From a virus, in IMG/VR virus record IMGVR_UViG_3300006919_000127, positions 1 to 40,843 of that record: a stretch of DNA of 40,843 nt. One strand, 5' to 3'. A program made the position numbers and the translations under genes. How positions within the stretch are numbered: position 1 is the stretch's first letter; each line of letters opens with the position of its first letter. The notes under the pieces are model-generated. The model was given only the letters and a program-made list of their open reading frames with translations. It had not been told where the DNA came from and ran no database searches. Of this stretch, positions 1 through 40,843 are shown one piece after another.

Positions 1-237
1 AATGGTAGTGTTACCCAGGCTAAAATAGCTTCAGGTGTACAGCTAGGCGCAGGATATTTTTTAGGCGAGAATGGAACAACAGGTGATACAACAAATGGAC
101 TTGGAGATATTTTTAGAGTTCATGAAGCGCAACTAGATACTAATGTAACTATTGCGGCTAATACTAACGCATCTGCCAATGGTCCACTTTCTTTAAATGC
201 AACCCTAACTATTAACGGAGCATTGACCATTGTCTAG
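1..237 (+). CDS. tail-fibre-associated short protein, 5' truncated by window edge
   Basis: Open frame from base 1 to a TAG at 235-237; the start lies outside the window. The last 65 or so residues are a clear paralogue of the complete protein at 1817-2053: both share QLGAGYF, GENG, GDIFRVHEA, a run of DT..T..ANTNA, and end in NGxLTxV. The repeat of the same short protein four genes downstream shows the cassette has been duplicated. It probably forms part of a fibre or tail-tip; the function is not known. The next gene starts on a TTG that overlaps its last codons. Confidence 0.75.
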   Translation, partial: NGSVTQAKIASGVQLGAGYFLGENGTTGDTTNGLGDIFRVHEAQLDTNVTIAANTNASANGPLSLNATLTINGALTIV

Positions 238-757
238 TTTAAATGTTGACACAATTAATGAAAAAACCATAGGTAATGGTGTATATATCCCAGGTCATGT
301 AGTTCAAGTTGTTCAAGTAACTAAAACTGACACACAAATACTTACATCAAACACAGTAGAAAAAGAAATAAGTGGTTTAGCAGCAAACATTACTCCCCTT
401 TCTACATCAAGTAAAATTTTAATTACAGCAAACGTAAGCTATTCTTGTACAGCAACAACATATAAATTGTACTTTAAAAGAAATGGCGCACTTGTTTCTG
501 CAAGTTTAGGAGATGCAAGAGGTAGCCGACAAAATGCTACAATTCCTTTAGGTTTTACTGGTGATGGCAATCAGGGTCAAGTTGGTACATTTAATTTTTT
601 AGACAGCCCTGCATCAACATCACAAGTTAGCTATACATTTTTTGTTAATAACGATAACTCTCGAAGTATTTTTATTAATAGGGCTGAGAATGACCAAAAC
701 AATAATGTTGGCGGAAACTATATTTCAACAATTACACTTACAGAAATAGCAGGATAG
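230..757 (+). CDS. small tail-fibre/receptor-binding-like protein
   Basis: 175 residues. The start is a TTG (230) that overlaps the previous stop by 8 bases, with a GGAG about 9 bases upstream; no ATG gives the conserved opening. It opens with the fibre-type leader SSLNVDTIN, then GHVVQVVQV, ITPLSTSSKILI, and ends LTEIAG. This pattern (VVQVVQ, then SKILI, then a C-terminal EIAG) recurs at 2055-2618 and 2615-3163 and is common in marine phage tail-fibre proteins. Predicted all-beta, exported on the virion. The exact partner and receptor are unknown. Confidence 0.75.
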   Translation: MSSLNVDTINEKTIGNGVYIPGHVVQVVQVTKTDTQILTSNTVEKEISGLAANITPLSTSSKILITANVSYSCTATTYKLYFKRNGALVSASLGDARGSRQNATIPLGFTGDGNQGQVGTFNFLDSPASTSQVSYTFFVNNDNSRSIFINRAENDQNNNVGGNYISTITLTEIAG

Positions 758-767
758 GAGATTTCAA

Positions 768-1262
768 ATGGCAAGTATACTAGGCGTTGAAACTCTCCAG
801 CATACTAATGGTACTGCTGGATTAACTATTGATAGTAGTGGTCGTGTATTAAATTCACAAAAAGTACATTTTTATGCAGGATCAACTAACGGAGATACAA
901 CTGTAACTGCTGGAAGTTTGTTACCTTTTAATGCAACCTATCAAAATGTTGGCAATGCATTCTCAACTTCAACATATTTGTTTACAGCACCAGTAACAGG
1001 ATTATATTTATTTGTTCACAATACATTTCTTGCTGGAAGTTCTAGTAATATAAGCCGCACAACTTGGGAACGTAACGGAAGTCAGTTTAATGTAGGCGGC
1101 GATATTGATGAAGCTAGAACCCCTGCTAATTCTTCTTCTAGTTTACAATGTATTATTGGGTTAGATGCTAACGATACATTTGGTGTTAGGTTAAGGCTCA
1201 GTGTAGGCGATGTTTTGTTTTATATGGGACATTGTAATTTTAGTGGTTGTTTGTTAGGATAA
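768..1262 (+). CDS. C1q-like jelly-roll tail protein
   Basis: 164 residues; ATG with GGAG upstream. The N-terminal leader ILGVETLQHTNGTAG followed by TIDSSGRV is the short fibre-attachment motif seen in neighbouring genes. The rest fits the C1q/TNF-like jelly roll: LPFNATYQNVGNAF, then YLFTAPVTGLYLF, an RNGSQF strand and a C-terminal FSGCLLG. Such domains form trimers and bind surface ligands, so this is probably a small receptor-binding head. Paralogues are at 1273-1806 and 3160-3666. The family call rests on pattern recognition only. Confidence 0.75.
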   Translation: MASILGVETLQHTNGTAGLTIDSSGRVLNSQKVHFYAGSTNGDTTVTAGSLLPFNATYQNVGNAFSTSTYLFTAPVTGLYLFVHNTFLAGSSSNISRTTWERNGSQFNVGGDIDEARTPANSSSSLQCIIGLDANDTFGVRLRLSVGDVLFYMGHCNFSGCLLG

Positions 1263-1272
1263 GGAGGATAGG

Positions 1273-1806
1273 ATGACAGGAGTACTTAAAGTAGATAGCA
1301 TCCAGAATTCTTCTGGAACTAATTCAATTACGCTAGCAAGTGATGGAACAGCAACATTACCTAGTCCACCTATTATTACAACACCAATTATTCTTTCTGC
1401 TTATTCAAATACAACATTAACAACAGCAGGAATTATTCCTTATAATAATATAACTATTGATACTGCTAACGCACATGATACATCTACTTCTAGATATACA
1501 TGTCCAAGAGCAGGATATTATGAAGTTTCTTTTAATTATCTTCTTCGTGGTTGTACAAGTGGACATAGGACAAATATTCGTAAAAACGCAATTCCACAAA
1601 GTGTTGGTTGGTCTTCAACTTCATCAGACAGGTCTTTAGTTTGGCAGTATAGTAATGGTGCAGAAGAACATACCGTGTCTGCTAGCACTATTGTTCAGTG
1701 TGCAGTAAATGATATACTTGACGTGCATCTATATTACCTTGCTAATGGCGATATCTATGGTAATAATAATGTCCATAATAATATGACAATCAAGTATCTA
1801 GGATAA
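1273..1806 (+). CDS. C1q-like jelly-roll tail protein (second copy)
   Basis: 177 residues; ATG preceded by AAGGAGG. Leader GVLKVDSIQNSSGTNSITL is the same module as in 768-1262 and 3160-3666. The body shows the C1q-like order: IIPYNNITIDTANAHD, then RYTCPRAGYYEVSF, an NIRKNA strand, a VNDILDVHL strand, and a C-terminal KYLG. Its strands align with the neighbour but sequence identity is low, as expected for a receptor-binding domain under diversification. Likely a trimeric tail-tip head. Confidence 0.72.
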   Translation: MTGVLKVDSIQNSSGTNSITLASDGTATLPSPPIITTPIILSAYSNTTLTTAGIIPYNNITIDTANAHDTSTSRYTCPRAGYYEVSFNYLLRGCTSGHRTNIRKNAIPQSVGWSSTSSDRSLVWQYSNGAEEHTVSASTIVQCAVNDILDVHLYYLANGDIYGNNNVHNNMTIKYLG

Positions 1807-1816
1807 GGAGAACAAC

Positions 1817-2053
1817 ATGGCACTTAGCAAAATACCTGCCGAAGGAATATCAGGCCAGTTAGGTGCTGGTTATTTTACAGGCGAAAATGGTAACACCGGG
1901 GATGTTACTAACGGGCAAGGCGATATTTTCCGTGTACACGAAGCTTCTCTTGATACGGCTACAACTATCCCTGCTAACACAAATGCGCTTGCTGCAGGAC
2001 CACTTACGTTTAACGCAACGCTAACAGTAAACGGAACTTTGACGGTGGTGTAG
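1817..2053 (+). CDS. short fibre-associated protein, paralogue of the first gene
   Basis: 78 residues; ATG with GGAG 7 bases upstream. MALSKIPAEGISGQLGAGYF at the start, then GENG, GDIFRVHEA, and TLTVNGTLTVV at the end. About three quarters of the positions match the truncated gene at 1-237. Each copy heads a run of fibre and C1q-like genes, so it may be the proximal adaptor of a repeated cassette. No enzymatic motif; the role is inferred from position. Confidence 0.72.
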   Translation: MALSKIPAEGISGQLGAGYFTGENGNTGDVTNGQGDIFRVHEASLDTATTIPANTNALAAGPLTFNATLTVNGTLTVV

Positions 2054-2054
2054 T

Positions 2055-2618
2055 ATGGCTAGTAAAATAATTGTTAATGAAATAAGCGCGCCTACTACAG
2101 GTGCTAATGCTAATAAGGTGATTATTCCTTCGGGGGTAACGCTGGATGCTAGTGGTGGAGACTTACTGACCCCTACTAATGGTGTGTTACAGGTTGTTAG
2201 AAGCACATATGTGAGAACTGGTGGTAGTGCTGCAACTTCTGCTTCTTACTCAGAAATAACTCCTGACTATCGAGTCACGATTACCCCAAAACAAGCTAAC
2301 AGTAAAATGCTTATCACATTTACTTATGGTGCGGCGGTACAAGGTAACACCCGAATGGGAGTAAAGGCGTATGTTAGCACGGATAATTTTGTGACTAACA
2401 ACCCTGTTGAATCATTTAGCCACGATGAGTCTTATAGAAACGATAACAGCGGTTACATAATTACGAGAGGTAATACAGTAACTTGGTATGACGCTTATTC
2501 TACTACGGACACTCTTTACTTTTCTCATTGGTTTAATAGAGGGGCTGGAACTGGAAACGCTAGGGTAAATGACAATACAGGCCAAGCCTTTGTAACAGTA
2601 ATGGAGATTGCACAATGA
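2055..2618 (+). CDS. small tail-fibre/receptor-binding-like protein
   Basis: 187 residues, starting 2 bases after the previous stop. Leader SKIIVNEISAPTTGANANKV, then GVLQVVRSTYV, ITPKQANSKMLITF, and C-terminal VMEIAQ. It has the same plan as 230-757 and 2615-3163: a QVV strand, an ITPk..nSkmLI strand and a terminal ...EIA. Codon choice here is visibly more C/G-ending than in 230-1806, which may indicate separate acquisition. Predicted beta-rich virion surface protein. Confidence 0.72.
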   Translation: MASKIIVNEISAPTTGANANKVIIPSGVTLDASGGDLLTPTNGVLQVVRSTYVRTGGSAATSASYSEITPDYRVTITPKQANSKMLITFTYGAAVQGNTRMGVKAYVSTDNFVTNNPVESFSHDESYRNDNSGYIITRGNTVTWYDAYSTTDTLYFSHWFNRGAGTGNARVNDNTGQAFVTVMEIAQ

Positions 2619-3163
2619 CAACTATATATGTAGATAACATTGCGCCTAATCTCCAGAGCAAGATTAGTGCGCCTAACCTGACGTTGCCGACAGGTAGTGT
2701 CATTCAAGTTGTTCACCGCACATCGTCTGATGTCTATTCTGGTAATGTGTCTGGCAGTCAAATCCAAGCAAGCTCAAACAGTTGGGTTAGCGGCGGTACA
2801 GAAAGCGAACTTACAATCACACCTAAGTTCGCTAACTCCTACATTCTGCTGACAGCCGTAATCAACACCGACAATGCGGGTACTGATTACAGGGCTATGT
2901 ACACCTTTTTCAAAAGTGTAAACAACGGCTCATACACTAATGTAACGCCCAATAACTCTAACAATTATGACGCTCTAGCTAGGGTTCACGACACTGGTGA
3001 ACGAATAATTATTGGTCAGGAAATGCAATTCTATGATGCGATTTCCAGCACCCAAACACATCGCTACAGAGTGTATGTCAGAAATCAAAATGCCAACCAA
3101 CTAGCACGAATGAGGAATGACATCATTCCGCTGAAATTTACAGCAATGGAGATAGCAGGATGA
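2615..3163 (+). CDS. small tail-fibre/receptor-binding-like protein
   Basis: 182 residues; its ATG overlaps the previous TGA (ATGA), so translation is probably coupled. It opens TTIYVDNIAPN, then GSVIQVVHRTSSDVY, LTITPKFANSYILL and ends FTAMEIAG. This is the third copy of the VIQVV / ITPkfaNS / EIAG plan. Predicted beta-structured tail-tip protein. Receptor unknown. Confidence 0.73.
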   Translation: MTTIYVDNIAPNLQSKISAPNLTLPTGSVIQVVHRTSSDVYSGNVSGSQIQASSNSWVSGGTESELTITPKFANSYILLTAVINTDNAGTDYRAMYTFFKSVNNGSYTNVTPNNSNNYDALARVHDTGERIIIGQEMQFYDAISSTQTHRYRVYVRNQNANQLARMRNDIIPLKFTAMEIAG

Positions 3164-3666
3164 GCAGTATTATTAAAGTTGATGCTATTCAAAATGCAAC
3201 TGGTACTAATGCACTAAGCATTGATAGTAGCGGTAATATAAATATGCCTCAAGTACTAACAAGTAAAGCTGTAGCATTTAGTGTTTATCATAATAGTCCT
3301 GCGTCAATTGCTGCTACTGCTTCTTATGTAAAATTACCATATGATTCTACAAACTATGACAGTCATAATGCGTTTAATTTTACAAATGATCAATATGTAG
3401 TACCAATTGCTGGAATTTATTTGTTTAATATGAGTGTTCTTCAACTTTCAAGTATGTCTAGTAACATATCATTTCACTTAAATGGTACAGAGAAATTGCC
3501 GCAATATAGAGCAATCACAGGAACTACAGAACAAAATGTTTCTGGATCAGTAATTCTTGATTGCAACGTTAATGATACTGTTGACGTGCGAATAAAAACT
3601 ACTAGTAGTCCAGCTGGCTCATACTATAGAACTCATGGCGGTTTTCACGGGCATTTAATAGGATAA
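3160..3666 (+). CDS. C1q-like jelly-roll tail protein (third copy)
   Basis: 168 residues; ATGA overlap with the previous gene. Leader SSIIKVDAIQNATGTNALSI then DSSGNINMP is the clearest copy of the fibre leader. The C1q-like body reads VAFSVYHNSPA, YVKLPYDSTNYDSHNAFNF, YVVPIAGIYLFNMSV, a SFHLNG strand, LDCNVNDTVDVRI and C-terminal GHLIG. The best jelly-roll candidate of the array. A tail-assembly chaperone follows directly (3679). Confidence 0.78.
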   Translation: MSSIIKVDAIQNATGTNALSIDSSGNINMPQVLTSKAVAFSVYHNSPASIAATASYVKLPYDSTNYDSHNAFNFTNDQYVVPIAGIYLFNMSVLQLSSMSSNISFHLNGTEKLPQYRAITGTTEQNVSGSVILDCNVNDTVDVRIKTTSSPAGSYYRTHGGFHGHLIG

Positions 3667-3678
3667 CAGGAGAAATCA

Positions 3679-4080
3679 ATGACAGATGTCGCAAAGGCTC
3701 TTACTGAGCTTAATATTACAGAGTGGGTATTACGCGGAGAACCTACTACTGAAGCTGAGTTTAACTCAATGTTCCGCAAAGTAACTGGCGCAGACGCCAA
3801 CGGAACAGCAATCGAAAGCGACAACCCATCTGATTGGGGTGTCACATGGACACAAGTATCAGCCAAGAAGGATGAACTTGTAGCCGCAGAACCAACGCGT
3901 CTTCTTCGTGAAGAGCGTAATAGGCGTATTGCAGAAACTGATTGGTGGGCTGGTTCGGATCATACTATGACAGATGATCAAACTACTTATCGTCAAGCAC
4001 TTCGAGATATTACTACACAAACACCTACACTTAATAGTAATGGTGAATTACAAGGAATCACTTGGCCTACTAAGCCTTAA
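3679..4080 (+). CDS. tail fibre assembly chaperone-like protein (copy 1)
   Basis: 133 residues; ATG with AGGAG upstream. The C-terminal half has the pattern of phage tail-assembly chaperone proteins: LLREERNRRIAETDWW, then TTYRQALRDIT and a final WPTKP. A second, diverged copy lies at 7523-7861, again right after a run of fibre genes. Such proteins assist folding or trimerisation of fibres and may not stay in the particle. The N-terminal half (ITEWVLRGEPTTEAEFNSMF) has no recognised domain. Confidence 0.8.
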   Translation: MTDVAKALTELNITEWVLRGEPTTEAEFNSMFRKVTGADANGTAIESDNPSDWGVTWTQVSAKKDELVAAEPTRLLREERNRRIAETDWWAGSDHTMTDDQTTYRQALRDITTQTPTLNSNGELQGITWPTKP

Positions 4081-4091
4081 AGGAGAGTTAA

Positions 4092-4682
4092 ATGAGTAAC
4101 GCTAGACATCTTGCCGATTTGCTTGATACATCAGGAGATGTCAAGTCAGGACACCTTAGCAACCTTGATTTATCGCTTGACACAACCCCTCAACTAGGTG
4201 GTAATTTAAGCCTTAATAATTTTAATATTTCAGGAACAGGAAACGTTTCTGCAACAGATATTGATGTTTTAGGTAACTTTAAATTATCTGGTGAATCAAT
4301 GCGAGTTCAAAGACAACGAGTCCAAGGACAAATAACTGGAGTAACAATTAATTCTAGTAGTTGGACAACAATTGTAGATGTTAGTATTACTGTTAGAGAA
4401 GGCTCTAGTTGTCTAGTAATGGCTAATGCAGATCAAAACGTTAATGGAACTGATGGATGGCAATGGGTTGCCTTGTTTAGAGGAACTTCTATGATTGGCA
4501 CTAGTACTATTTCAGTTGAACAATCAGGTTGGAATGATAATTTTCATCCGCATCATTGGGATGATAATTTAACTGCAGGAACATATACATACGCGTTAAA
4601 GGCTTACAATGGTGCTAATTATATGTTTTGGGGAGAACATTCTGACCCAACCATTCAAGTTATTGAATTTGCAAAAACATAG
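4092..4682 (+). CDS. tail-fibre-like protein with ARxxA/LGGNL leader
   Basis: 196 residues; ATG with AAAGGAGAG upstream. It begins SNARHLADLLDTSGDVKSGH, then DTTPQLGGNLSLNNFNISGT, a leader shared with 6624-7526 and widespread in phage tail fibres. The C-terminal 110 residues are a distinct beta-rich domain (SSSWTTIVDVSI ... WQWVALFRGTSMIG ... IQVIEFAKT), with Trp/His-rich loops near WNDNFHPHHWDDN that could bind ligand. Function inferred from the leader and position. Confidence 0.75.
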   Translation: MSNARHLADLLDTSGDVKSGHLSNLDLSLDTTPQLGGNLSLNNFNISGTGNVSATDIDVLGNFKLSGESMRVQRQRVQGQITGVTINSSSWTTIVDVSITVREGSSCLVMANADQNVNGTDGWQWVALFRGTSMIGTSTISVEQSGWNDNFHPHHWDDNLTAGTYTYALKAYNGANYMFWGEHSDPTIQVIEFAKT

Positions 4683-4691
4683 GAGGTTTAA

Positions 4692-6275
4692 ATGCCATAT
4701 ATAGGAAAATCTCCTGGAAAGTTAGGGGTTAGACAACGTTATTATTATACTGCTACAGGCAGTGAAACCTCTAAATCAGGTGCAGATGATAATGGTCTTA
4801 CACTAAAGTTTGAAGATGGTGAGTACGTAGACGTATACCTTAACGGTAGTCTTCTTGTTGCTGGATCAGACTATAACACAGCTACTGCTAATACTATTTC
4901 AGGACTTGCTGCACTAGCTGCTAATGATGTACTTGAAGTAATCGTGTATGACATTTATAGTCTTGCTAAAACAAACAGTGAAGCACAACGTACAAAGTAT
5001 TACGTCACGGCTACTGGCGGTGAAACAAGCATAAGTGGTACAGATGACAACGGTGCTACTATTACATTTACTGCTGGAGCGCAGATAGACGTACGACTTA
5101 ATGGTGTATCACTAAAGCAAGGTGATGACTATAATACTACAGTAGCAAACACAGTAGGTGGTCTTACTGCTCTTACTGCTGGTCAACTTGTAGAAATTGT
5201 AGTGTATGAAAAGTTTGTATTGGCAGATATGGTTAAAAAGTCTGGCGATACTATGACGGGTGGACTAAGTGCGCCTAGCATTACATCAAGTAGTAGCGTT
5301 ACTTCAAACACTGTAAAACTTAACCCGCAGTCTTCTGCCCCAAGTTCACCTACTACTGGTGAAATATATTATAATTCTGGTACAAATGAAGTAGCCCATT
5401 GGAATGGAACTGAATGGATAACAATGTCTAATTCGTTCAAAGCTGAAGGCGGCACTGAATCGACTTATTCAGGATATAAAGTACACACTTTTACTTCAAG
5501 TGGAACTTTTACAGTAACAGGTGCAGCTGGCAATGTTGATATTCTTATTGTTGCAGCAGGCGGCGGCACAGGTGCTACTCAATATCATAATGGTGGAGCT
5601 GGCGGTGGTGCAGTTTTAGTTGGAACAAATGTTAATGTTTCTCCAGGCGAATACAACGTAGTCGTAGGTGCTGGTGGTGCTGGTGGTACAGTACAAGGGG
5701 ATACTACTGATAACGGTCAAAACGGAGGAAATTCTTCGTTTGATACTGCAGTTGCTCTTGGTGGAGGTGCTGGTGGCACTTATCAAGACACTCCAGGAAA
5801 CGATGGTGGTTGTGGAGGAGGTGGTGCAGGTAATGGCAACCTTGCTTCAACTCGCAACGGTCATACTATTCAAGGCGCGGTAACAGGATATACACACTAC
5901 GGAAACGATGGTGGTGATGGAAACCTAACAGCTTACAATGTTGCGGATTGGGCCGCTGGTGGTGGCGGTGGAGCTGGCGCACGCGGACAAGATGCTCAAC
6001 AAAGTAACGCTAAAGGCGGAGATGGTGGAGCTGGAATTCAAAATAATTTCCGCACAGGATCAAATATTTATTATGCTGGAGGTGGCGGAGGATCATCAGC
6101 TGCTAACGTTGGTTCTGGCGGTGCTGGTGGCGGTGGAAATGGTGCTACTGATCATACTGGTACTAATGGCGGCGTAAATACTGGCGGCGGCGGTGGCGGT
6201 CTTGAAAGAAATGGCACTCAGACAAATGGCACAAACGGCGGCAGTGGAATTGTAGTAGTGAGGTATGCAGTATAA
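4692..6275 (+). CDS. tail fibre with duplicated domain and glycine-rich distal region
   Basis: 527 residues; ATG preceded by AGGAGG. Residues 16-93 and 102-179 are tandem copies of one beta domain (YYxTATGxET, then DVxLNG and a DYNT strand). Then DTMTGGLSAPSI and a TGEIYYNSGTNEVAHWNGTE segment common in phage fibres. From about residue 279 to 516 the chain is very glycine-rich, with GGGG and GGAGG runs, and ends VVVRYAV. This resembles glycine-rich distal adhesin regions, some of which fold as stacked polyglycine helices and bind host receptors. Probable main receptor-binding fibre; a related glycine-rich stretch occurs in the protein at 11366-17719. Confidence 0.82.
   Translation: MPYIGKSPGKLGVRQRYYYTATGSETSKSGADDNGLTLKFEDGEYVDVYLNGSLLVAGSDYNTATANTISGLAALAANDVLEVIVYDIYSLAKTNSEAQRTKYYVTATGGETSISGTDDNGATITFTAGAQIDVRLNGVSLKQGDDYNTTVANTVGGLTALTAGQLVEIVVYEKFVLADMVKKSGDTMTGGLSAPSITSSSSVTSNTVKLNPQSSAPSSPTTGEIYYNSGTNEVAHWNGTEWITMSNSFKAEGGTESTYSGYKVHTFTSSGTFTVTGAAGNVDILIVAAGGGTGATQYHNGGAGGGAVLVGTNVNVSPGEYNVVVGAGGAGGTVQGDTTDNGQNGGNSSFDTAVALGGGAGGTYQDTPGNDGGCGGGGAGNGNLASTRNGHTIQGAVTGYTHYGNDGGDGNLTAYNVADWAAGGGGGAGARGQDAQQSNAKGGDGGAGIQNNFRTGSNIYYAGGGGGSSAANVGSGGAGGGGNGATDHTGTNGGVNTGGGGGGLERNGTQTNGTNGGSGIVVVRYAV
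4737..5228 (+). repeat. intragenic duplication of an ~78-residue fibre domain
   Basis: Two adjacent copies (4737-4970 and 4995-5228) encode domains sharing TATG, ETS, DDNG, DVYLNG/DVRLNG, DYNT and a terminal LEVIVYD/VEIVVYE strand. They are similar at protein level, not identical in DNA, so the duplication is old. Confidence 0.8.
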
Positions 6276-6631
6276 TGGCACATTACGCAAAAGTAACATT
6301 ACATAATATGAAAGTTGTTAACGTAATCGTTGCAGACGAAGAATACGTTAATAAATTTGCTAACGAACCAAATATTGAATACGTACAAACTAGTTATAAT
6401 ACTGTTAATGGCGTTCATTCTGATGGCGGAATTCCTTTAAGAAAAAACTATGCAGCGATTGGCTATACATATGATCGTGAATTAGATGCATTTTATCCTT
6501 CTCAGCCTTATGCAAGTTGGACATTAAACGAAACAACATGTCGTTGGGAAGCTCCTGTTGCAATGCCTACTGATAATAATTATTATTCATGGAACGAAGA
6601 AAATCAATCATGGGAGGCGGCAAATGACTAG
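6275..6631 (+). CDS. conserved phage tail-associated protein
   Basis: 118 residues; start overlaps the fibre stop (TAATG). It begins MAHYAKVTLHNMKVVNVIVA, then SYNTVNG, GGIPLRKNYAAIGYTYDREL, PYASWTLNETTCRW and ends in YSWNEENQSW. This is a small protein family I recognise from marine myo- and podovirus tail regions, with no known activity. It lies between two fibre genes and overlaps the next by 8 bases. Possibly a fibre cap or clamp. Confidence 0.7.
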   Translation: MAHYAKVTLHNMKVVNVIVADEEYVNKFANEPNIEYVQTSYNTVNGVHSDGGIPLRKNYAAIGYTYDRELDAFYPSQPYASWTLNETTCRWEAPVAMPTDNNYYSWNEENQSWEAAND

Positions 6632-7526
6632 AGCAAGAGATATTGCAAACCTCGTTGATGCCAACGGGGATATCGTTGCAGGGGCATTAGATAACGTCCC
6701 TGCGGCAGACTTGGTGAATGACACTACGCCCCAGCTTGGTGGCAATCTTGACCTAAATTCCAACGATATTACTGGCACTGGTGACATCAATACGACTGGT
6801 GATTTAACACTGAATAACAGGCTTCAGCTAAATTTGAAGAACAATGCTGACGAAACAAATGCCGACTGGCACACTGTCAGTCCCAATTCTATTTCCTACG
6901 CTTTGGGCAGTTCACATACAAACGCCCCAATGCAAGGCGTCAATTCTGTTGTTCTTAACTTTAGCACTGAAGGTCTAGGTGGCACGAGCGACGATGCTAC
7001 GAACTCAAGAGCCGCGCAACTATGGTTCACAGATACTCGTGGTAGTCAGGATGGTGGCACTGTTGGTCGGTTTTCCATTCGCGCAAAGCAGGGAACAACC
7101 CAGCACCCTTGGGAAAAAGTTTTAACAACATATTCGTTCCGCAGAAACTTTGCCCAACAAAGCGGCACAATGATAAAGACTAACAACAGTTGGGCCGATA
7201 TTGCTGGGTGTTCAATCTCATTAACCCCATTATCTACTGATAGCCGCTTTCTTATTATGGCTCGGTGGGGAGGGTATTTTCAGCCAAACGGCGATGCAAA
7301 AGGTCGTGTCCTAAGAAACGGCACACAAATTTACCTAAATGAGCGGGTTGCTGGCAACGCAAGCACTCAACACGAAAGTTCAAGTAACTGGCTGATTGAC
7401 CACCCAAATACTACAAGTGCTGTTACTTACAAACTACAAGGAGCGATGACAGGCTCTGGTGGCACATTTGATTTTGGTCACGGCAACAATAAATGTCAGA
7501 TTTTGATTATGGAGTTTGAGGGATGA
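6624..7526 (+). CDS. tail-fibre-like protein with ARDIANL/LGGNL leader
   Basis: 300 residues from the ATG at 6624, chosen because GGGAGG lies 7 bases upstream and the protein then starts with the conserved TRARDIANLVDANGDI leader; an upstream in-frame ATG gives an unconserved hydrophobic extension. DTTPQLGGNLDLNSNDITGT follows. The C-terminal third (MIKTNNSWADIAGCSISL, LSTDSRFLIMARWGG, ILIMEFEG) follows the SKILI...EIAG plan of the smaller array genes. Codon choice is more C/G-ending than in 6275-6631. Paralogous leader at 4092-4682. Confidence 0.77.
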   Translation: MTRARDIANLVDANGDIVAGALDNVPAADLVNDTTPQLGGNLDLNSNDITGTGDINTTGDLTLNNRLQLNLKNNADETNADWHTVSPNSISYALGSSHTNAPMQGVNSVVLNFSTEGLGGTSDDATNSRAAQLWFTDTRGSQDGGTVGRFSIRAKQGTTQHPWEKVLTTYSFRRNFAQQSGTMIKTNNSWADIAGCSISLTPLSTDSRFLIMARWGGYFQPNGDAKGRVLRNGTQIYLNERVAGNASTQHESSSNWLIDHPNTTSAVTYKLQGAMTGSGGTFDFGHGNNKCQILIMEFEG

Positions 7527-7861
7527 CAATAACAAACTTAGATATTCTAAAGGCTGTTCGCTCCCTTGTTCCTAACGCTTCATTTACAGTTCAGAACGAA
7601 GACATCAGCACAATCGTTTGGGAAGATGACAGAACTCAGCCCACACAAGCCGCAATTCAAACCGCATTGGATACTGTCATTGCTGAAAAGCCTCTGAACG
7701 AATTGCGTAAAGAACGTAATCGTCTTTTGGCAGAGACTGATTGGTGGGTTTTACCAGACCGTACAGCAACGCAAGCACAGCGAGACTATCGTCAAGCACT
7801 GCGTGACATTACAGATACCTACACTTCGCTAGACACTGTAGTCTGGCCTACGAAGCCGTGA
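7523..7861 (+). CDS. tail fibre assembly chaperone-like protein (copy 2)
   Basis: 112 residues; ATGA overlap with the fibre gene before it. LRKERNRLLAETDWW, DYRQALRDIT and the final WPTKP match copy 1 (3679-4080) closely, while the N-terminal half differs. This fits a chaperone whose N-terminus is specific to its own fibre and whose C-terminus is shared. Confidence 0.8.
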   Translation: MTITNLDILKAVRSLVPNASFTVQNEDISTIVWEDDRTQPTQAAIQTALDTVIAEKPLNELRKERNRLLAETDWWVLPDRTATQAQRDYRQALRDITDTYTSLDTVVWPTKP

Positions 7862-7869
7862 GGTCATAG

Positions 7870-8073
7870 ATGAAAATGTCACAGCAACTAGAACCTGAAC
7901 TAAAGGTTCAGATGGAACTAGATGCTCACGAGAAGGAATGTGCCATCCGCTATGAGATGGTGCATGGAAAACTTGAGAGCCTCGACAAACGGATGTGGCG
8001 ACTTGAAGCCATGATTATGGGTTCTACTATTCTTGTAGTAACACTTGCAGCGACAATGTTAATTAAACTTTAG
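7870..8073 (+). CDS. small membrane protein, possible holin or lysis accessory
   Basis: 67 residues. Residues 1-45 are charged and helical (KLESLDKRMWRLEAM), a likely coiled coil, followed by one membrane span (IMGSTILVVTLAATMLI). The arrangement resembles XhlA-type holin accessory proteins. It opens the lysis module and is followed by two further membrane proteins and a lysozyme. Weak upstream GAGG. Family assignment is tentative. Confidence 0.6.
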   Translation: MKMSQQLEPELKVQMELDAHEKECAIRYEMVHGKLESLDKRMWRLEAMIMGSTILVVTLAATMLIKL

Positions 8074-8083
8074 GGCTATACAA

Positions 8084-8539
8084 ATGCTTGCAGAACTCGC
8101 AGCAGCTAACGCGGCCTTTGCTGTAATTAAGAAGGCTGTCTCAAACGGTAAAGAAATCGCAGACTGCGCGTCAGCTATTTCAAAGTTTGTGAATGCAAAA
8201 GAGGACTTGCAAAAGAAAGGAAATCGCCGTAAAAACTCTCTATTCAATAGCCAAAAGGCAGATGACTTAGAAGAGTTTATGGCACTAGAAAAAATACGGC
8301 AACAAGAAGAAGAGCTAAAACAATACATGATCTATGCTGGAAGACCTGGTCTATGGAATGATTGGGTTAGGTTTCAAGGTCAGGCTCGAGTAAAACGACA
8401 GCAAGAGAAAGAGGCTCGTAAAAAGCGAATAGCGTTTATTGGCGAGATTGCTTTGATTAGTACTCTTATAGTGTTGTTTGGTTTGGTTATTGTATTTTTT
8501 GTATGGCTTGGATTAGAACATAGTAGGAGGACAGGATGA
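8084..8539 (+). CDS. phage membrane protein of the lysis module
   Basis: 151 residues. N-terminus MLAELAAANAAFAVIKKAVS is an amphipathic Ala-rich helix; a long Lys/Arg/Glu-rich helical middle (RQQEEELKQYMIY, VKRQQEKEARKKR) follows; one membrane span sits near the C-terminus (ALISTLIVLFGLVIVFFVWL). I recognise the N-terminal type from marine phages but no function is known. Stop overlaps the holin start (ATGA). Could be a spanin-like or holin-regulating protein. Confidence 0.6.
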   Translation: MLAELAAANAAFAVIKKAVSNGKEIADCASAISKFVNAKEDLQKKGNRRKNSLFNSQKADDLEEFMALEKIRQQEEELKQYMIYAGRPGLWNDWVRFQGQARVKRQQEKEARKKRIAFIGEIALISTLIVLFGLVIVFFVWLGLEHSRRTG

Positions 8540-8931
8540 TACAGGCTCTTATTGGACCAGTAACAGGATTGCTGGATAAATTTATAGAAGATAAAGATCA
8601 AAAGGCTGCACTTGCCCATGATCTTGCAACGATGGCGGAAAAACACGCCCATGATCTGGCAAAAGGTCAACTTGAAATTAACAAAGCTGAAGCGTCGCAT
8701 CGAAATATTTTCGTGGCTGGTTGGCGTCCATTTATTGGTTGGACTTGTGGTGTTGCTTTATTTTGGCATTTTGTAGGTCTACCTATTACACTGTTTGCTG
8801 TGAGCTGGTTTGCAGTAGATATTCCTGAATTGCCTACATTTGATATGGAAACTCTTATGACTGTATTGATGGGTATGCTAGGTCTTGGTGGACTACGTAC
8901 TTTCGAAAAGATTAAAGGTAAAACTCAATGA
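8536..8931 (+). CDS. holin, 3-TM GTA-type
   Basis: 131 residues; AGGAGG upstream of ATG. An amphipathic, His/Lys-rich N-terminus (EKHAHDLAKGQLEINKAE) leads into ASHRNIFVAGWRPFIGWTCG, the signature of the 3-TM holin family found in gene transfer agents and marine phages. Hydrophobic segments at about 62-80, 82-95 and 105-120. It would form lesions in the inner membrane that release or activate the lysozyme encoded next (ATGA overlap). Confidence 0.82.
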   Translation: MIQALIGPVTGLLDKFIEDKDQKAALAHDLATMAEKHAHDLAKGQLEINKAEASHRNIFVAGWRPFIGWTCGVALFWHFVGLPITLFAVSWFAVDIPELPTFDMETLMTVLMGMLGLGGLRTFEKIKGKTQ

Positions 8932-9371
8932 ACATAGACGCTTTTAAAGAAGAGATTATAGCAGACGAAGGTGTAAAGTATGAAATTTATCTCGATCATC
9001 TTGGTCTGCCTACTTTTGGCATTGGTCACCTTATTACTGAGGCTGATCCTGAACATGGACAACCTATCGGAACGCCAGTCTCGGAAAGCCGAGTGAATAC
9101 ATGTTTCTACAACGACGTTGAGCTGGTTCTTAACGATTGCATGATACTATATCCTGACTTCGAAGATCTACCTGAAGAAGCCCAGAGGGTCATAGCGAAT
9201 ATGATGTTTAACATGGGTAGGCCACGTCTAAGCAAATTCAAAAAGATGAAAGAAGCTGTAGATGCTAGAGATTGGAATGCTGCTGGATATGAGATGGTTG
9301 ATAGTCGTTGGTATAAGCAAGTTCCTAATAGAGCAGAAAGATTGGTGAATAGAATGCATGCTCTTGCGTAG
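8928..9371 (+). CDS. endolysin, T4-type lysozyme (GH24)
   Basis: 147 residues; ATGA overlap with the holin. The N-terminus reads IADEGVKYEIYLDHLGLPTF followed by GIGH, which gives the Glu-Asp-Thr catalytic set of T4 lysozymes (E in ADEG, D in YLDHLG, T before FGIGH). RVIANMMFNMGRPRLSKFKK and a terminal WYKQVPNRAERL are also family-typical. It cleaves the glycan strands of peptidoglycan. No signal peptide is seen, so export depends on the holin. Confidence 0.9.
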   Translation: MNIDAFKEEIIADEGVKYEIYLDHLGLPTFGIGHLITEADPEHGQPIGTPVSESRVNTCFYNDVELVLNDCMILYPDFEDLPEEAQRVIANMMFNMGRPRLSKFKKMKEAVDARDWNAAGYEMVDSRWYKQVPNRAERLVNRMHALA

Positions 9372-9421
9372 TGTCGTGTCTCCTATTACAGACCCGAAAA
9401 CTATGTAAAGAGGAAAGACAA

Positions 9422-11197
9422 ATGCATAACACAGAATATCTCGGACCTCAAAGCTCGTTGTCGCAAGAGATCGACATGATGAAGTATCGTCAAGAAAACG
9501 AAAGCTTTGATGAAAAGATTAAACGTATTGCAAGGGCTCTCTGTGATGGTCAAGAACATCGTTATAATCTGGAAGATATTCTAGGTAATATGCGTTTTCT
9601 GCCAGCAGGACGAGTACAAGCAGCCGTTGGATCAAACAGAATTACTACTGCCTACAACTGTTTTGTAAGTGGTGATATTGAAGACAGTATGAATAGCATT
9701 ATGGAGAAGGCCAGTGAAGCAGCTGAAACTATGCGTAGAGGAGGCGGTATCGGTTATGACTTCTCTAAGATCCGCCCACGTGGTGACAGGATTAAATCAC
9801 TTGATAGCCAGTCGTCGGGGCCGGTTAGTTTTATGGGCATATTTGATGCTGTATGCCAAACCATCGCGAGTTCGGGACATCGGCGAGGTGCACAGATGGG
9901 CGTTCTTAGGGTTGACCATCCGGACATTGAGGAGTTCGTTGCTGCTAAACGTAATTCTGACAAGCTTACTGGTTTTAACGTTAGTGTAGGTATCACAGAC
10001 GAATTTATGGAGGCCGTTCTCAATGATGGGGATAGTTCTTTTACACTGCGCTTCAATGGAGTCGAACACAAGACCATTGATGCGAAAGCATTGTGGGACG
10101 AAATCATGTCGTCGACTTGGGATTGGGCAGAACCTGGCGTGCTGTTCATTGACCGCATTGCTGAATACAATAACCTATTTTATTGCGAAGACATCAGCGC
10201 CACAAACCCGTGTGGTGAGCAGCCTTTGCCTGCTTATGGCGCTTGCCTGCTTGGTTCCTTTAATCTAACAAAGTATGTCACTATGCCGATCACGCTTCCA
10301 GATACTGACGCTGAAGTAAGGCACGCCCACTTTGATTTTAATCAATTCAAGAAGGACATTCAGGAAGTCGTGAGGGCTATGGATAATGTCATTGATAGAA
10401 CTATCTATCCACTCAAACAGCAATCAGACGAAGCAAAGAACAAGCGCCGTATGGGACTTGGCGTCACTGGTTTGGCTAATGCCGGAGAAATGCTCGGTAT
10501 GCCGTATGCCTCAGACGAGTTCCTTGTGTGGGCAGAAAAGGTATTCGCCTGCTTGCGTGACAATTGCTACAGAGCATCAGCTCGACTTGCAAAAGAAAAG
10601 GGCGCATTCCCGCTCTATCGTGAAGACTACTTGAAGTCAAACTTTATTAGAGGTCTACCGGCCTCAGTTAAGAAGGAGATTCGTGAACATGGCATTCGTA
10701 ACTCACATCTCACTTCAATCGCTCCTACAGGTACTATTAGCCTAGTTGCTGATAACATTAGTGGAGGAATTGAGCCGGTATTTAGTCATTACTATGACCG
10801 TACCATTCAAACCTTTGAGGGCCCGAAGGTTGAAAGAGTGGAGGATTATGCTTATGCTCATGGTGTAGAAGGTAAAACAGCAAATGATATTTCAGTACAG
10901 GATCATTTAGCAGTTTTGCTTTTAGCTCAAAACTACATTGATTCTGCGTGCTCAAAAACGTGTAATGTAGGAGATGACGTCTCATATGATGAGTTCAAAC
11001 AGGTCTATGTTGATGCCTGGAAAGGCGGGGCGAAGGGATGCACAACGTTCCGACTTAGTGGTAAAAGATTTGGGGTACTCCAAACCGTGGAAGAAGAAGC
11101 GGAGGTACCTAGCGAGACTACGGAAGTGGCTGAAGAAGAGGGAAAGGTTGAGGCTTGCTTCATCGACCCGCTCACTGGCCAAAAAGAATGCGCATAG
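9422..11197 (+). CDS. nrdJ: adenosylcobalamin-dependent ribonucleotide reductase (class II)
   Basis: 591 residues from the ATG at 9422 (AGAGGAAAG just upstream; an in-frame extension back to 9371 is not conserved-looking). The active-site loop is N262-P-C264-G-E266, equivalent to N437/C439/E441 of E. coli NrdA. C80 and C275 match the substrate-level redox pair, PTGTIS (435-440) binds phosphate, and C579 and C590 are a C-terminal thiol pair. NPCGEQPLPAYGACLLGSFN is typical of B12-dependent enzymes, and no small-subunit gene (NrdB) is nearby. It reduces ribonucleotides to deoxyribonucleotides and needs host B12. Unusually it sits in the late structural block, between lysozyme and nozzle genes. 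Confidence 0.92.
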   Translation: MHNTEYLGPQSSLSQEIDMMKYRQENESFDEKIKRIARALCDGQEHRYNLEDILGNMRFLPAGRVQAAVGSNRITTAYNCFVSGDIEDSMNSIMEKASEAAETMRRGGGIGYDFSKIRPRGDRIKSLDSQSSGPVSFMGIFDAVCQTIASSGHRRGAQMGVLRVDHPDIEEFVAAKRNSDKLTGFNVSVGITDEFMEAVLNDGDSSFTLRFNGVEHKTIDAKALWDEIMSSTWDWAEPGVLFIDRIAEYNNLFYCEDISATNPCGEQPLPAYGACLLGSFNLTKYVTMPITLPDTDAEVRHAHFDFNQFKKDIQEVVRAMDNVIDRTIYPLKQQSDEAKNKRRMGLGVTGLANAGEMLGMPYASDEFLVWAEKVFACLRDNCYRASARLAKEKGAFPLYREDYLKSNFIRGLPASVKKEIREHGIRNSHLTSIAPTGTISLVADNISGGIEPVFSHYYDRTIQTFEGPKVERVEDYAYAHGVEGKTANDISVQDHLAVLLLAQNYIDSACSKTCNVGDDVSYDEFKQVYVDAWKGGAKGCTTFRLSGKRFGVLQTVEEEAEVPSETTEVAEEEGKVEACFIDPLTGQKECA

Positions 11198-11373
11198 AGG
11201 TCGTTGGCCCGCCACCGGAAATCAGACAGGAGCGGAAGAGTATATGCAATCAATGTGAATACTATAAATCTGCTCTTGACTTTTGTTCTCAATGTAAATG
11301 TATAATGTCACTTAAAACTAGACTGGCTTCTGCGTCATGTCCTATAGATAAATGGAGAGAATATAATGGCTGA
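11188..11373 (+). CDS. small Cys-rich, probable zinc-binding protein
   Basis: 61 residues from the ATG at 11188, overlapping the RNR stop by 10 bases and the next start by 8. It has CNQC, then FCSQCKC and SCPIDKW, which suggests one or two metal sites. The CP.dkW ending recurs in small proteins of marine phages. Position after RNR might suggest a redox partner, but there is no thioredoxin or glutaredoxin CxxC fold visible; I do not assign a function. Confidence 0.65.
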   Translation: MRIEVVGPPPEIRQERKSICNQCEYYKSALDFCSQCKCIMSLKTRLASASCPIDKWREYNG

Positions 11374-14300
11374 AATGAATACGCCACCAATTGCTAATCT
11401 GTCTCAGTACGGACTAGTGATTGACACAGCTCCTTCCAGCATCGCGCAAAACGCTTTTAGCGACGGCAAAAATGTACGGTTTGGTAATGGTGCAGTAAAT
11501 AAAATGGAAGGCGAAGTTCTTCTAAATAATATTGCAGCTGATTCAAACTTGGATACGATTTATACAGGTACTGGCAACGAGCTTGGAGCTTCTAAGTATA
11601 TTGCCTATTGGCCTAATCCAAATCTTGGAGATCTGTATGGCTATTACATCTATGTCATGGAAGTCCTTAACTCACAAGGAGTTCCTATCGCCCATAGAGT
11701 TTATGTGCAAGACCAATCAGGAAACCGTGAAGATATTACTCCAACTGGCTTGACGAATGCCGACGGCTATCCAGGTTTTGCAACAAACGGTAGGTGGCAG
11801 CATACACTTTTCTCAGGTGGTTTTACGTTTATCATTAATAATGGTATTCAAAAGCCTCATGCAATTAAAGACGAGACTACAACAGTAGACGTAACCCAGC
11901 TTGGCAACCTATTTGAGTTGCCGGGTTGGGACTCATATAATATTGAAAGCGCCTTATATGACATGACTTGGCGTACCGAGTTTGGCTATACATTCGACCT
12001 TGGAGTTAAGATTGACTTTACAGAGTATAGACTTAAGGTCGAAGTTCATAACTCAAATTATACGTTTACTGCCGTAGGAACTACAAACAATATTACGCTA
12101 GCTCTTAATGCTAGCACAAATACTCATACGTTAACGTTTAATTCGCAGTCTATTGCAGACGGCAACGCTATGAAGGTTATACTAGAGTCTTTGCAGCCTG
12201 TAGAGGTTCGCTGTAATATTATCAGATCGTTTGGGCAGTTGCTTGTTGCAGGTGATTTGACAGAAGTAAATCAGAGCAGCGGAAACATTGTACGTAAACT
12301 TGCAGGTGTTGTACGTACCTCAGACTTGGCCTTACCGGGCGCTTTGCCACATAACTGGAATCCGTTTGCAAGTGGTGTAAGTACCGCTGAAGAATTTATC
12401 TTGTCTGATACTAACGTGGTTCAGGATCTTGTATCCTTACAAGGCGCGCTGTACATTTATACCACTAACAGTATTCATGTCATGCGTCTTACCGGTAACG
12501 CTGATGTTCCTGTTTCGTTTAATCCTGTTACAGACAGCTATGGTTCTTTGTCTACTGATGCCGTTATTGAATATGATGGTAAACACTTTGTTATCGGTAA
12601 CAACGATATTTACCTATTTCCTGGTCACCCAGCAAACATTCAATCGGTGGCGGACTCTAAAGTACGTCAGTACTTCTTTGATCAGCTTAGCCCGCTGCAT
12701 GAAGCGTCGCTGTTTACGTTGCTTAATGTGGCTCATGATGAGATTTGGATTTGCTATCCTACAATCGACTCAGTAGCAGGTGAATGCGATGAAGCTTTGA
12801 TTTGGAATTATCGTGATTCTACTTGGACTAAGCGCGATTTGAATGACGTTATTTCAGGAGATACTTCACCGGTAAGAGGTGGTGGTATTCCAGTAGCTAC
12901 GATTCAGCCTACATCAGGCACTTCAGGTAGCGATACAGCAATGAACTTAGGTCGCCAAGAAGTACAGTCGCTTACTGTTTCAGGTAAGATACGTGCTCCA
13001 CATACTGGCGTTCCACAAATTCAGCGTCGTACTTTGCCTACGGTACCTTCATATACTGCAGCAGGATACGAGCAAATTGAAGTTACAGTTTCTGGAGATG
13101 CAGGTGAAGATACTGAAGTAGCTTCTCACACAATAACCTTTCCTAATGCTACACTGTTTACAAGATCGACAGCTATTGGTGGTGGTTTTCAAGTAAGTTG
13201 GACGCAAACTAATAATAGTACTGCAACTAACCTTACTATTAATGGCTCACAGCTATTTCCAACTAACGATGGTTTAGCAAAAACTGGTTCAGATGTTGCA
13301 ACAGCACTTGCTAATTATATTAATGGCATTACGGCTAGCACTGATCCAATATTTGATTACACAGCTACAGCAGTTGGTCAAACGGTTACGCTAACGTCTA
13401 ACGCAGTAGGTATTAGAAACATATCTAATATTTCTGCCTTGTCATACACCGGTACAACTACCTCGACAAGTGGTACAGGTACTAACAACGGCGTTTCAGT
13501 CACGTACCAGCATGTAAACCTTGGGTCGTCAGGACAATTTACAGTACCGGGTACTGGTGGAACTTCTGCTGTACCTTACTATCAAACAAACAGTTGGTCA
13601 AATTGGGGCAACACAAGTAACAACGACAGAAACGGTCACATATTTCCTACAAGCCAAGATAACATTAACGCTTTGCAAGCCTTTCTTGGTGGATGGACAA
13701 GCGCCGGAGCTGGCGGTCCTGATGGTACTGACTTAAATGCCACATACACAGTTACTCGCCAAGGTAATCTATACTTTATTTTGTCTGGCTCAGGTGGAGG
13801 TGGTGCTGACCACAACTACGGTGGTGGCGCAGCTGCAGCAGCTAAAGGCACAATTGCAGCGCAAGTAGGAGATACTATTAGCGTAACTGCAGGTGCAGCT
13901 ATGCGGTTTGACAGGTTTGGTGGTGAAGGCTATGATGGCCGAGCTTCGCGTATTCGTTGGTATCGTGGTGGAACTTTGCTAGCTGACATTACTGCTCCAG
14001 GTGGTAAGAAAGGCTATAACAGTTCTCCTGCTGGCCAATCAAACGTTGTTACACCTACATCTGCTCCTAGTGGAGTAACTAATTACGTAAGATTTAGAGG
14101 AGAAGGATCAACTAGTTCTGTACTATCGGGCGAAAACAATCGTGGTGGTAGTCGTAACGGTGGTCGTGGCTACTTTACGCTTAACGGCGGTGGTTCTCAA
14201 TACCAAGGTCGTACACAACCAAGTAGTCTAAGATGGACGCCAAGTGGCCGTGCTTGGGGTGATGGTACACAAGCCCACTCTGATAATCCAGCATGTTGTA

Positions 14301-17300
14301 CATGGAATGCTATTCCTCCGGGCGTAGTGTTTTTGTGGCAAGATCCTATTCGCACTGATTATACGATTACAAACAATCGTACAAACGCCACTCATCCGCT
14401 TCAAACAGAGCTGTTTAACGTTCATCTTGCAGCGGCTGGATCTAGTACTTCTCAAGACGTAGGCTCTTTACCTTCGGGTCAAAGCGCTACGGCAAGCTTT
14501 AATGGTGTTTATACGAATACAAACTGGACCGGTAACATGGTTCAGACGACTACTCAAAACATAAACACTAACGTAGCTGATCCTAACGGAGCCACTGTTG
14601 CTGGTTCAACTATTGAAATTGATCGTGTTGATAGTTCAGCAACGTATACTAAGTCTATTACATACGAAGATTTGAATGCACCGCATGGTTCACCGCCAGT
14701 TAACTATCGCTCAAACTTAGGTAGTAGCTTTAGTTTTCAATGGCATAACCGAACATTTAGTGGTAATCAAAATGGTTGGGGAACTTCAATGGTTCGTGAA
14801 ACTGACCAGCAAGTTTGTTATTTACATGCATCAAGTGTAACTGCAGGTAGGCATGGCTGGCGTTGGACTGCAGGTCAAAGCGGTTATACCCAACAACCTT
14901 ATTACATTACCATGGTTGTAACAGGTAGACACAGAACAACTTCAAATGGTACGTTTTTAACTGGTACACATTATTATACAATGGAAATTACTCGTAATCA
15001 TCTTAGTGATGGTCAAGCACCCGCAAGACGACACACAAGTAATCCAGGTAATCCAAATCAAAGTAGTATGGCTAGTGGATCTGGAGTAGTTGAAAGTAAT
15101 ATCTATTATCTTTACGATTTAACTAGTTGTAGAGTTGAGTGGTATTTTAATACTTATCAACCGGGTACTTCTTCTGCTTCGTTTGGATTTTCTTTTGCTA
15201 ATAATGCTACAGGTATTGGTTACGACTTTAAGGTTCGTAAGTCAGCTAATACTGGTCCAGCTTCAACAACTGTACCAGCAGCATTAACACTTACTACTAG
15301 CTATCAAACACTGCTTGCTAATACGCAGTCTTCAAGTATTAACGTACAAGGCTCGTATACAGTGTCTGATGGTACAAGCGCAAGTGTTACTGCATCGTCT
15401 ACTAACGTAGATCCAGGAGTAGGATACTACGGAATATCTGCGGCTGATAGCCCAGCTATTTCTACTACAGTATCTCAAGCAGCTACATCTAACGTACCAG
15501 CTATTAACATTGACTTGTCTCCGTTTGTAACAGACATTACTGACGAGTCCGACTTTAGCGACCATATCGTTAACGAGCTACAAACATATGTAGAGTTTGG
15601 TGGTAGAGATCCTGGTATCCCTAATCAAACGCAGCCAATTGGAGCCTATTACTACGTAACTAAGCAATCTGGCGCAGATCCTGTGTTGATCACGCGTGTA
15701 CCTATTCAAGCAGGCGCTATAAGATCTATATCGTCTACTACAACAGGTACTTCAGCAGGTCAAAACGATTACATTGGCGTAAGTCAAACTTCCACTAGTG
15801 GATCAGGAACAGGCGCTACATTTGACATATCAACAGACGGACAAGGAGCTTATCTTGTTACGTTTGCTGATCCAGATAAAAGCAACAGTCCAGGAAGCGG
15901 ATACGCTGTAAACGATACTATCACAATTGCAGGAACTTCGTTAGGAGGTACATCGCCAGCTAACGATCTTGTTCTTACAGTAGATAGCGTTGTTGCAGGT
16001 TCTACTAACGACGGCTCTCTTTCGTTTAGCTTCTTCACTGAGAAGGATGGAGTTAAATATCCAGAGACCACGTTTGGTGGTAATGTTTCTGCTAATCTTG
16101 CAGTAGTTGCAAGTGGAGGTATTGGATCAGTTACTGCTCCTATTGTTCGCTTGTCTTTTGATGGTACTAATACCGATACAGTTTTGTTTGGTACAAACGA
16201 TCAAGATGACATTGCGTCTAAGCTGGCTCTTGCCTTGCAAAATACTGCGGCATGGACAGCAAATAGTAGTGGTGCAATCATTACAGCTACGAGAACTGCT
16301 AAAGGTCCTAATAGTAACTTTATCAATGTGTCTGTTGTTTCAGACCCTGATAACTTGCTTCCATCTAACTTTGCTGGAGCTTTCACAGAGCTACAGCCTG
16401 GTCAGAACTCAAGTACAGGAACTGCTGATGTAGTAGTTAGCTTACCTGCTAGTCAGTTTTTGCCTGCACAAAACGTAACAGTACCTATGACTGGCACGAC
16501 AGATGCTGAGCTTAGCTCGTCTGATATCGCTGCCTTAATTAGAGCTGCAACGTTTACAGGGTGGACTACAGGTGGAACAGGATCTACCGTTACGTTTACT
16601 ACAGTAGGAAACTACTCGGTAAATAGGCTAGACAACGGCTTAGGAACAGGTGTAGTTCAAAGTTATCTGTATGAGCAAACTCCTGACGACAAGAATAATC
16701 TGTTTAAGGTTTATCTTGATCCGGTGTCTGCGTCTACAGCAACTGAAACTACTGCTGGTATTACTGTTAGGTATTCTGAACCAACTGTGTATCGTGTAAA
16801 CTACTCTAACGGAGACTTCCAAGACTTTGTATTTGGAGGAACTTACAACGGTGCGTTAGCTACTAACACTGCGTTTGTTACTGACATTTACTCAGGTGGC
16901 AGCAGTTCTACAACTTACAATATAACTCAAATCTCTACTGAGCTTTTCACTGAGATTAAGAGTTTTGCAGGTCGTAGATTGTCTGTTACTCGAGATAGCG
17001 CAAACGAAAAGGTGTCAGCAACTCCAGTACAGTACAGTCAAAATGGATTGTGGGTTCAGTCTATTCAAGTTTTGAGTAGAGGAACTACATCACCTTCTAC
17101 ATTAGCTGTTACAGTTCCTACACCAATAGTCGACGCAACAATAGCTGAGACTATTAGTGTTGTTAGTACGTTTGATCCTGACAGGCCTTGGCCTATTGAT
17201 CAAGTAAAGAAAGGACGTAACTATCCTATCTTTATTCAAACGTCAAGTAATGCTAACGGTGTAGTTACATCTAACCGCATACGCGCAGCTGACATTGGCT

Positions 17301-17719
17301 ACGAGTTTGGAGCAGATCCATACAATAATGTAGCCGGTACTCAGTACATCTCATTTGTAGAACGTAGAGATCTTCCGGTCTCGCCTGAGTTTGATACAGA
17401 AGAGATAAGTCGTGTAGCTATGTGGGCAGATGGTGGTACACGTCAAGTTCTTGGTGGTCCTTTGTTTAGAGCTACTATTAACTTGCGTATGACTGGCACA
17501 GATAATACTGCTGAACTTCCAAGCTTACAAACAAGCGCTGATCGCGAAAACGAGTTTATTATTGGCGACAATTATAAAGTCGATATGCGTGTCAACGGTC
17601 GATTTGCAAACCTGCGTATTGATGACGCAGAGCCTACAGATGGCGCAGCAGCAAATAATAGTCGAGCTTGGTCTGTATCCGGGTATCAATTAGATATCGA
17701 TAAAGGAGGAGAAAAGTAG
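11366..17719 (+). CDS. giant tail nozzle-like protein with large fibre-like insertion
   Basis: 2117 residues, more than twice T7 gp12 (794). The first ~505 residues look like a podovirus nozzle/tail-tubular protein: FSDGKNVRFGNGAV, RWQHTLFSGG, FGQLLVAGDLTE, HNWNPFASG, TTNSIHVM, IWNYRDSTW. The last ~180 (SRVAMWADGG, DNYKVDMRVNGRFANLRIDD, WSVSGYQLDI) are typical of the C-terminus of that family. Between them lies ~1400 residues of beta-rich, Ser/Thr/Asn-rich sequence, with a glycine-rich lectin-like part at about 808-935. It probably forms the tail tube end and carries extra surface domains. SD GGAGAG before the ATG. Confidence 0.75.
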   Translation: MAEMNTPPIANLSQYGLVIDTAPSSIAQNAFSDGKNVRFGNGAVNKMEGEVLLNNIAADSNLDTIYTGTGNELGASKYIAYWPNPNLGDLYGYYIYVMEVLNSQGVPIAHRVYVQDQSGNREDITPTGLTNADGYPGFATNGRWQHTLFSGGFTFIINNGIQKPHAIKDETTTVDVTQLGNLFELPGWDSYNIESALYDMTWRTEFGYTFDLGVKIDFTEYRLKVEVHNSNYTFTAVGTTNNITLALNASTNTHTLTFNSQSIADGNAMKVILESLQPVEVRCNIIRSFGQLLVAGDLTEVNQSSGNIVRKLAGVVRTSDLALPGALPHNWNPFASGVSTAEEFILSDTNVVQDLVSLQGALYIYTTNSIHVMRLTGNADVPVSFNPVTDSYGSLSTDAVIEYDGKHFVIGNNDIYLFPGHPANIQSVADSKVRQYFFDQLSPLHEASLFTLLNVAHDEIWICYPTIDSVAGECDEALIWNYRDSTWTKRDLNDVISGDTSPVRGGGIPVATIQPTSGTSGSDTAMNLGRQEVQSLTVSGKIRAPHTGVPQIQRRTLPTVPSYTAAGYEQIEVTVSGDAGEDTEVASHTITFPNATLFTRSTAIGGGFQVSWTQTNNSTATNLTINGSQLFPTNDGLAKTGSDVATALANYINGITASTDPIFDYTATAVGQTVTLTSNAVGIRNISNISALSYTGTTTSTSGTGTNNGVSVTYQHVNLGSSGQFTVPGTGGTSAVPYYQTNSWSNWGNTSNNDRNGHIFPTSQDNINALQAFLGGWTSAGAGGPDGTDLNATYTVTRQGNLYFILSGSGGGGADHNYGGGAAAAAKGTIAAQVGDTISVTAGAAMRFDRFGGEGYDGRASRIRWYRGGTLLADITAPGGKKGYNSSPAGQSNVVTPTSAPSGVTNYVRFRGEGSTSSVLSGENNRGGSRNGGRGYFTLNGGGSQYQGRTQPSSLRWTPSGRAWGDGTQAHSDNPACCTWNAIPPGVVFLWQDPIRTDYTITNNRTNATHPLQTELFNVHLAAAGSSTSQDVGSLPSGQSATASFNGVYTNTNWTGNMVQTTTQNINTNVADPNGATVAGSTIEIDRVDSSATYTKSITYEDLNAPHGSPPVNYRSNLGSSFSFQWHNRTFSGNQNGWGTSMVRETDQQVCYLHASSVTAGRHGWRWTAGQSGYTQQPYYITMVVTGRHRTTSNGTFLTGTHYYTMEITRNHLSDGQAPARRHTSNPGNPNQSSMASGSGVVESNIYYLYDLTSCRVEWYFNTYQPGTSSASFGFSFANNATGIGYDFKVRKSANTGPASTTVPAALTLTTSYQTLLANTQSSSINVQGSYTVSDGTSASVTASSTNVDPGVGYYGISAADSPAISTTVSQAATSNVPAINIDLSPFVTDITDESDFSDHIVNELQTYVEFGGRDPGIPNQTQPIGAYYYVTKQSGADPVLITRVPIQAGAIRSISSTTTGTSAGQNDYIGVSQTSTSGSGTGATFDISTDGQGAYLVTFADPDKSNSPGSGYAVNDTITIAGTSLGGTSPANDLVLTVDSVVAGSTNDGSLSFSFFTEKDGVKYPETTFGGNVSANLAVVASGGIGSVTAPIVRLSFDGTNTDTVLFGTNDQDDIASKLALALQNTAAWTANSSGAIITATRTAKGPNSNFINVSVVSDPDNLLPSNFAGAFTELQPGQNSSTGTADVVVSLPASQFLPAQNVTVPMTGTTDAELSSSDIAALIRAATFTGWTTGGTGSTVTFTTVGNYSVNRLDNGLGTGVVQSYLYEQTPDDKNNLFKVYLDPVSASTATETTAGITVRYSEPTVYRVNYSNGDFQDFVFGGTYNGALATNTAFVTDIYSGGSSSTTYNITQISTELFTEIKSFAGRRLSVTRDSANEKVSATPVQYSQNGLWVQSIQVLSRGTTSPSTLAVTVPTPIVDATIAETISVVSTFDPDRPWPIDQVKKGRNYPIFIQTSSNANGVVTSNRIRAADIGYEFGADPYNNVAGTQYISFVERRDLPVSPEFDTEEISRVAMWADGGTRQVLGGPLFRATINLRMTGTDNTAELPSLQTSADRENEFIIGDNYKVDMRVNGRFANLRIDDAEPTDGAAANNSRAWSVSGYQLDIDKGGEK

Positions 17720-17886
17720 TGCCGGTAAATAATCCACCTGTTTCAGAAGACCTTAGCCATAACGCGTGGCAGTTTGAAACAAACGAAAAAGTAAATGAAA
17801 CGGAGCAGCGTCTAAACGCGCTGCTTCGTGCGATTAAGACTGCAACCAGTTTATCTGACTTGCAAGAAAAAGCTAAGAAAATATGA
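17719..17886 (+). CDS. short conserved-context protein, GTG start
   Basis: 55 residues. GTG at 17719 overlaps the previous stop (TAGTG), with a strong GGAGGAG 7 bases upstream. It starts VPVNNPPVSEDLSHNAWQFE and continues as a helical, coiled-coil-like segment (EKVNETEQRLNALLRAIK). The next gene follows after 7 bases. Likely a small tail or head-tail component; no recognised family. Confidence 0.7.
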   Translation: MPVNNPPVSEDLSHNAWQFETNEKVNETEQRLNALLRAIKTATSLSDLQEKAKKI

Positions 17887-17893
17887 GGATATA

Positions 17894-18283
17894 ATGACAG
17901 CTAAACTACTAGACAAAGAAGAACTTGCTTTACGATGGGGTGAGATAGAACCGCAAATTGCTCGAGCTGTGGCCCATGGCCTTGGCGAAAGTTCTACTCA
18001 TGACCTGTTTCTAGAATGTTTAGATGGTATAGCCCAGTGTTGGGCACATGAGGATGGTTTTTGTATTACTCGCATAATCCGATTTAGCCAATACAACCAG
18101 CTACAAATTGTCGCCTGTGGTGGCAAGAACTGGTTTGAAGTAGGTCCGGCCTTTCTCGAAGTGATGGAGCAATTCGCTCGAGATATTGGCTGTCGGAACG
18201 TTTCCATCTGGGGACGTAAAGGATGGAAGCGTGTATTGAAAGACTATCATGAACCATACACAGTCCTAATCAAGGAGCTATAA
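17894..18283 (+). CDS. conserved phage protein next to tail genes
   Basis: 129 residues from the ATG at 17894, which has GAGG 5-6 bases upstream; the longer frame back to 17828 overlaps the previous gene. Sequence elements are THDLFLECLDGIAQCW, LQIVACGGKNWFEVG and a C-terminal VSIWGRKGWKRVLKDYHEPY. The strand-helix order and the G-R-x-G-W ending recall small GNAT-like phage proteins, but the acetyl-CoA loop is not clear. Function unassigned. Confidence 0.6.
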   Translation: MTAKLLDKEELALRWGEIEPQIARAVAHGLGESSTHDLFLECLDGIAQCWAHEDGFCITRIIRFSQYNQLQIVACGGKNWFEVGPAFLEVMEQFARDIGCRNVSIWGRKGWKRVLKDYHEPYTVLIKEL

Positions 18284-18922
18284 ATGTTTGAAGACGAAAT
18301 TTTTGAAGACTTAATGGGAGTAGTTGTTGAGACTGGCTATGCGCCGCTTGACAAGAAACTGAACTCCCATATCTGCTATAAAGGCGGAGGAGGTGGAGGC
18401 CAAACCGTTACCAAATCAGGTATCGACGAAGAGTTTAAGCCTTACCTTGAACGTGCGCTTAGCGACGTAACAGATAGATACGAACGCGAAGTAGCACAAG
18501 GTCCTGACGCCATCGTAGCTAAGCTAGATCCTCGCCAAACACAAGCGCTTGGAGAACAAGAACGCTTGGCCCGTGATGCTATCTCAGGTACAGGTATCTA
18601 TGACGTAAAAGGTGAAACACAACGACAGCTGCAAAATCTTGCTGGTCAACAAATGGCTGCTAGTCCTACTGCTCTCGGTTCTGCGAGATCTATACGTGCA
18701 CAACAAGCTGCGCTAGCAGATAAAGGATATGAATTTGCCAAAGACCGTATGAAGATTTCAGAAGGCGGAGTTGGCGCTCTTGGAGAAGTTGGTAGTGCTT
18801 ATCAAGAATACGCACAACGCCGGCTTGATGCACCACACACAAGTGCTGAACGCTACTTTGGCTATTTGTCAGGTGCTCCACAAACTACAACACAAACTCA
18901 AAGCGGCGGTGGAGGTAAGTAA
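18284..18922 (+). CDS. probable virion structural protein
   Basis: 212 residues; AGGAG upstream. A short acidic N-terminus, a CYKGGGGGGQTV linker, then long helices rich in Gln/Ala/Arg (TQALGEQERLARDAISG, SARSIRAQQAALADKGYEFA), ending in a Gln/Gly-rich tail (SGGGGK). The plan resembles the smallest internal core/ejection protein that precedes the larger ones in podoviruses (T7 gp14 position). Assignment is by position and composition. Confidence 0.55.
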   Translation: MFEDEIFEDLMGVVVETGYAPLDKKLNSHICYKGGGGGGQTVTKSGIDEEFKPYLERALSDVTDRYEREVAQGPDAIVAKLDPRQTQALGEQERLARDAISGTGIYDVKGETQRQLQNLAGQQMAASPTALGSARSIRAQQAALADKGYEFAKDRMKISEGGVGALGEVGSAYQEYAQRRLDAPHTSAERYFGYLSGAPQTTTQTQSGGGGK

Positions 18923-19593
18923 TGGCTGTAAGTATTGCAACTCCTGATACTAAAGGTACAGGTCAAAACATTCGCCCTACTCAAGCGCCTCCTCCTGGTC
19001 CGCTAGCCTCTAAGCCTTCTCTTACAGACCAGGCTACTGGCATGGCTAAAGATATGGTCATGCGGAAAGGCGTTGAAATGGCTACTGCACCAGTAGAAAC
19101 TGCCATGCAGACAGGCTTTGATAAGGTTATGACAGGCATTAAAGGAGCTTTTACTCCTGCTTCTCCTACTCTTACCGCTTTGCCTGGTGGACCAACAATC
19201 GCTAATGCTAGTACTGCGGCGCAGTCGCTAGGGCCTACTATGGCTAAAGCCAATATGCTAGCAGCTCCTACTACAGGTGCCTTGCCTGGCACACTAGCCG
19301 CAAAGGCTGGTGCTGGAACTTTAGCTAGTACAGGCGGAACAACCGCCGCGGCTAAGCTAGCAGGAATGAGCGGAGGTGCAGCTGCCGGCGGAGGTATGGC
19401 CGCTCTTGGCGCCGCTGTTCCTTACATTGGTATGGGCCTACTTGCTGGTAAGGCGTTTGGACTATTTAATCGTGGTGGTGAAGTGCATGGACCTTTGTCA
19501 CTAGCAGGTATCTCAAAGGTAACATATAAAAATAAGGGTGGTGGCATCTCAGAAGAGCTACAACTACAAATGAAAGGACCATTGTCTCAGTAG
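18922..19593 (+). CDS. Ala/Gly-rich virion protein, probable small ejection protein
   Basis: 223 residues; TAATG overlap with the previous gene and GGAGG upstream. It is low in complexity, rich in Ala, Gly, Thr and Pro. Residues ~150-185 form a hydrophobic stretch (AALGAAVPYIGMGLLAGKAF) able to insert in a membrane, then NRGGEVHGPLSLAGI. Possibly a pore-forming ejection protein like T7 gp14. No catalytic motif. Confidence 0.55.
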   Translation: MAVSIATPDTKGTGQNIRPTQAPPPGPLASKPSLTDQATGMAKDMVMRKGVEMATAPVETAMQTGFDKVMTGIKGAFTPASPTLTALPGGPTIANASTAAQSLGPTMAKANMLAAPTTGALPGTLAAKAGAGTLASTGGTTAAAKLAGMSGGAAAGGGMAALGAAVPYIGMGLLAGKAFGLFNRGGEVHGPLSLAGISKVTYKNKGGGISEELQLQMKGPLSQ

Positions 19594-19602
19594 GAGGGAA
19601 TC

Positions 19603-22600
19603 ATGAAGCTTAAAAAGTTTGAGCGAAAAGACCGTTATGGTAATATGATTTCCATGGAGTTCGACACTGAAGGTTTGCCTGTGCCTATGCTACAAGAAAT
19701 ACCTATGGTGTATGACCATCCAGGCGAGCCAAAAGGTACTGATACTGTACCTGCATGGCTTACTCCGGGCGAGTTTGTAGTTAACAAAGAAGCTACAGAC
19801 ATGTACGGCGATGTCATTGAGAAAATGAACGATCACGGTCGTGAAATACAAGACGCTAAGATGCATGATGGTGGCTCTGTTGAGGGCGGCAAGTATCATC
19901 CAGTACATCGTAGCGAAGGTGGCTATTCAATAGTCGATACTATTAAACAAATACCTGGATACATGTGGGGAGAAGGAAGACGCGGTGGCAAAGCAAAAGA
20001 AGCGATGCAAGATTATCGGGAAGAAATTAAAAGGCGCCGTAATCAGGAAGAAGGCTTGCTGTCTAAGATCACAAATTACTTTGAAGATGGCGGCAATGTT
20101 CCTATGCCACAGCCTCGTCCTCCATATCTAGCAGCCTCATCTATTTACGATAGACTTCGTGATAGAGGTTTTAGTCATAACGCAGCAGTAGGTATTGTTG
20201 CTAACTTTGAAACTGAGTCGGGCTTTAATCCAGGCGCTAAGCAGCATAATCAAAAGTATGCAAATAAATACAAGTCTGACGGCAGTAAAAACCCTAATTT
20301 TGGCGTAAAGCCTGTAGACTCTTACTTTCCAGGTCAAGGCTACGGTCTTGCTCAATGGACAGAATCTCGTCGTGATGACTTGAAAAAGTTTGCTGCAGAC
20401 AAAGATATGCCGATGGATGACATCAATACGCAGTTAGACTTTATGATGCAAGAGATGGGTGGCGAATTTAAGAACGTTCGTGATAATCTAAGTAACTCTC
20501 AAAGTCCTGAAGCTGCGACTCAATATTTTCTACAAGACTACGAAAAAGCAGGTAAGCCTGCATCTGAACGTAGAATGCAATATGCTAGAGAATTTTCAGA
20601 CTTTATTACTAATCAAAAAGGAGAAGACCCTGCACCACAAGTACCTCTTCCACCGTCAAACCAAGAATCTCCACCGCGTCCTGTTGATGACGGTTCGCGT
20701 CCACCTACGTTATTGGAGACGCTATTTGGTGGCTTACCTATCTTCAACCAGTCAAGGCAAGGTTCGTTTGTAGATTATAAGCAACTTGGCGGCGAAATGG
20801 TTGACCCAACTGATCTTGTTACTGGCGTAAGAGGCATGAGATCAAACATTCCAGAGTTTAATTATGGCATTCAACAAGCCGAACTCTACGATCGCGCTGT
20901 AGGAGACTCAGCTGACGACCTTGGTACTGCCCCGACTGGCGTGCCAGTGGCCTCTCAGGCTCCGCCAGAGCCTAAGGATTTGCCGTTTGCTAGTAATATA
21001 ATGAAAGATCCGGATGTTGAAAGGGCCGTGCTTAGAGCGGAGAGTGAAGTAGCTAAAGATACGACTGATCGGGAAGATCTTGGCACTGTTCCTACTATGG
21101 TAGCGCCACCTGAAAAGGATGGTGACGATCTTGGTACAGCGCCTACAGCTCCACCAAAACCAGTGGTAGAGCGTGCAGATCCACGTCAGTTTGGAGATAC
21201 TCCTGAAGCTCGTATGGATTACAATACTGAAAACTCTGAAGCTTATCAAGCCTACTTGCGTAGAGCTCGGTCAGCAGGCGTTAAGCCTAAGTCGCCGTCT
21301 GAGTGGCGTGAGTACAATACTCCAGACAAGACTGGTGAATCACAATCTTCTCGTCATGCCATTTTGTCCGGTGCTTCTGAATCTCAGACACAGGCTCTTG
21401 AAGATAACCAAGCAGCGGCTGAAGTTCTTAACGAAGGTGGCTCATCATCAGATGCTAACACCGCATCGAACATGACTCCTACTACAGAACCCGACAAAGA
21501 AACTAAGAAGTCAGAGACTATTGCAAGCATTATTCAGAAAGGACAAAACCATACTGGTCCTGCTGAAGACCAGCCAGGAGATAACTCTGACGCTGGCTCT
21601 GTTCAAAATGAAGGTGATAAACAAGACGACGGCAAGAAGAAAGAAGCTGAGTCAATGTTTAAGTCTTTGTTTGGCGACTTGTTCGACAAGAAAGAGCTTG
21701 CACGTATGGCTGTTATGTATCTTGGTTCTCGTGCAATGGGTTACTCTCATCAAGGTTCTATGGGCTTTGCAGCTAAGAACTACATTACTCGTGTTGACGC
21801 AAAGGTGGCTAATCGTGATAAGTTCCTACAAACAAACGTTGGCAAGTTTACGCCAGACTCTCTTGAACTCTACCGTGAGACCGGTAAAATTTCTGATCTT
21901 ATTCCAGTTGGAAAGCCTATTCAGCGTAAAGGCGAATATAAGACTTTCTATGGAGAAGGCGGTAAGAAAATTACTGGCGAAAAGGTAGTACAAGGAGATA
22001 ATACATTCTACGTAGATCAAAACGGAAAGGTTATTAATCAATATAACTATCGTGAAGACGAGCGTGATGTACCTGGTACTGAAGCTTACGAGTCTAGAGT
22101 AAGTTCAAACTCTAAAGACAATGTAGCTATCATCAAGTCTATGAAGACTAAGATCGGAGAAGGTAAAGATGGTAGTGCAATGTACAAGACTGACATCAAT
22201 CCAGAAGTTGAAGGCCGTAAGGTAGCTGAATGGGCTGTCAAGAATGGCGTTGACATGGAAAGAGTTGGTGGTCTACTTCAGTTAGCTATGCAAGATGCTA
22301 TTAACGACGATCGTCAAGATGGTTCACGAGCTCAAAGCTTGATTCCTTATCTAGATAGTCTTGTTATTCGTGAGAAGACCGAGTATCCAGACTTGTTTAT
22401 GGTAGGCGAAGGCGATGATAGACAAGCCGTAGATCCTGAGCAGTTCATGGCTCTTAACGATGATGTAGCTTTTGTTATGCAGCAAATTGGTGGAAAAGGC
22501 AGTAACTTTGTTTTGGCCAATCAGTATTATACGCAAGCGATTAAAGAGTGGAACAATACACTTACCGATGACGATCGCAAGCAGTATACGAGAATGGCTA

Positions 22601-22698
22601 AAGGTACAGGCCTTTCACCGTTTATGGTCTTTGTACAAAAAGATCTTGCAGACTTTATGGCTAAAACTCAAGGAGTCACAGTCAAAACAGCAGAATAG
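19603..22698 (+). CDS. internal virion protein with phage-type lysozyme domain
   Basis: 1031 residues; AGGAGG before the ATG. Residues 41-68 (GTDTVPAWLTPGEFVVNKEA) are a motif of phage tape-measure or structural proteins. Residues ~180-335 form a tail-lysozyme domain: IYDRLRDRGFSHNAAVGIVA, FETESGFNPGA with likely catalytic E203 or E205, GYGLAQWTESRR, then a helical bundle. This would open peptidoglycan for DNA entry. Residues ~340-650 are Pro/Ser/Asp-rich and disordered-looking, with three copies of an octapeptide, DDLGTAPT or close (438-445, 491-498, 508-515). The C-terminal third is helical. It starts the trio of large ejection proteins. Confidence 0.8.
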   Translation: MKLKKFERKDRYGNMISMEFDTEGLPVPMLQEIPMVYDHPGEPKGTDTVPAWLTPGEFVVNKEATDMYGDVIEKMNDHGREIQDAKMHDGGSVEGGKYHPVHRSEGGYSIVDTIKQIPGYMWGEGRRGGKAKEAMQDYREEIKRRRNQEEGLLSKITNYFEDGGNVPMPQPRPPYLAASSIYDRLRDRGFSHNAAVGIVANFETESGFNPGAKQHNQKYANKYKSDGSKNPNFGVKPVDSYFPGQGYGLAQWTESRRDDLKKFAADKDMPMDDINTQLDFMMQEMGGEFKNVRDNLSNSQSPEAATQYFLQDYEKAGKPASERRMQYAREFSDFITNQKGEDPAPQVPLPPSNQESPPRPVDDGSRPPTLLETLFGGLPIFNQSRQGSFVDYKQLGGEMVDPTDLVTGVRGMRSNIPEFNYGIQQAELYDRAVGDSADDLGTAPTGVPVASQAPPEPKDLPFASNIMKDPDVERAVLRAESEVAKDTTDREDLGTVPTMVAPPEKDGDDLGTAPTAPPKPVVERADPRQFGDTPEARMDYNTENSEAYQAYLRRARSAGVKPKSPSEWREYNTPDKTGESQSSRHAILSGASESQTQALEDNQAAAEVLNEGGSSSDANTASNMTPTTEPDKETKKSETIASIIQKGQNHTGPAEDQPGDNSDAGSVQNEGDKQDDGKKKEAESMFKSLFGDLFDKKELARMAVMYLGSRAMGYSHQGSMGFAAKNYITRVDAKVANRDKFLQTNVGKFTPDSLELYRETGKISDLIPVGKPIQRKGEYKTFYGEGGKKITGEKVVQGDNTFYVDQNGKVINQYNYREDERDVPGTEAYESRVSSNSKDNVAIIKSMKTKIGEGKDGSAMYKTDINPEVEGRKVAEWAVKNGVDMERVGGLLQLAMQDAINDDRQDGSRAQSLIPYLDSLVIREKTEYPDLFMVGEGDDRQAVDPEQFMALNDDVAFVMQQIGGKGSNFVLANQYYTQAIKEWNNTLTDDDRKQYTRMAKGTGLSPFMVFVQKDLADFMAKTQGVTVKTAE

Positions 22699-22707
22699 GA
22701 GAAAACT

Positions 22708-25700
22708 ATGAGTGCAATTGAACAGCTAGCTACGAAGTTTACCCGCGTAGACGGCGAATTTGTAGCAGCAAATCAACTGTCACCAGATTATTACTTCGTC
22801 GATGCTGATACTCTGGCTTCTACATCTGACAAAGACGATAATGGAAATCCTTTACGTTATCGTTTGAAGGGTATTGACGCTCCTGAAATAACTAAAATCT
22901 TTGGCCCCAACGCTATCGCTCCAGGTACCGTTGGGGGCGCTACAGCTACGACTACTTTGCAAAACCTTGCACGCGAGCAGGGATTTACGAATGTAGTAAA
23001 GACTGGCGAGTTCGACGACTTCGGTCGAGAAATCATTGATCTACAAGACGATGCTGGTCGTAGCTGGGAAAGAATGGTTATCTCATCAGGAGTTTTAGAT
23101 CCTAATAGATACACAAGCAACGAGGCACTTCGCTCTCTCGAGGTTGCCAAAGTTTTCGGATCAGGCTCAGAACAAAAGAACGACTGGGACCTGGCAAGCG
23201 ACGCCATTTCTCAAGCTATTGAAGATGAGACTATTTACGAAGCGCAGTTTCGTACACAAGCCTTAAATGAAGTAGCTCTTGAACATGGTTACGGCTATGC
23301 TCCTGGCTCTGTAATGTTCCGTCATCCTGACCGAGATCTTAGAAATAAGGCCACTAATCCGCTGTCTACAGCTTGGGATGTAGGCCTTACTGGCGCTATT
23401 GAAGGTTTATATGGCGCTCTTGATCTAGTTGGCGATGCTACTGGCTGGGAGTGGGCTGATAACGTTGGCGAAGCAGGTATTTACCGTGCTCGTCAGGCCA
23501 TTAAAGCCAAGCCTGAAATAATCACCTCATACAAGGATGTTGATGCATTCTGGGGTAAGTCAGGGGCCTTACAGTATATAGCTAACAACGCAGCTATCTC
23601 ACTTCCTTACATGGCAACATCTATTCTTGGCGCTGTAGCAGCTCCTGCAACAGGTGGCCTATCAATGGCGGCACCTGCGGCTTTGTATGCAGGCACTGTT
23701 TACAATGAGATGGAAGGAGATAATAAAAATCCTGCTCTTGCTGTAACTACCGGTATCGCGCAAGCTGTTCTTGATAGAGTTGGTTTGTCGTTCCTCGCTA
23801 AAGGTACCTTGCTTACAAAAGAAGGGCGTGATCAAGCGGTTCAAGCTTTGATTAAAAGTAAGAAAGGCGATCATGTAAACATTAAGACCGCAAATGAAGC
23901 TAAAGATTACTTGCTTAGAGCTTCTCGTGCAGAGACAGCAGCACTAGCAACTGATGCTGCTAAGTTTGCAAAGCAACAGATTGGAGCTAGAAACGTAGCA
24001 CGTACTGCTTTAAAAAAGGTAGGAGTAGGTGGTCTTGGTGAAGCTGGAACTGAAGCAATTCAAGAGGGTATTGGTTACACGGCTGCTCATGCTGCTAATA
24101 ATTTCCGTGATTGGGATGCAAACGAATTCAACGACCGTCTTATTGAGGCCTCGATCGCCGGTGGTACTTTGGGTGGAGCGTTCTCCGTTCCCGGAACACT
24201 ATACGACTATGGTGCTTGGGTAGACGTAGCTCACCGTAAAGCTCCAGACGATATGAAGCGAAGGTCTTGGGCCGGAAATAAGGCAAAGCAAGATATTGCT
24301 GAGCGTGGCGTACAGTTTAACGTGCAAGATCAGAACATAGCAGCTGGTATTGAGGCCAACGCTACTGATCCAGATCTTATAGAAGACTTGAACCAACGTG
24401 TAGATCGTGAGATGAAGCGTCGCAGAGAGCGGACTGTAATGCAAGTCGGAGCAGACCTATGGCGTGCTATACCAGGTCTATGGCGTGGTCTTACTCGTCA
24501 AGCTTTTGATGAAGACCTACAAAACAAGTCTACTGAAGCACGTGTATTTGGTGAAAGTGTAGGATCTAATCTTCAAAGATCTACTAGTGGCGCTACATAC
24601 GAGAATCGTAAACACCATTTGATTACTGAAGTTCGTAACATGATGGGTGGAGTAGATAGACTGCTAGCTGCCTTTGATAGAAACGATAAGCGTAGTTCAC
24701 GTATTCAGTTTAGTGAAGAGTACTATACTGCATATCAACGCGCGCTTGCCAAGGCAAAGAGCGAAGGTAGAGAAATAAACTGGGATACAGATCTTGAAGG
24801 CCCGCTTGCTGATAAGAAGGCTGAGTTTATAGCATTTAATAAACTACTTCGAGACGTTGGCGACCGGCTGCACTCAATGCAGGCAGTACATAACAAAGAT
24901 CTTGGTTATATTTTCGACTATCTGTCTAAGTTCAAGTCAATTAACAAAGAAGCTGTTGAAGCTAATCAAGCTGGGTTTGAAGCTGCTCTTATGCAAGAGT
25001 ATAATATGAACCCTGATCAGGCAAAAGAAGTGGCCGAAGCTATTCTTAATATGGATGGTGTAGCCTCTCTTGATGACGCCTTCTCAGTAACTGACCGTAA
25101 GAAGTTCAAACCAGGTTCTCATAAACAGCGTGATCTTGGTCTGTCTGAAAGAGAAGCGTTTGCGCCATTTATGGAAAACGACCTATTCACAAACATCTCT
25201 AACGCGGCTAAGTCTGCTGTTCGTTATACCGTGCTTGAAGAGTACGTTGGTAGTGATAACAAAAAGCTTAACTACCGTCTTGCTAAGATTGAGAAAGAAC
25301 TTATTCAGTCCGGCATGGGAGCTAACGAAGCAAAGGCTAGAGTAGACGCGCTTGCTAAAGAGATGAAAGACTACTTTGACGCAGAGTCTGGTAACTACAA
25401 GAGACTTAATAATCCTGTAATTAACTGGGTTCAAAAGAACCTGTTGTTTGTTACTACTATTACTGGTCTACCGCTTGCGGTTATCTCAAACTTTGTTGAA
25501 GCTGCGCTTGTATTCAAAGGCATGACTGTCGATCAGATCTTCGGCAAAGGCAAAGAGAAAGATGGTAGTCTAAACTCTATGGCTAGAGCCTTTGTAGATG
25601 AGATTGGTAACACTGCAACAAGAGCTTATGGCGCTGCTACAAATATGCCAACACCTCACAAGCGTGATAGTGGTGGCCATGCAGTAGCTAAAGATCTTGG

Positions 25701-26658
25701 CTTCTTCGATTGGGAAGTTGGTGCTGCTCATACTACAGGTGTTAGTGAAACAGGTCATTGGCGTCAAAAGATCCTTGACATGTACTTTAAAGTTATACTG
25801 CTACAGCAATGGACTAATGCTACGCGTGCCTCACGGGCTGCGATTGCTGGTGATTTTATTACTGATCATCTGTCTGTTGTAATCGCTGCTAGAAATACTG
25901 GTGTATTTACTAACGAAGCTGCTGAAGCTGAAGAAGCTATTCGTAATCTTGGCATTGATGTTGAGTTTATGATGAACTACATTAGTGGTAAAGACGCTGA
26001 CGGTAATCCTTTTGAAGCTACTGAAGAACGTAATAAGTTGTTTGACGACTTTATGCGTGACGCTACATTTAACTTTGTTAATGAAGCTGTAGCCATGCCA
26101 CAAGCGGCTAACAGACCTAAGATTTTTCAAGATCCAAGGTTTGCGTTCTTTACTCAGTTCCAAGGCTTTATTGCTACGTTTACAGCTAACCATATTCCAA
26201 AGATGTGGGGAGAATACGTAAAGCGTGGTACACCGGCTATGAAGTATAATATCTTTGCGACCATGTCTACAATGATCTTGCTTGGATTCGTATCACAGCA
26301 TTTGAAAGACCTGCTGAAATACGGCAAGACAACTCCTTACTTTAGCGGAGCTGAGTACATTCGTCGTGGTGTAGGAGCTAGTGGTCTGCTTGGTACAGGT
26401 GAGCGTGTAATTGACTTTGTCTTTCCGATGTATGAAGAAAGATACAAAACAAATATTGGCTGGGCGTTTGGCACCGTGTCAGGCGAGTCAGCTGCATTAA
26501 GTAAAGCATTAAGATTGGGAGGTCTAGGCGTGGATGTAGCAACAGGTGAAAAGACTCCGGGTTATGCAGCAGTTCGCATTTCGCCGTTAGTTCAAGCAAT
26601 ACATCAACAAACTAAAGATCTACCACAATGGGGTTTCGGAGGTCCGGATGGCAATTAA
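22708..26658 (+). CDS. large internal virion protein with N-terminal SNase-like nuclease domain
   Basis: 1316 residues; AGGAG before the ATG. Residues ~28-150 follow the staphylococcal nuclease order: FVDADT (D32, D34), YRLKGIDAPE (R52, D57, E60), a GATATTTLQNLA helix, DDFGREII (R107), and a helix ending LRSLEVAKVF. These match SNase D19/D21, R35, D40, E43 and R87. The remaining ~1150 residues are helical with hydrophobic segments near 295-335, 912-937 and 1187-1205, as expected for a protein that enters membranes; it resembles large phage polyvalent proteins. Overlaps the next gene by 11 bases. The fusion implies a nuclease delivered with the DNA. The domain call is by motif only; it could be structural. 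Confidence 0.78.
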   Translation: MSAIEQLATKFTRVDGEFVAANQLSPDYYFVDADTLASTSDKDDNGNPLRYRLKGIDAPEITKIFGPNAIAPGTVGGATATTTLQNLAREQGFTNVVKTGEFDDFGREIIDLQDDAGRSWERMVISSGVLDPNRYTSNEALRSLEVAKVFGSGSEQKNDWDLASDAISQAIEDETIYEAQFRTQALNEVALEHGYGYAPGSVMFRHPDRDLRNKATNPLSTAWDVGLTGAIEGLYGALDLVGDATGWEWADNVGEAGIYRARQAIKAKPEIITSYKDVDAFWGKSGALQYIANNAAISLPYMATSILGAVAAPATGGLSMAAPAALYAGTVYNEMEGDNKNPALAVTTGIAQAVLDRVGLSFLAKGTLLTKEGRDQAVQALIKSKKGDHVNIKTANEAKDYLLRASRAETAALATDAAKFAKQQIGARNVARTALKKVGVGGLGEAGTEAIQEGIGYTAAHAANNFRDWDANEFNDRLIEASIAGGTLGGAFSVPGTLYDYGAWVDVAHRKAPDDMKRRSWAGNKAKQDIAERGVQFNVQDQNIAAGIEANATDPDLIEDLNQRVDREMKRRRERTVMQVGADLWRAIPGLWRGLTRQAFDEDLQNKSTEARVFGESVGSNLQRSTSGATYENRKHHLITEVRNMMGGVDRLLAAFDRNDKRSSRIQFSEEYYTAYQRALAKAKSEGREINWDTDLEGPLADKKAEFIAFNKLLRDVGDRLHSMQAVHNKDLGYIFDYLSKFKSINKEAVEANQAGFEAALMQEYNMNPDQAKEVAEAILNMDGVASLDDAFSVTDRKKFKPGSHKQRDLGLSEREAFAPFMENDLFTNISNAAKSAVRYTVLEEYVGSDNKKLNYRLAKIEKELIQSGMGANEAKARVDALAKEMKDYFDAESGNYKRLNNPVINWVQKNLLFVTTITGLPLAVISNFVEAALVFKGMTVDQIFGKGKEKDGSLNSMARAFVDEIGNTATRAYGAATNMPTPHKRDSGGHAVAKDLGFFDWEVGAAHTTGVSETGHWRQKILDMYFKVILLQQWTNATRASRAAIAGDFITDHLSVVIAARNTGVFTNEAAEAEEAIRNLGIDVEFMMNYISGKDADGNPFEATEERNKLFDDFMRDATFNFVNEAVAMPQAANRPKIFQDPRFAFFTQFQGFIATFTANHIPKMWGEYVKRGTPAMKYNIFATMSTMILLGFVSQHLKDLLKYGKTTPYFSGAEYIRRGVGASGLLGTGERVIDFVFPMYEERYKTNIGWAFGTVSGESAALSKALRLGGLGVDVATGEKTPGYAAVRISPLVQAIHQQTKDLPQWGFGGPDGN

Positions 26659-29600
26659 AGTAACACAAAACGTTGGTCAACAGGCTGGCCAAGAAGCTGC
26701 TGCTCGTAGTCAGCGTCAGCTTTCTTTGCGGCCTAAGACTGTCGTTGAAAGAATGATTGAAGCTGGTCCTCCTTCTCTTGAACAGCAGCCTGTACAGACT
26801 CGTGAAGGTAATATTCAAGAGCTGGCAAGACAAGCTGCGGCTGGTGAAATACAATTAGGAGATCCAAAAGAAAAGGTACAACTTCCGCCTGAACGTAGTG
26901 GTTCTCCAATCAGCCCACAAGATCAGCAACGTATGATGCAAGAGTCTCGACAGAGATTTGAAGAAGCTAAGTACGCTGACATGGCGGCAGCTCAAAGAGA
27001 AGAAGAGCGGGTTCCTGCTTTATCTGAAACCTATGATGGTATTACAAATGACGGGTTTGGAGAGTCTATTCTACGTGCAGATAAATTCTCCAACCTTTTT
27101 CAAAGTAAGATGGAAGATACTGGCGCTACAGTTGGTGGCGCCTTTCTTACTCAAAAAGAAACTCTTGGAGTAGGGTTTGCTGGTGCCAGTCCCGAAGGTG
27201 TAGGCATCAATCCACTCTCTACGAAAGGCGTTCTGTTTGATCCACAAGGATTTGATGCTGGTAAACTGCGTGAAGATGGCGTTACACAAGTCGATCCCAT
27301 GTTCTCCCGCACTATGGGCATGGTAACTGAACGCTTTATTGCAAGCAACCAATCCTTTGAAGCTGATCAAGAGCCTGATGCCTTTGACCAAGAAACAAAT
27401 AAGATGGTCGATGAAGAAGGTGAAATGAGACGTGGTATAGGTAATGCTGCGCTTGGCCGTGAGATCTTTCGCGCTTGGAAGCGTGAACAAAATCTTGCTG
27501 CTGGCCGGCCTACTGACGAATACTCAGAAGCTGGTGTAGCTAACGACCAGTTTGAGGTATTAGGTACTCTTGCAAAAGAGATGTACCACTCAGCAAATCC
27601 CGAACTTTATGAAAGAACTACTAACGAAAGTGAAGGCAATGTGAAGTTTAAGCTCACACCTGCTGGTCAAGTAGCGTTACGTGCAGCCGAAGCGGCCAAG
27701 CCCGACGCCTTTATCAAGCAAGAAATTCCTCCTTCTACAGTTCCACGTCCTATTGCTAAGAGACTTGGTGAAGGCGAAGCAAGAACTATTCGTAAAGAAA
27801 AGACTACTGCTGTAGTTAACCGTCGTATTAAGCGCGTTGAAGAAGCTCGCGATAATATGAACTCAGTAGGCCACATCGTTGATCCACTTCGTCGTAAGAT
27901 CTTTACGCAGCTTGCTATGCAGGCTCTCGTAGATATTAAGCGTGGTGAAGCGCTCCCCAAGATCGGTAACCTTTTTAACATCGGCCCTGAAAAGTTTGTG
28001 TCTTTTCAAGGTGAGAAGAAAAGAAAGGCCATGGAAGGAGATGACTCATACGATCCACGGTTTGAGATGGAAAAACAAATCGTACGGTTTCTTGAAACCA
28101 TGAATACGATTGGCCGATACAGTAATAGAGTTAATCACCTTGACTTCGTGTTGCAAGAGCTACAAACGCGTATGCACGTAGCTCAGACTCGCTTTAATCC
28201 ACAAGGTATTCCATGGATGCGGTTCGTAACGGGCGGTGCCAAGCCGAGTGAGATTCGTAAAGGATCTGGAAGCGATTCAGAACTCATGTTCAAAGAAATG
28301 ATTGCCATGCTCATGATTCCGGGAGCTAAGAAGCTCTTGCCTGATGAGCGTGTAAAGGCCTTTGATCGTGAGTGGAACTCGCCAAACCATGGTGCTTTGT
28401 CAGGTTACGTTACTGCCGGTCAAAGTATTGCTAACTCGCTGATGGATAATGATACAGACAAGAAGACCACAGAAATGCTAGGTCAAATAACTCTTGAAGA
28501 GAAAGGTATCAATGTACCACCAGCTTTGCAGTCAACTCCGAAGCTTGACGTGCCGGAAAGCGTGCTTGTAGAAGCTATGTCTGAAGGTCTTGAAGGCTTG
28601 AACCTTATTGAAGCGGCTCATGAGCTTTATCAGTACGACGCTAATGATAGGTTCCATTCAAACATGGGAGTAGAGATTGATGGTAAGACTCACGGACCTG
28701 CTTCTAACTTGATGCAGATCGGCGTAGTGAAAGCTGCTTACCGAGTTGGCGTATTGCGTAGTGAAGGGGCTACTAAGAACCTTGATGACTTTACTGTTGC
28801 CGAACTTTACAACGGCGAAATGGTAGAGGAAGATGCGCAGGCTGGCGATATTCGCGACGCTATGCGAGATTATATTCTCAAACATAGTCAAGCGTACGCA
28901 GAAAATAAGATGGGTAACTCAGACCTTGCTTATAAGGTGCATGAGATTATTAAGCTTGCGGTACAAGATAGAGATAACTATCTAAAGAAACCGCCGATGA
29001 CTCTTGCTTATGGTCAGCTTTTGAAGAACCTGAAAGGTGCTGTATCTGATGCAGTCTACTCAGGCAAAATGGCTCCAAAGATCCGTAAACTTATGGCCGA
29101 TAAAGAGTTAGGAAACGCCTTAGCAGACAGTGCTGGTCCACGTGAAACTGCAGATGATGTGATGATTAACATTCTTCATGACATTCTTGCAGACGCTATT
29201 GATGCTGAACTACATCCGGACGTGGTCCGTATTGGTCAGCTTTTGAGAGCTAACAACGTAGTTGCCATGCTTTCAGACGATATTATGGTTGTGAAGAACG
29301 CCATTGGTGTAGACAACTACATCGGCGCTCGTCAGTCTATGATTAAAGAGCTGAAAGGTAATATTAACGTCACACTGCCTTCTGGTCGCAAGGCCGGTGG
29401 AGTTCCTATCTACTCTTCTACTCCTTCTGGTTCTGCTCTCAGACAAGGAAAGCCTGGAGGATGGGGCCGAGGTCGAGTTATTCCCGCCGTTATCCAAGGA
29501 ATTGACGGAGCGTGGATGAATAAGACCTTTACACGGGAATCGTGGAGTGACTTGAACAACTCTTACATGTTACCTATCATGGACGCTATTAAGACAGACC

Positions 29601-30166
29601 TGGCGAGTGCGAGGAAGGTCAGGCGGCATGCAAATAGGAACTGGTGGAATACAATTCAAGAATACTCGTACGTAGATGAGATCATGGGTACTTGGGCGCC
29701 AAAAACTATTGCTGATTTTAAGCAAAGATTGGCAGACATGGACCCTAACCAGCCAGTAGACGTGAGTATGGACAGTAAGTATCGTGCTTTCGGTTGGTTG
29801 CTCGATCCAGCAAAGGGTCTTGATGATACGCCGTTCGATAACTTGGTATCTACATTGTACGATACTATGGACTTTCCACCAAGACCGAAAGGCCAGTCAG
29901 TTAAGGCTTATGAAGCTGTAAAGCGTAACACAGCAAAGAAAATTGCTAAAGAGTACGTGATTCCACAGATGTACAAGCAAGGAGAATCGGCTCCGCATTT
30001 ACAACAACTTACTCCAAAACAGATGCTTGACTTTTTCAATCGCATGATGACTGCATTGAACATCGAGTCAAGAAATACTAAGACAGTTAAGACTGTAGCT
30101 GAGAATAGAGCTAATCTATTTAACATGGCTAAAGACTCTGACATCTTACAAATCGACATTGGATAA
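26648..30166 (+). CDS. probable virion RNA polymerase (single-subunit type, N4-vRNAP-like role)
   Basis: 1172 residues; GGAGG 5 bases before the ATG, inside the previous gene. The first ~400 residues are helical/disordered, as in virion proteins. Then single-subunit RNA polymerase motifs appear in order: ELQTRMH with FNPQG (R508, like DxxGR), EIDGKTHGPASN (motif A, D678), KKPPMTLAYG (motif B, K780 and Y788; T7 has KRSVMTLAYG), TLPSGRKAGG, PAVIQGIDGAWM (D953, like T7 HSQDxxH) and PIMDAIKTD (motif C, D979, Met for the usual His). Spacings A-B 110 and B-C 191 are close to T7 (102, 173). Location with ejection proteins suggests it is packaged and makes early RNA. Not proved; motif C is divergent. 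Confidence 0.75.
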   Translation: MAIKVTQNVGQQAGQEAAARSQRQLSLRPKTVVERMIEAGPPSLEQQPVQTREGNIQELARQAAAGEIQLGDPKEKVQLPPERSGSPISPQDQQRMMQESRQRFEEAKYADMAAAQREEERVPALSETYDGITNDGFGESILRADKFSNLFQSKMEDTGATVGGAFLTQKETLGVGFAGASPEGVGINPLSTKGVLFDPQGFDAGKLREDGVTQVDPMFSRTMGMVTERFIASNQSFEADQEPDAFDQETNKMVDEEGEMRRGIGNAALGREIFRAWKREQNLAAGRPTDEYSEAGVANDQFEVLGTLAKEMYHSANPELYERTTNESEGNVKFKLTPAGQVALRAAEAAKPDAFIKQEIPPSTVPRPIAKRLGEGEARTIRKEKTTAVVNRRIKRVEEARDNMNSVGHIVDPLRRKIFTQLAMQALVDIKRGEALPKIGNLFNIGPEKFVSFQGEKKRKAMEGDDSYDPRFEMEKQIVRFLETMNTIGRYSNRVNHLDFVLQELQTRMHVAQTRFNPQGIPWMRFVTGGAKPSEIRKGSGSDSELMFKEMIAMLMIPGAKKLLPDERVKAFDREWNSPNHGALSGYVTAGQSIANSLMDNDTDKKTTEMLGQITLEEKGINVPPALQSTPKLDVPESVLVEAMSEGLEGLNLIEAAHELYQYDANDRFHSNMGVEIDGKTHGPASNLMQIGVVKAAYRVGVLRSEGATKNLDDFTVAELYNGEMVEEDAQAGDIRDAMRDYILKHSQAYAENKMGNSDLAYKVHEIIKLAVQDRDNYLKKPPMTLAYGQLLKNLKGAVSDAVYSGKMAPKIRKLMADKELGNALADSAGPRETADDVMINILHDILADAIDAELHPDVVRIGQLLRANNVVAMLSDDIMVVKNAIGVDNYIGARQSMIKELKGNINVTLPSGRKAGGVPIYSSTPSGSALRQGKPGGWGRGRVIPAVIQGIDGAWMNKTFTRESWSDLNNSYMLPIMDAIKTDLASARKVRRHANRNWWNTIQEYSYVDEIMGTWAPKTIADFKQRLADMDPNQPVDVSMDSKYRAFGWLLDPAKGLDDTPFDNLVSTLYDTMDFPPRPKGQSVKAYEAVKRNTAKKIAKEYVIPQMYKQGESAPHLQQLTPKQMLDFFNRMMTALNIESRNTKTVKTVAENRANLFNMAKDSDILQIDIG

Positions 30167-30173
30167 AAAAAAT

Positions 30174-30215
30174 AGGGGTATCCCGAGCGTAATGCTTAGG
30201 ATACCCCTTTTTTTT
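30174..30215. terminator. bidirectional Rho-independent terminator between convergent blocks
   Basis: Inverted repeat AGGGGTATCC (30174-30183) and GGATACCCCT (30199-30208), 10 perfect base pairs with a 15-base loop. The right arm runs into eight T (30208-30215), and the left arm is preceded by a run of A (30165-30172), so it can act for both strands. It lies 8 bases after the stop of the + strand block and touches the stop codon of the last - strand gene (30214-30216). Confidence 0.9.
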
Positions 30216-30414
30216 ATGAGCCTATATTTTTCTTTAACTGTAATTGAAAACAGCCAGCTTGCCAATCAATAACAAGTCCTTTGTTTTGCATTGCAGAGTA
30301 TTCTTCATATACCATTCCTTGATTTGGACAATCATCGTGTATAGAAGAGTTGGTCACTATTTCTCCTGAAGGTAGTGACATGGTAATAAGAAAGATAAAC
30401 ACTGTTTCTGTCAT
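30214..30414 (-). CDS. small hypothetical protein
   Basis: 66 residues; AGAAGAG upstream of the ATG, which overlaps the stop of the gene before it (ATGA). N-terminus MTETVFIFLITMSLPSGE is hydrophobic; CPNQGMVYEEYSAMQNKG and a WQAGCFQL ending follow. Two Cys could pair. It might be exported or membrane-anchored. No family assigned. Last gene of the - strand operon. Confidence 0.6.
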   Translation of the reverse strand: MTETVFIFLITMSLPSGEIVTNSSIHDDCPNQGMVYEEYSAMQNKGLVIDWQAGCFQLQLKKNIGS

Positions 30415-30581
30415 AGTTTCTCTTCTCTAACTTCGTACTTAGCGTCTTGCTTTGTAGTCAGTCTTAGAGCTCCTTGTAAATCTGTCGCGTCTTTATGAGA
30501 GAAAGGACCATGCGACATTTCAACCTTACCATCAATGTATTTGTCCACGTAATACTGCTTCTTGTTTTTCGATTTGGGCAT
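30411..30581 (-). CDS. small basic hypothetical protein
   Basis: 56 residues, ATG at 30581 with GAGGATAG upstream. It starts PKSKNKKQYYVDKYIDGKVE, then GPFSHKDATDLQGALR and ends VREEKL. Charged throughout, no membrane span. Overlaps 50 bases of the previous gene in another frame and 4 bases of the next. Function unknown. Confidence 0.65.
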   Translation of the reverse strand: MPKSKNKKQYYVDKYIDGKVEMSHGPFSHKDATDLQGALRLTTKQDAKYEVREEKL

Positions 30582-30711
30582 TGACTATCCTCATAATAGA
30601 TTGTGGTAATATAAGTTCACGGCCATCATTAAAGATAATACCGTATTTGTAAGTTGCCTGGACCTGATCGTAATCAAGTCCAAGCATTCCGTTGTCGTGC
30701 ACTTTAAACAC
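30532..30711 (-). CDS. small hypothetical protein, GTG start
   Basis: 59 residues; GTG at 30711, 8 bases after the RNA polymerase stop, with GGAGGAG 2-4 bases upstream (close spacing). It reads FKVHDNGMLGLDYDQVQA, then YKYGIIFNDGRELILP and IMRIVN. The aromatic YGIIFNDG strand suggests a small beta fold. Its C-terminal ~16 residues overlap the next gene. Unknown function; I found the frame directly in the bases. Confidence 0.6.
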   Translation of the reverse strand: MFKVHDNGMLGLDYDQVQATYKYGIIFNDGRELILPQSIMRIVNAQIEKQEAVLRGQIH

Positions 30712-30719
30712 TTCTCCTC

Positions 30720-33083
30720 CTATGCAAAGAAGTAATCGCTGTCTGCGATACTCTTAACTTCTAAGTTTCCTAATTGGTAATCATAGTTAAACCCAGACGG
30801 ATCGTCTAACAGGTTTTCTGCAATGATCTCATAAAAGTCTTCATGATCGTACATTGCTATGAATACTTCCTTTGTTAGAAACACCAGTTTTTCTACGTCA
30901 CAGGCGTGAGTAGAGAAGGAGTCGTGTATTGCTGCAAACTCGCCGTCCCAGTTAGCTATTACAATAGCCATATGAGACGCGTCCATACTATGAATGTAGT
31001 TGGGACTGATACCAGAAGCAAAGCCACCAGGACTAGGTATTTTCTTACCATACACAAGTCTTGGCTCGTTACCAACATGCTGAATGCGCATGTCTGAGAT
31101 CCATGACTTCCACTTAATGTCTTCCATTACGTAGTTTTCGTACGTTACTGGAAATCCAGAAGGTGTAGTCCATCGAATATTTTCTTGCTTCAGCTCGGTT
31201 ACAATGTAACTTGCTAGAGTTTGCAAATAGCTCATGGTTTCTAAAGGACCAGGACAGACTTCATCGATTGCCTTAATTAGATTATAAGACAAGTCATTAC
31301 AGTCCGACATAGTAATATCGTACTTGCTATGATAGCCTTCTGCGTAGCAGTCAGCATACATGTTAAGCGCAATAGCCAAGTGGCCAGCACTGTAAGCTCT
31401 CGTCATAGATCCACGCTTAGAAATACCTTTACGGATATGTTTCATTGGCATGTCTCTTTGTTCGAACCATTCCGGCATACGTGATCGTAAAGCCTTTGCA
31501 GTTTGAACGTAGAAGTCTTGTGGTATTTCAATAGGCACTAGTCCTACTAACTCTCCTGCCTTTTCGTCCTTAGAAATCGCAGCTAGGTGTTGCCAACCGT
31601 TATTACTACCATCAATAGGGATTGGTAGGTTGGTTAGATACACACTTCCGTTTGACGAGCTGCACCAGAATGCATGCCATTCTTTACAACAAGCAAGAAA
31701 TACAACAGGTTTTTCTGCCTTTTCGTGTATTGTCTTATTTTCCCAAGTATTTGTAATAAAGTCTTGGTTGTTGAGAACCCATCTTACTCGGTCTTCAATA
31801 GTCATCTTATCTACTGAAATGTCGTGCAACCCTTGCCTTTCGAGGTGTCCTCTATAGTCTGCCTCGAAATAGTCTGGTATCTCATCAATAGAATAAGTTT
31901 GGTTGTATGAAGACGCAGTGTGTATTGCTAAATAAAAAAGACCTTTCTCATCAAGTATCCTAGACTTGTGGAACTTAAGCATACCACGTTCAATATCCTT
32001 ACCTTGGTAATTGATATAGGATTCACGATAGTATAGTCGTCCTCTGTAGTCCGCGTCTATATACTGATAGAAAGGCCTTCCTTCTAAAGCAGAAGCCTTC
32101 TGTACCGTCATGTTGTATGCATCAAACTTACTTCTGTTTTTCAGCAATACAAGCTTAGCGTTCCAGTTAGTAGCTGCCTCATCGTACTTACGTTGAAGAG
32201 TTTCCAATGGCTTCTTATTTGGCTTATTACGAAGCTTGTTAGTCATGCGTCGTAGTTCGCCATAGTATTTCTTTTCCAAAGACTTATTACCTAGATCAGG
32301 TCTGAATATGTCTCCGTTCCAGTACAGGTTTTTACCTTCCAGTTCTTTATTATTTCCAAAGATACAGTAACGGTAGTTCTTACCTGTTTCGTCTGCTACT
32401 TTTAGTTTCTCAGTTACGAACTTATCTTTATTGTTCCTAACCACGTCAAGAATATCAGAGTCAATTTCCCATGCAGTTGATTGCAGCTTATCAATTGCCT
32501 TTACAAACGGCTCTTCCAAATATTCTTTGAACTCTTTGTCTTTGTCAAATCCCCAATGCTTAATCACTGGATATCCGTTATCTTGAAACAGCTGCGTTAT
32601 AGGCTTGATAGGTTCAAACGTAGTGTTTTGAATTAAGTCACTTACAACTACATCTGGCAATGTGCCAACTTCAAGCCAACGCTTGGCGGTTTCAATCATG
32701 TATGGTGCGCGACTGTATGGGCGTTTACCTACTGGATTATTTTCCCATGCAATTTGCGCTTCTGTTGGTGCTCGATATATGCTAATGTATCCGCACTCGT
32801 AGAAACCTTCTAGAACTAGGTCGCCAAGCGTTACGTCTGCTCGGAAACCTAGCTCCAGTCCTTTCCTTAAGAATACGTTCTTACCGATAGCAACAGATGC
32901 TGCTGTGAGTTTACATGTCGCTGACTCAGATACTGAAGTCTTTCTGAAGTGATACTGTAAAATGGTAAGTGCGTCATACACTAACTGCTTGATCGAGATC
33001 TCGTGTTCCTTGACAAGCTTCACTGCCCATCTTTGCGGAGTGTTCTCCACTTTCTGCTCCAGATATTCCATTATCTCTTGCAT
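30720..33083 (-). CDS. T7-like single-subunit RNA polymerase
   Basis: 787 residues from the ATG at 33083, with GAGGAG 5-6 bases upstream; an in-frame start 57 bases further up is less likely. T7 RNAP is 883. Motifs: DYRGR (R349), motif A PIDGSNNGWQHLAA (D491), motif B SKRGSMTRAYSAG (K556, Y564), TPSGFPVTYENY, GISPNYIHSMDASHM, motif C AIHDSFSTHA (H720, D721), and a C-terminal SDYFFA like the T7 FAFA foot. It transcribes phage genes from its own promoters. T7 has Gly after the motif B Tyr; here it is Ser. The first 110 bases overlap the GIY-YIG gene. Near the end of the leftward operon. Confidence 0.95.
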   Translation of the reverse strand: MQEIMEYLEQKVENTPQRWAVKLVKEHEISIKQLVYDALTILQYHFRKTSVSESATCKLTAASVAIGKNVFLRKGLELGFRADVTLGDLVLEGFYECGYISIYRAPTEAQIAWENNPVGKRPYSRAPYMIETAKRWLEVGTLPDVVVSDLIQNTTFEPIKPITQLFQDNGYPVIKHWGFDKDKEFKEYLEEPFVKAIDKLQSTAWEIDSDILDVVRNNKDKFVTEKLKVADETGKNYRYCIFGNNKELEGKNLYWNGDIFRPDLGNKSLEKKYYGELRRMTNKLRNKPNKKPLETLQRKYDEAATNWNAKLVLLKNRSKFDAYNMTVQKASALEGRPFYQYIDADYRGRLYYRESYINYQGKDIERGMLKFHKSRILDEKGLFYLAIHTASSYNQTYSIDEIPDYFEADYRGHLERQGLHDISVDKMTIEDRVRWVLNNQDFITNTWENKTIHEKAEKPVVFLACCKEWHAFWCSSSNGSVYLTNLPIPIDGSNNGWQHLAAISKDEKAGELVGLVPIEIPQDFYVQTAKALRSRMPEWFEQRDMPMKHIRKGISKRGSMTRAYSAGHLAIALNMYADCYAEGYHSKYDITMSDCNDLSYNLIKAIDEVCPGPLETMSYLQTLASYIVTELKQENIRWTTPSGFPVTYENYVMEDIKWKSWISDMRIQHVGNEPRLVYGKKIPSPGGFASGISPNYIHSMDASHMAIVIANWDGEFAAIHDSFSTHACDVEKLVFLTKEVFIAMYDHEDFYEIIAENLLDDPSGFNYDYQLGNLEVKSIADSDYFFA

Positions 33084-33444
33084 GTTTTCTCCTCGTTCTG
33101 CGGTACGGATTATGTACAACGTTAAATAGATTACATCCATACCTTAAGCAGCATTTAATTTCATGTGTCTCAACAATTAGAGCTTCTTGCTCAGTCATGT
33201 TGCCACCCTTGATTTCTACTATCTCCTGTATTTCAAACTTTTCTAGCTTTTCTAGTAGCCAGACATGGTGGTCATATCCTCTATGTGTCATCTGAAAAGC
33301 TCGATGCAGTGTACCTTTACCTACGTATACCACATCAAGCGTTTCAGGATCTTTGTGAACATACACACAGTACATATCTTCAGGATACTTAACAACCTCA
33401 TCTGTACCGTCACGTAGTTCAATATTTCTCAACAGATACTCCAT
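32974..33444 (-). CDS. GIY-YIG nuclease-like protein (possible homing endonuclease)
   Basis: 156 residues. CVYVHKDPETLDVVYVGKG followed by a conserved-looking R (HRAFQ) is a GIY-YIG variant (YVH...YVGKG), then helices HHVWLLEKLEKFEIQEI and EQEALIVETHEIKC with likely catalytic Glu. The start overlaps the dCMP deaminase by 26 bases. The last ~36 residues lie in the first 110 bases of the RNA polymerase gene in another frame and are of low complexity. A free-standing nuclease wedged between essential genes is typical of a homing endonuclease, but it could serve repair or DNA degradation. Confidence 0.75.
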   Translation of the reverse strand: MEYLLRNIELRDGTDEVVKYPEDMYCVYVHKDPETLDVVYVGKGTLHRAFQMTHRGYDHHVWLLEKLEKFEIQEIVEIKGGNMTEQEALIVETHEIKCCLRYGCNLFNVVHNPYRRTRRKHARDNGISGAESGEHSAKMGSEACQGTRDLDQAVSV

Positions 33445-33838
33445 TCTTCTCTAAGAGTAGAAGAGCCTCATCTTGATAGCATTCACAATAGACAACACGC
33501 TCGATACCAGACTGAAGAATAAGCTTAGTACATTCCGTACATGGCGAAAGAGTCGAGTATAGAGTGGCGCCTTCAGACGACGAGGTTGATGAAGCCAGTT
33601 TACATATCGCGTTTGCTTCTGCATGTATAACTTCCCACTTAGTTGTACCGTCTCTATGACGGGTATTGTTATCCATACCATGTGGAGTACCGTTCCAGCC
33701 GTAGCTAAGGATATTAGTACCCTTAGCTATGACGGCTCCAACTTGGTGTTTAGTATCATGAGACTGCAAAGCAATTAAGTGAGCAATTCCCATGTACAGA
33801 TCGTCTTGTTTGATCTGCTTATTCTTATAGTATCCCAA
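33419..33838 (-). CDS. dCMP deaminase (TTG start)
   Basis: 139 residues. Zinc and catalytic motifs HAEANAI and PCTECTKLI, with YMGIAHLIALQS and WNGTPHGMDN, are diagnostic. The start is chosen at TTG 33838, with AAGGAAGG 7 bases upstream and a 14-base overlap with the helicase stop; this gives a normal family N-terminus. The in-frame ATG at 33943 lies deep inside the helicase gene, and ATG 33793 would cut into the first helix. It converts dCMP to dUMP, feeding dTTP synthesis. Confidence 0.88.
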   Translation of the reverse strand: MGYYKNKQIKQDDLYMGIAHLIALQSHDTKHQVGAVIAKGTNILSYGWNGTPHGMDNNTRHRDGTTKWEVIHAEANAICKLASSTSSSEGATLYSTLSPCTECTKLILQSGIERVVYCECYQDEALLLLEKNGVSVEKY

Positions 33839-35420
33839 ATCCGTTTCCTTCCTTGAGTCTACCTGTTTCTCGATTGTAAAGGGCAGTTCCAGCTGGTCCA
33901 GTGAGGCCTGTAAATCGAGACTTGAGTACTGTGAAGTTGACACGATTACGGTCCTCCTCTTTCTCTGCAGTTAGGTTACGTGCAAAGGCAATAATGTCAA
34001 AGCTAATTTGCTTGATCGAACCAGAACCTTTGACATCGTCAATAGATGCCATGTTACCTTCTTCGAAAGCTTTACCACCTGACTTACGCAAGTGGCTAAT
34101 AAGTCCAAGCCAGACATTATGCTTCTTTACAATCTTAAGTAGATCACTCATTACTTTGTCGATAGCCGCGTTGCCAGCCAGACCTTCAGTACCTTCAGAT
34201 ACCGCGATAGTAATGTGGTCAAGAACGAGATACTTTGCGCCCATAAGGCACATGTATTCGATCTTATCGATGAGACTGCTATCTTCCACTGAGCCTTGAT
34301 GATCGAGTAGAATAAGTCGTTCGTCACTGAATACCTGCTCAAATCCTGATCTAAGCTCAGATTCTGTGAGGTCTGCAGCGTCCACGAGGTTTCTATTGAT
34401 AGCCATTCCGATGAATTTCTCGGCAGTATCTCCCACACTTTCTTCGAGAGATATGAGTCCGATCTTATCGTCAGTCTTGTCAAGTAGATTAAGAACAATC
34501 TCTTTAATGACAGTACTTTTACCACTGCCAGTACCGCTAGTAAATAGGGTAATTTCACCAAGTCTTACTCCTTTCAGTTTGTCGTTAAGTCCGTTCAAAC
34601 ATTCAGGATAAGGCACGCTTTCAACATGACGTCGTTCTTGAAACTGCTGCCACACAGCTTCACCAGTAATGATACCAGCTGGGCTGTAAGCTGATGCTGA
34701 CCAAATAGCTGAGTTAACGGCTTGTGGTCCTTCACTTTGCAGTAGTTCATTAGCGTCTTTGAACTTATCAGACTCAACTACTTTAATTTTATCAAAGCCG
34801 ATAATCTTAGCGGCTTGTTGTACACATTTCTGACCGGCCTCATCGTTATCAAACCATAGTACTACGGTCTCAAACTGTCTGATCCAACCACGATTATCTA
34901 GAACAACGCTTAGTTGGCTAGCAGATGGTACAGATACTACAGGCCAGATCTTTTTGTTGACAGACATGGATGCCTGTGCTACGCTGAGTGCGTCGATCTC
35001 GCCTTCTGTAATAACCAACATCTTGCCGCCACTATTGAACTCACGTTGCCCGAATAGTTTTGTTGGTTTGCCCAATACTCGAAAGTCTTTAGGCAAAATC
35101 CTTACTTTGTAACAGTCGTCTCCATAAGGATAGAAGTGAGCAGGTTTATCGTTATATTGGTGAGTCTTTACACCAAAGAACGTAACTACTTCCTTCGAAA
35201 TATTCCTACTAGCAAGCTCAAGACTAGGATAGTTATGAATATCGGAGACGAGTACTGGTCCATAAGAACCTGTATCGGTAGCGGGTGCATCTAACATATA
35301 TTCCTTCTTTCTTTTCTTACATGCAAAACAATACGTATGTCCATCAGCTGGGTCAATCATTACTCCATCAGAGCTACCACAGTCAGGACATGGATGTCTT
35401 TTAGTTCCATTCACGGTCAT
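33825..35420 (-). CDS. T7 gp4-like primase-helicase
   Basis: 531 residues; T7 gp4 is 566. N-terminal zinc ribbon C11-x2-C14 and C31-x2-C34; TOPRIM primase residues E139 in ITEGEID and D191/D193 in WFDNDEAG; RecA-like helicase with Walker A SGTGSGKST (K301), Walker B YLVLDHITI (D401), and an Arg-finger candidate R502 in KSRFTG. It unwinds the fork and makes primers for the DNA polymerase. The upstream SD is weak (AAGAAAG); the start overlaps a small gene by 20 bases. Confidence 0.95.
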   Translation of the reverse strand: MTVNGTKRHPCPDCGSSDGVMIDPADGHTYCFACKKRKKEYMLDAPATDTGSYGPVLVSDIHNYPSLELASRNISKEVVTFFGVKTHQYNDKPAHFYPYGDDCYKVRILPKDFRVLGKPTKLFGQREFNSGGKMLVITEGEIDALSVAQASMSVNKKIWPVVSVPSASQLSVVLDNRGWIRQFETVVLWFDNDEAGQKCVQQAAKIIGFDKIKVVESDKFKDANELLQSEGPQAVNSAIWSASAYSPAGIITGEAVWQQFQERRHVESVPYPECLNGLNDKLKGVRLGEITLFTSGTGSGKSTVIKEIVLNLLDKTDDKIGLISLEESVGDTAEKFIGMAINRNLVDAADLTESELRSGFEQVFSDERLILLDHQGSVEDSSLIDKIEYMCLMGAKYLVLDHITIAVSEGTEGLAGNAAIDKVMSDLLKIVKKHNVWLGLISHLRKSGGKAFEEGNMASIDDVKGSGSIKQISFDIIAFARNLTAEKEEDRNRVNFTVLKSRFTGLTGPAGTALYNRETGRLKEGNGFGIL

Positions 35421-35565
35421 ATCGATTTTTCTTTCTTGCCTTCTTTTTCATGGCATTGATTTGTTTTTGATGACGTCGGTTCTTGGCTTTTGATTTGTAG
35501 TCAAGTTGCTGAAACGCAAGCTCATCAAGCTCTTCTTCATACGTCTTCTTCGAGTTCTTCAACAT
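35401..35565 (-). CDS. small highly basic protein
   Basis: 54 residues read directly from the bases. It begins MLKNSKKTYEEELDELAF and ends in a Lys/Arg-rich tail (KKKARKKNRYDREWN). AGGAG lies 10 bases upstream. It overlaps the RusA gene (29 bases) and the helicase start (20 bases). A basic helix of this kind would bind nucleic acid; possibly a replication accessory. Confidence 0.6.
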   Translation of the reverse strand: MLKNSKKTYEEELDELAFQQLDYKSKAKNRRHQKQINAMKKKARKKNRYDREWN

Positions 35566-35920
35566 GGATGTTTAACTCCTCTTCTCCTTTCTTGACGATC
35601 TCTTTGTACATATGCATTTCATATACGTACTTGTCATTCCAATTAAACACGTGTTGTAAAGCATCTAGCGTAGGCTTAGCAACGTTATCAAGATCACTTG
35701 CCTTATTGCTGAACTTCGCTGTCAAAGTTATTTTCAATAGCTTCGTGGAATCGAACTCCCATTCCATCGAGTCCGTACTCGCTTTGAACCTCTCCAGAAA
35801 CTCCTTGTACTCCGCTGTCGGGTACGTCTGTGTGAACTTCCTCCCGTCCTTGGTCACTACTGCTCTGATGCCCTCCATCCTGTTGGCTGACATCGGTTTT
35901 CCCGGTATAACGATCCTCAT
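35537..35920 (-). CDS. RusA-like Holliday junction resolvase
   Basis: 127 residues. The N-terminus MRIVIPGKPMSANRM is a RusA-type first strand; the catalytic signature is KASDLDNVAKPTLDAL (Asp residues and Lys of DxxDN..K...D). RusA cleaves four-way junctions; phages use it to resolve or debranch DNA before packaging, and T7 uses gp3 for the same job. AGAGGA about 9 bases before the ATG. Its first 218 bases overlap the exonuclease gene. Confidence 0.85.
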   Translation of the reverse strand: MRIVIPGKPMSANRMEGIRAVVTKDGRKFTQTYPTAEYKEFLERFKASTDSMEWEFDSTKLLKITLTAKFSNKASDLDNVAKPTLDALQHVFNWNDKYVYEMHMYKEIVKKGEEELNIHVEELEEDV

Positions 35921-36611
35921 AATTCCATTCCTCTAGATCCCATGTTCTTTTCATATAGATCAAGTTGCCAATCATATTCAATTGCTTTTCCCAGCCACGT
36001 CCATATCCACGTTGCCATTCATTTACTACTCGATCAATACGGTTATCATAAGTGGTACCGGCTAAGGCCTTTTGAGCCGTCTTTACGCCGTATCCTTTAC
36101 GTATTTTAGGAATATTATCACCACTATCGCCAATCAAAAGCTGAATACAAAAGTTCATGTCTGCCGTGTCGTCATCAACAAAGTAAACCTCTTTTGTATT
36201 GTAGTTGTAATGATTACCAGCAATTTGATTTATGTCTTTGTCAATATGAGCAATCACCCAGTTATCTTCAGCTTCTCTAGCTTCATAAGCCCAAATACAG
36301 ACTAGATCGTCAGCTTCCATGCCATCAGCAGGTACAGCATTCCATTTTTCTACGATGTGTAAGTACGCAGCATTAAGTCTTTCACGCAGCTTTTCGTCCA
36401 TTTCTTTATCTTTACGCGTAGCTTTATAGTCAGCGTAAATGTTATAACGAAAATTGTCTTTGCCTTTAACAGCAAGATAGACTTCTTTTGCCCAGCAATC
36501 TACCATAGCGTCACGAATAACTCGATCAACTACATTCTTAGTGTCATGCACGTTATCTTGTGTGCATGCCGCCTTGAATAGAATGCTATCAGCATCGATA
36601 AATAGTTTCAT
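35703..36611 (-). CDS. 5'-3' exonuclease, T7 gp6/FEN-like
   Basis: 302 residues; T7 gp6 is 300. N-terminal PIN fold: LFIDADSILF, YADYKATRK, ADGMEADDLVCIWAYE, WVIAHIDKDINQI; then GDSGDNIPKIRKGYGVKTAQ, the DNA-binding helix-turn-helix with metal ligands (D in GDSGDN). It removes RNA primers and degrades host DNA. Residues after ~232 are low complexity (Gln/Ser/Asp/Gly) and lie in the RusA gene in another frame, so this tail may be overprinted. Start overlaps the previous stop (ATGA). Confidence 0.9.
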   Translation of the reverse strand: MKLFIDADSILFKAACTQDNVHDTKNVVDRVIRDAMVDCWAKEVYLAVKGKDNFRYNIYADYKATRKDKEMDEKLRERLNAAYLHIVEKWNAVPADGMEADDLVCIWAYEAREAEDNWVIAHIDKDINQIAGNHYNYNTKEVYFVDDDTADMNFCIQLLIGDSGDNIPKIRKGYGVKTAQKALAGTTYDNRIDRVVNEWQRGYGRGWEKQLNMIGNLIYMKRTWDLEEWNYEDRYTGKTDVSQQDGGHQSSSDQGREEVHTDVPDSGVQGVSGEVQSEYGLDGMGVRFHEAIENNFDSEVQQ

Positions 36612-36724
36612 CGTCCTTGTCCTCTATACTTTTTACGTGTACTGTATTTCTTACCAGTAAACGTTACTCGCTTACGTGGTTTCAGTTGGAAATACATAGT
36701 ATCTTTGTTAGTTTTCTTGGCCAT
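36608..36724 (-). CDS. small highly basic protein
   Basis: 38 residues; GGAG six bases before the ATG at 36724. It reads MAKKTNKDTMYFQLKPRKRV, then TFTGKKYSTRKKYRGQG, about one third Lys/Arg. Stop overlaps the exonuclease start. Likely nucleic acid binding or a translation-coupling peptide; no family recognised. Read directly from the bases. Confidence 0.65.
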   Translation of the reverse strand: MAKKTNKDTMYFQLKPRKRVTFTGKKYSTRKKYRGQGR

Positions 36725-37076
36725 ACTTTCTCCATATTACTTCAACACCCCACTCTGGCTTAGGCCTTAGATCAGGATTATAAAGCCATTCAGCAGGGCA
36801 GGTTAGTGGATCATAATTAGGATTACTATATGCAAGCACGTCTTTTACCTCATACTTATCATATTGAGATCTTACAATATCAAACCACTCTTTAGTTTCG
36901 TAGCCTTCTTGAATAGGGTGGCATGTATAGTTCCAACCATCTCCATGAAGATTCATTGCAGTTCTTTTGTATTCCATTGTTACTTCTCTATCTTGAAGTT
37001 CGAAGCCTGCCAGAGTGTGTATTTCCTCTAGCAGACTTGTTGGTACTTCATCAATCTTATCAAGATCAATGTACAT
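36708..37076 (-). CDS. hypothetical protein
   Basis: 122 residues; GGAG 8 bases before ATG, overlapping the DNA polymerase stop by 11 bases. Acidic N-terminus (DLDKIDEVPTSLLEEIHTLA), then YTCHPIQEGYETKEWFD, LAYSNPNYDPLTCPAEWLYN and RPKPEWGVEVIWRKYG. Trp/Tyr-rich with two Cys. No recognised domain. Its place between polymerase and exonuclease suggests a replication role (inference). Confidence 0.65.
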   Translation of the reverse strand: MYIDLDKIDEVPTSLLEEIHTLAGFELQDREVTMEYKRTAMNLHGDGWNYTCHPIQEGYETKEWFDIVRSQYDKYEVKDVLAYSNPNYDPLTCPAEWLYNPDLRPKPEWGVEVIWRKYGQEN

Positions 37077-38925
37077 CAGCGTAGCTCCTTCCTACTACAT
37101 AGTCGCCACCATCCATACACTCTACGCCAAACCACTTAGGCGCTTCATGAAAAGAGTCTTTCAGAATTTCACCAACTCTGTTAGCGTCTTTCTCACTAGC
37201 AATCCAAGCCTGTTCGTCATGGTAAAATATAGCTGGGTAAGCGTCAAGATTTTCCTCTTTAATCTTTTGCATGGCGTAACTAACAGCTGCTTTACAAGTA
37301 ACACCTTCAGCAGCTTGCAAGAGATAATTAAGGACCTGATAGTCAGACCTAGCATAAACCTTGCGGCCATCCAAACCAGGTATGCATCCGTATCGGTTGA
37401 ATACTGACTTAAGCTTTTGTACCAGTGTTTCAAACCCTGGCAGATTAGCCATAAATTTATGTCTTGCTTCCTTTCCTTTCGCTGCATTGCTTACTCCGTA
37501 AAGAGTTTGGCCAAGCTTCGCATCACCTGCCCCAAACAAGATAGCGTAAAGAAAAGATTTAGCAAGGCTCCGACTGCAATCCAAAACGTCAGCATTGCGG
37601 CTGTGTTGATCACCGTTGATGACAAGGTCGGTGTAATTACTATCTCCCACATAATGACATAGACCGCGGAGCTGATTACCAGCAGAGTCCGCGCCAACAA
37701 CTCGATAGCCTGTCTCAGAAATAAATAGTTCACGGAGCATCCTTCCATAGGAAGCATCCACCGCCGGTAGGTTGACGATAACTTCATGACGACAGCGAAA
37801 ACTTGGAGTACCAACAGTCCACATCCTACCATGAAGTCGATAAGAACCTGTTCCATCTTTCTCAATCCTTTCTAGCCATGAGTTGATGGTTGCTGCTCGA
37901 TTCTTGATAGTATAATAACGATCTACCAACTTACCAATGCGACCGAGCTTAGCCAATGAAGTTGATGTTAGCTTTGGACCTGTTCTGATCCACTGACCGT
38001 TATCTCCTTTCTTTACGTTCCAGTCGTCAGGCTGCCAGCCAATCGTGTACAGCCAGTCCTTGACCTTGTCCATGTTTGATAGAGTAACAGGTTCTATTGT
38101 AGAACGCTGGAACTCTTCACCTGGAGCCACTGGAGGGTTGTCAGATATGGCCTCTTCGGCCAGTACCGTACGACCTAGCTTTTCAGATAAGATACGAGTC
38201 GTAGTTGCAGTGTATAGACCTTTCTTCGTATACTTTGCAGTCTTCGGTGTCTTATCGATAAACACTTCAGTCGTGCCAAGACGGGGTTCAATAATAGACT
38301 CAATGCGATTCATATGCTTACGCATAAGATTTAGATTGTAATGAGCCTTATCAGTGTCAAACAGCCAGCCTTTCTTACGAACTTCACGTTCGAAGAATGC
38401 GATGTCATGCTCGACAAGCAAACCTTTCTTGATAAGTGGATTAATCTTTACAGCTTCGTTTAGTTCAGCTAGCAAGACTTCATACACTCTTAAGTTTAGT
38501 TGTACGTCTTGAGTACAGTACTCCATCATTTGTGGTGAGTACTCTTTCCAACCGGTCTCTTTGAAAGACGAGTTGTCTTGTTTAGCGTAGCCAAGGTATT
38601 CACCCCAGCCTGCAAGACCATGTTTATGAGGTCTTTGGTAGTTCAGTACTTGAGACATAACCCAAGTATCAATCACCCTAACGTTATCATTAGGCTTCCA
38701 ACCATATAGCTTTTCCAACGCCATTAGATCAAATCCAATAATGTTGTGGCCAACAAGTGCGGCAGCTGTATTCATAAAGTCTAGACCAGACTTAATTGTT
38801 GGAAACCCTGGCTGATCAGCAAATCTGTACAGCTTTTTAGTTACGGCGTCTTGACATACAAGCATGTGACAAACCGTCATCTCATCAAGAAGACCGTCGG
38901 TTTCAATATCAAATACGAGTTGCAT
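37066..38925 (-). CDS. DNA polymerase, family A, T7-like, with proofreading domain
   Basis: 619 residues from ATG 38925 (AAAGGA at good spacing; a TTG two codons upstream is too close). Exonuclease: D6-x-E8, GHNIIGFDL, Y136..D140. Polymerase: motif A GADSAGNQLR (D413, Gln418 where Glu is usual), motif B R452-K456-Y460-F464 followed by G (Phe where T7 has Tyr530), motif C YHDE (H569, D570). Tyr460 at the 526/762 site predicts poor discrimination against dideoxynucleotides, as in T7. The TGR motif appears as TPSFRCRH. A ~58-residue Lys-rich segment (about 219-277) lies where T7 has its thioredoxin-binding loop. Confidence 0.95.
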   Translation of the reverse strand: MQLVFDIETDGLLDEMTVCHMLVCQDAVTKKLYRFADQPGFPTIKSGLDFMNTAAALVGHNIIGFDLMALEKLYGWKPNDNVRVIDTWVMSQVLNYQRPHKHGLAGWGEYLGYAKQDNSSFKETGWKEYSPQMMEYCTQDVQLNLRVYEVLLAELNEAVKINPLIKKGLLVEHDIAFFEREVRKKGWLFDTDKAHYNLNLMRKHMNRIESIIEPRLGTTEVFIDKTPKTAKYTKKGLYTATTTRILSEKLGRTVLAEEAISDNPPVAPGEEFQRSTIEPVTLSNMDKVKDWLYTIGWQPDDWNVKKGDNGQWIRTGPKLTSTSLAKLGRIGKLVDRYYTIKNRAATINSWLERIEKDGTGSYRLHGRMWTVGTPSFRCRHEVIVNLPAVDASYGRMLRELFISETGYRVVGADSAGNQLRGLCHYVGDSNYTDLVINGDQHSRNADVLDCSRSLAKSFLYAILFGAGDAKLGQTLYGVSNAAKGKEARHKFMANLPGFETLVQKLKSVFNRYGCIPGLDGRKVYARSDYQVLNYLLQAAEGVTCKAAVSYAMQKIKEENLDAYPAIFYHDEQAWIASEKDANRVGEILKDSFHEAPKWFGVECMDGGDYVVGRSYADVH

Positions 38926-38973
38926 GTGCAATCCTTTCTGTCCTTAAGACGGTTAATTCATGGTTAGCGAAGC

Positions 38974-39123
38974 TTATGCTTCGCCTTCCATAACAAGTTT
39001 ATTACTACAAATCGGACAGACGTCAGTATCGTCGTCAATTTGCATGACTTGAACATCACGTCCACAGTCAGGACAAGTAGCTACTTCAAACTCTTGTCCT
39101 AAAAAATCTGTAGTCTCACTCAT
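38974..39123 (-). CDS. small zinc-ribbon protein
   Basis: 49 residues from the ATG at 39123 (GGAG 8 bases upstream; an in-frame start at 39159 lies within the MazG gene). Two knuckles, CPDC (17-20) and CPIC (36-39), make a four-Cys zinc ribbon with an acidic loop between (QIDDDTD). Might bind nucleic acid or a polymerase. Sits between MazG and DNA polymerase. Confidence 0.72.
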   Translation of the reverse strand: MSETTDFLGQEFEVATCPDCGRDVQVMQIDDDTDVCPICSNKLVMEGEA

Positions 39124-39133
39124 TGCTTTTCTC

Positions 39134-39553
39134 CTATACAAAGTAAGATGTATCTCCATGATTATCTTCGTGGTTAGGTCCTTCCCAACCTTCTGGCTTG
39201 ATCAAGTCCGGTAAGCCGAACGTATTAGGCCGGCTAGCCTTGACTCCGGGTTCTTTGGCCATATTAGCCTTATGAACTTGATCCCATGCTTTGTCTGCAT
39301 CAACTCCCAGTATATCAAGCGTACCAATGGCAATAACACATAGGTCAATAAGACCGTCGATAACTTCTTCTGGATCTTGTTCACTAAAAGCTTGACTTGT
39401 TTCATTCAACTCTTCCTCTAGAAAATTAATTCGAAAAGCAAGAAACTGTTTTAGCGTATGAGCGTCTCCATCAAAAATCTTATGGCCTACCCAATCGCTT
39501 ACTCCAAATTTATCATGCATTTCGTTAATGTCTTTTACCCATTTACTAGCCAA
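39134..39553 (-). CDS. MazG-like nucleotide pyrophosphohydrolase (TTG start)
   Basis: 139 residues; starts at TTG 39553 with AGGAG 9 bases upstream, overlapping the neighbour by 19 bases. FRINFLEEELNET and EEVIDGLIDLCVIAIGTLDI give the EExxE and ExxxD metal-binding helices of the all-alpha NTP pyrophosphatases, and AWDQVHKANMAK is a typical third helix. It hydrolyses (d)NTPs to monophosphates; in phages the proposed roles are nucleotide-pool cleansing or altering host stress nucleotides. C-terminal 30 residues are phage-specific. Confidence 0.85.
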   Translation of the reverse strand: MASKWVKDINEMHDKFGVSDWVGHKIFDGDAHTLKQFLAFRINFLEEELNETSQAFSEQDPEEVIDGLIDLCVIAIGTLDILGVDADKAWDQVHKANMAKEPGVKASRPNTFGLPDLIKPEGWEGPNHEDNHGDTSYFV

Positions 39554-40029
39554 TGTGGTTCACTCCTATTCTTGTATGTAGCAAATCTTATTTTATCTCG
39601 TTTGTAGAAGCCACGATAAGCGTTTACAGGCCAGAACTCGTCTGTCTTTAAATCATCGTGACCACTAAAACATTGTGGATGCTGCGTCAATGGACCTTCT
39701 GGTATCAAGACGTTAGCGTGTTTTAGCAGAGTACGGTGCTTACTTGCACCATGTATTTTCTTATATCTATAAGTGTACTCATTTAGCATAGCGTCGTACA
39801 GTTTCCAAGCCCAACGGTAATTAGATCTTGTTTCACCAGCCCACTTAGTACATGGATGGTTCTTATGTACAGCACGATACAGTCCTCGCCTTTCAGCAAA
39901 GACGGGAGCGTAAAGATGCAAGACGGTACAAAGCATTTGAGCCTCTTCCAACGGCATCTTTACGATATGTTTGTCGCATAGTTGCTGAGCGATCGCGTCA
40001 GGTTCTATGTCTACGATAAACCTATTCAT
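39535..40029 (-). CDS. conserved phage protein, CDKHIVKMPLE family
   Basis: 164 residues. FIVDIEPDAIAQQLCDKHIV then KMPLEEAQMLCTVLH is a signature I recognise from many marine phage genomes; HPCTKWAGETRSNYRWAWKL and PQCFSGHDDLKT follow. Early His/Lys/Glu in a helix vaguely recalls T4 endonuclease V (QHL...E), and some annotation pipelines may link them, but the resemblance is too weak to call a pyrimidine-dimer glycosylase. Rich in His, Cys and Trp; could bind metal. Confidence 0.7.
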   Translation of the reverse strand: MNRFIVDIEPDAIAQQLCDKHIVKMPLEEAQMLCTVLHLYAPVFAERRGLYRAVHKNHPCTKWAGETRSNYRWAWKLYDAMLNEYTYRYKKIHGASKHRTLLKHANVLIPEGPLTQHPQCFSGHDDLKTDEFWPVNAYRGFYKRDKIRFATYKNRSEPHWLVNG

Positions 40030-40138
40030 TCTTTCCCTTTCTAAAGCGGTGCTTGAAGAAAACTATTAGGTTTAGGAACGTATTGATGGTTACCATAAGC
40101 AGCAACCACCAATGCGTCCATGAGTCTACTAATTCCAT
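40022..40138 (-). CDS. small single-span membrane protein
   Basis: 38 residues, read directly from the bases. The ATG at 40138 overlaps the stop of the hydroxymethylase gene (TAATG), and its own stop overlaps the next start by 8 bases. It reads MELVDSWTHWWLLLMVTINT, then FLNLIVFFKHRFRKGKNE: one membrane span and a positive tail, so Nout-Cin by charge. Unknown function; the coupling on both sides supports that it is real. Confidence 0.65.
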   Translation of the reverse strand: MELVDSWTHWWLLLMVTINTFLNLIVFFKHRFRKGKNE

Positions 40139-40821
40139 TACAAGTTTTCTTTACACCACTTTTGTACATGATGAAAGTGTCGTGGATAAATATGAAGACT
40201 TTGAGCTTGCCAAAACATGTCGCTGTTGCTTTCAATGTCAAGATCGATTGCAAGGCGAGATGCCACAACTTGAGCCCAGTAGTAATCATTCATATAGCCA
40301 AAGACAACGTCGTTAGAACGCATTTGAACCACGGTCTGAAGCACTCCATTACGAATGTAATAGGTAACTGCGTTAGTGCAAATGAAATCGTTCTTACCGT
40401 CTTCACGATAGTCGTTATGCATAGACGGTCGAGTGTAAATCATCGTAGCACGACGGCTATTCGGATTTGTTTTAAGTTCACGCAAGACGTTATCGTATTG
40501 GCTACCATTTTCCTTTGAGTACACGCACCAACCGTAGTTAGAATTAATCTCACCACGAGTATTTGCTGCATGTTCTTTCCAAATTACTGGCACTTTACCA
40601 TAAAGCTCGTTCAAAGGATTAACGTTACATTTCTGTGTATCGTACCAGTCACGCTCGGCAACCATGTAGTCTACATTAGGTTCGCCAAAGATGGACTCCT
40701 CAGTGGTTACGAACGACGCACCAAGGAGCTCCAACATTCCTTCTGGGTGTTGGTCCTGCACGTTATGCATGTACATAAGACCAAAAGCTTTACGAATATC
40801 TGCTACATTAAGCGTAGTCAT
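40138..40821 (-). CDS. dCMP hydroxymethylase-like enzyme (T4 gp42 type, thymidylate synthase superfamily)
   Basis: 227 residues. It aligns by eye with T4 gp42 along its length: ELLGASFV, RGEINSNYGWCVYS, NPNSRRATMIYTRPSM, DFICTNAVTYYIRNG, MRSNDVVFGYMNDY. C148 is the catalytic Cys and D179 replaces the Asn that gives dUMP selectivity in thymidylate synthases (N177 in E. coli), with the same residue numbers as in T4. Asp selects dCMP. So the product is probably hydroxymethyl-dCMP (or methyl-dCMP) rather than dTMP. T4 gp42 is 246 residues; the C-terminal ~20 are absent here. First complete gene of the leftward operon; AAAGGA before the ATG. Confidence 0.85.
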   Translation of the reverse strand: MTTLNVADIRKAFGLMYMHNVQDQHPEGMLELLGASFVTTEESIFGEPNVDYMVAERDWYDTQKCNVNPLNELYGKVPVIWKEHAANTRGEINSNYGWCVYSKENGSQYDNVLRELKTNPNSRRATMIYTRPSMHNDYREDGKNDFICTNAVTYYIRNGVLQTVVQMRSNDVVFGYMNDYYWAQVVASRLAIDLDIESNSDMFWQAQSLHIYPRHFHHVQKWCKENL

Positions 40822-40843
40822 TCATAATCCTTTCTGCATTTTG
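40818..40843 (-). CDS. possible 3' end of an upstream gene (truncated by window edge)
   Basis: The visible codons end K-M-Q-K-G-L then TGA, overlapping the next ATG as ATGA. This is the usual coupling style of the operon, so an upstream gene probably continues beyond base 40843. Only seven codons are visible; nothing can be said about the product. Confidence 0.3.

Follow-up and report, generated by a model that had tools for sequence, protein, structure and literature searches.

Which task could place a staphylococcal-nuclease (SNase) domain at the head of a giant protein encoded among the structural genes of a virus? The question is raised by the 40,843-base virus record analyzed here over its full length (the window). 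Three giant ORFs of 1031, 1316 and 1172 aa close its plus-strand block of structural genes and are faced on the minus strand by genes for an RNA polymerase, a primase/helicase, an exonuclease and a DNA polymerase. In the initial annotation, the middle ORF of the three was read as an SNase-like domain fused to a large internal or ejection protein, by which an active nuclease could be carried into the cell. The features concerned are listed in Table 1.

Table 1. Positions of the SNase-bearing ORF, its key residues and the adjoining large ORFs in the window.
Feature	Position	Strand	Basis
Fusion of SNase and putative ejection protein, whole ORF, 1316 aa	22708..26658	+	ATG start, AGGAG upstream; homologues; CRP-7 gp34
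SNase-like domain, residues ~25-153	22780..23166	+	Model range matched to SNase 11/12-141; profile match
D32 and D34 (SNase D19, D21)	22801..22809	+	Invariant, 81/81
R52 (SNase R35)	22861..22863	+	Invariant, 81/81
D57 (SNase D40)	22876..22878	+	D in 52/81 only
E60 (SNase E43)	22885..22887	+	Invariant, 81/81
R107 (SNase R87)	23026..23028	+	Invariant, 81/81
Body, residues 160-1316, predicted almost all-helical; putative gp16-like ejection-protein body	23185..26655	+	Model, VIA matches, phrog_6958, hydrophobicity
Adjoining 1031-aa ORF, Phage_lysozyme2 domain at residues 178-333; probably a partner ejection protein	19603..22698	+	Pfam, E 1.2e-34
1172-aa ORF, 11-base overlap with the 1316-aa ORF; presumed third large protein of the block	26648..30166	+	Membership from position
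223-aa Gly/Ala-rich ORF, where T7 has gp14	18922..19593	+	Position only

The remaining parts of the window also hold recognizable elements. A strong hairpin with A and T runs on either side (30175-30207) lies between the convergent gene blocks and resembles a two-way terminator. An NrdA-like large subunit of ribonucleotide reductase is encoded at 9371-11197; Roseobacter phage CRP-7 is annotated with an adenosylcobalamin-dependent enzyme instead. The 2117-aa ORF at 11366-17719 matches virion structural and tail fibre families (phrog_3287, phrog_14417) over its N-terminal ~500 residues and no family beyond them.

The N-terminal part of the 1316-aa protein is an SNase domain. When the window protein was scanned alone, no SNase match was obtained in Pfam (PF00565, up to an E-value of 10, thus below the gathering score) or in PHROG. 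However, one homologue (L169:4140-8951) passes the curated PF00565 cut-off, with 24.4 versus 21 bits, so the miss reflects the limited sensitivity of a single sequence. A domain profile was of more use than any one protein: it comprised 48 N-terminal regions from homologues gathered in IMG/VR, 46 of them non-redundant at 90% (window included) and two of a type with a lysozyme placed first. Nine of these 48 members match PF00565 singly; in PHROG, seven match phrog_452 (‘endonuclease’) and 20 match phrog_18798, a family of unknown function. Compared with 177,635 PDB sequences, the profile places SNase in the first and second ranks (E 0.0016 and 0.0032), and the alignment spans the whole domain with D19, D21, R35, D40, E43 and R87 in register. 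An earlier profile of six sequences had given chance matches only.

Structure prediction against SNase had been proposed as a check of the initial annotation, and the SNase OB-barrel fold was indeed obtained. The AlphaFold2 model of the domain has a pLDDT of 81. Its best 50 matches are all SNase, both with Foldseek against the PDB (best E 1.3e-4) and with VIA-align (top Z 7.5 over 118 residues, rmsd 4.2). In a viral structure library, the top match has 1368 residues, a length from which it is taken to be CRP-7 gp34, and is followed mainly by thermonucleases of phages and giant viruses. The domain shares with the SNases and thermonucleases of PF00565, including stand-alone phage thermonucleases, the OB-barrel plus helices and the motif order D-x-D-T, R, E, GR. 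It differs from them in its fusion to a giant helical phage protein and in the positions of D40 and P42, both of which vary among the homologues. The motif by itself is weak, as a loose version of the pattern arises in four of 2000 shuffles of the protein; the proof lies in homology, and a chance motif is ruled out by fold, profile and conservation taken together. Among named phages, a search for the domain in other contexts returned three records that are not significant (E 0.3 to 3), one of them an Arthrobacter phage tape measure protein. Membership in a defence system was rejected, as a PADLOC scan gave no match.

The relatives surveyed were the best 80 of 119 and the best 80 of 152. Several of the homologue searches used queries containing the SNase domain; the 80-of-152 search was made with the C-terminal core only and is unbiased towards the domain. 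This core was present in 197 ORFs of the fetched loci, 100 of which are distinct; 18 of these are cut at the 5' end and were dropped, leaving 82 that are 5'-complete. The SNase domain is present in 81 of the 82. In the 82nd (L049), it sits in a separate ORF because of a frame break; among the members of the marine group examined, no intact 5'-complete homologue lacks the fusion. The giant ORFs of L049 and of another locus, L085, are frame-broken, probably through assembly errors. A scan of bacterial genomes added three loci in metagenome bins, which are outside these counts: one is a short ORF, and the two long ones carry the domain.

The 81 domains are highly divergent, with a median pairwise identity of 26% and a minimum of 15%. 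Nevertheless, five of the 135 domain columns never vary: D32, D34, R52, E60 and R107. T35 and G117 show one variant each. A tree was computed from the protein outside this domain; on it, no change is inferred at the five invariant columns, versus a median of 25 per domain column. The initial annotation had listed D34, D57, E60, R52 and R107 as the catalytic and calcium-binding residues; all five are found at exactly these numbers, and D32 joins the same set. Four of them are invariant, so the list holds except for D57. At this column D is replaced in 29 of the 81 domains (E in nine, S in nine, N in seven, and also Q, T, R and W), and the tree just described implies that D was gained or lost 14 times. 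Loss of a catalytic residue in close relatives, which the initial annotation had named as evidence against its reading, is seen for D57 only, where proteins at 56% and 53% identity carry N and Q. The proposal that all five SNase residues are essential here was rejected, since D57 is not conserved. In SNase itself, D40 is a Ca2+ ligand and, in mutants, probably the least critical of the five residues. The pattern across the homologues is the one expected of an active site under selection in which one metal ligand has been relaxed, and not of a decayed enzyme. As its key residues are unchanged through very deep divergence, the domain probably has an important part to play when infection takes place.

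The remainder of the protein is predicted to be almost entirely helical (model pLDDT 69), and its hydrophobicity peaks around residues 295, 912 and 1177. The family phrog_6958, ‘virion structural protein’, is matched by 29 of the 30 homologues tested. When 978 structures were re-aligned to the body model with VIA, the phiM1 ejectosome ranked first (Z 8.1, 279 residues, rmsd 5.1), the T7 core proteins fourth (Z 6.0, 264 residues, rmsd 6.7) and the E1004 core proteins fifth (Z 6.0, 268 residues, rmsd 7.8). All three matches begin at model residues 431-434, and the T7 structure entry, 9jyy, contains gp16. Values of Z 6-8 are middling and common for helical models, by the tool's own warning, and the matches to ejectosome cores are suggestive, not proof. 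Foldseek gave no significant match for the body model (best E 0.42), and a sequence profile of the body gave chance matches only against the PDB. Taken with the homologue annotation and the synteny, the helical model and these weak T7-type matches support the fusion to a large internal or ejection protein that had been claimed for this ORF.

The closest functional parallel is T7 gp16 (internal virion protein D, a peptidoglycan transglycosylase), and the 1316-aa protein probably works like it, to judge by size, gene order, the adjoining protein with a peptidoglycan hydrolase and the weak structural matches. The two proteins have nearly the same length (1316 versus 1318 aa) and the same plan, an N-terminal enzyme cassette of ~150 residues on a helical body, with a partial structural match. 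The T7 order gp14-gp15-gp16 is paralleled by the ORFs of 223, 1031 and 1316 aa, in which the giant protein likewise follows smaller internal-protein-like genes; the 223-aa ORF itself matches no Pfam or PHROG family. The window protein differs in having a nuclease in place of the transglycosylase, and in the window another protein, of 1172 aa, comes after the gp16-like one. This last ORF has no match in Pfam, in PHROG or among named phages. No significant sequence relationship to gp16 was found: profile-profile comparison (hhalign) of the body with six gp16 proteins gave E 0.086 and a probability of 0.7%, and the SNase domain gave nothing significant against gp16 proteins either. In T7, the transglycosylase lies in residues 1-156 of gp16, which make up the wings of the tunnel through the periplasm (excerpts of PMC8954989); we read these ‘wings’ as lying outside the DNA lumen. 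In the wider gp16 family, the match to T7 gp16 begins only around residue 144-159 in several of the relatives listed, and around residue 185 in the ICP3 protein. The N-terminal cassette differs or is absent in some gp16 proteins, and in the window family this slot is filled by the SNase domain.

A cultured relative is Roseobacter phage CRP-7, a marine podovirus of the RCA lineage that infects a cultured Roseobacter RCA strain (excerpts of PMC6918029). It has the same gene order as the window, from the three giant plus-strand ORFs to the opposed genes for RNA polymerase, primase/helicase, exonuclease and DNA polymerase. Its gp34 (1368 aa, ‘hypothetical protein’) is built in the same way, keeps each of the five invariant residues and has D where SNase has D40; it differs in the body, with ~24% identity, and has a G at the P42 position. 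Another paper, PMC12629253, was set aside as a source on this group, since it treats other roseophages, of the CRP-822 type. Also related are the Kochitakasuvirus phages KPP25 and phiR18, whose virion structural protein has a homologous C-terminal body. The phiR18 protein shows no SNase domain at its N-terminus, which means that the body can function in the absence of the nuclease. Virion proteomics for these relatives was not found in the excerpts of PMC13340246.

The protein encoded upstream of the SNase protein bears peptidoglycan hydrolases of several unrelated families across the relatives. Upstream ORFs were scanned for SNase-first loci (45/54 available) and for lysozyme-first loci (all seven available of eight). 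In the 45 proteins, Pfam identified Phage_lysozyme2 in eight, Phage_lysozyme in eight and SLT in seven (family counts that may overlap), and Hydrolase_2, Pesticin, SLT_2 and GH108 in one or two each. In eight of the 81 homologues (L086, L088, L111, L124, L162, L163, L173 and L196), a lysozyme-like domain is fused ahead of the SNase domain, the Pfam match being shown for two of the eight and lying slightly under the cut-off. A recognizable hydrolase is found in none of the seven upstream neighbours of such loci. Since the hydrolase families are swapped and the lysozyme moves between the two proteins, the cell-wall enzyme is freely exchanged, and the nuclease is never replaced. This exchange between neighbours points to a joint role of the two proteins in a single machine, and together with the lysozyme-like fusions it suggests that the N-terminal end of the SNase protein lies on the periplasmic side. 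Vibrio and Alteromonas phages have virion RNA polymerases and internal virion proteins whose N-terminal parts resemble the extra N-terminal region of L086.

We consider it probable that the protein is a podovirus DNA-ejection protein like T7 gp16, in which an N-terminal SNase domain replaces the transglycosylase and would serve as a periplasmic nuclease on DNA outside the conduit. The parts of this proposal are not equally firm. It is likely that the domain is an active nuclease, and ejection of the protein with the genome is just as likely. The periplasm is favoured, by a little, as the place of action. That rival or incoming DNA is the main target is possible, though rather doubtful.

The protein would be packaged in the virion and would exit with or before the DNA, and the helical body would help to build a conduit across the envelope. 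The N-terminal domain would then come to rest outside the DNA lumen, like gp16-N in T7, in the periplasm, where the Ca2+-rich conditions of seawater hosts would allow it to act as a nuclease. As a guess, packing or partial unfolding may keep it inactive inside the virion. Its likeliest substrate would be DNA located in the envelope outside the conduit: later-arriving phage genomes, mis-ejected DNA or other incoming DNA. In this respect it would resemble SNIPE, a membrane nuclease of host defence that cuts phage DNA at the envelope during injection; SNIPE is nevertheless unrelated, being host-encoded, with a GIY-YIG fold and a cytoplasmic nuclease domain (excerpts of PMC13190303). It is reasonable to suppose that an active nuclease enters the cell, as the initial annotation had it. 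The targets named there (host DNA, rivals and plasmids) are candidates, and of the two possible sites of action the periplasm is a better fit than the cytoplasm. Tentatively, the ejectosome nuclease might even stand guard where the DNA enters: present before the first phage gene is expressed, it would destroy foreign DNA in the envelope while the phage's own DNA is safe in the tube, a virion-borne immune function across a widespread marine phage group.

Several observations weigh against the periplasmic reading. One might expect occasional loss of an accessory that kills rivals, and universal retention hints at a core infection step. Since such retention speaks for a function used each time the phage infects, the main rival is processing of the phage's own genome, in which the nuclease would trim or release the first or last genome end in the conduit. 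This is unlikely in our estimate, even with the domain kept in nearly all homologues while the neighbour's hydrolase is swapped, because SNase is not sequence-specific and the Kochitakasuvirus homologue manages without the domain, a fact that counts against the periplasmic reading as well. As a precedent, the ejected gp44 of 80alpha does act on the ends of the phage genome; it protects them and does not cut (excerpts of PMC7290940). The variable D57 position also counts against a periplasmic nuclease, and it would favour a catalytically weak or dead OB-fold, retained in the ejection machine as a module for binding DNA or for assembly. Some SNase-fold domains do have binding roles. Such a module would have no clear reason to keep the equivalents of D21, R35, E43 and R87 where a typical column changed about 25 times, and D40 is probably the residue that SNase can best spare; we therefore regard this possibility as quite improbable.

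Degradation of host DNA, RNA or plasmids in the cytoplasm, for takeover or nucleotides, seems to us equally improbable. SNase cleaves both DNA and RNA, which would suit such a role; however, free Ca2+ in the cytoplasm is too low for classical SNase, and the incoming genome of the phage itself would lie open to attack. For T7 gp16, entry of one part into the cytoplasm has been proposed (excerpts of PMC8954989). The SNase domain, though, is N-terminal, which is the periplasmic side in T7 gp16, and stands behind a lysozyme in the eight fused homologues. Least probable is a late, non-structural nuclease that is encoded in the structural block and is no virion component: the homologues are classed as virion structural proteins, the body has its structural matches to ejectosome cores, and the gene lies between the lysozyme-bearing protein and the third giant protein, as in CRP-7. 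Against the periplasmic nuclease that we prefer, it must be said that a non-specific enzyme packed beside the phage's own genome would need some control still to be explained.

Ejection proteins of short-tailed phages are known to carry peptidoglycan hydrolases and, in N4-like phages, an RNA polymerase. No report of a fusion between SNase and an ejection protein was present among the literature matches listed (the best 20 for broad searches). The nuclease fold and the type of machine are both known; their combination and its conservation are, as far as these searches show, apparently undescribed. In a little-studied group of marine short-tailed phages, an SNase-type domain thus heads a giant protein that probably enters the cell together with the viral DNA. 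The finding would replace the label ‘hypothetical protein’ for a gene product widespread among marine viral contigs, and it raises the sharp question of how a virion keeps an active nuclease from its own genome. CRP-7 and its Roseobacter host offer a cultured system for asking whether phages deliver to the envelope a nuclease that acts at once.

Follow-up and report, generated by a model that had tools for sequence, protein, structure and literature searches.

We report that the 1172-amino-acid, cysteine-free protein encoded at positions 26648 to 30166 (plus strand) of the window, the whole 40,843-nt stretch of viral DNA analyzed here, is in all likelihood a compact N4-type virion RNA polymerase (vRNAP) and the third of three ejected proteins, which would begin early transcription at DNA hairpins before a T7-type polymerase takes over; we put the probability of this reading at about 0.85. 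The initial annotation had proposed, from short motifs in this same ORF, a virion-packaged single-subunit RNA polymerase (RNAP). All of the motifs that it quoted were found in the ORF and in the order claimed, and the single-subunit RNAP identity of the protein is now upheld by profile-profile comparison, an AlphaFold2 (AF2) fold and residue conservation. We refer to the protein as a compact variant, rather than a standard N4-type member, because its length falls outside the range of 2,842 to 3,820 amino acids found for N4-type vRNAPs (PMC10654107), with their giant N- and C-terminal domains.

Eighteen homologues of the protein were taken from IMG/VR and aligned (alignment A3), and the comparison set consisted of the catalytic regions of 14 Schitoviridae vRNAPs, for which the N4 residue numbering was checked. 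The two profiles aligned in hhalign over 536 columns with a score of 101 (E-value 2.8e-10), whereas none of the controls, two reversed and eight column-shuffled, scored above 25.1. Identity to N4-type vRNAPs is approximately 15% across the aligned core. A tblastn search of 50,697 phage records yielded only eight matches, all of them weak (E 4-5e-3) and all within Schitoviridae virion RNA polymerase genes, which carry other annotation in some of the records. Pfam, PHROGs and NCBIfam gave no match above threshold, and PF00940 was absent from the Pfam results even at an E-value of 1. A HMMER profile of the family searched against PDB sequences returned no RNAP match and did not reach N4, and no relatives were found in GTDB genomes. 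The hhalign comparison with the phage's own T7-type RNAP family gave a score of 27; the match is to the N4 vRNAP type, with no significant profile signal to the T7-type RNAP family.

The catalytic residues align throughout: R508, D678, K780, Y788 and D979 fall opposite N4 R424, D559, K670, Y678 and D951 in the hhalign alignment. The segment R508 ... N517-P518-Q519 ... R525 (28169-28222, plus strand, as are all the motifs that follow) corresponds to R424, NPQ432-434 and R440 of N4 mini-vRNAP. Motif A, E676-x-D678-G-x-T-H-G (28673-28696), corresponds to N4 E557/D559, and its sequence, VEIDGKTHG, contains the published vRNAP signature ExDGxxxG that was used in a survey of N4-like viruses (PMC10654107). 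Motif B, K780-x-P-x-x-T-x-x-Y788-G (28985-29014), corresponds to N4 K670/Y678. Unsupervised profile alignment confirmed that D979 belongs to motif C and that D953 is the conserved aspartate before it, placing D979 (29582-29584, in LPIMDA) at the catalytic aspartate D951 of N4 (FDG) and D953 (29504-29506, in IQGIDGAWM) opposite N4 IGTGDGMMM. No homologue covering R508, D678, K780, Y788, D953 or D979 departs from these residues, a comparison that draws on 16 to 18 sequences and extends down to 38% identity. Also common to N4 and the 1172-amino-acid protein are NPQ, R525 (N4 R440) and E676 (N4 E557); R440 contacts the initiating nucleotide in N4 (PMC4496689), as does E557.

The AF2 model built on alignment A3 (mean pLDDT 73.9, pTM 0.63) predicts a single-subunit RNAP fold. 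When the model was compared with the PDB using Foldseek, N4 vRNAP ranked first (E-value 3.1e-13) with T7 and mitochondrial RNAPs close behind, and all 50 of the 50 PDB matches listed were N4, T7 or mitochondrial RNAPs. The best match among viral predicted structures was a virion RNAP, and the named viral matches were RNAPs or vRNAP genes. Global TM-scores were modest (0.35-0.4), and the N-terminus of the model is of low confidence. In the model, D678 ends a strand, D979 sits in the turn of a strand-turn-strand and a helix begins at Y788, a predicted topology that fits D678 and D979 coming together in space. Of the conditions that the initial annotation named as refuting its proposal, the lack of a predicted polymerase fold and the lack of conservation in homologues were both examined here, and neither holds. 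A chance resemblance of the motifs inside an unrelated ejection protein would accord with the silence of the curated families and the weakness of the BLAST matches, but it is contradicted by the profile, structure and conservation tests alike; we consider it refuted for practical purposes, with a negligible residual probability.

The polymerase gene is the last in a run of three genes for large ejection-type proteins. The first (19603-22698, plus strand; 1031 amino acids, no cysteine) has a phage tail lysozyme domain (PF18013, E-value 1.2e-34), and the second (22708-26658, plus strand; 1316 amino acids, no cysteine) matches phrog_6958, a virion structural protein family (E-value 1.2e-23), and overlaps the start of the polymerase gene by 11 nt. 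The N-terminus of this second protein (DADTL...RLKGIDAPE) resembles by eye a staphylococcal nuclease signature, on which Pfam is silent. Directly after the polymerase stop codon is a terminator-like GC-rich hairpin followed by T8 (30175-30215, plus strand), and on its other side lies a convergent gene (30720-33140, minus strand) for a separate, non-virion T7-type RNAP of 806 amino acids with 10 cysteines (PF00940, E-value 4e-57), an enzyme on which the initial annotation was silent. Relatives L003, L004, G001 and G006 are organized likewise, with large virion protein genes in succession and then a convergent gene for a T7-type RNAP.

Several other features were recorded in the window and its relatives. 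A ribonucleotide reductase large-subunit gene (9371-11197; PHROG 84, E-value 2e-136) lies amid the structural genes of the window. The reading frame of one relative's T7-type RNAP gene (G007:C1:14575-16989) is interrupted by one TGA and one TAG, which may reflect a broken gene, a sequencing error or recoding. A polymerase homologue in another relative (L031:5415-10211) has a weak C-terminal NADAR match that is below the cut-off (PF08719, E-value 7.7e-4), which might be a domain fused to the polymerase and delivered along with it.

The window contig is incomplete. Our searches found neither a terminase, portal or capsid gene nor an early region in it, and no tRNAs or Rfam matches at the gathering threshold. 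The description of the rest of the genome as T7-like, made in the initial annotation, applies to the replication genes alone. The portal and capsid of relative G006 are closest to those of roseophage CRP-7 (54%), with non-N4 phages leading the other matches listed. Neither protein of G006 is N4-like (the window itself being without these genes). The accompanying suggestion of a separate lineage of virion RNAPs has stood up, in the form of a distant N4 vRNAP homologue occurring in phages for which N4-like phages are not the closest match in portal, capsid or replication genes.

Cysteine is nearly absent from the polymerase family, with a single residue among 21,911 amino acids across 18 sequences, and is entirely absent from all three large ejection-type proteins of the window and from 14 of 14 Schitoviridae vRNAPs checked. 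Other enzymes of the same phage contain 10 (T7-type RNAP), nine (DNA polymerase) and eight (primase/helicase) cysteines. Because the structural proteins of the window are cysteine-poor in general (0.33% in a 2117-amino-acid fibre-like protein), the absence of cysteine supports ejection but does not prove it. The particles of phages LUZ7 and LIT1/PEV2 contain a cysteine-free vRNAP, a property suggested to ease its transit of the tail or periplasm (PMC3715699). By its gene position, by its lack of cysteine and by analogy, the 1172-amino-acid protein would be packaged in the virion.

Two other roles for the protein have to be weighed against packaging of an active enzyme. It might be an active N4-type polymerase that is made late and serves as a second intracellular RNAP; this would be compatible with packaging in the window phage being something that we infer, but the gene closes the series of large virion-type protein genes and overlaps the preceding one, the polymerase and both of its neighbours contain no cysteine compared to ten in the intracellular T7-type RNAP, and those relatives for which packaging has been documented are virion proteins (PMC3715699, PMC12633501). 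We regard an intracellular role as quite improbable. The other possibility is that the protein descends from a vRNAP and is now a purely structural ejection protein without polymerase activity, which its last place in the ejection-protein run would also suit. The invariance of every catalytic residue in homologues down to 38% identity and the persistence of promoter-like hairpins in relatives speak against such a loss of function, and we rate it slightly lower still. A packaged, active polymerase is the reading that we carry forward.

A scan for short perfect stems on the early/replication strand of relatives revealed, in several of them, rows of hairpins that look like candidate start signals of the compact polymerase. 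Genome G004 (L064) contains eight hairpins upstream of early/replication genes (L064:6964-9180 and 15619-15655), seven with the loop ATAAA and one with ATTAA, whose stems are AATTTCAC, AAAGGCAC, GAAGGCAC, GAGGGCAC, GAGGGCCC, AGCGAGAG, GCGCGTG and GGCGCGGG; CTAATAATAT comes next in six of the eight. Four hairpins with the loop ATAAA are present in G010 (L066). The array in G001 (L022, 35761-37346), likewise upstream of early/replication genes, comprises four hairpins with the loop ACAAG located 32-105 nt before gene starts, and there is one further hairpin, with the loop ATAAA, at the DNA polymerase gene. G006 has three identical copies of GCGCGAT[ATTC]ATCGCGC. Nearly all of the hairpins are intergenic, and they lie upstream of gene starts.

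The window itself has one clear hairpin, since the contig ends before the early genes: GCGAAGC[ATAA]GCTTCGC (38967-38984, minus strand), just upstream of the DNA polymerase gene. A hairpin in this position recurs, with differing stems, in most of the relatives checked, the window included, although L011 and L018 yielded none there. The near relative L072, which overlaps the right end of the window, has GCGACGC[AGGG]GCGTCGC before an ORF; the loop is therefore not constant across lineages, being AGGG there and ATAA in the window.

Shuffled sequences did not reproduce the arrays. Same-loop hairpins numbered six in G004 and four in G010 against a maximum of one in 100 shuffles of each, and four in G001 against a maximum of one in 240 shuffles. 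When 12 ATAAA-type sites were aligned, all eight stem pairs varied on both sides and were 99% paired; as the sites had been picked for pairing, what counts is the variation of the stems around an unchanged loop. A covariance model of these sites gave matches below an E-value of 0.01 exclusively in early/replication regions, and nothing significant in N4 or CRP-7. The hairpins of this phage group that we tested fold well as single-stranded DNA (z -4.3 to -6.3). N4 positions 1-6000 served as a positive control, and there the scan recovered seven hairpins with 3-nt loops on the sense strand. Three hairpins in the N4 scan, with the loop TTC or TCC, lie 13-57 nt before gp1, gp2 and gp15; they agree in number and position with the three early promoters that have been published, the one-to-one assignment being our own.

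Sigma-70-like sites were not enriched in the early/replication region of G004 (28 found, 30 expected), which is weakly consistent with independence from host RNAP. As candidate late promoters we also considered repeats from the late regions of G001 and G006 but rejected them: those that were traced look like repetition within protein-coding stretches, and no motif for late promoters emerged.

From these observations we infer the following order of events. The polymerase would be made late, as the final member of the set of three large ejection-type proteins, and packaged in the head; on infection it would enter the host with the first DNA. It would then start transcription at small DNA hairpins with variable stems of 7-8 bp and a constant loop, located ahead of early and replication genes. 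Among these would be the genes that lead to the phage's T7-type RNAP, and that enzyme would in turn transcribe the late genes. Neither stage would need the host RNAP.

A further alternative concerns the use of these hairpins by this polymerase. They could instead terminate transcription, mark sites of RNA processing or serve as promoters for the T7-type RNAP, with the virion polymerase using other promoters, an alternative that overlaps with our preferred explanation for the protein itself. Several of the hairpins lie 13-16 nt past a stop codon, a few are followed by a T-run and might act as terminators, and DNA polymerase is a replication gene rather than a strictly early one. Most, however, have no T-run (in G004, CTAATAATAT comes next instead), and a terminator scan of the early/replication region of G004 lists only one of them. 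The covariance matches below an E-value of 0.01 avoid the late strand that would be expected for the T7-type RNAP, and a variable stem with a constant loop upstream of early genes is the format of N4 vRNAP promoters. We consider this alternative unlikely, yet a serious contender, and retain the hairpins as putative promoters of the compact polymerase.

The strategy of bringing one's own polymerase is probably wider than the N4 family. The N4 polymerase has been described as characteristic of one phage family, and its giant N- and C-terminal domains have been given roles. The survey of N4-like viruses discarded proteins shorter than 2,500 amino acids (PMC10654107), so that proteins of the size described here would have been removed, and among open-access literature we found no paper describing an N4-type vRNAP in CRP-7-like phages of this kind. 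More tentatively, at somewhat less than even odds, hairpin-promoter transcription by a packaged polymerase could be a general strategy that predates Schitoviridae or has spread beyond it, with these CRP-7-like phages having a minimal vRNAP without giant domains, loop-specific ATAAA or ACAAG hairpins at no more than eight sites, a hand-over to a one-chain T7-type RNAP, and no need of the host RNAP. A naturally occurring enzyme roughly as long as mini-vRNAP would reveal which parts are needed for ejection, hairpins with several different loops would constitute a set of matched enzyme-promoter pairs, and the related isolate CRP-7 makes part of the proposal testable in culture.

The compact polymerase resembles N4 gp50 and the other Schitoviridae vRNAPs in its aligned catalytic residues, ExDGxxxG signature, single-subunit RNAP fold and lack of cysteine, as well as in being a late gene among ejection proteins; constant-loop hairpins that may be promoters also lie upstream of early genes in relatives. 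It differs in having 1172 amino acids, about the size of N4 mini-vRNAP (1106 amino acids), whereas the full-length proteins have approximately 3,400-3,500 with giant N- and C-terminal domains. The N4 hairpin loop is 3 nt, compared to the 5-nt ATAAA or 4-nt variants of this group, and the second polymerase of N4 is a heterodimer, compared to the single T7-type chain encoded here; by portal and capsid, judged from relative G006, N4-like phages are not the closest. With T7 RNA polymerase (Autographiviridae) the protein shares the superfamily fold, and the phage encodes a true T7-type RNAP as well (30720-33140), but the two families within this phage have no significant profile similarity. T7 RNA polymerase is not known to be a virion protein.

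Roseobacter phage CRP-7 (MK613349) is the closest isolate, its T7-type RNAP being 33% and its second ejection-type protein 26% identical to those of the window; the paper describing it reports that it encodes a T7-type RNAP and is not syntenic with any known isolate (PMC6918029). CRP-7 gp33 to gp35 are three large, cysteine-free hypothetical proteins at the position of the ejection-type proteins, and gp33, at the polymerase position, has a motif-C-like IHDA with sub-significant similarity. A profile of a gp33 relative scored 25.57 against N4 vRNAPs (shuffled maximum 25.55), its AF2 model was uninformative (pLDDT 38), and a scan of CRP-7 for ATAAA-type hairpins found none. The virion RNAPs of P23-45 and the jumbo phage phiKZ (PMC10770324; PMC10612078) are likewise carried in the particle for the earliest genes and followed by a second, non-virion RNAP, but they are homologous to cellular multi-subunit RNAPs rather than to the single-subunit T7/N4 superfamily to which the compact polymerase belongs.

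Follow-up and report, generated by a model that had tools for sequence, protein, structure and literature searches.

A 40,843-nucleotide stretch of viral DNA (IMG/VR record IMGVR_UViG_3300006919_000127), hereafter the window, encodes a predicted dCMP hydroxymethylase (HMase) of the T4 gp42 type, and its sequence and that of its relatives make it highly probable that the virion DNA holds a derivative of hydroxymethylcytosine (hmC). We also consider likely the whole pathway, in which hydroxymethyl-dCMP (hm-dCMP) made by the HMase would replace dCMP in phage DNA and then receive a sugar from a TET-associated glycosyltransferase (TAGT). T4-type phages are the textbook example of base replacement by hmC, and the T4 enzyme set consists of the dCTPase gp56, the HMase gp42, the kinase gp1, and glucosyltransferases. 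In the pathway proposed here, a MazG-like protein would hydrolyze dCTP and dUTP, thereby keeping plain cytosine from the phage DNA and supplying dCMP. The HMase would move a hydroxymethyl group from methylene-THF onto dCMP, with Cys148 attacking C6, Asp179 recognizing cytosine, and Asp145 activating water. A kinase of the phage or the host would raise hm-dCMP to the triphosphate, the phage DNA polymerase would incorporate hm-dCTP in place of dCTP, and the TAGT, encoded upstream, would put a sugar on hmC in DNA, such that the modified cytosine would shield C-containing sites from restriction enzymes. The sequence supports the identity of the HMase, the TAGT, and the MazG family, as well as a reduced avoidance of C-rich palindromes; we infer the MazG substrate, the kinase step, the sugar, and the virion base as parts of the pathway.

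The HMase open reading frame (227 amino acids) occupies positions 40138 to 40821 on the minus strand and starts with ATG; only 22 bases on its upstream side separate it from the last position of the window. As the initial annotation had expected of the usual label, Pfam alone names the product Thymidylat_synt (51.7 bits). The top match in a PDB search was T4 dCMP hydroxymethylase (1b49; E = 1.9e-57, 198 bits), and thymidylate synthases ranked next at E = 2.5e-10 or worse. The protein is 47% identical to gp42 of the T4 record, and it was aligned with that gp42, E. coli ThyA, gp35 of Pelagibacter phage Kolga, and five relatives. Ser94, Tyr96, Arg123, Arg124, Asp145, Cys148, Arg168, Ser169, Asp171, and Asp179 carry identical numbers in the HMase and gp42, and in E. 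coli ThyA the place of Asp145 is taken by Leu143 and that of Asp179 by Asn177. The alignment thus bears out the earlier claims that gp42 is followed almost motif by motif, with C148 and D179 at the same numbers, and that Asp stands where thymidylate synthases have Asn. The catalytic Cys148 and the phosphate-binding Arg pair of the thymidylate synthase (TS) family are present (R123, R124, and R168), Asp occupies the pyrimidine-specificity site (T4 residue 179) in the window HMase and the clade members examined, and the protein has no TS-type C-terminal tail, only 13 residues running from Arg214 to its end. The hydroxymethylase signature, as given in part of PMC6400193, which describes the ternary complex of the T4 enzyme, comprises Asp145 three residues before Cys148, Ser94, Tyr96, Asp179 for cytosine, and the absence of a C-terminal tail. 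Every feature of a dCMP hydroxymethylase that can be checked on sequence was found in the HMase, and the signature is also kept by five relatives in the alignment (L004, L005, L007, L010, and L013).

Readings of the protein as a plain thymidylate synthase, a dUMP hydroxymethylase, or a dCMP methyltransferase each fail at residues 145 and 179, which are Asp and Asp rather than the Leu and Asn of a synthase, and at the tail. A CMP hydroxymethylase reading is disfavored by Ser169 and Arg123/Arg124, which lie at sites assumed, without alignment, to correspond to those of MilA A176S and K133R; in the section of PMC6400193 that treats MilA, the enzyme prefers dCMP only with these two substitutions. 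An enzyme that supplies dTTP or hmdUTP synthesis, either a divergent thymidylate synthase or a dUMP hydroxymethylase, would agree with the Pfam label, with a phage dCMP deaminase that would yield dUMP, and with the finding of no other thymidylate synthase or ThyX: in the sister genomes G003 and G006 the HMase is the single TS-family gene, and ThyX was found in neither. Such an enzyme is nevertheless extremely improbable given Asp179 instead of Asn, the presence of Asp145, the missing tail, and an E value that places gp42 closer than any thymidylate synthase by about 47 orders of magnitude. We conclude that the product of 40138 to 40821 is almost certainly a dCMP hydroxymethylase, with its activity predicted from these residues.

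One further alternative is that the HMase makes 5-methyl-dCMP in the manner of synthases with an Asn-to-Asp change, and that the DNA holds 5-methylcytosine (5mC) rather than hmC. Work cited in a passage of PMC8670742 indicates that Asn-to-Asp at TS position 177 alone makes a synthase act on dCMP to give 5-methyl-dCMP. Moreover, the HMase slot in Kolga, L127, L130, and L145 holds a TS-like protein that looks methylase type: its Asn177 site is Asp, its residue 145 is Leu, and its residue 149 is His. The window protein, however, has Asp145, Ser94, Thr149, and no tail, which is the hydroxymethylase pattern, whereas in the methylase-type group residue 145 is Leu, residue 94 is Ile, Val, or Leu, and residue 149 is His; the Kolga protein retains the tail. 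The two types also fall in separate clades. In a tree of 90 rows, 19 sequences of the window's phage group formed one clade (SH-aLRT 100), two T-even sequences lay outside it, and eight synthase-like Asp sequences formed a clade of their own; because the window HMase sits in its own clade apart from the T-even sequences, it was not copied recently from T4. A census of 86 distinct TS-family sequences likewise gave the HMase signature in 80 (one of which ends before the last two signature sites), a synthase-like pattern with Asp at the Asn177 site in 5, and E. coli ThyA as the remaining one. Finally, 5-methyl-dCMP would leave the TAGT without a hydroxyl substrate, and we regard this alternative as very improbable for the window.

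Predicted dCMP methyltransferases, synthase-like apart from an Asp in place of Asn177, that lie beside MazG and are labeled thymidylate synthase or "pyrimidine hmase" were observed at L015:11205-11990 (Kolga gp35, MT375529) and in L107 to L110, L127, L130, and L145. From these residues, 5mC is predicted for Pelagibacter phage Kolga, Edwardsiella phage KF-1, Vibrio phage VPMS1, and Pseudoalteromonas phage PH1. Since MazG accompanies hydroxymethylase and methylase types alike, its presence fits a role in the removal of plain dCTP.

A scan of IMG/VR returned 13 relatives with the single HMase protein as the query and at least 581 with an alignment as the query, the best 80 of which were retained; the scan patterns select for residues around 94 to 96 and 145 to 149 but not for 179. 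Among GenBank phages, 1256 records matched the HMase query, 191 of them from Microbacterium phages; in a sample of 60 of the 1256 taken at even steps, T-even-type phages and ~41-kb Microbacterium phages predominated. The initial annotation had stated that hydroxymethylcytosine is known mainly from T-even phages, but HMase-type enzymes reach further, as the IMG/VR relatives and a 40-kb Microbacterium phage with both an HMase and a TAGT indicate. At suitably covered HMase loci outside the window's clade, dCMP deaminase was present in 55 of 60 and MazG in 39 of 42.

Three contigs assigned to the same phage extend beyond the window's end: L003 (100% over 1179 bases), L027 (99.77% over 16.3 kb), and L014 (123 bases at 100%, and 99.5% over 3.6 kb to L003). 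Upstream of the HMase, these contigs encode a 333-amino-acid TAGT (L003 2370-3371), which scores 43.7 bits with PF20691 (cut-off, 27.5); a single short open reading frame separates the two genes. Further upstream come a gene whose product resembles DUF1599, at a score below cut-off, and then one for a DUF3310 protein (L003 1050-1304; 68.9 bits). TAGT was present in 4 of the 14 records searched. A DDD motif at residues 105 to 107 is invariant in 12 of 12 aligned TAGTs and other motifs are kept too, with the window phage's TAGT having a longer C terminus than the others. A confident AlphaFold model (mean pLDDT, 83.2) matched the T6-type beta-glucosyl-HMC-alpha-glucosyltransferase predicted for Klebsiella phage PKO111 (E = 8e-21; TM score of 0.83 by target length). 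Its PDB matches, which were weaker, included the GT-A enzymes TarP and N-acetylglucosaminyltransferase I. We conclude that the modeled TAGT has a GT-A fold with a metal-binding DxD motif and is predicted to transfer a sugar.

In T6-type phages, TAGT is described in portions of two papers as adding a second glucose (PMC13216743 and PMC13390438) and in one of them as a second-step enzyme, the substrate of which is already glucosylated hmC (PMC13216743). The window phage's TAGT resembles the T6-type enzymes in its PF20691 score above cut-off, its GT-A fold, its DDD motif, and its HMase neighbor; it differs in being only about 28 to 30% identical to them and in standing alone, such that it would need hmC itself as a substrate. 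Neither alpha-glucosyltransferase (alpha-GT) nor beta-glucosyltransferase (beta-GT) was found in the window, G001 to G004, G006, G013, or G014 by searches that matched the T4 control. The TAGT is thus the only recognized hmC-type glycosyltransferase in the seemingly complete genome G003, which carries a TAGT but no alpha-GT or beta-GT.

An alternative in which hm-dCMP is incorporated and hmC stays bare, with the TAGT idle or acting elsewhere, for example, on glycans, gains weight from the 8 of 13 clade loci covering DUF1599 to MazG that have an HMase without a TAGT, and from the substrate of the T6-type enzyme, given which a lone TAGT is not known to use bare hmC. The TAGT nonetheless adjoins the HMase here and in T-even phages, lies near it in the Microbacterium phage Mandalorian, and is strongly conserved, and we consider bare hmC unlikely. 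GenBank-phage relatives of the TAGT also adjoin a dCMP hydroxymethylase in many of the matches listed, one neighborhood having been examined in full. Comparison of the window phage with L113, its nearest sister, gave dN/dS values of 0.10 (TAGT), 0.11 (polymerase), 0.18 (the Pyr_excise-like protein described below), and 0.34 (MazG), while in the HMase synonymous sites were saturated (pN of 0.19 and pS of 0.75). These genes are maintained as functional, and the TAGT is under purifying selection. We conclude that decoration of virion cytosine with a sugar by the TAGT is probable.

Gene content upstream of the polymerase suggests both a coherent module and exchangeable slots. A DNA polymerase scan gave 79 new loci, 37 of which extended 4 kb or more past the polymerase on its upstream side and were used for the count: DUF1599, the TS-like gene, and MazG were all present in 3 (L113, L130, and L139), and none was present in the other 34. 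Of 27 whole records searched for PF00303, only G034 (the same as L139) contained it, in a gene with residues of the HMase type. Judged by these counts, the module of DUF1599, TS-like gene, and MazG moves as a unit. The dCMP deaminase was rejected as a strict member, as it also occurs in relatives without the TS-like gene or the module. The window's clade comprises 22 loci, 13 of which cover DUF1599 to MazG. TAGT was found in five of the 13, representing four phage types (L002, L004, L029=L030, and L038; the L038 protein scores 22.4 bits, under the Pfam cut-off, but is 68% identical to the window phage's TAGT). Another five (L005, L007, L034, L036, and L037) carry a 279-amino-acid SAM methyltransferase (PF13489, 41.7 bits) in the HMase operon, as at L005:7251-8090 and L007:11463-12302, and three that are close to one another (L011 to L013) carry neither gene. 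TAGT and the methyltransferase never occurred in the same one of the 13 loci. That the SAM methyltransferase methylates hmC is a guess. Taken as a whole, it is possible, and we propose only tentatively, that a family of marine podoviruses with T7-type polymerases runs a compact cytosine-replacement pathway in which the lone TAGT glycosylates hmC directly, without prior action of alpha-GT or beta-GT, and that the operon slot is modular. In this view, some sister phages have the methyltransferase in place of TAGT, which might give an hitherto undescribed methylated hmC, others have neither gene, and in a related phage of Pelagibacter a dCMP methylase occupies the HMase slot and would yield 5mC.

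A search beyond the window for partner genes, as the initial annotation had suggested, turned up a glycosyltransferase, the TAGT upstream on the same-phage contigs, and a dCTPase candidate, a MazG-like protein downstream, but no T4-type dNMP kinase. The MazG-like protein (39134 to 39553, minus strand, TTG start) belongs to the MazG/PRA-PH nucleotide pyrophosphatases (PF01503, 39.4 bits), and its best PDB match is DR2231 (E = 3.8e-7), which we take to be a dUTP pyrophosphatase. The protein is a natural candidate for the dCTPase, but because its nearest solved relative is presumably a dUTP pyrophosphatase, dCTPase activity is a guess. The T4-type dNMP kinase gp1 (PF21448) was found in none of five records (the window, G002, G003, G006, and G013), and the T4 control was positive. 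In a one-to-one comparison, the DUF3310 protein was 39% identical over 54 residues (E = 1e-6) to T7 gp1.7, a DUF3310 protein annotated as a nucleotide kinase, and it is the one kinase-like candidate, offered as no more than a lead. A dCMP deaminase is encoded at 33419 to 33943 on the minus strand (PF00383, 86.9 bits; phrog_174, E = 8e-50), with its true start probably some 20 to 30 codons inside the annotated frame, and a ribonucleotide reductase large subunit that may contribute to nucleotide supply is encoded at 9371 to 11197 on the plus strand (PF02867, 377 bits).

Phages exposed to restriction avoid palindromes. Palindromic hexamers were therefore counted and compared with expectation from an order-4 Markov null for each genome, with C-rich palindromes defined as those with four or more G/C. 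In seven module-bearing genomes or contigs (the window, G003, G006, G004, G014, Kolga, which was included on account of its methylase-type gene, and G034), C-rich palindromes occurred at 0.68 to 0.99 of expectation (median, 0.82), whereas in seven relatives without the module they occurred at 0.38 to 0.63 (median, 0.59), such that the ranges did not overlap (exact p = 6e-4). G025, G027, and G028 were left out, as their sequence upstream of the polymerase is absent or too short to type them for the module, and with their inclusion, making 10 genomes without the module, p was 4e-4. AT-only palindromes did not differ between the two sets (p = 0.71), nor did palindromes with two G/C (p = 0.32). 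For comparison, C-rich palindromes reached 0.88 of expectation in T4, which has modified cytosine, and 0.21 in T7, which does not, and the level in the window is near that of T4 and far from that of T7. In 15 other HMase contigs, hand-picked from 65 among the longest loci rather than taking all of that length, the value was 0.74 to 1.13, with L078 being low in all classes. The weaker avoidance of C-rich palindromes is the trace expected of cytosine protection and supports it without amounting to proof, as a post hoc comparison of non-independent taxa (five of the seven module-bearing genomes belong to one clade) from unidentified hosts with their own restriction systems.

The palindrome counts also bear on the alternative that hm-dCMP is incorporated only partly, or serves nucleotide-pool control, and that virions hold mostly canonical dC. 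This alternative would accord with the failure to find a T4-type dNMP kinase in the five records and with a pyrophosphatase for which dCTP is only a candidate substrate. Against it are the near-T4 level of C-rich palindromes in the window and the tracking of the TS-like gene by MazG and DUF1599, and we judge it improbable relative to replacement of dCMP by hm-dCMP.

The initial annotation had placed the window in a small T7-like podovirus. The "T7-like" part agrees with a single-subunit RNA polymerase (30720 to 33140, minus strand; PF00940, 194.5 bits) and a family-A DNA polymerase (37066 to 38931, minus strand; PF00476) that would be expected to incorporate the modified dCTP, but sister genomes make a small T7 clone unlikely. 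G003 is 58,114 bases long, with its first 55 bases recurring exactly at its end, and G006 is 55,997 bases long, with an end repeat of about 98 bases; both look complete despite their IMG/VR class of linear. Their replication genes are about 60 to 80% identical to those of the window and many structural genes about 33 to 80%, and G003 carries the same cassette (TAGT, 70%; HMase, 60% identity). G003 combines an SU10/P22-type portal (L019:6152-8314) with a T7-type RNA polymerase, an observation of mixed morphogenesis and replication modules. Given the size of G003 and its portal type, the window probably represents part of a 55- to 60-kb genome.

Compared with T4, the window phage is alike in having dCMP deaminase and glycosyltransferase genes, the latter adjoining the HMase, and equal-numbered signature residues. 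Unlike T4, it has a T7-type RNA polymerase and a family-A DNA polymerase; a MazG-type pyrophosphatase is the candidate where T4 has gp56; and searches of clade records found no T4-type dNMP kinase, alpha-GT, or beta-GT, the TAGT standing in for the two glucosyltransferases. Microbacterium phage Mandalorian (Elerivirus, MZ005670) likewise combines an HMase-signature gene, a TAGT, and MazG in a 40-kb genome; it differs in its actinobacterial host, an added annotated thymidylate kinase, and an HMase only 32.5% identical to the window's. Its gene run (L106, 30514 to 39119) was deposited under the names "thymidylate synthase," "glycosyltransferase" (TAGT, 43.2 bits), and "thymidylate kinase," plus MazG. 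Pelagibacter phage Kolga EXVC016S has DUF1599, a TS-like gene, and MazG (gp34 to gp36) upstream of a 37%-identical DNA polymerase, but its TS-like protein has TS features with Asn177 changed to Asp, predicting 5-methyl-dCMP, and no TAGT is present. MetaGPA contigs with modified cytosine, in the account given in part of PMC8670742, show co-occurrence of TS-family Asp177 with PF01503 and PF00383; their second-step enzyme, unlike that of the window phage, is a carbamoyltransferase, and the terms "glycosyltransferase" and "podovir-" are absent from the main text. As a separate observation, L111 (Acinetobacter phage MD-2021a, CAKLQA020000002, 17911 to 26420) has an HMase-signature gene near a NodU-type carbamoyltransferase and a deaminase, which matches the carbamoyl-hmC arrangement in that portion of PMC8670742.

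Already known, then, are the T-even hmC pathway and the set of HMase, TAGT, and MazG in deposited Microbacterium phages under plain names, one of which was examined. New are the genome setting, the lone TAGT, the three-way swap of the second-step gene, and the dCMP-methylase swap in the HMase slot, and among open-licence PMC papers no report was found of an HMase in podoviruses, pelagiphages, marine or T7-like phages, or the Microbacterium set; PMC8228385, PMC9004378, PMC12753301, PMC7029224, and PMC5241400 concern other subjects. A short, nearly complete-looking version of the pathway in marine podoviruses with T7-type polymerases suggests that few genes may suffice and that the hmC module spreads between unrelated phages. 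The window phage also offers a concrete test case for a question posed in 2026 about the "solitary TAGT," in the part of PMC13216743 that counts 288 of 753 phage genomes with TAGT homologues but without alpha-GT or beta-GT. Viruses with modified cytosine may be lost or miscounted by methods that need unmodified C and may escape many restriction systems, and cultured relatives allow a direct test, with 5mC predicted for Kolga and glycosyl-hmC for the Microbacterium phages.

Downstream of the HMase and on one strand follow genes for a Pyr_excise-like protein, the MazG-like protein, a zinc-ribbon-like protein, and the DNA polymerase and, further on, for the dCMP deaminase and the RNA polymerase. 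The zinc-ribbon-like protein (38974 to 39159, minus strand; 61 amino acids) had only subthreshold zinc-ribbon matches. A conserved 156-amino-acid protein (32974 to 33444, minus strand), encoded between the dCMP deaminase and RNA polymerase genes, with a GIY-YIG-like motif discerned by eye, and thus a possible nuclease, was considered as a possible analogue of T4 endonuclease II (DenA) that would cut C-containing host DNA. It had no family or PDB match at cut-off, and its AlphaFold model was poor, with a pLDDT of 38.8. Its homologue occurred in 1 of 21 relatives with both polymerases, L113, which is inside the HMase clade; because it is missing from the module-bearing L130 and L139, the gene does not track modification in general. 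The Pyr_excise-like protein (39535 to 40029, minus strand; 164 amino acids) matched PF03013 weakly (26.1 bits) and phrog_624, "DNA binding protein." Within the clade, it was seen only in the cassette of the window phage and its nearest sister contigs (L029/L030/L113), and distant relatives of it lie upstream of the HMase in other phages (L046, L047, L049, L054, L063, L073, L074, and L087).
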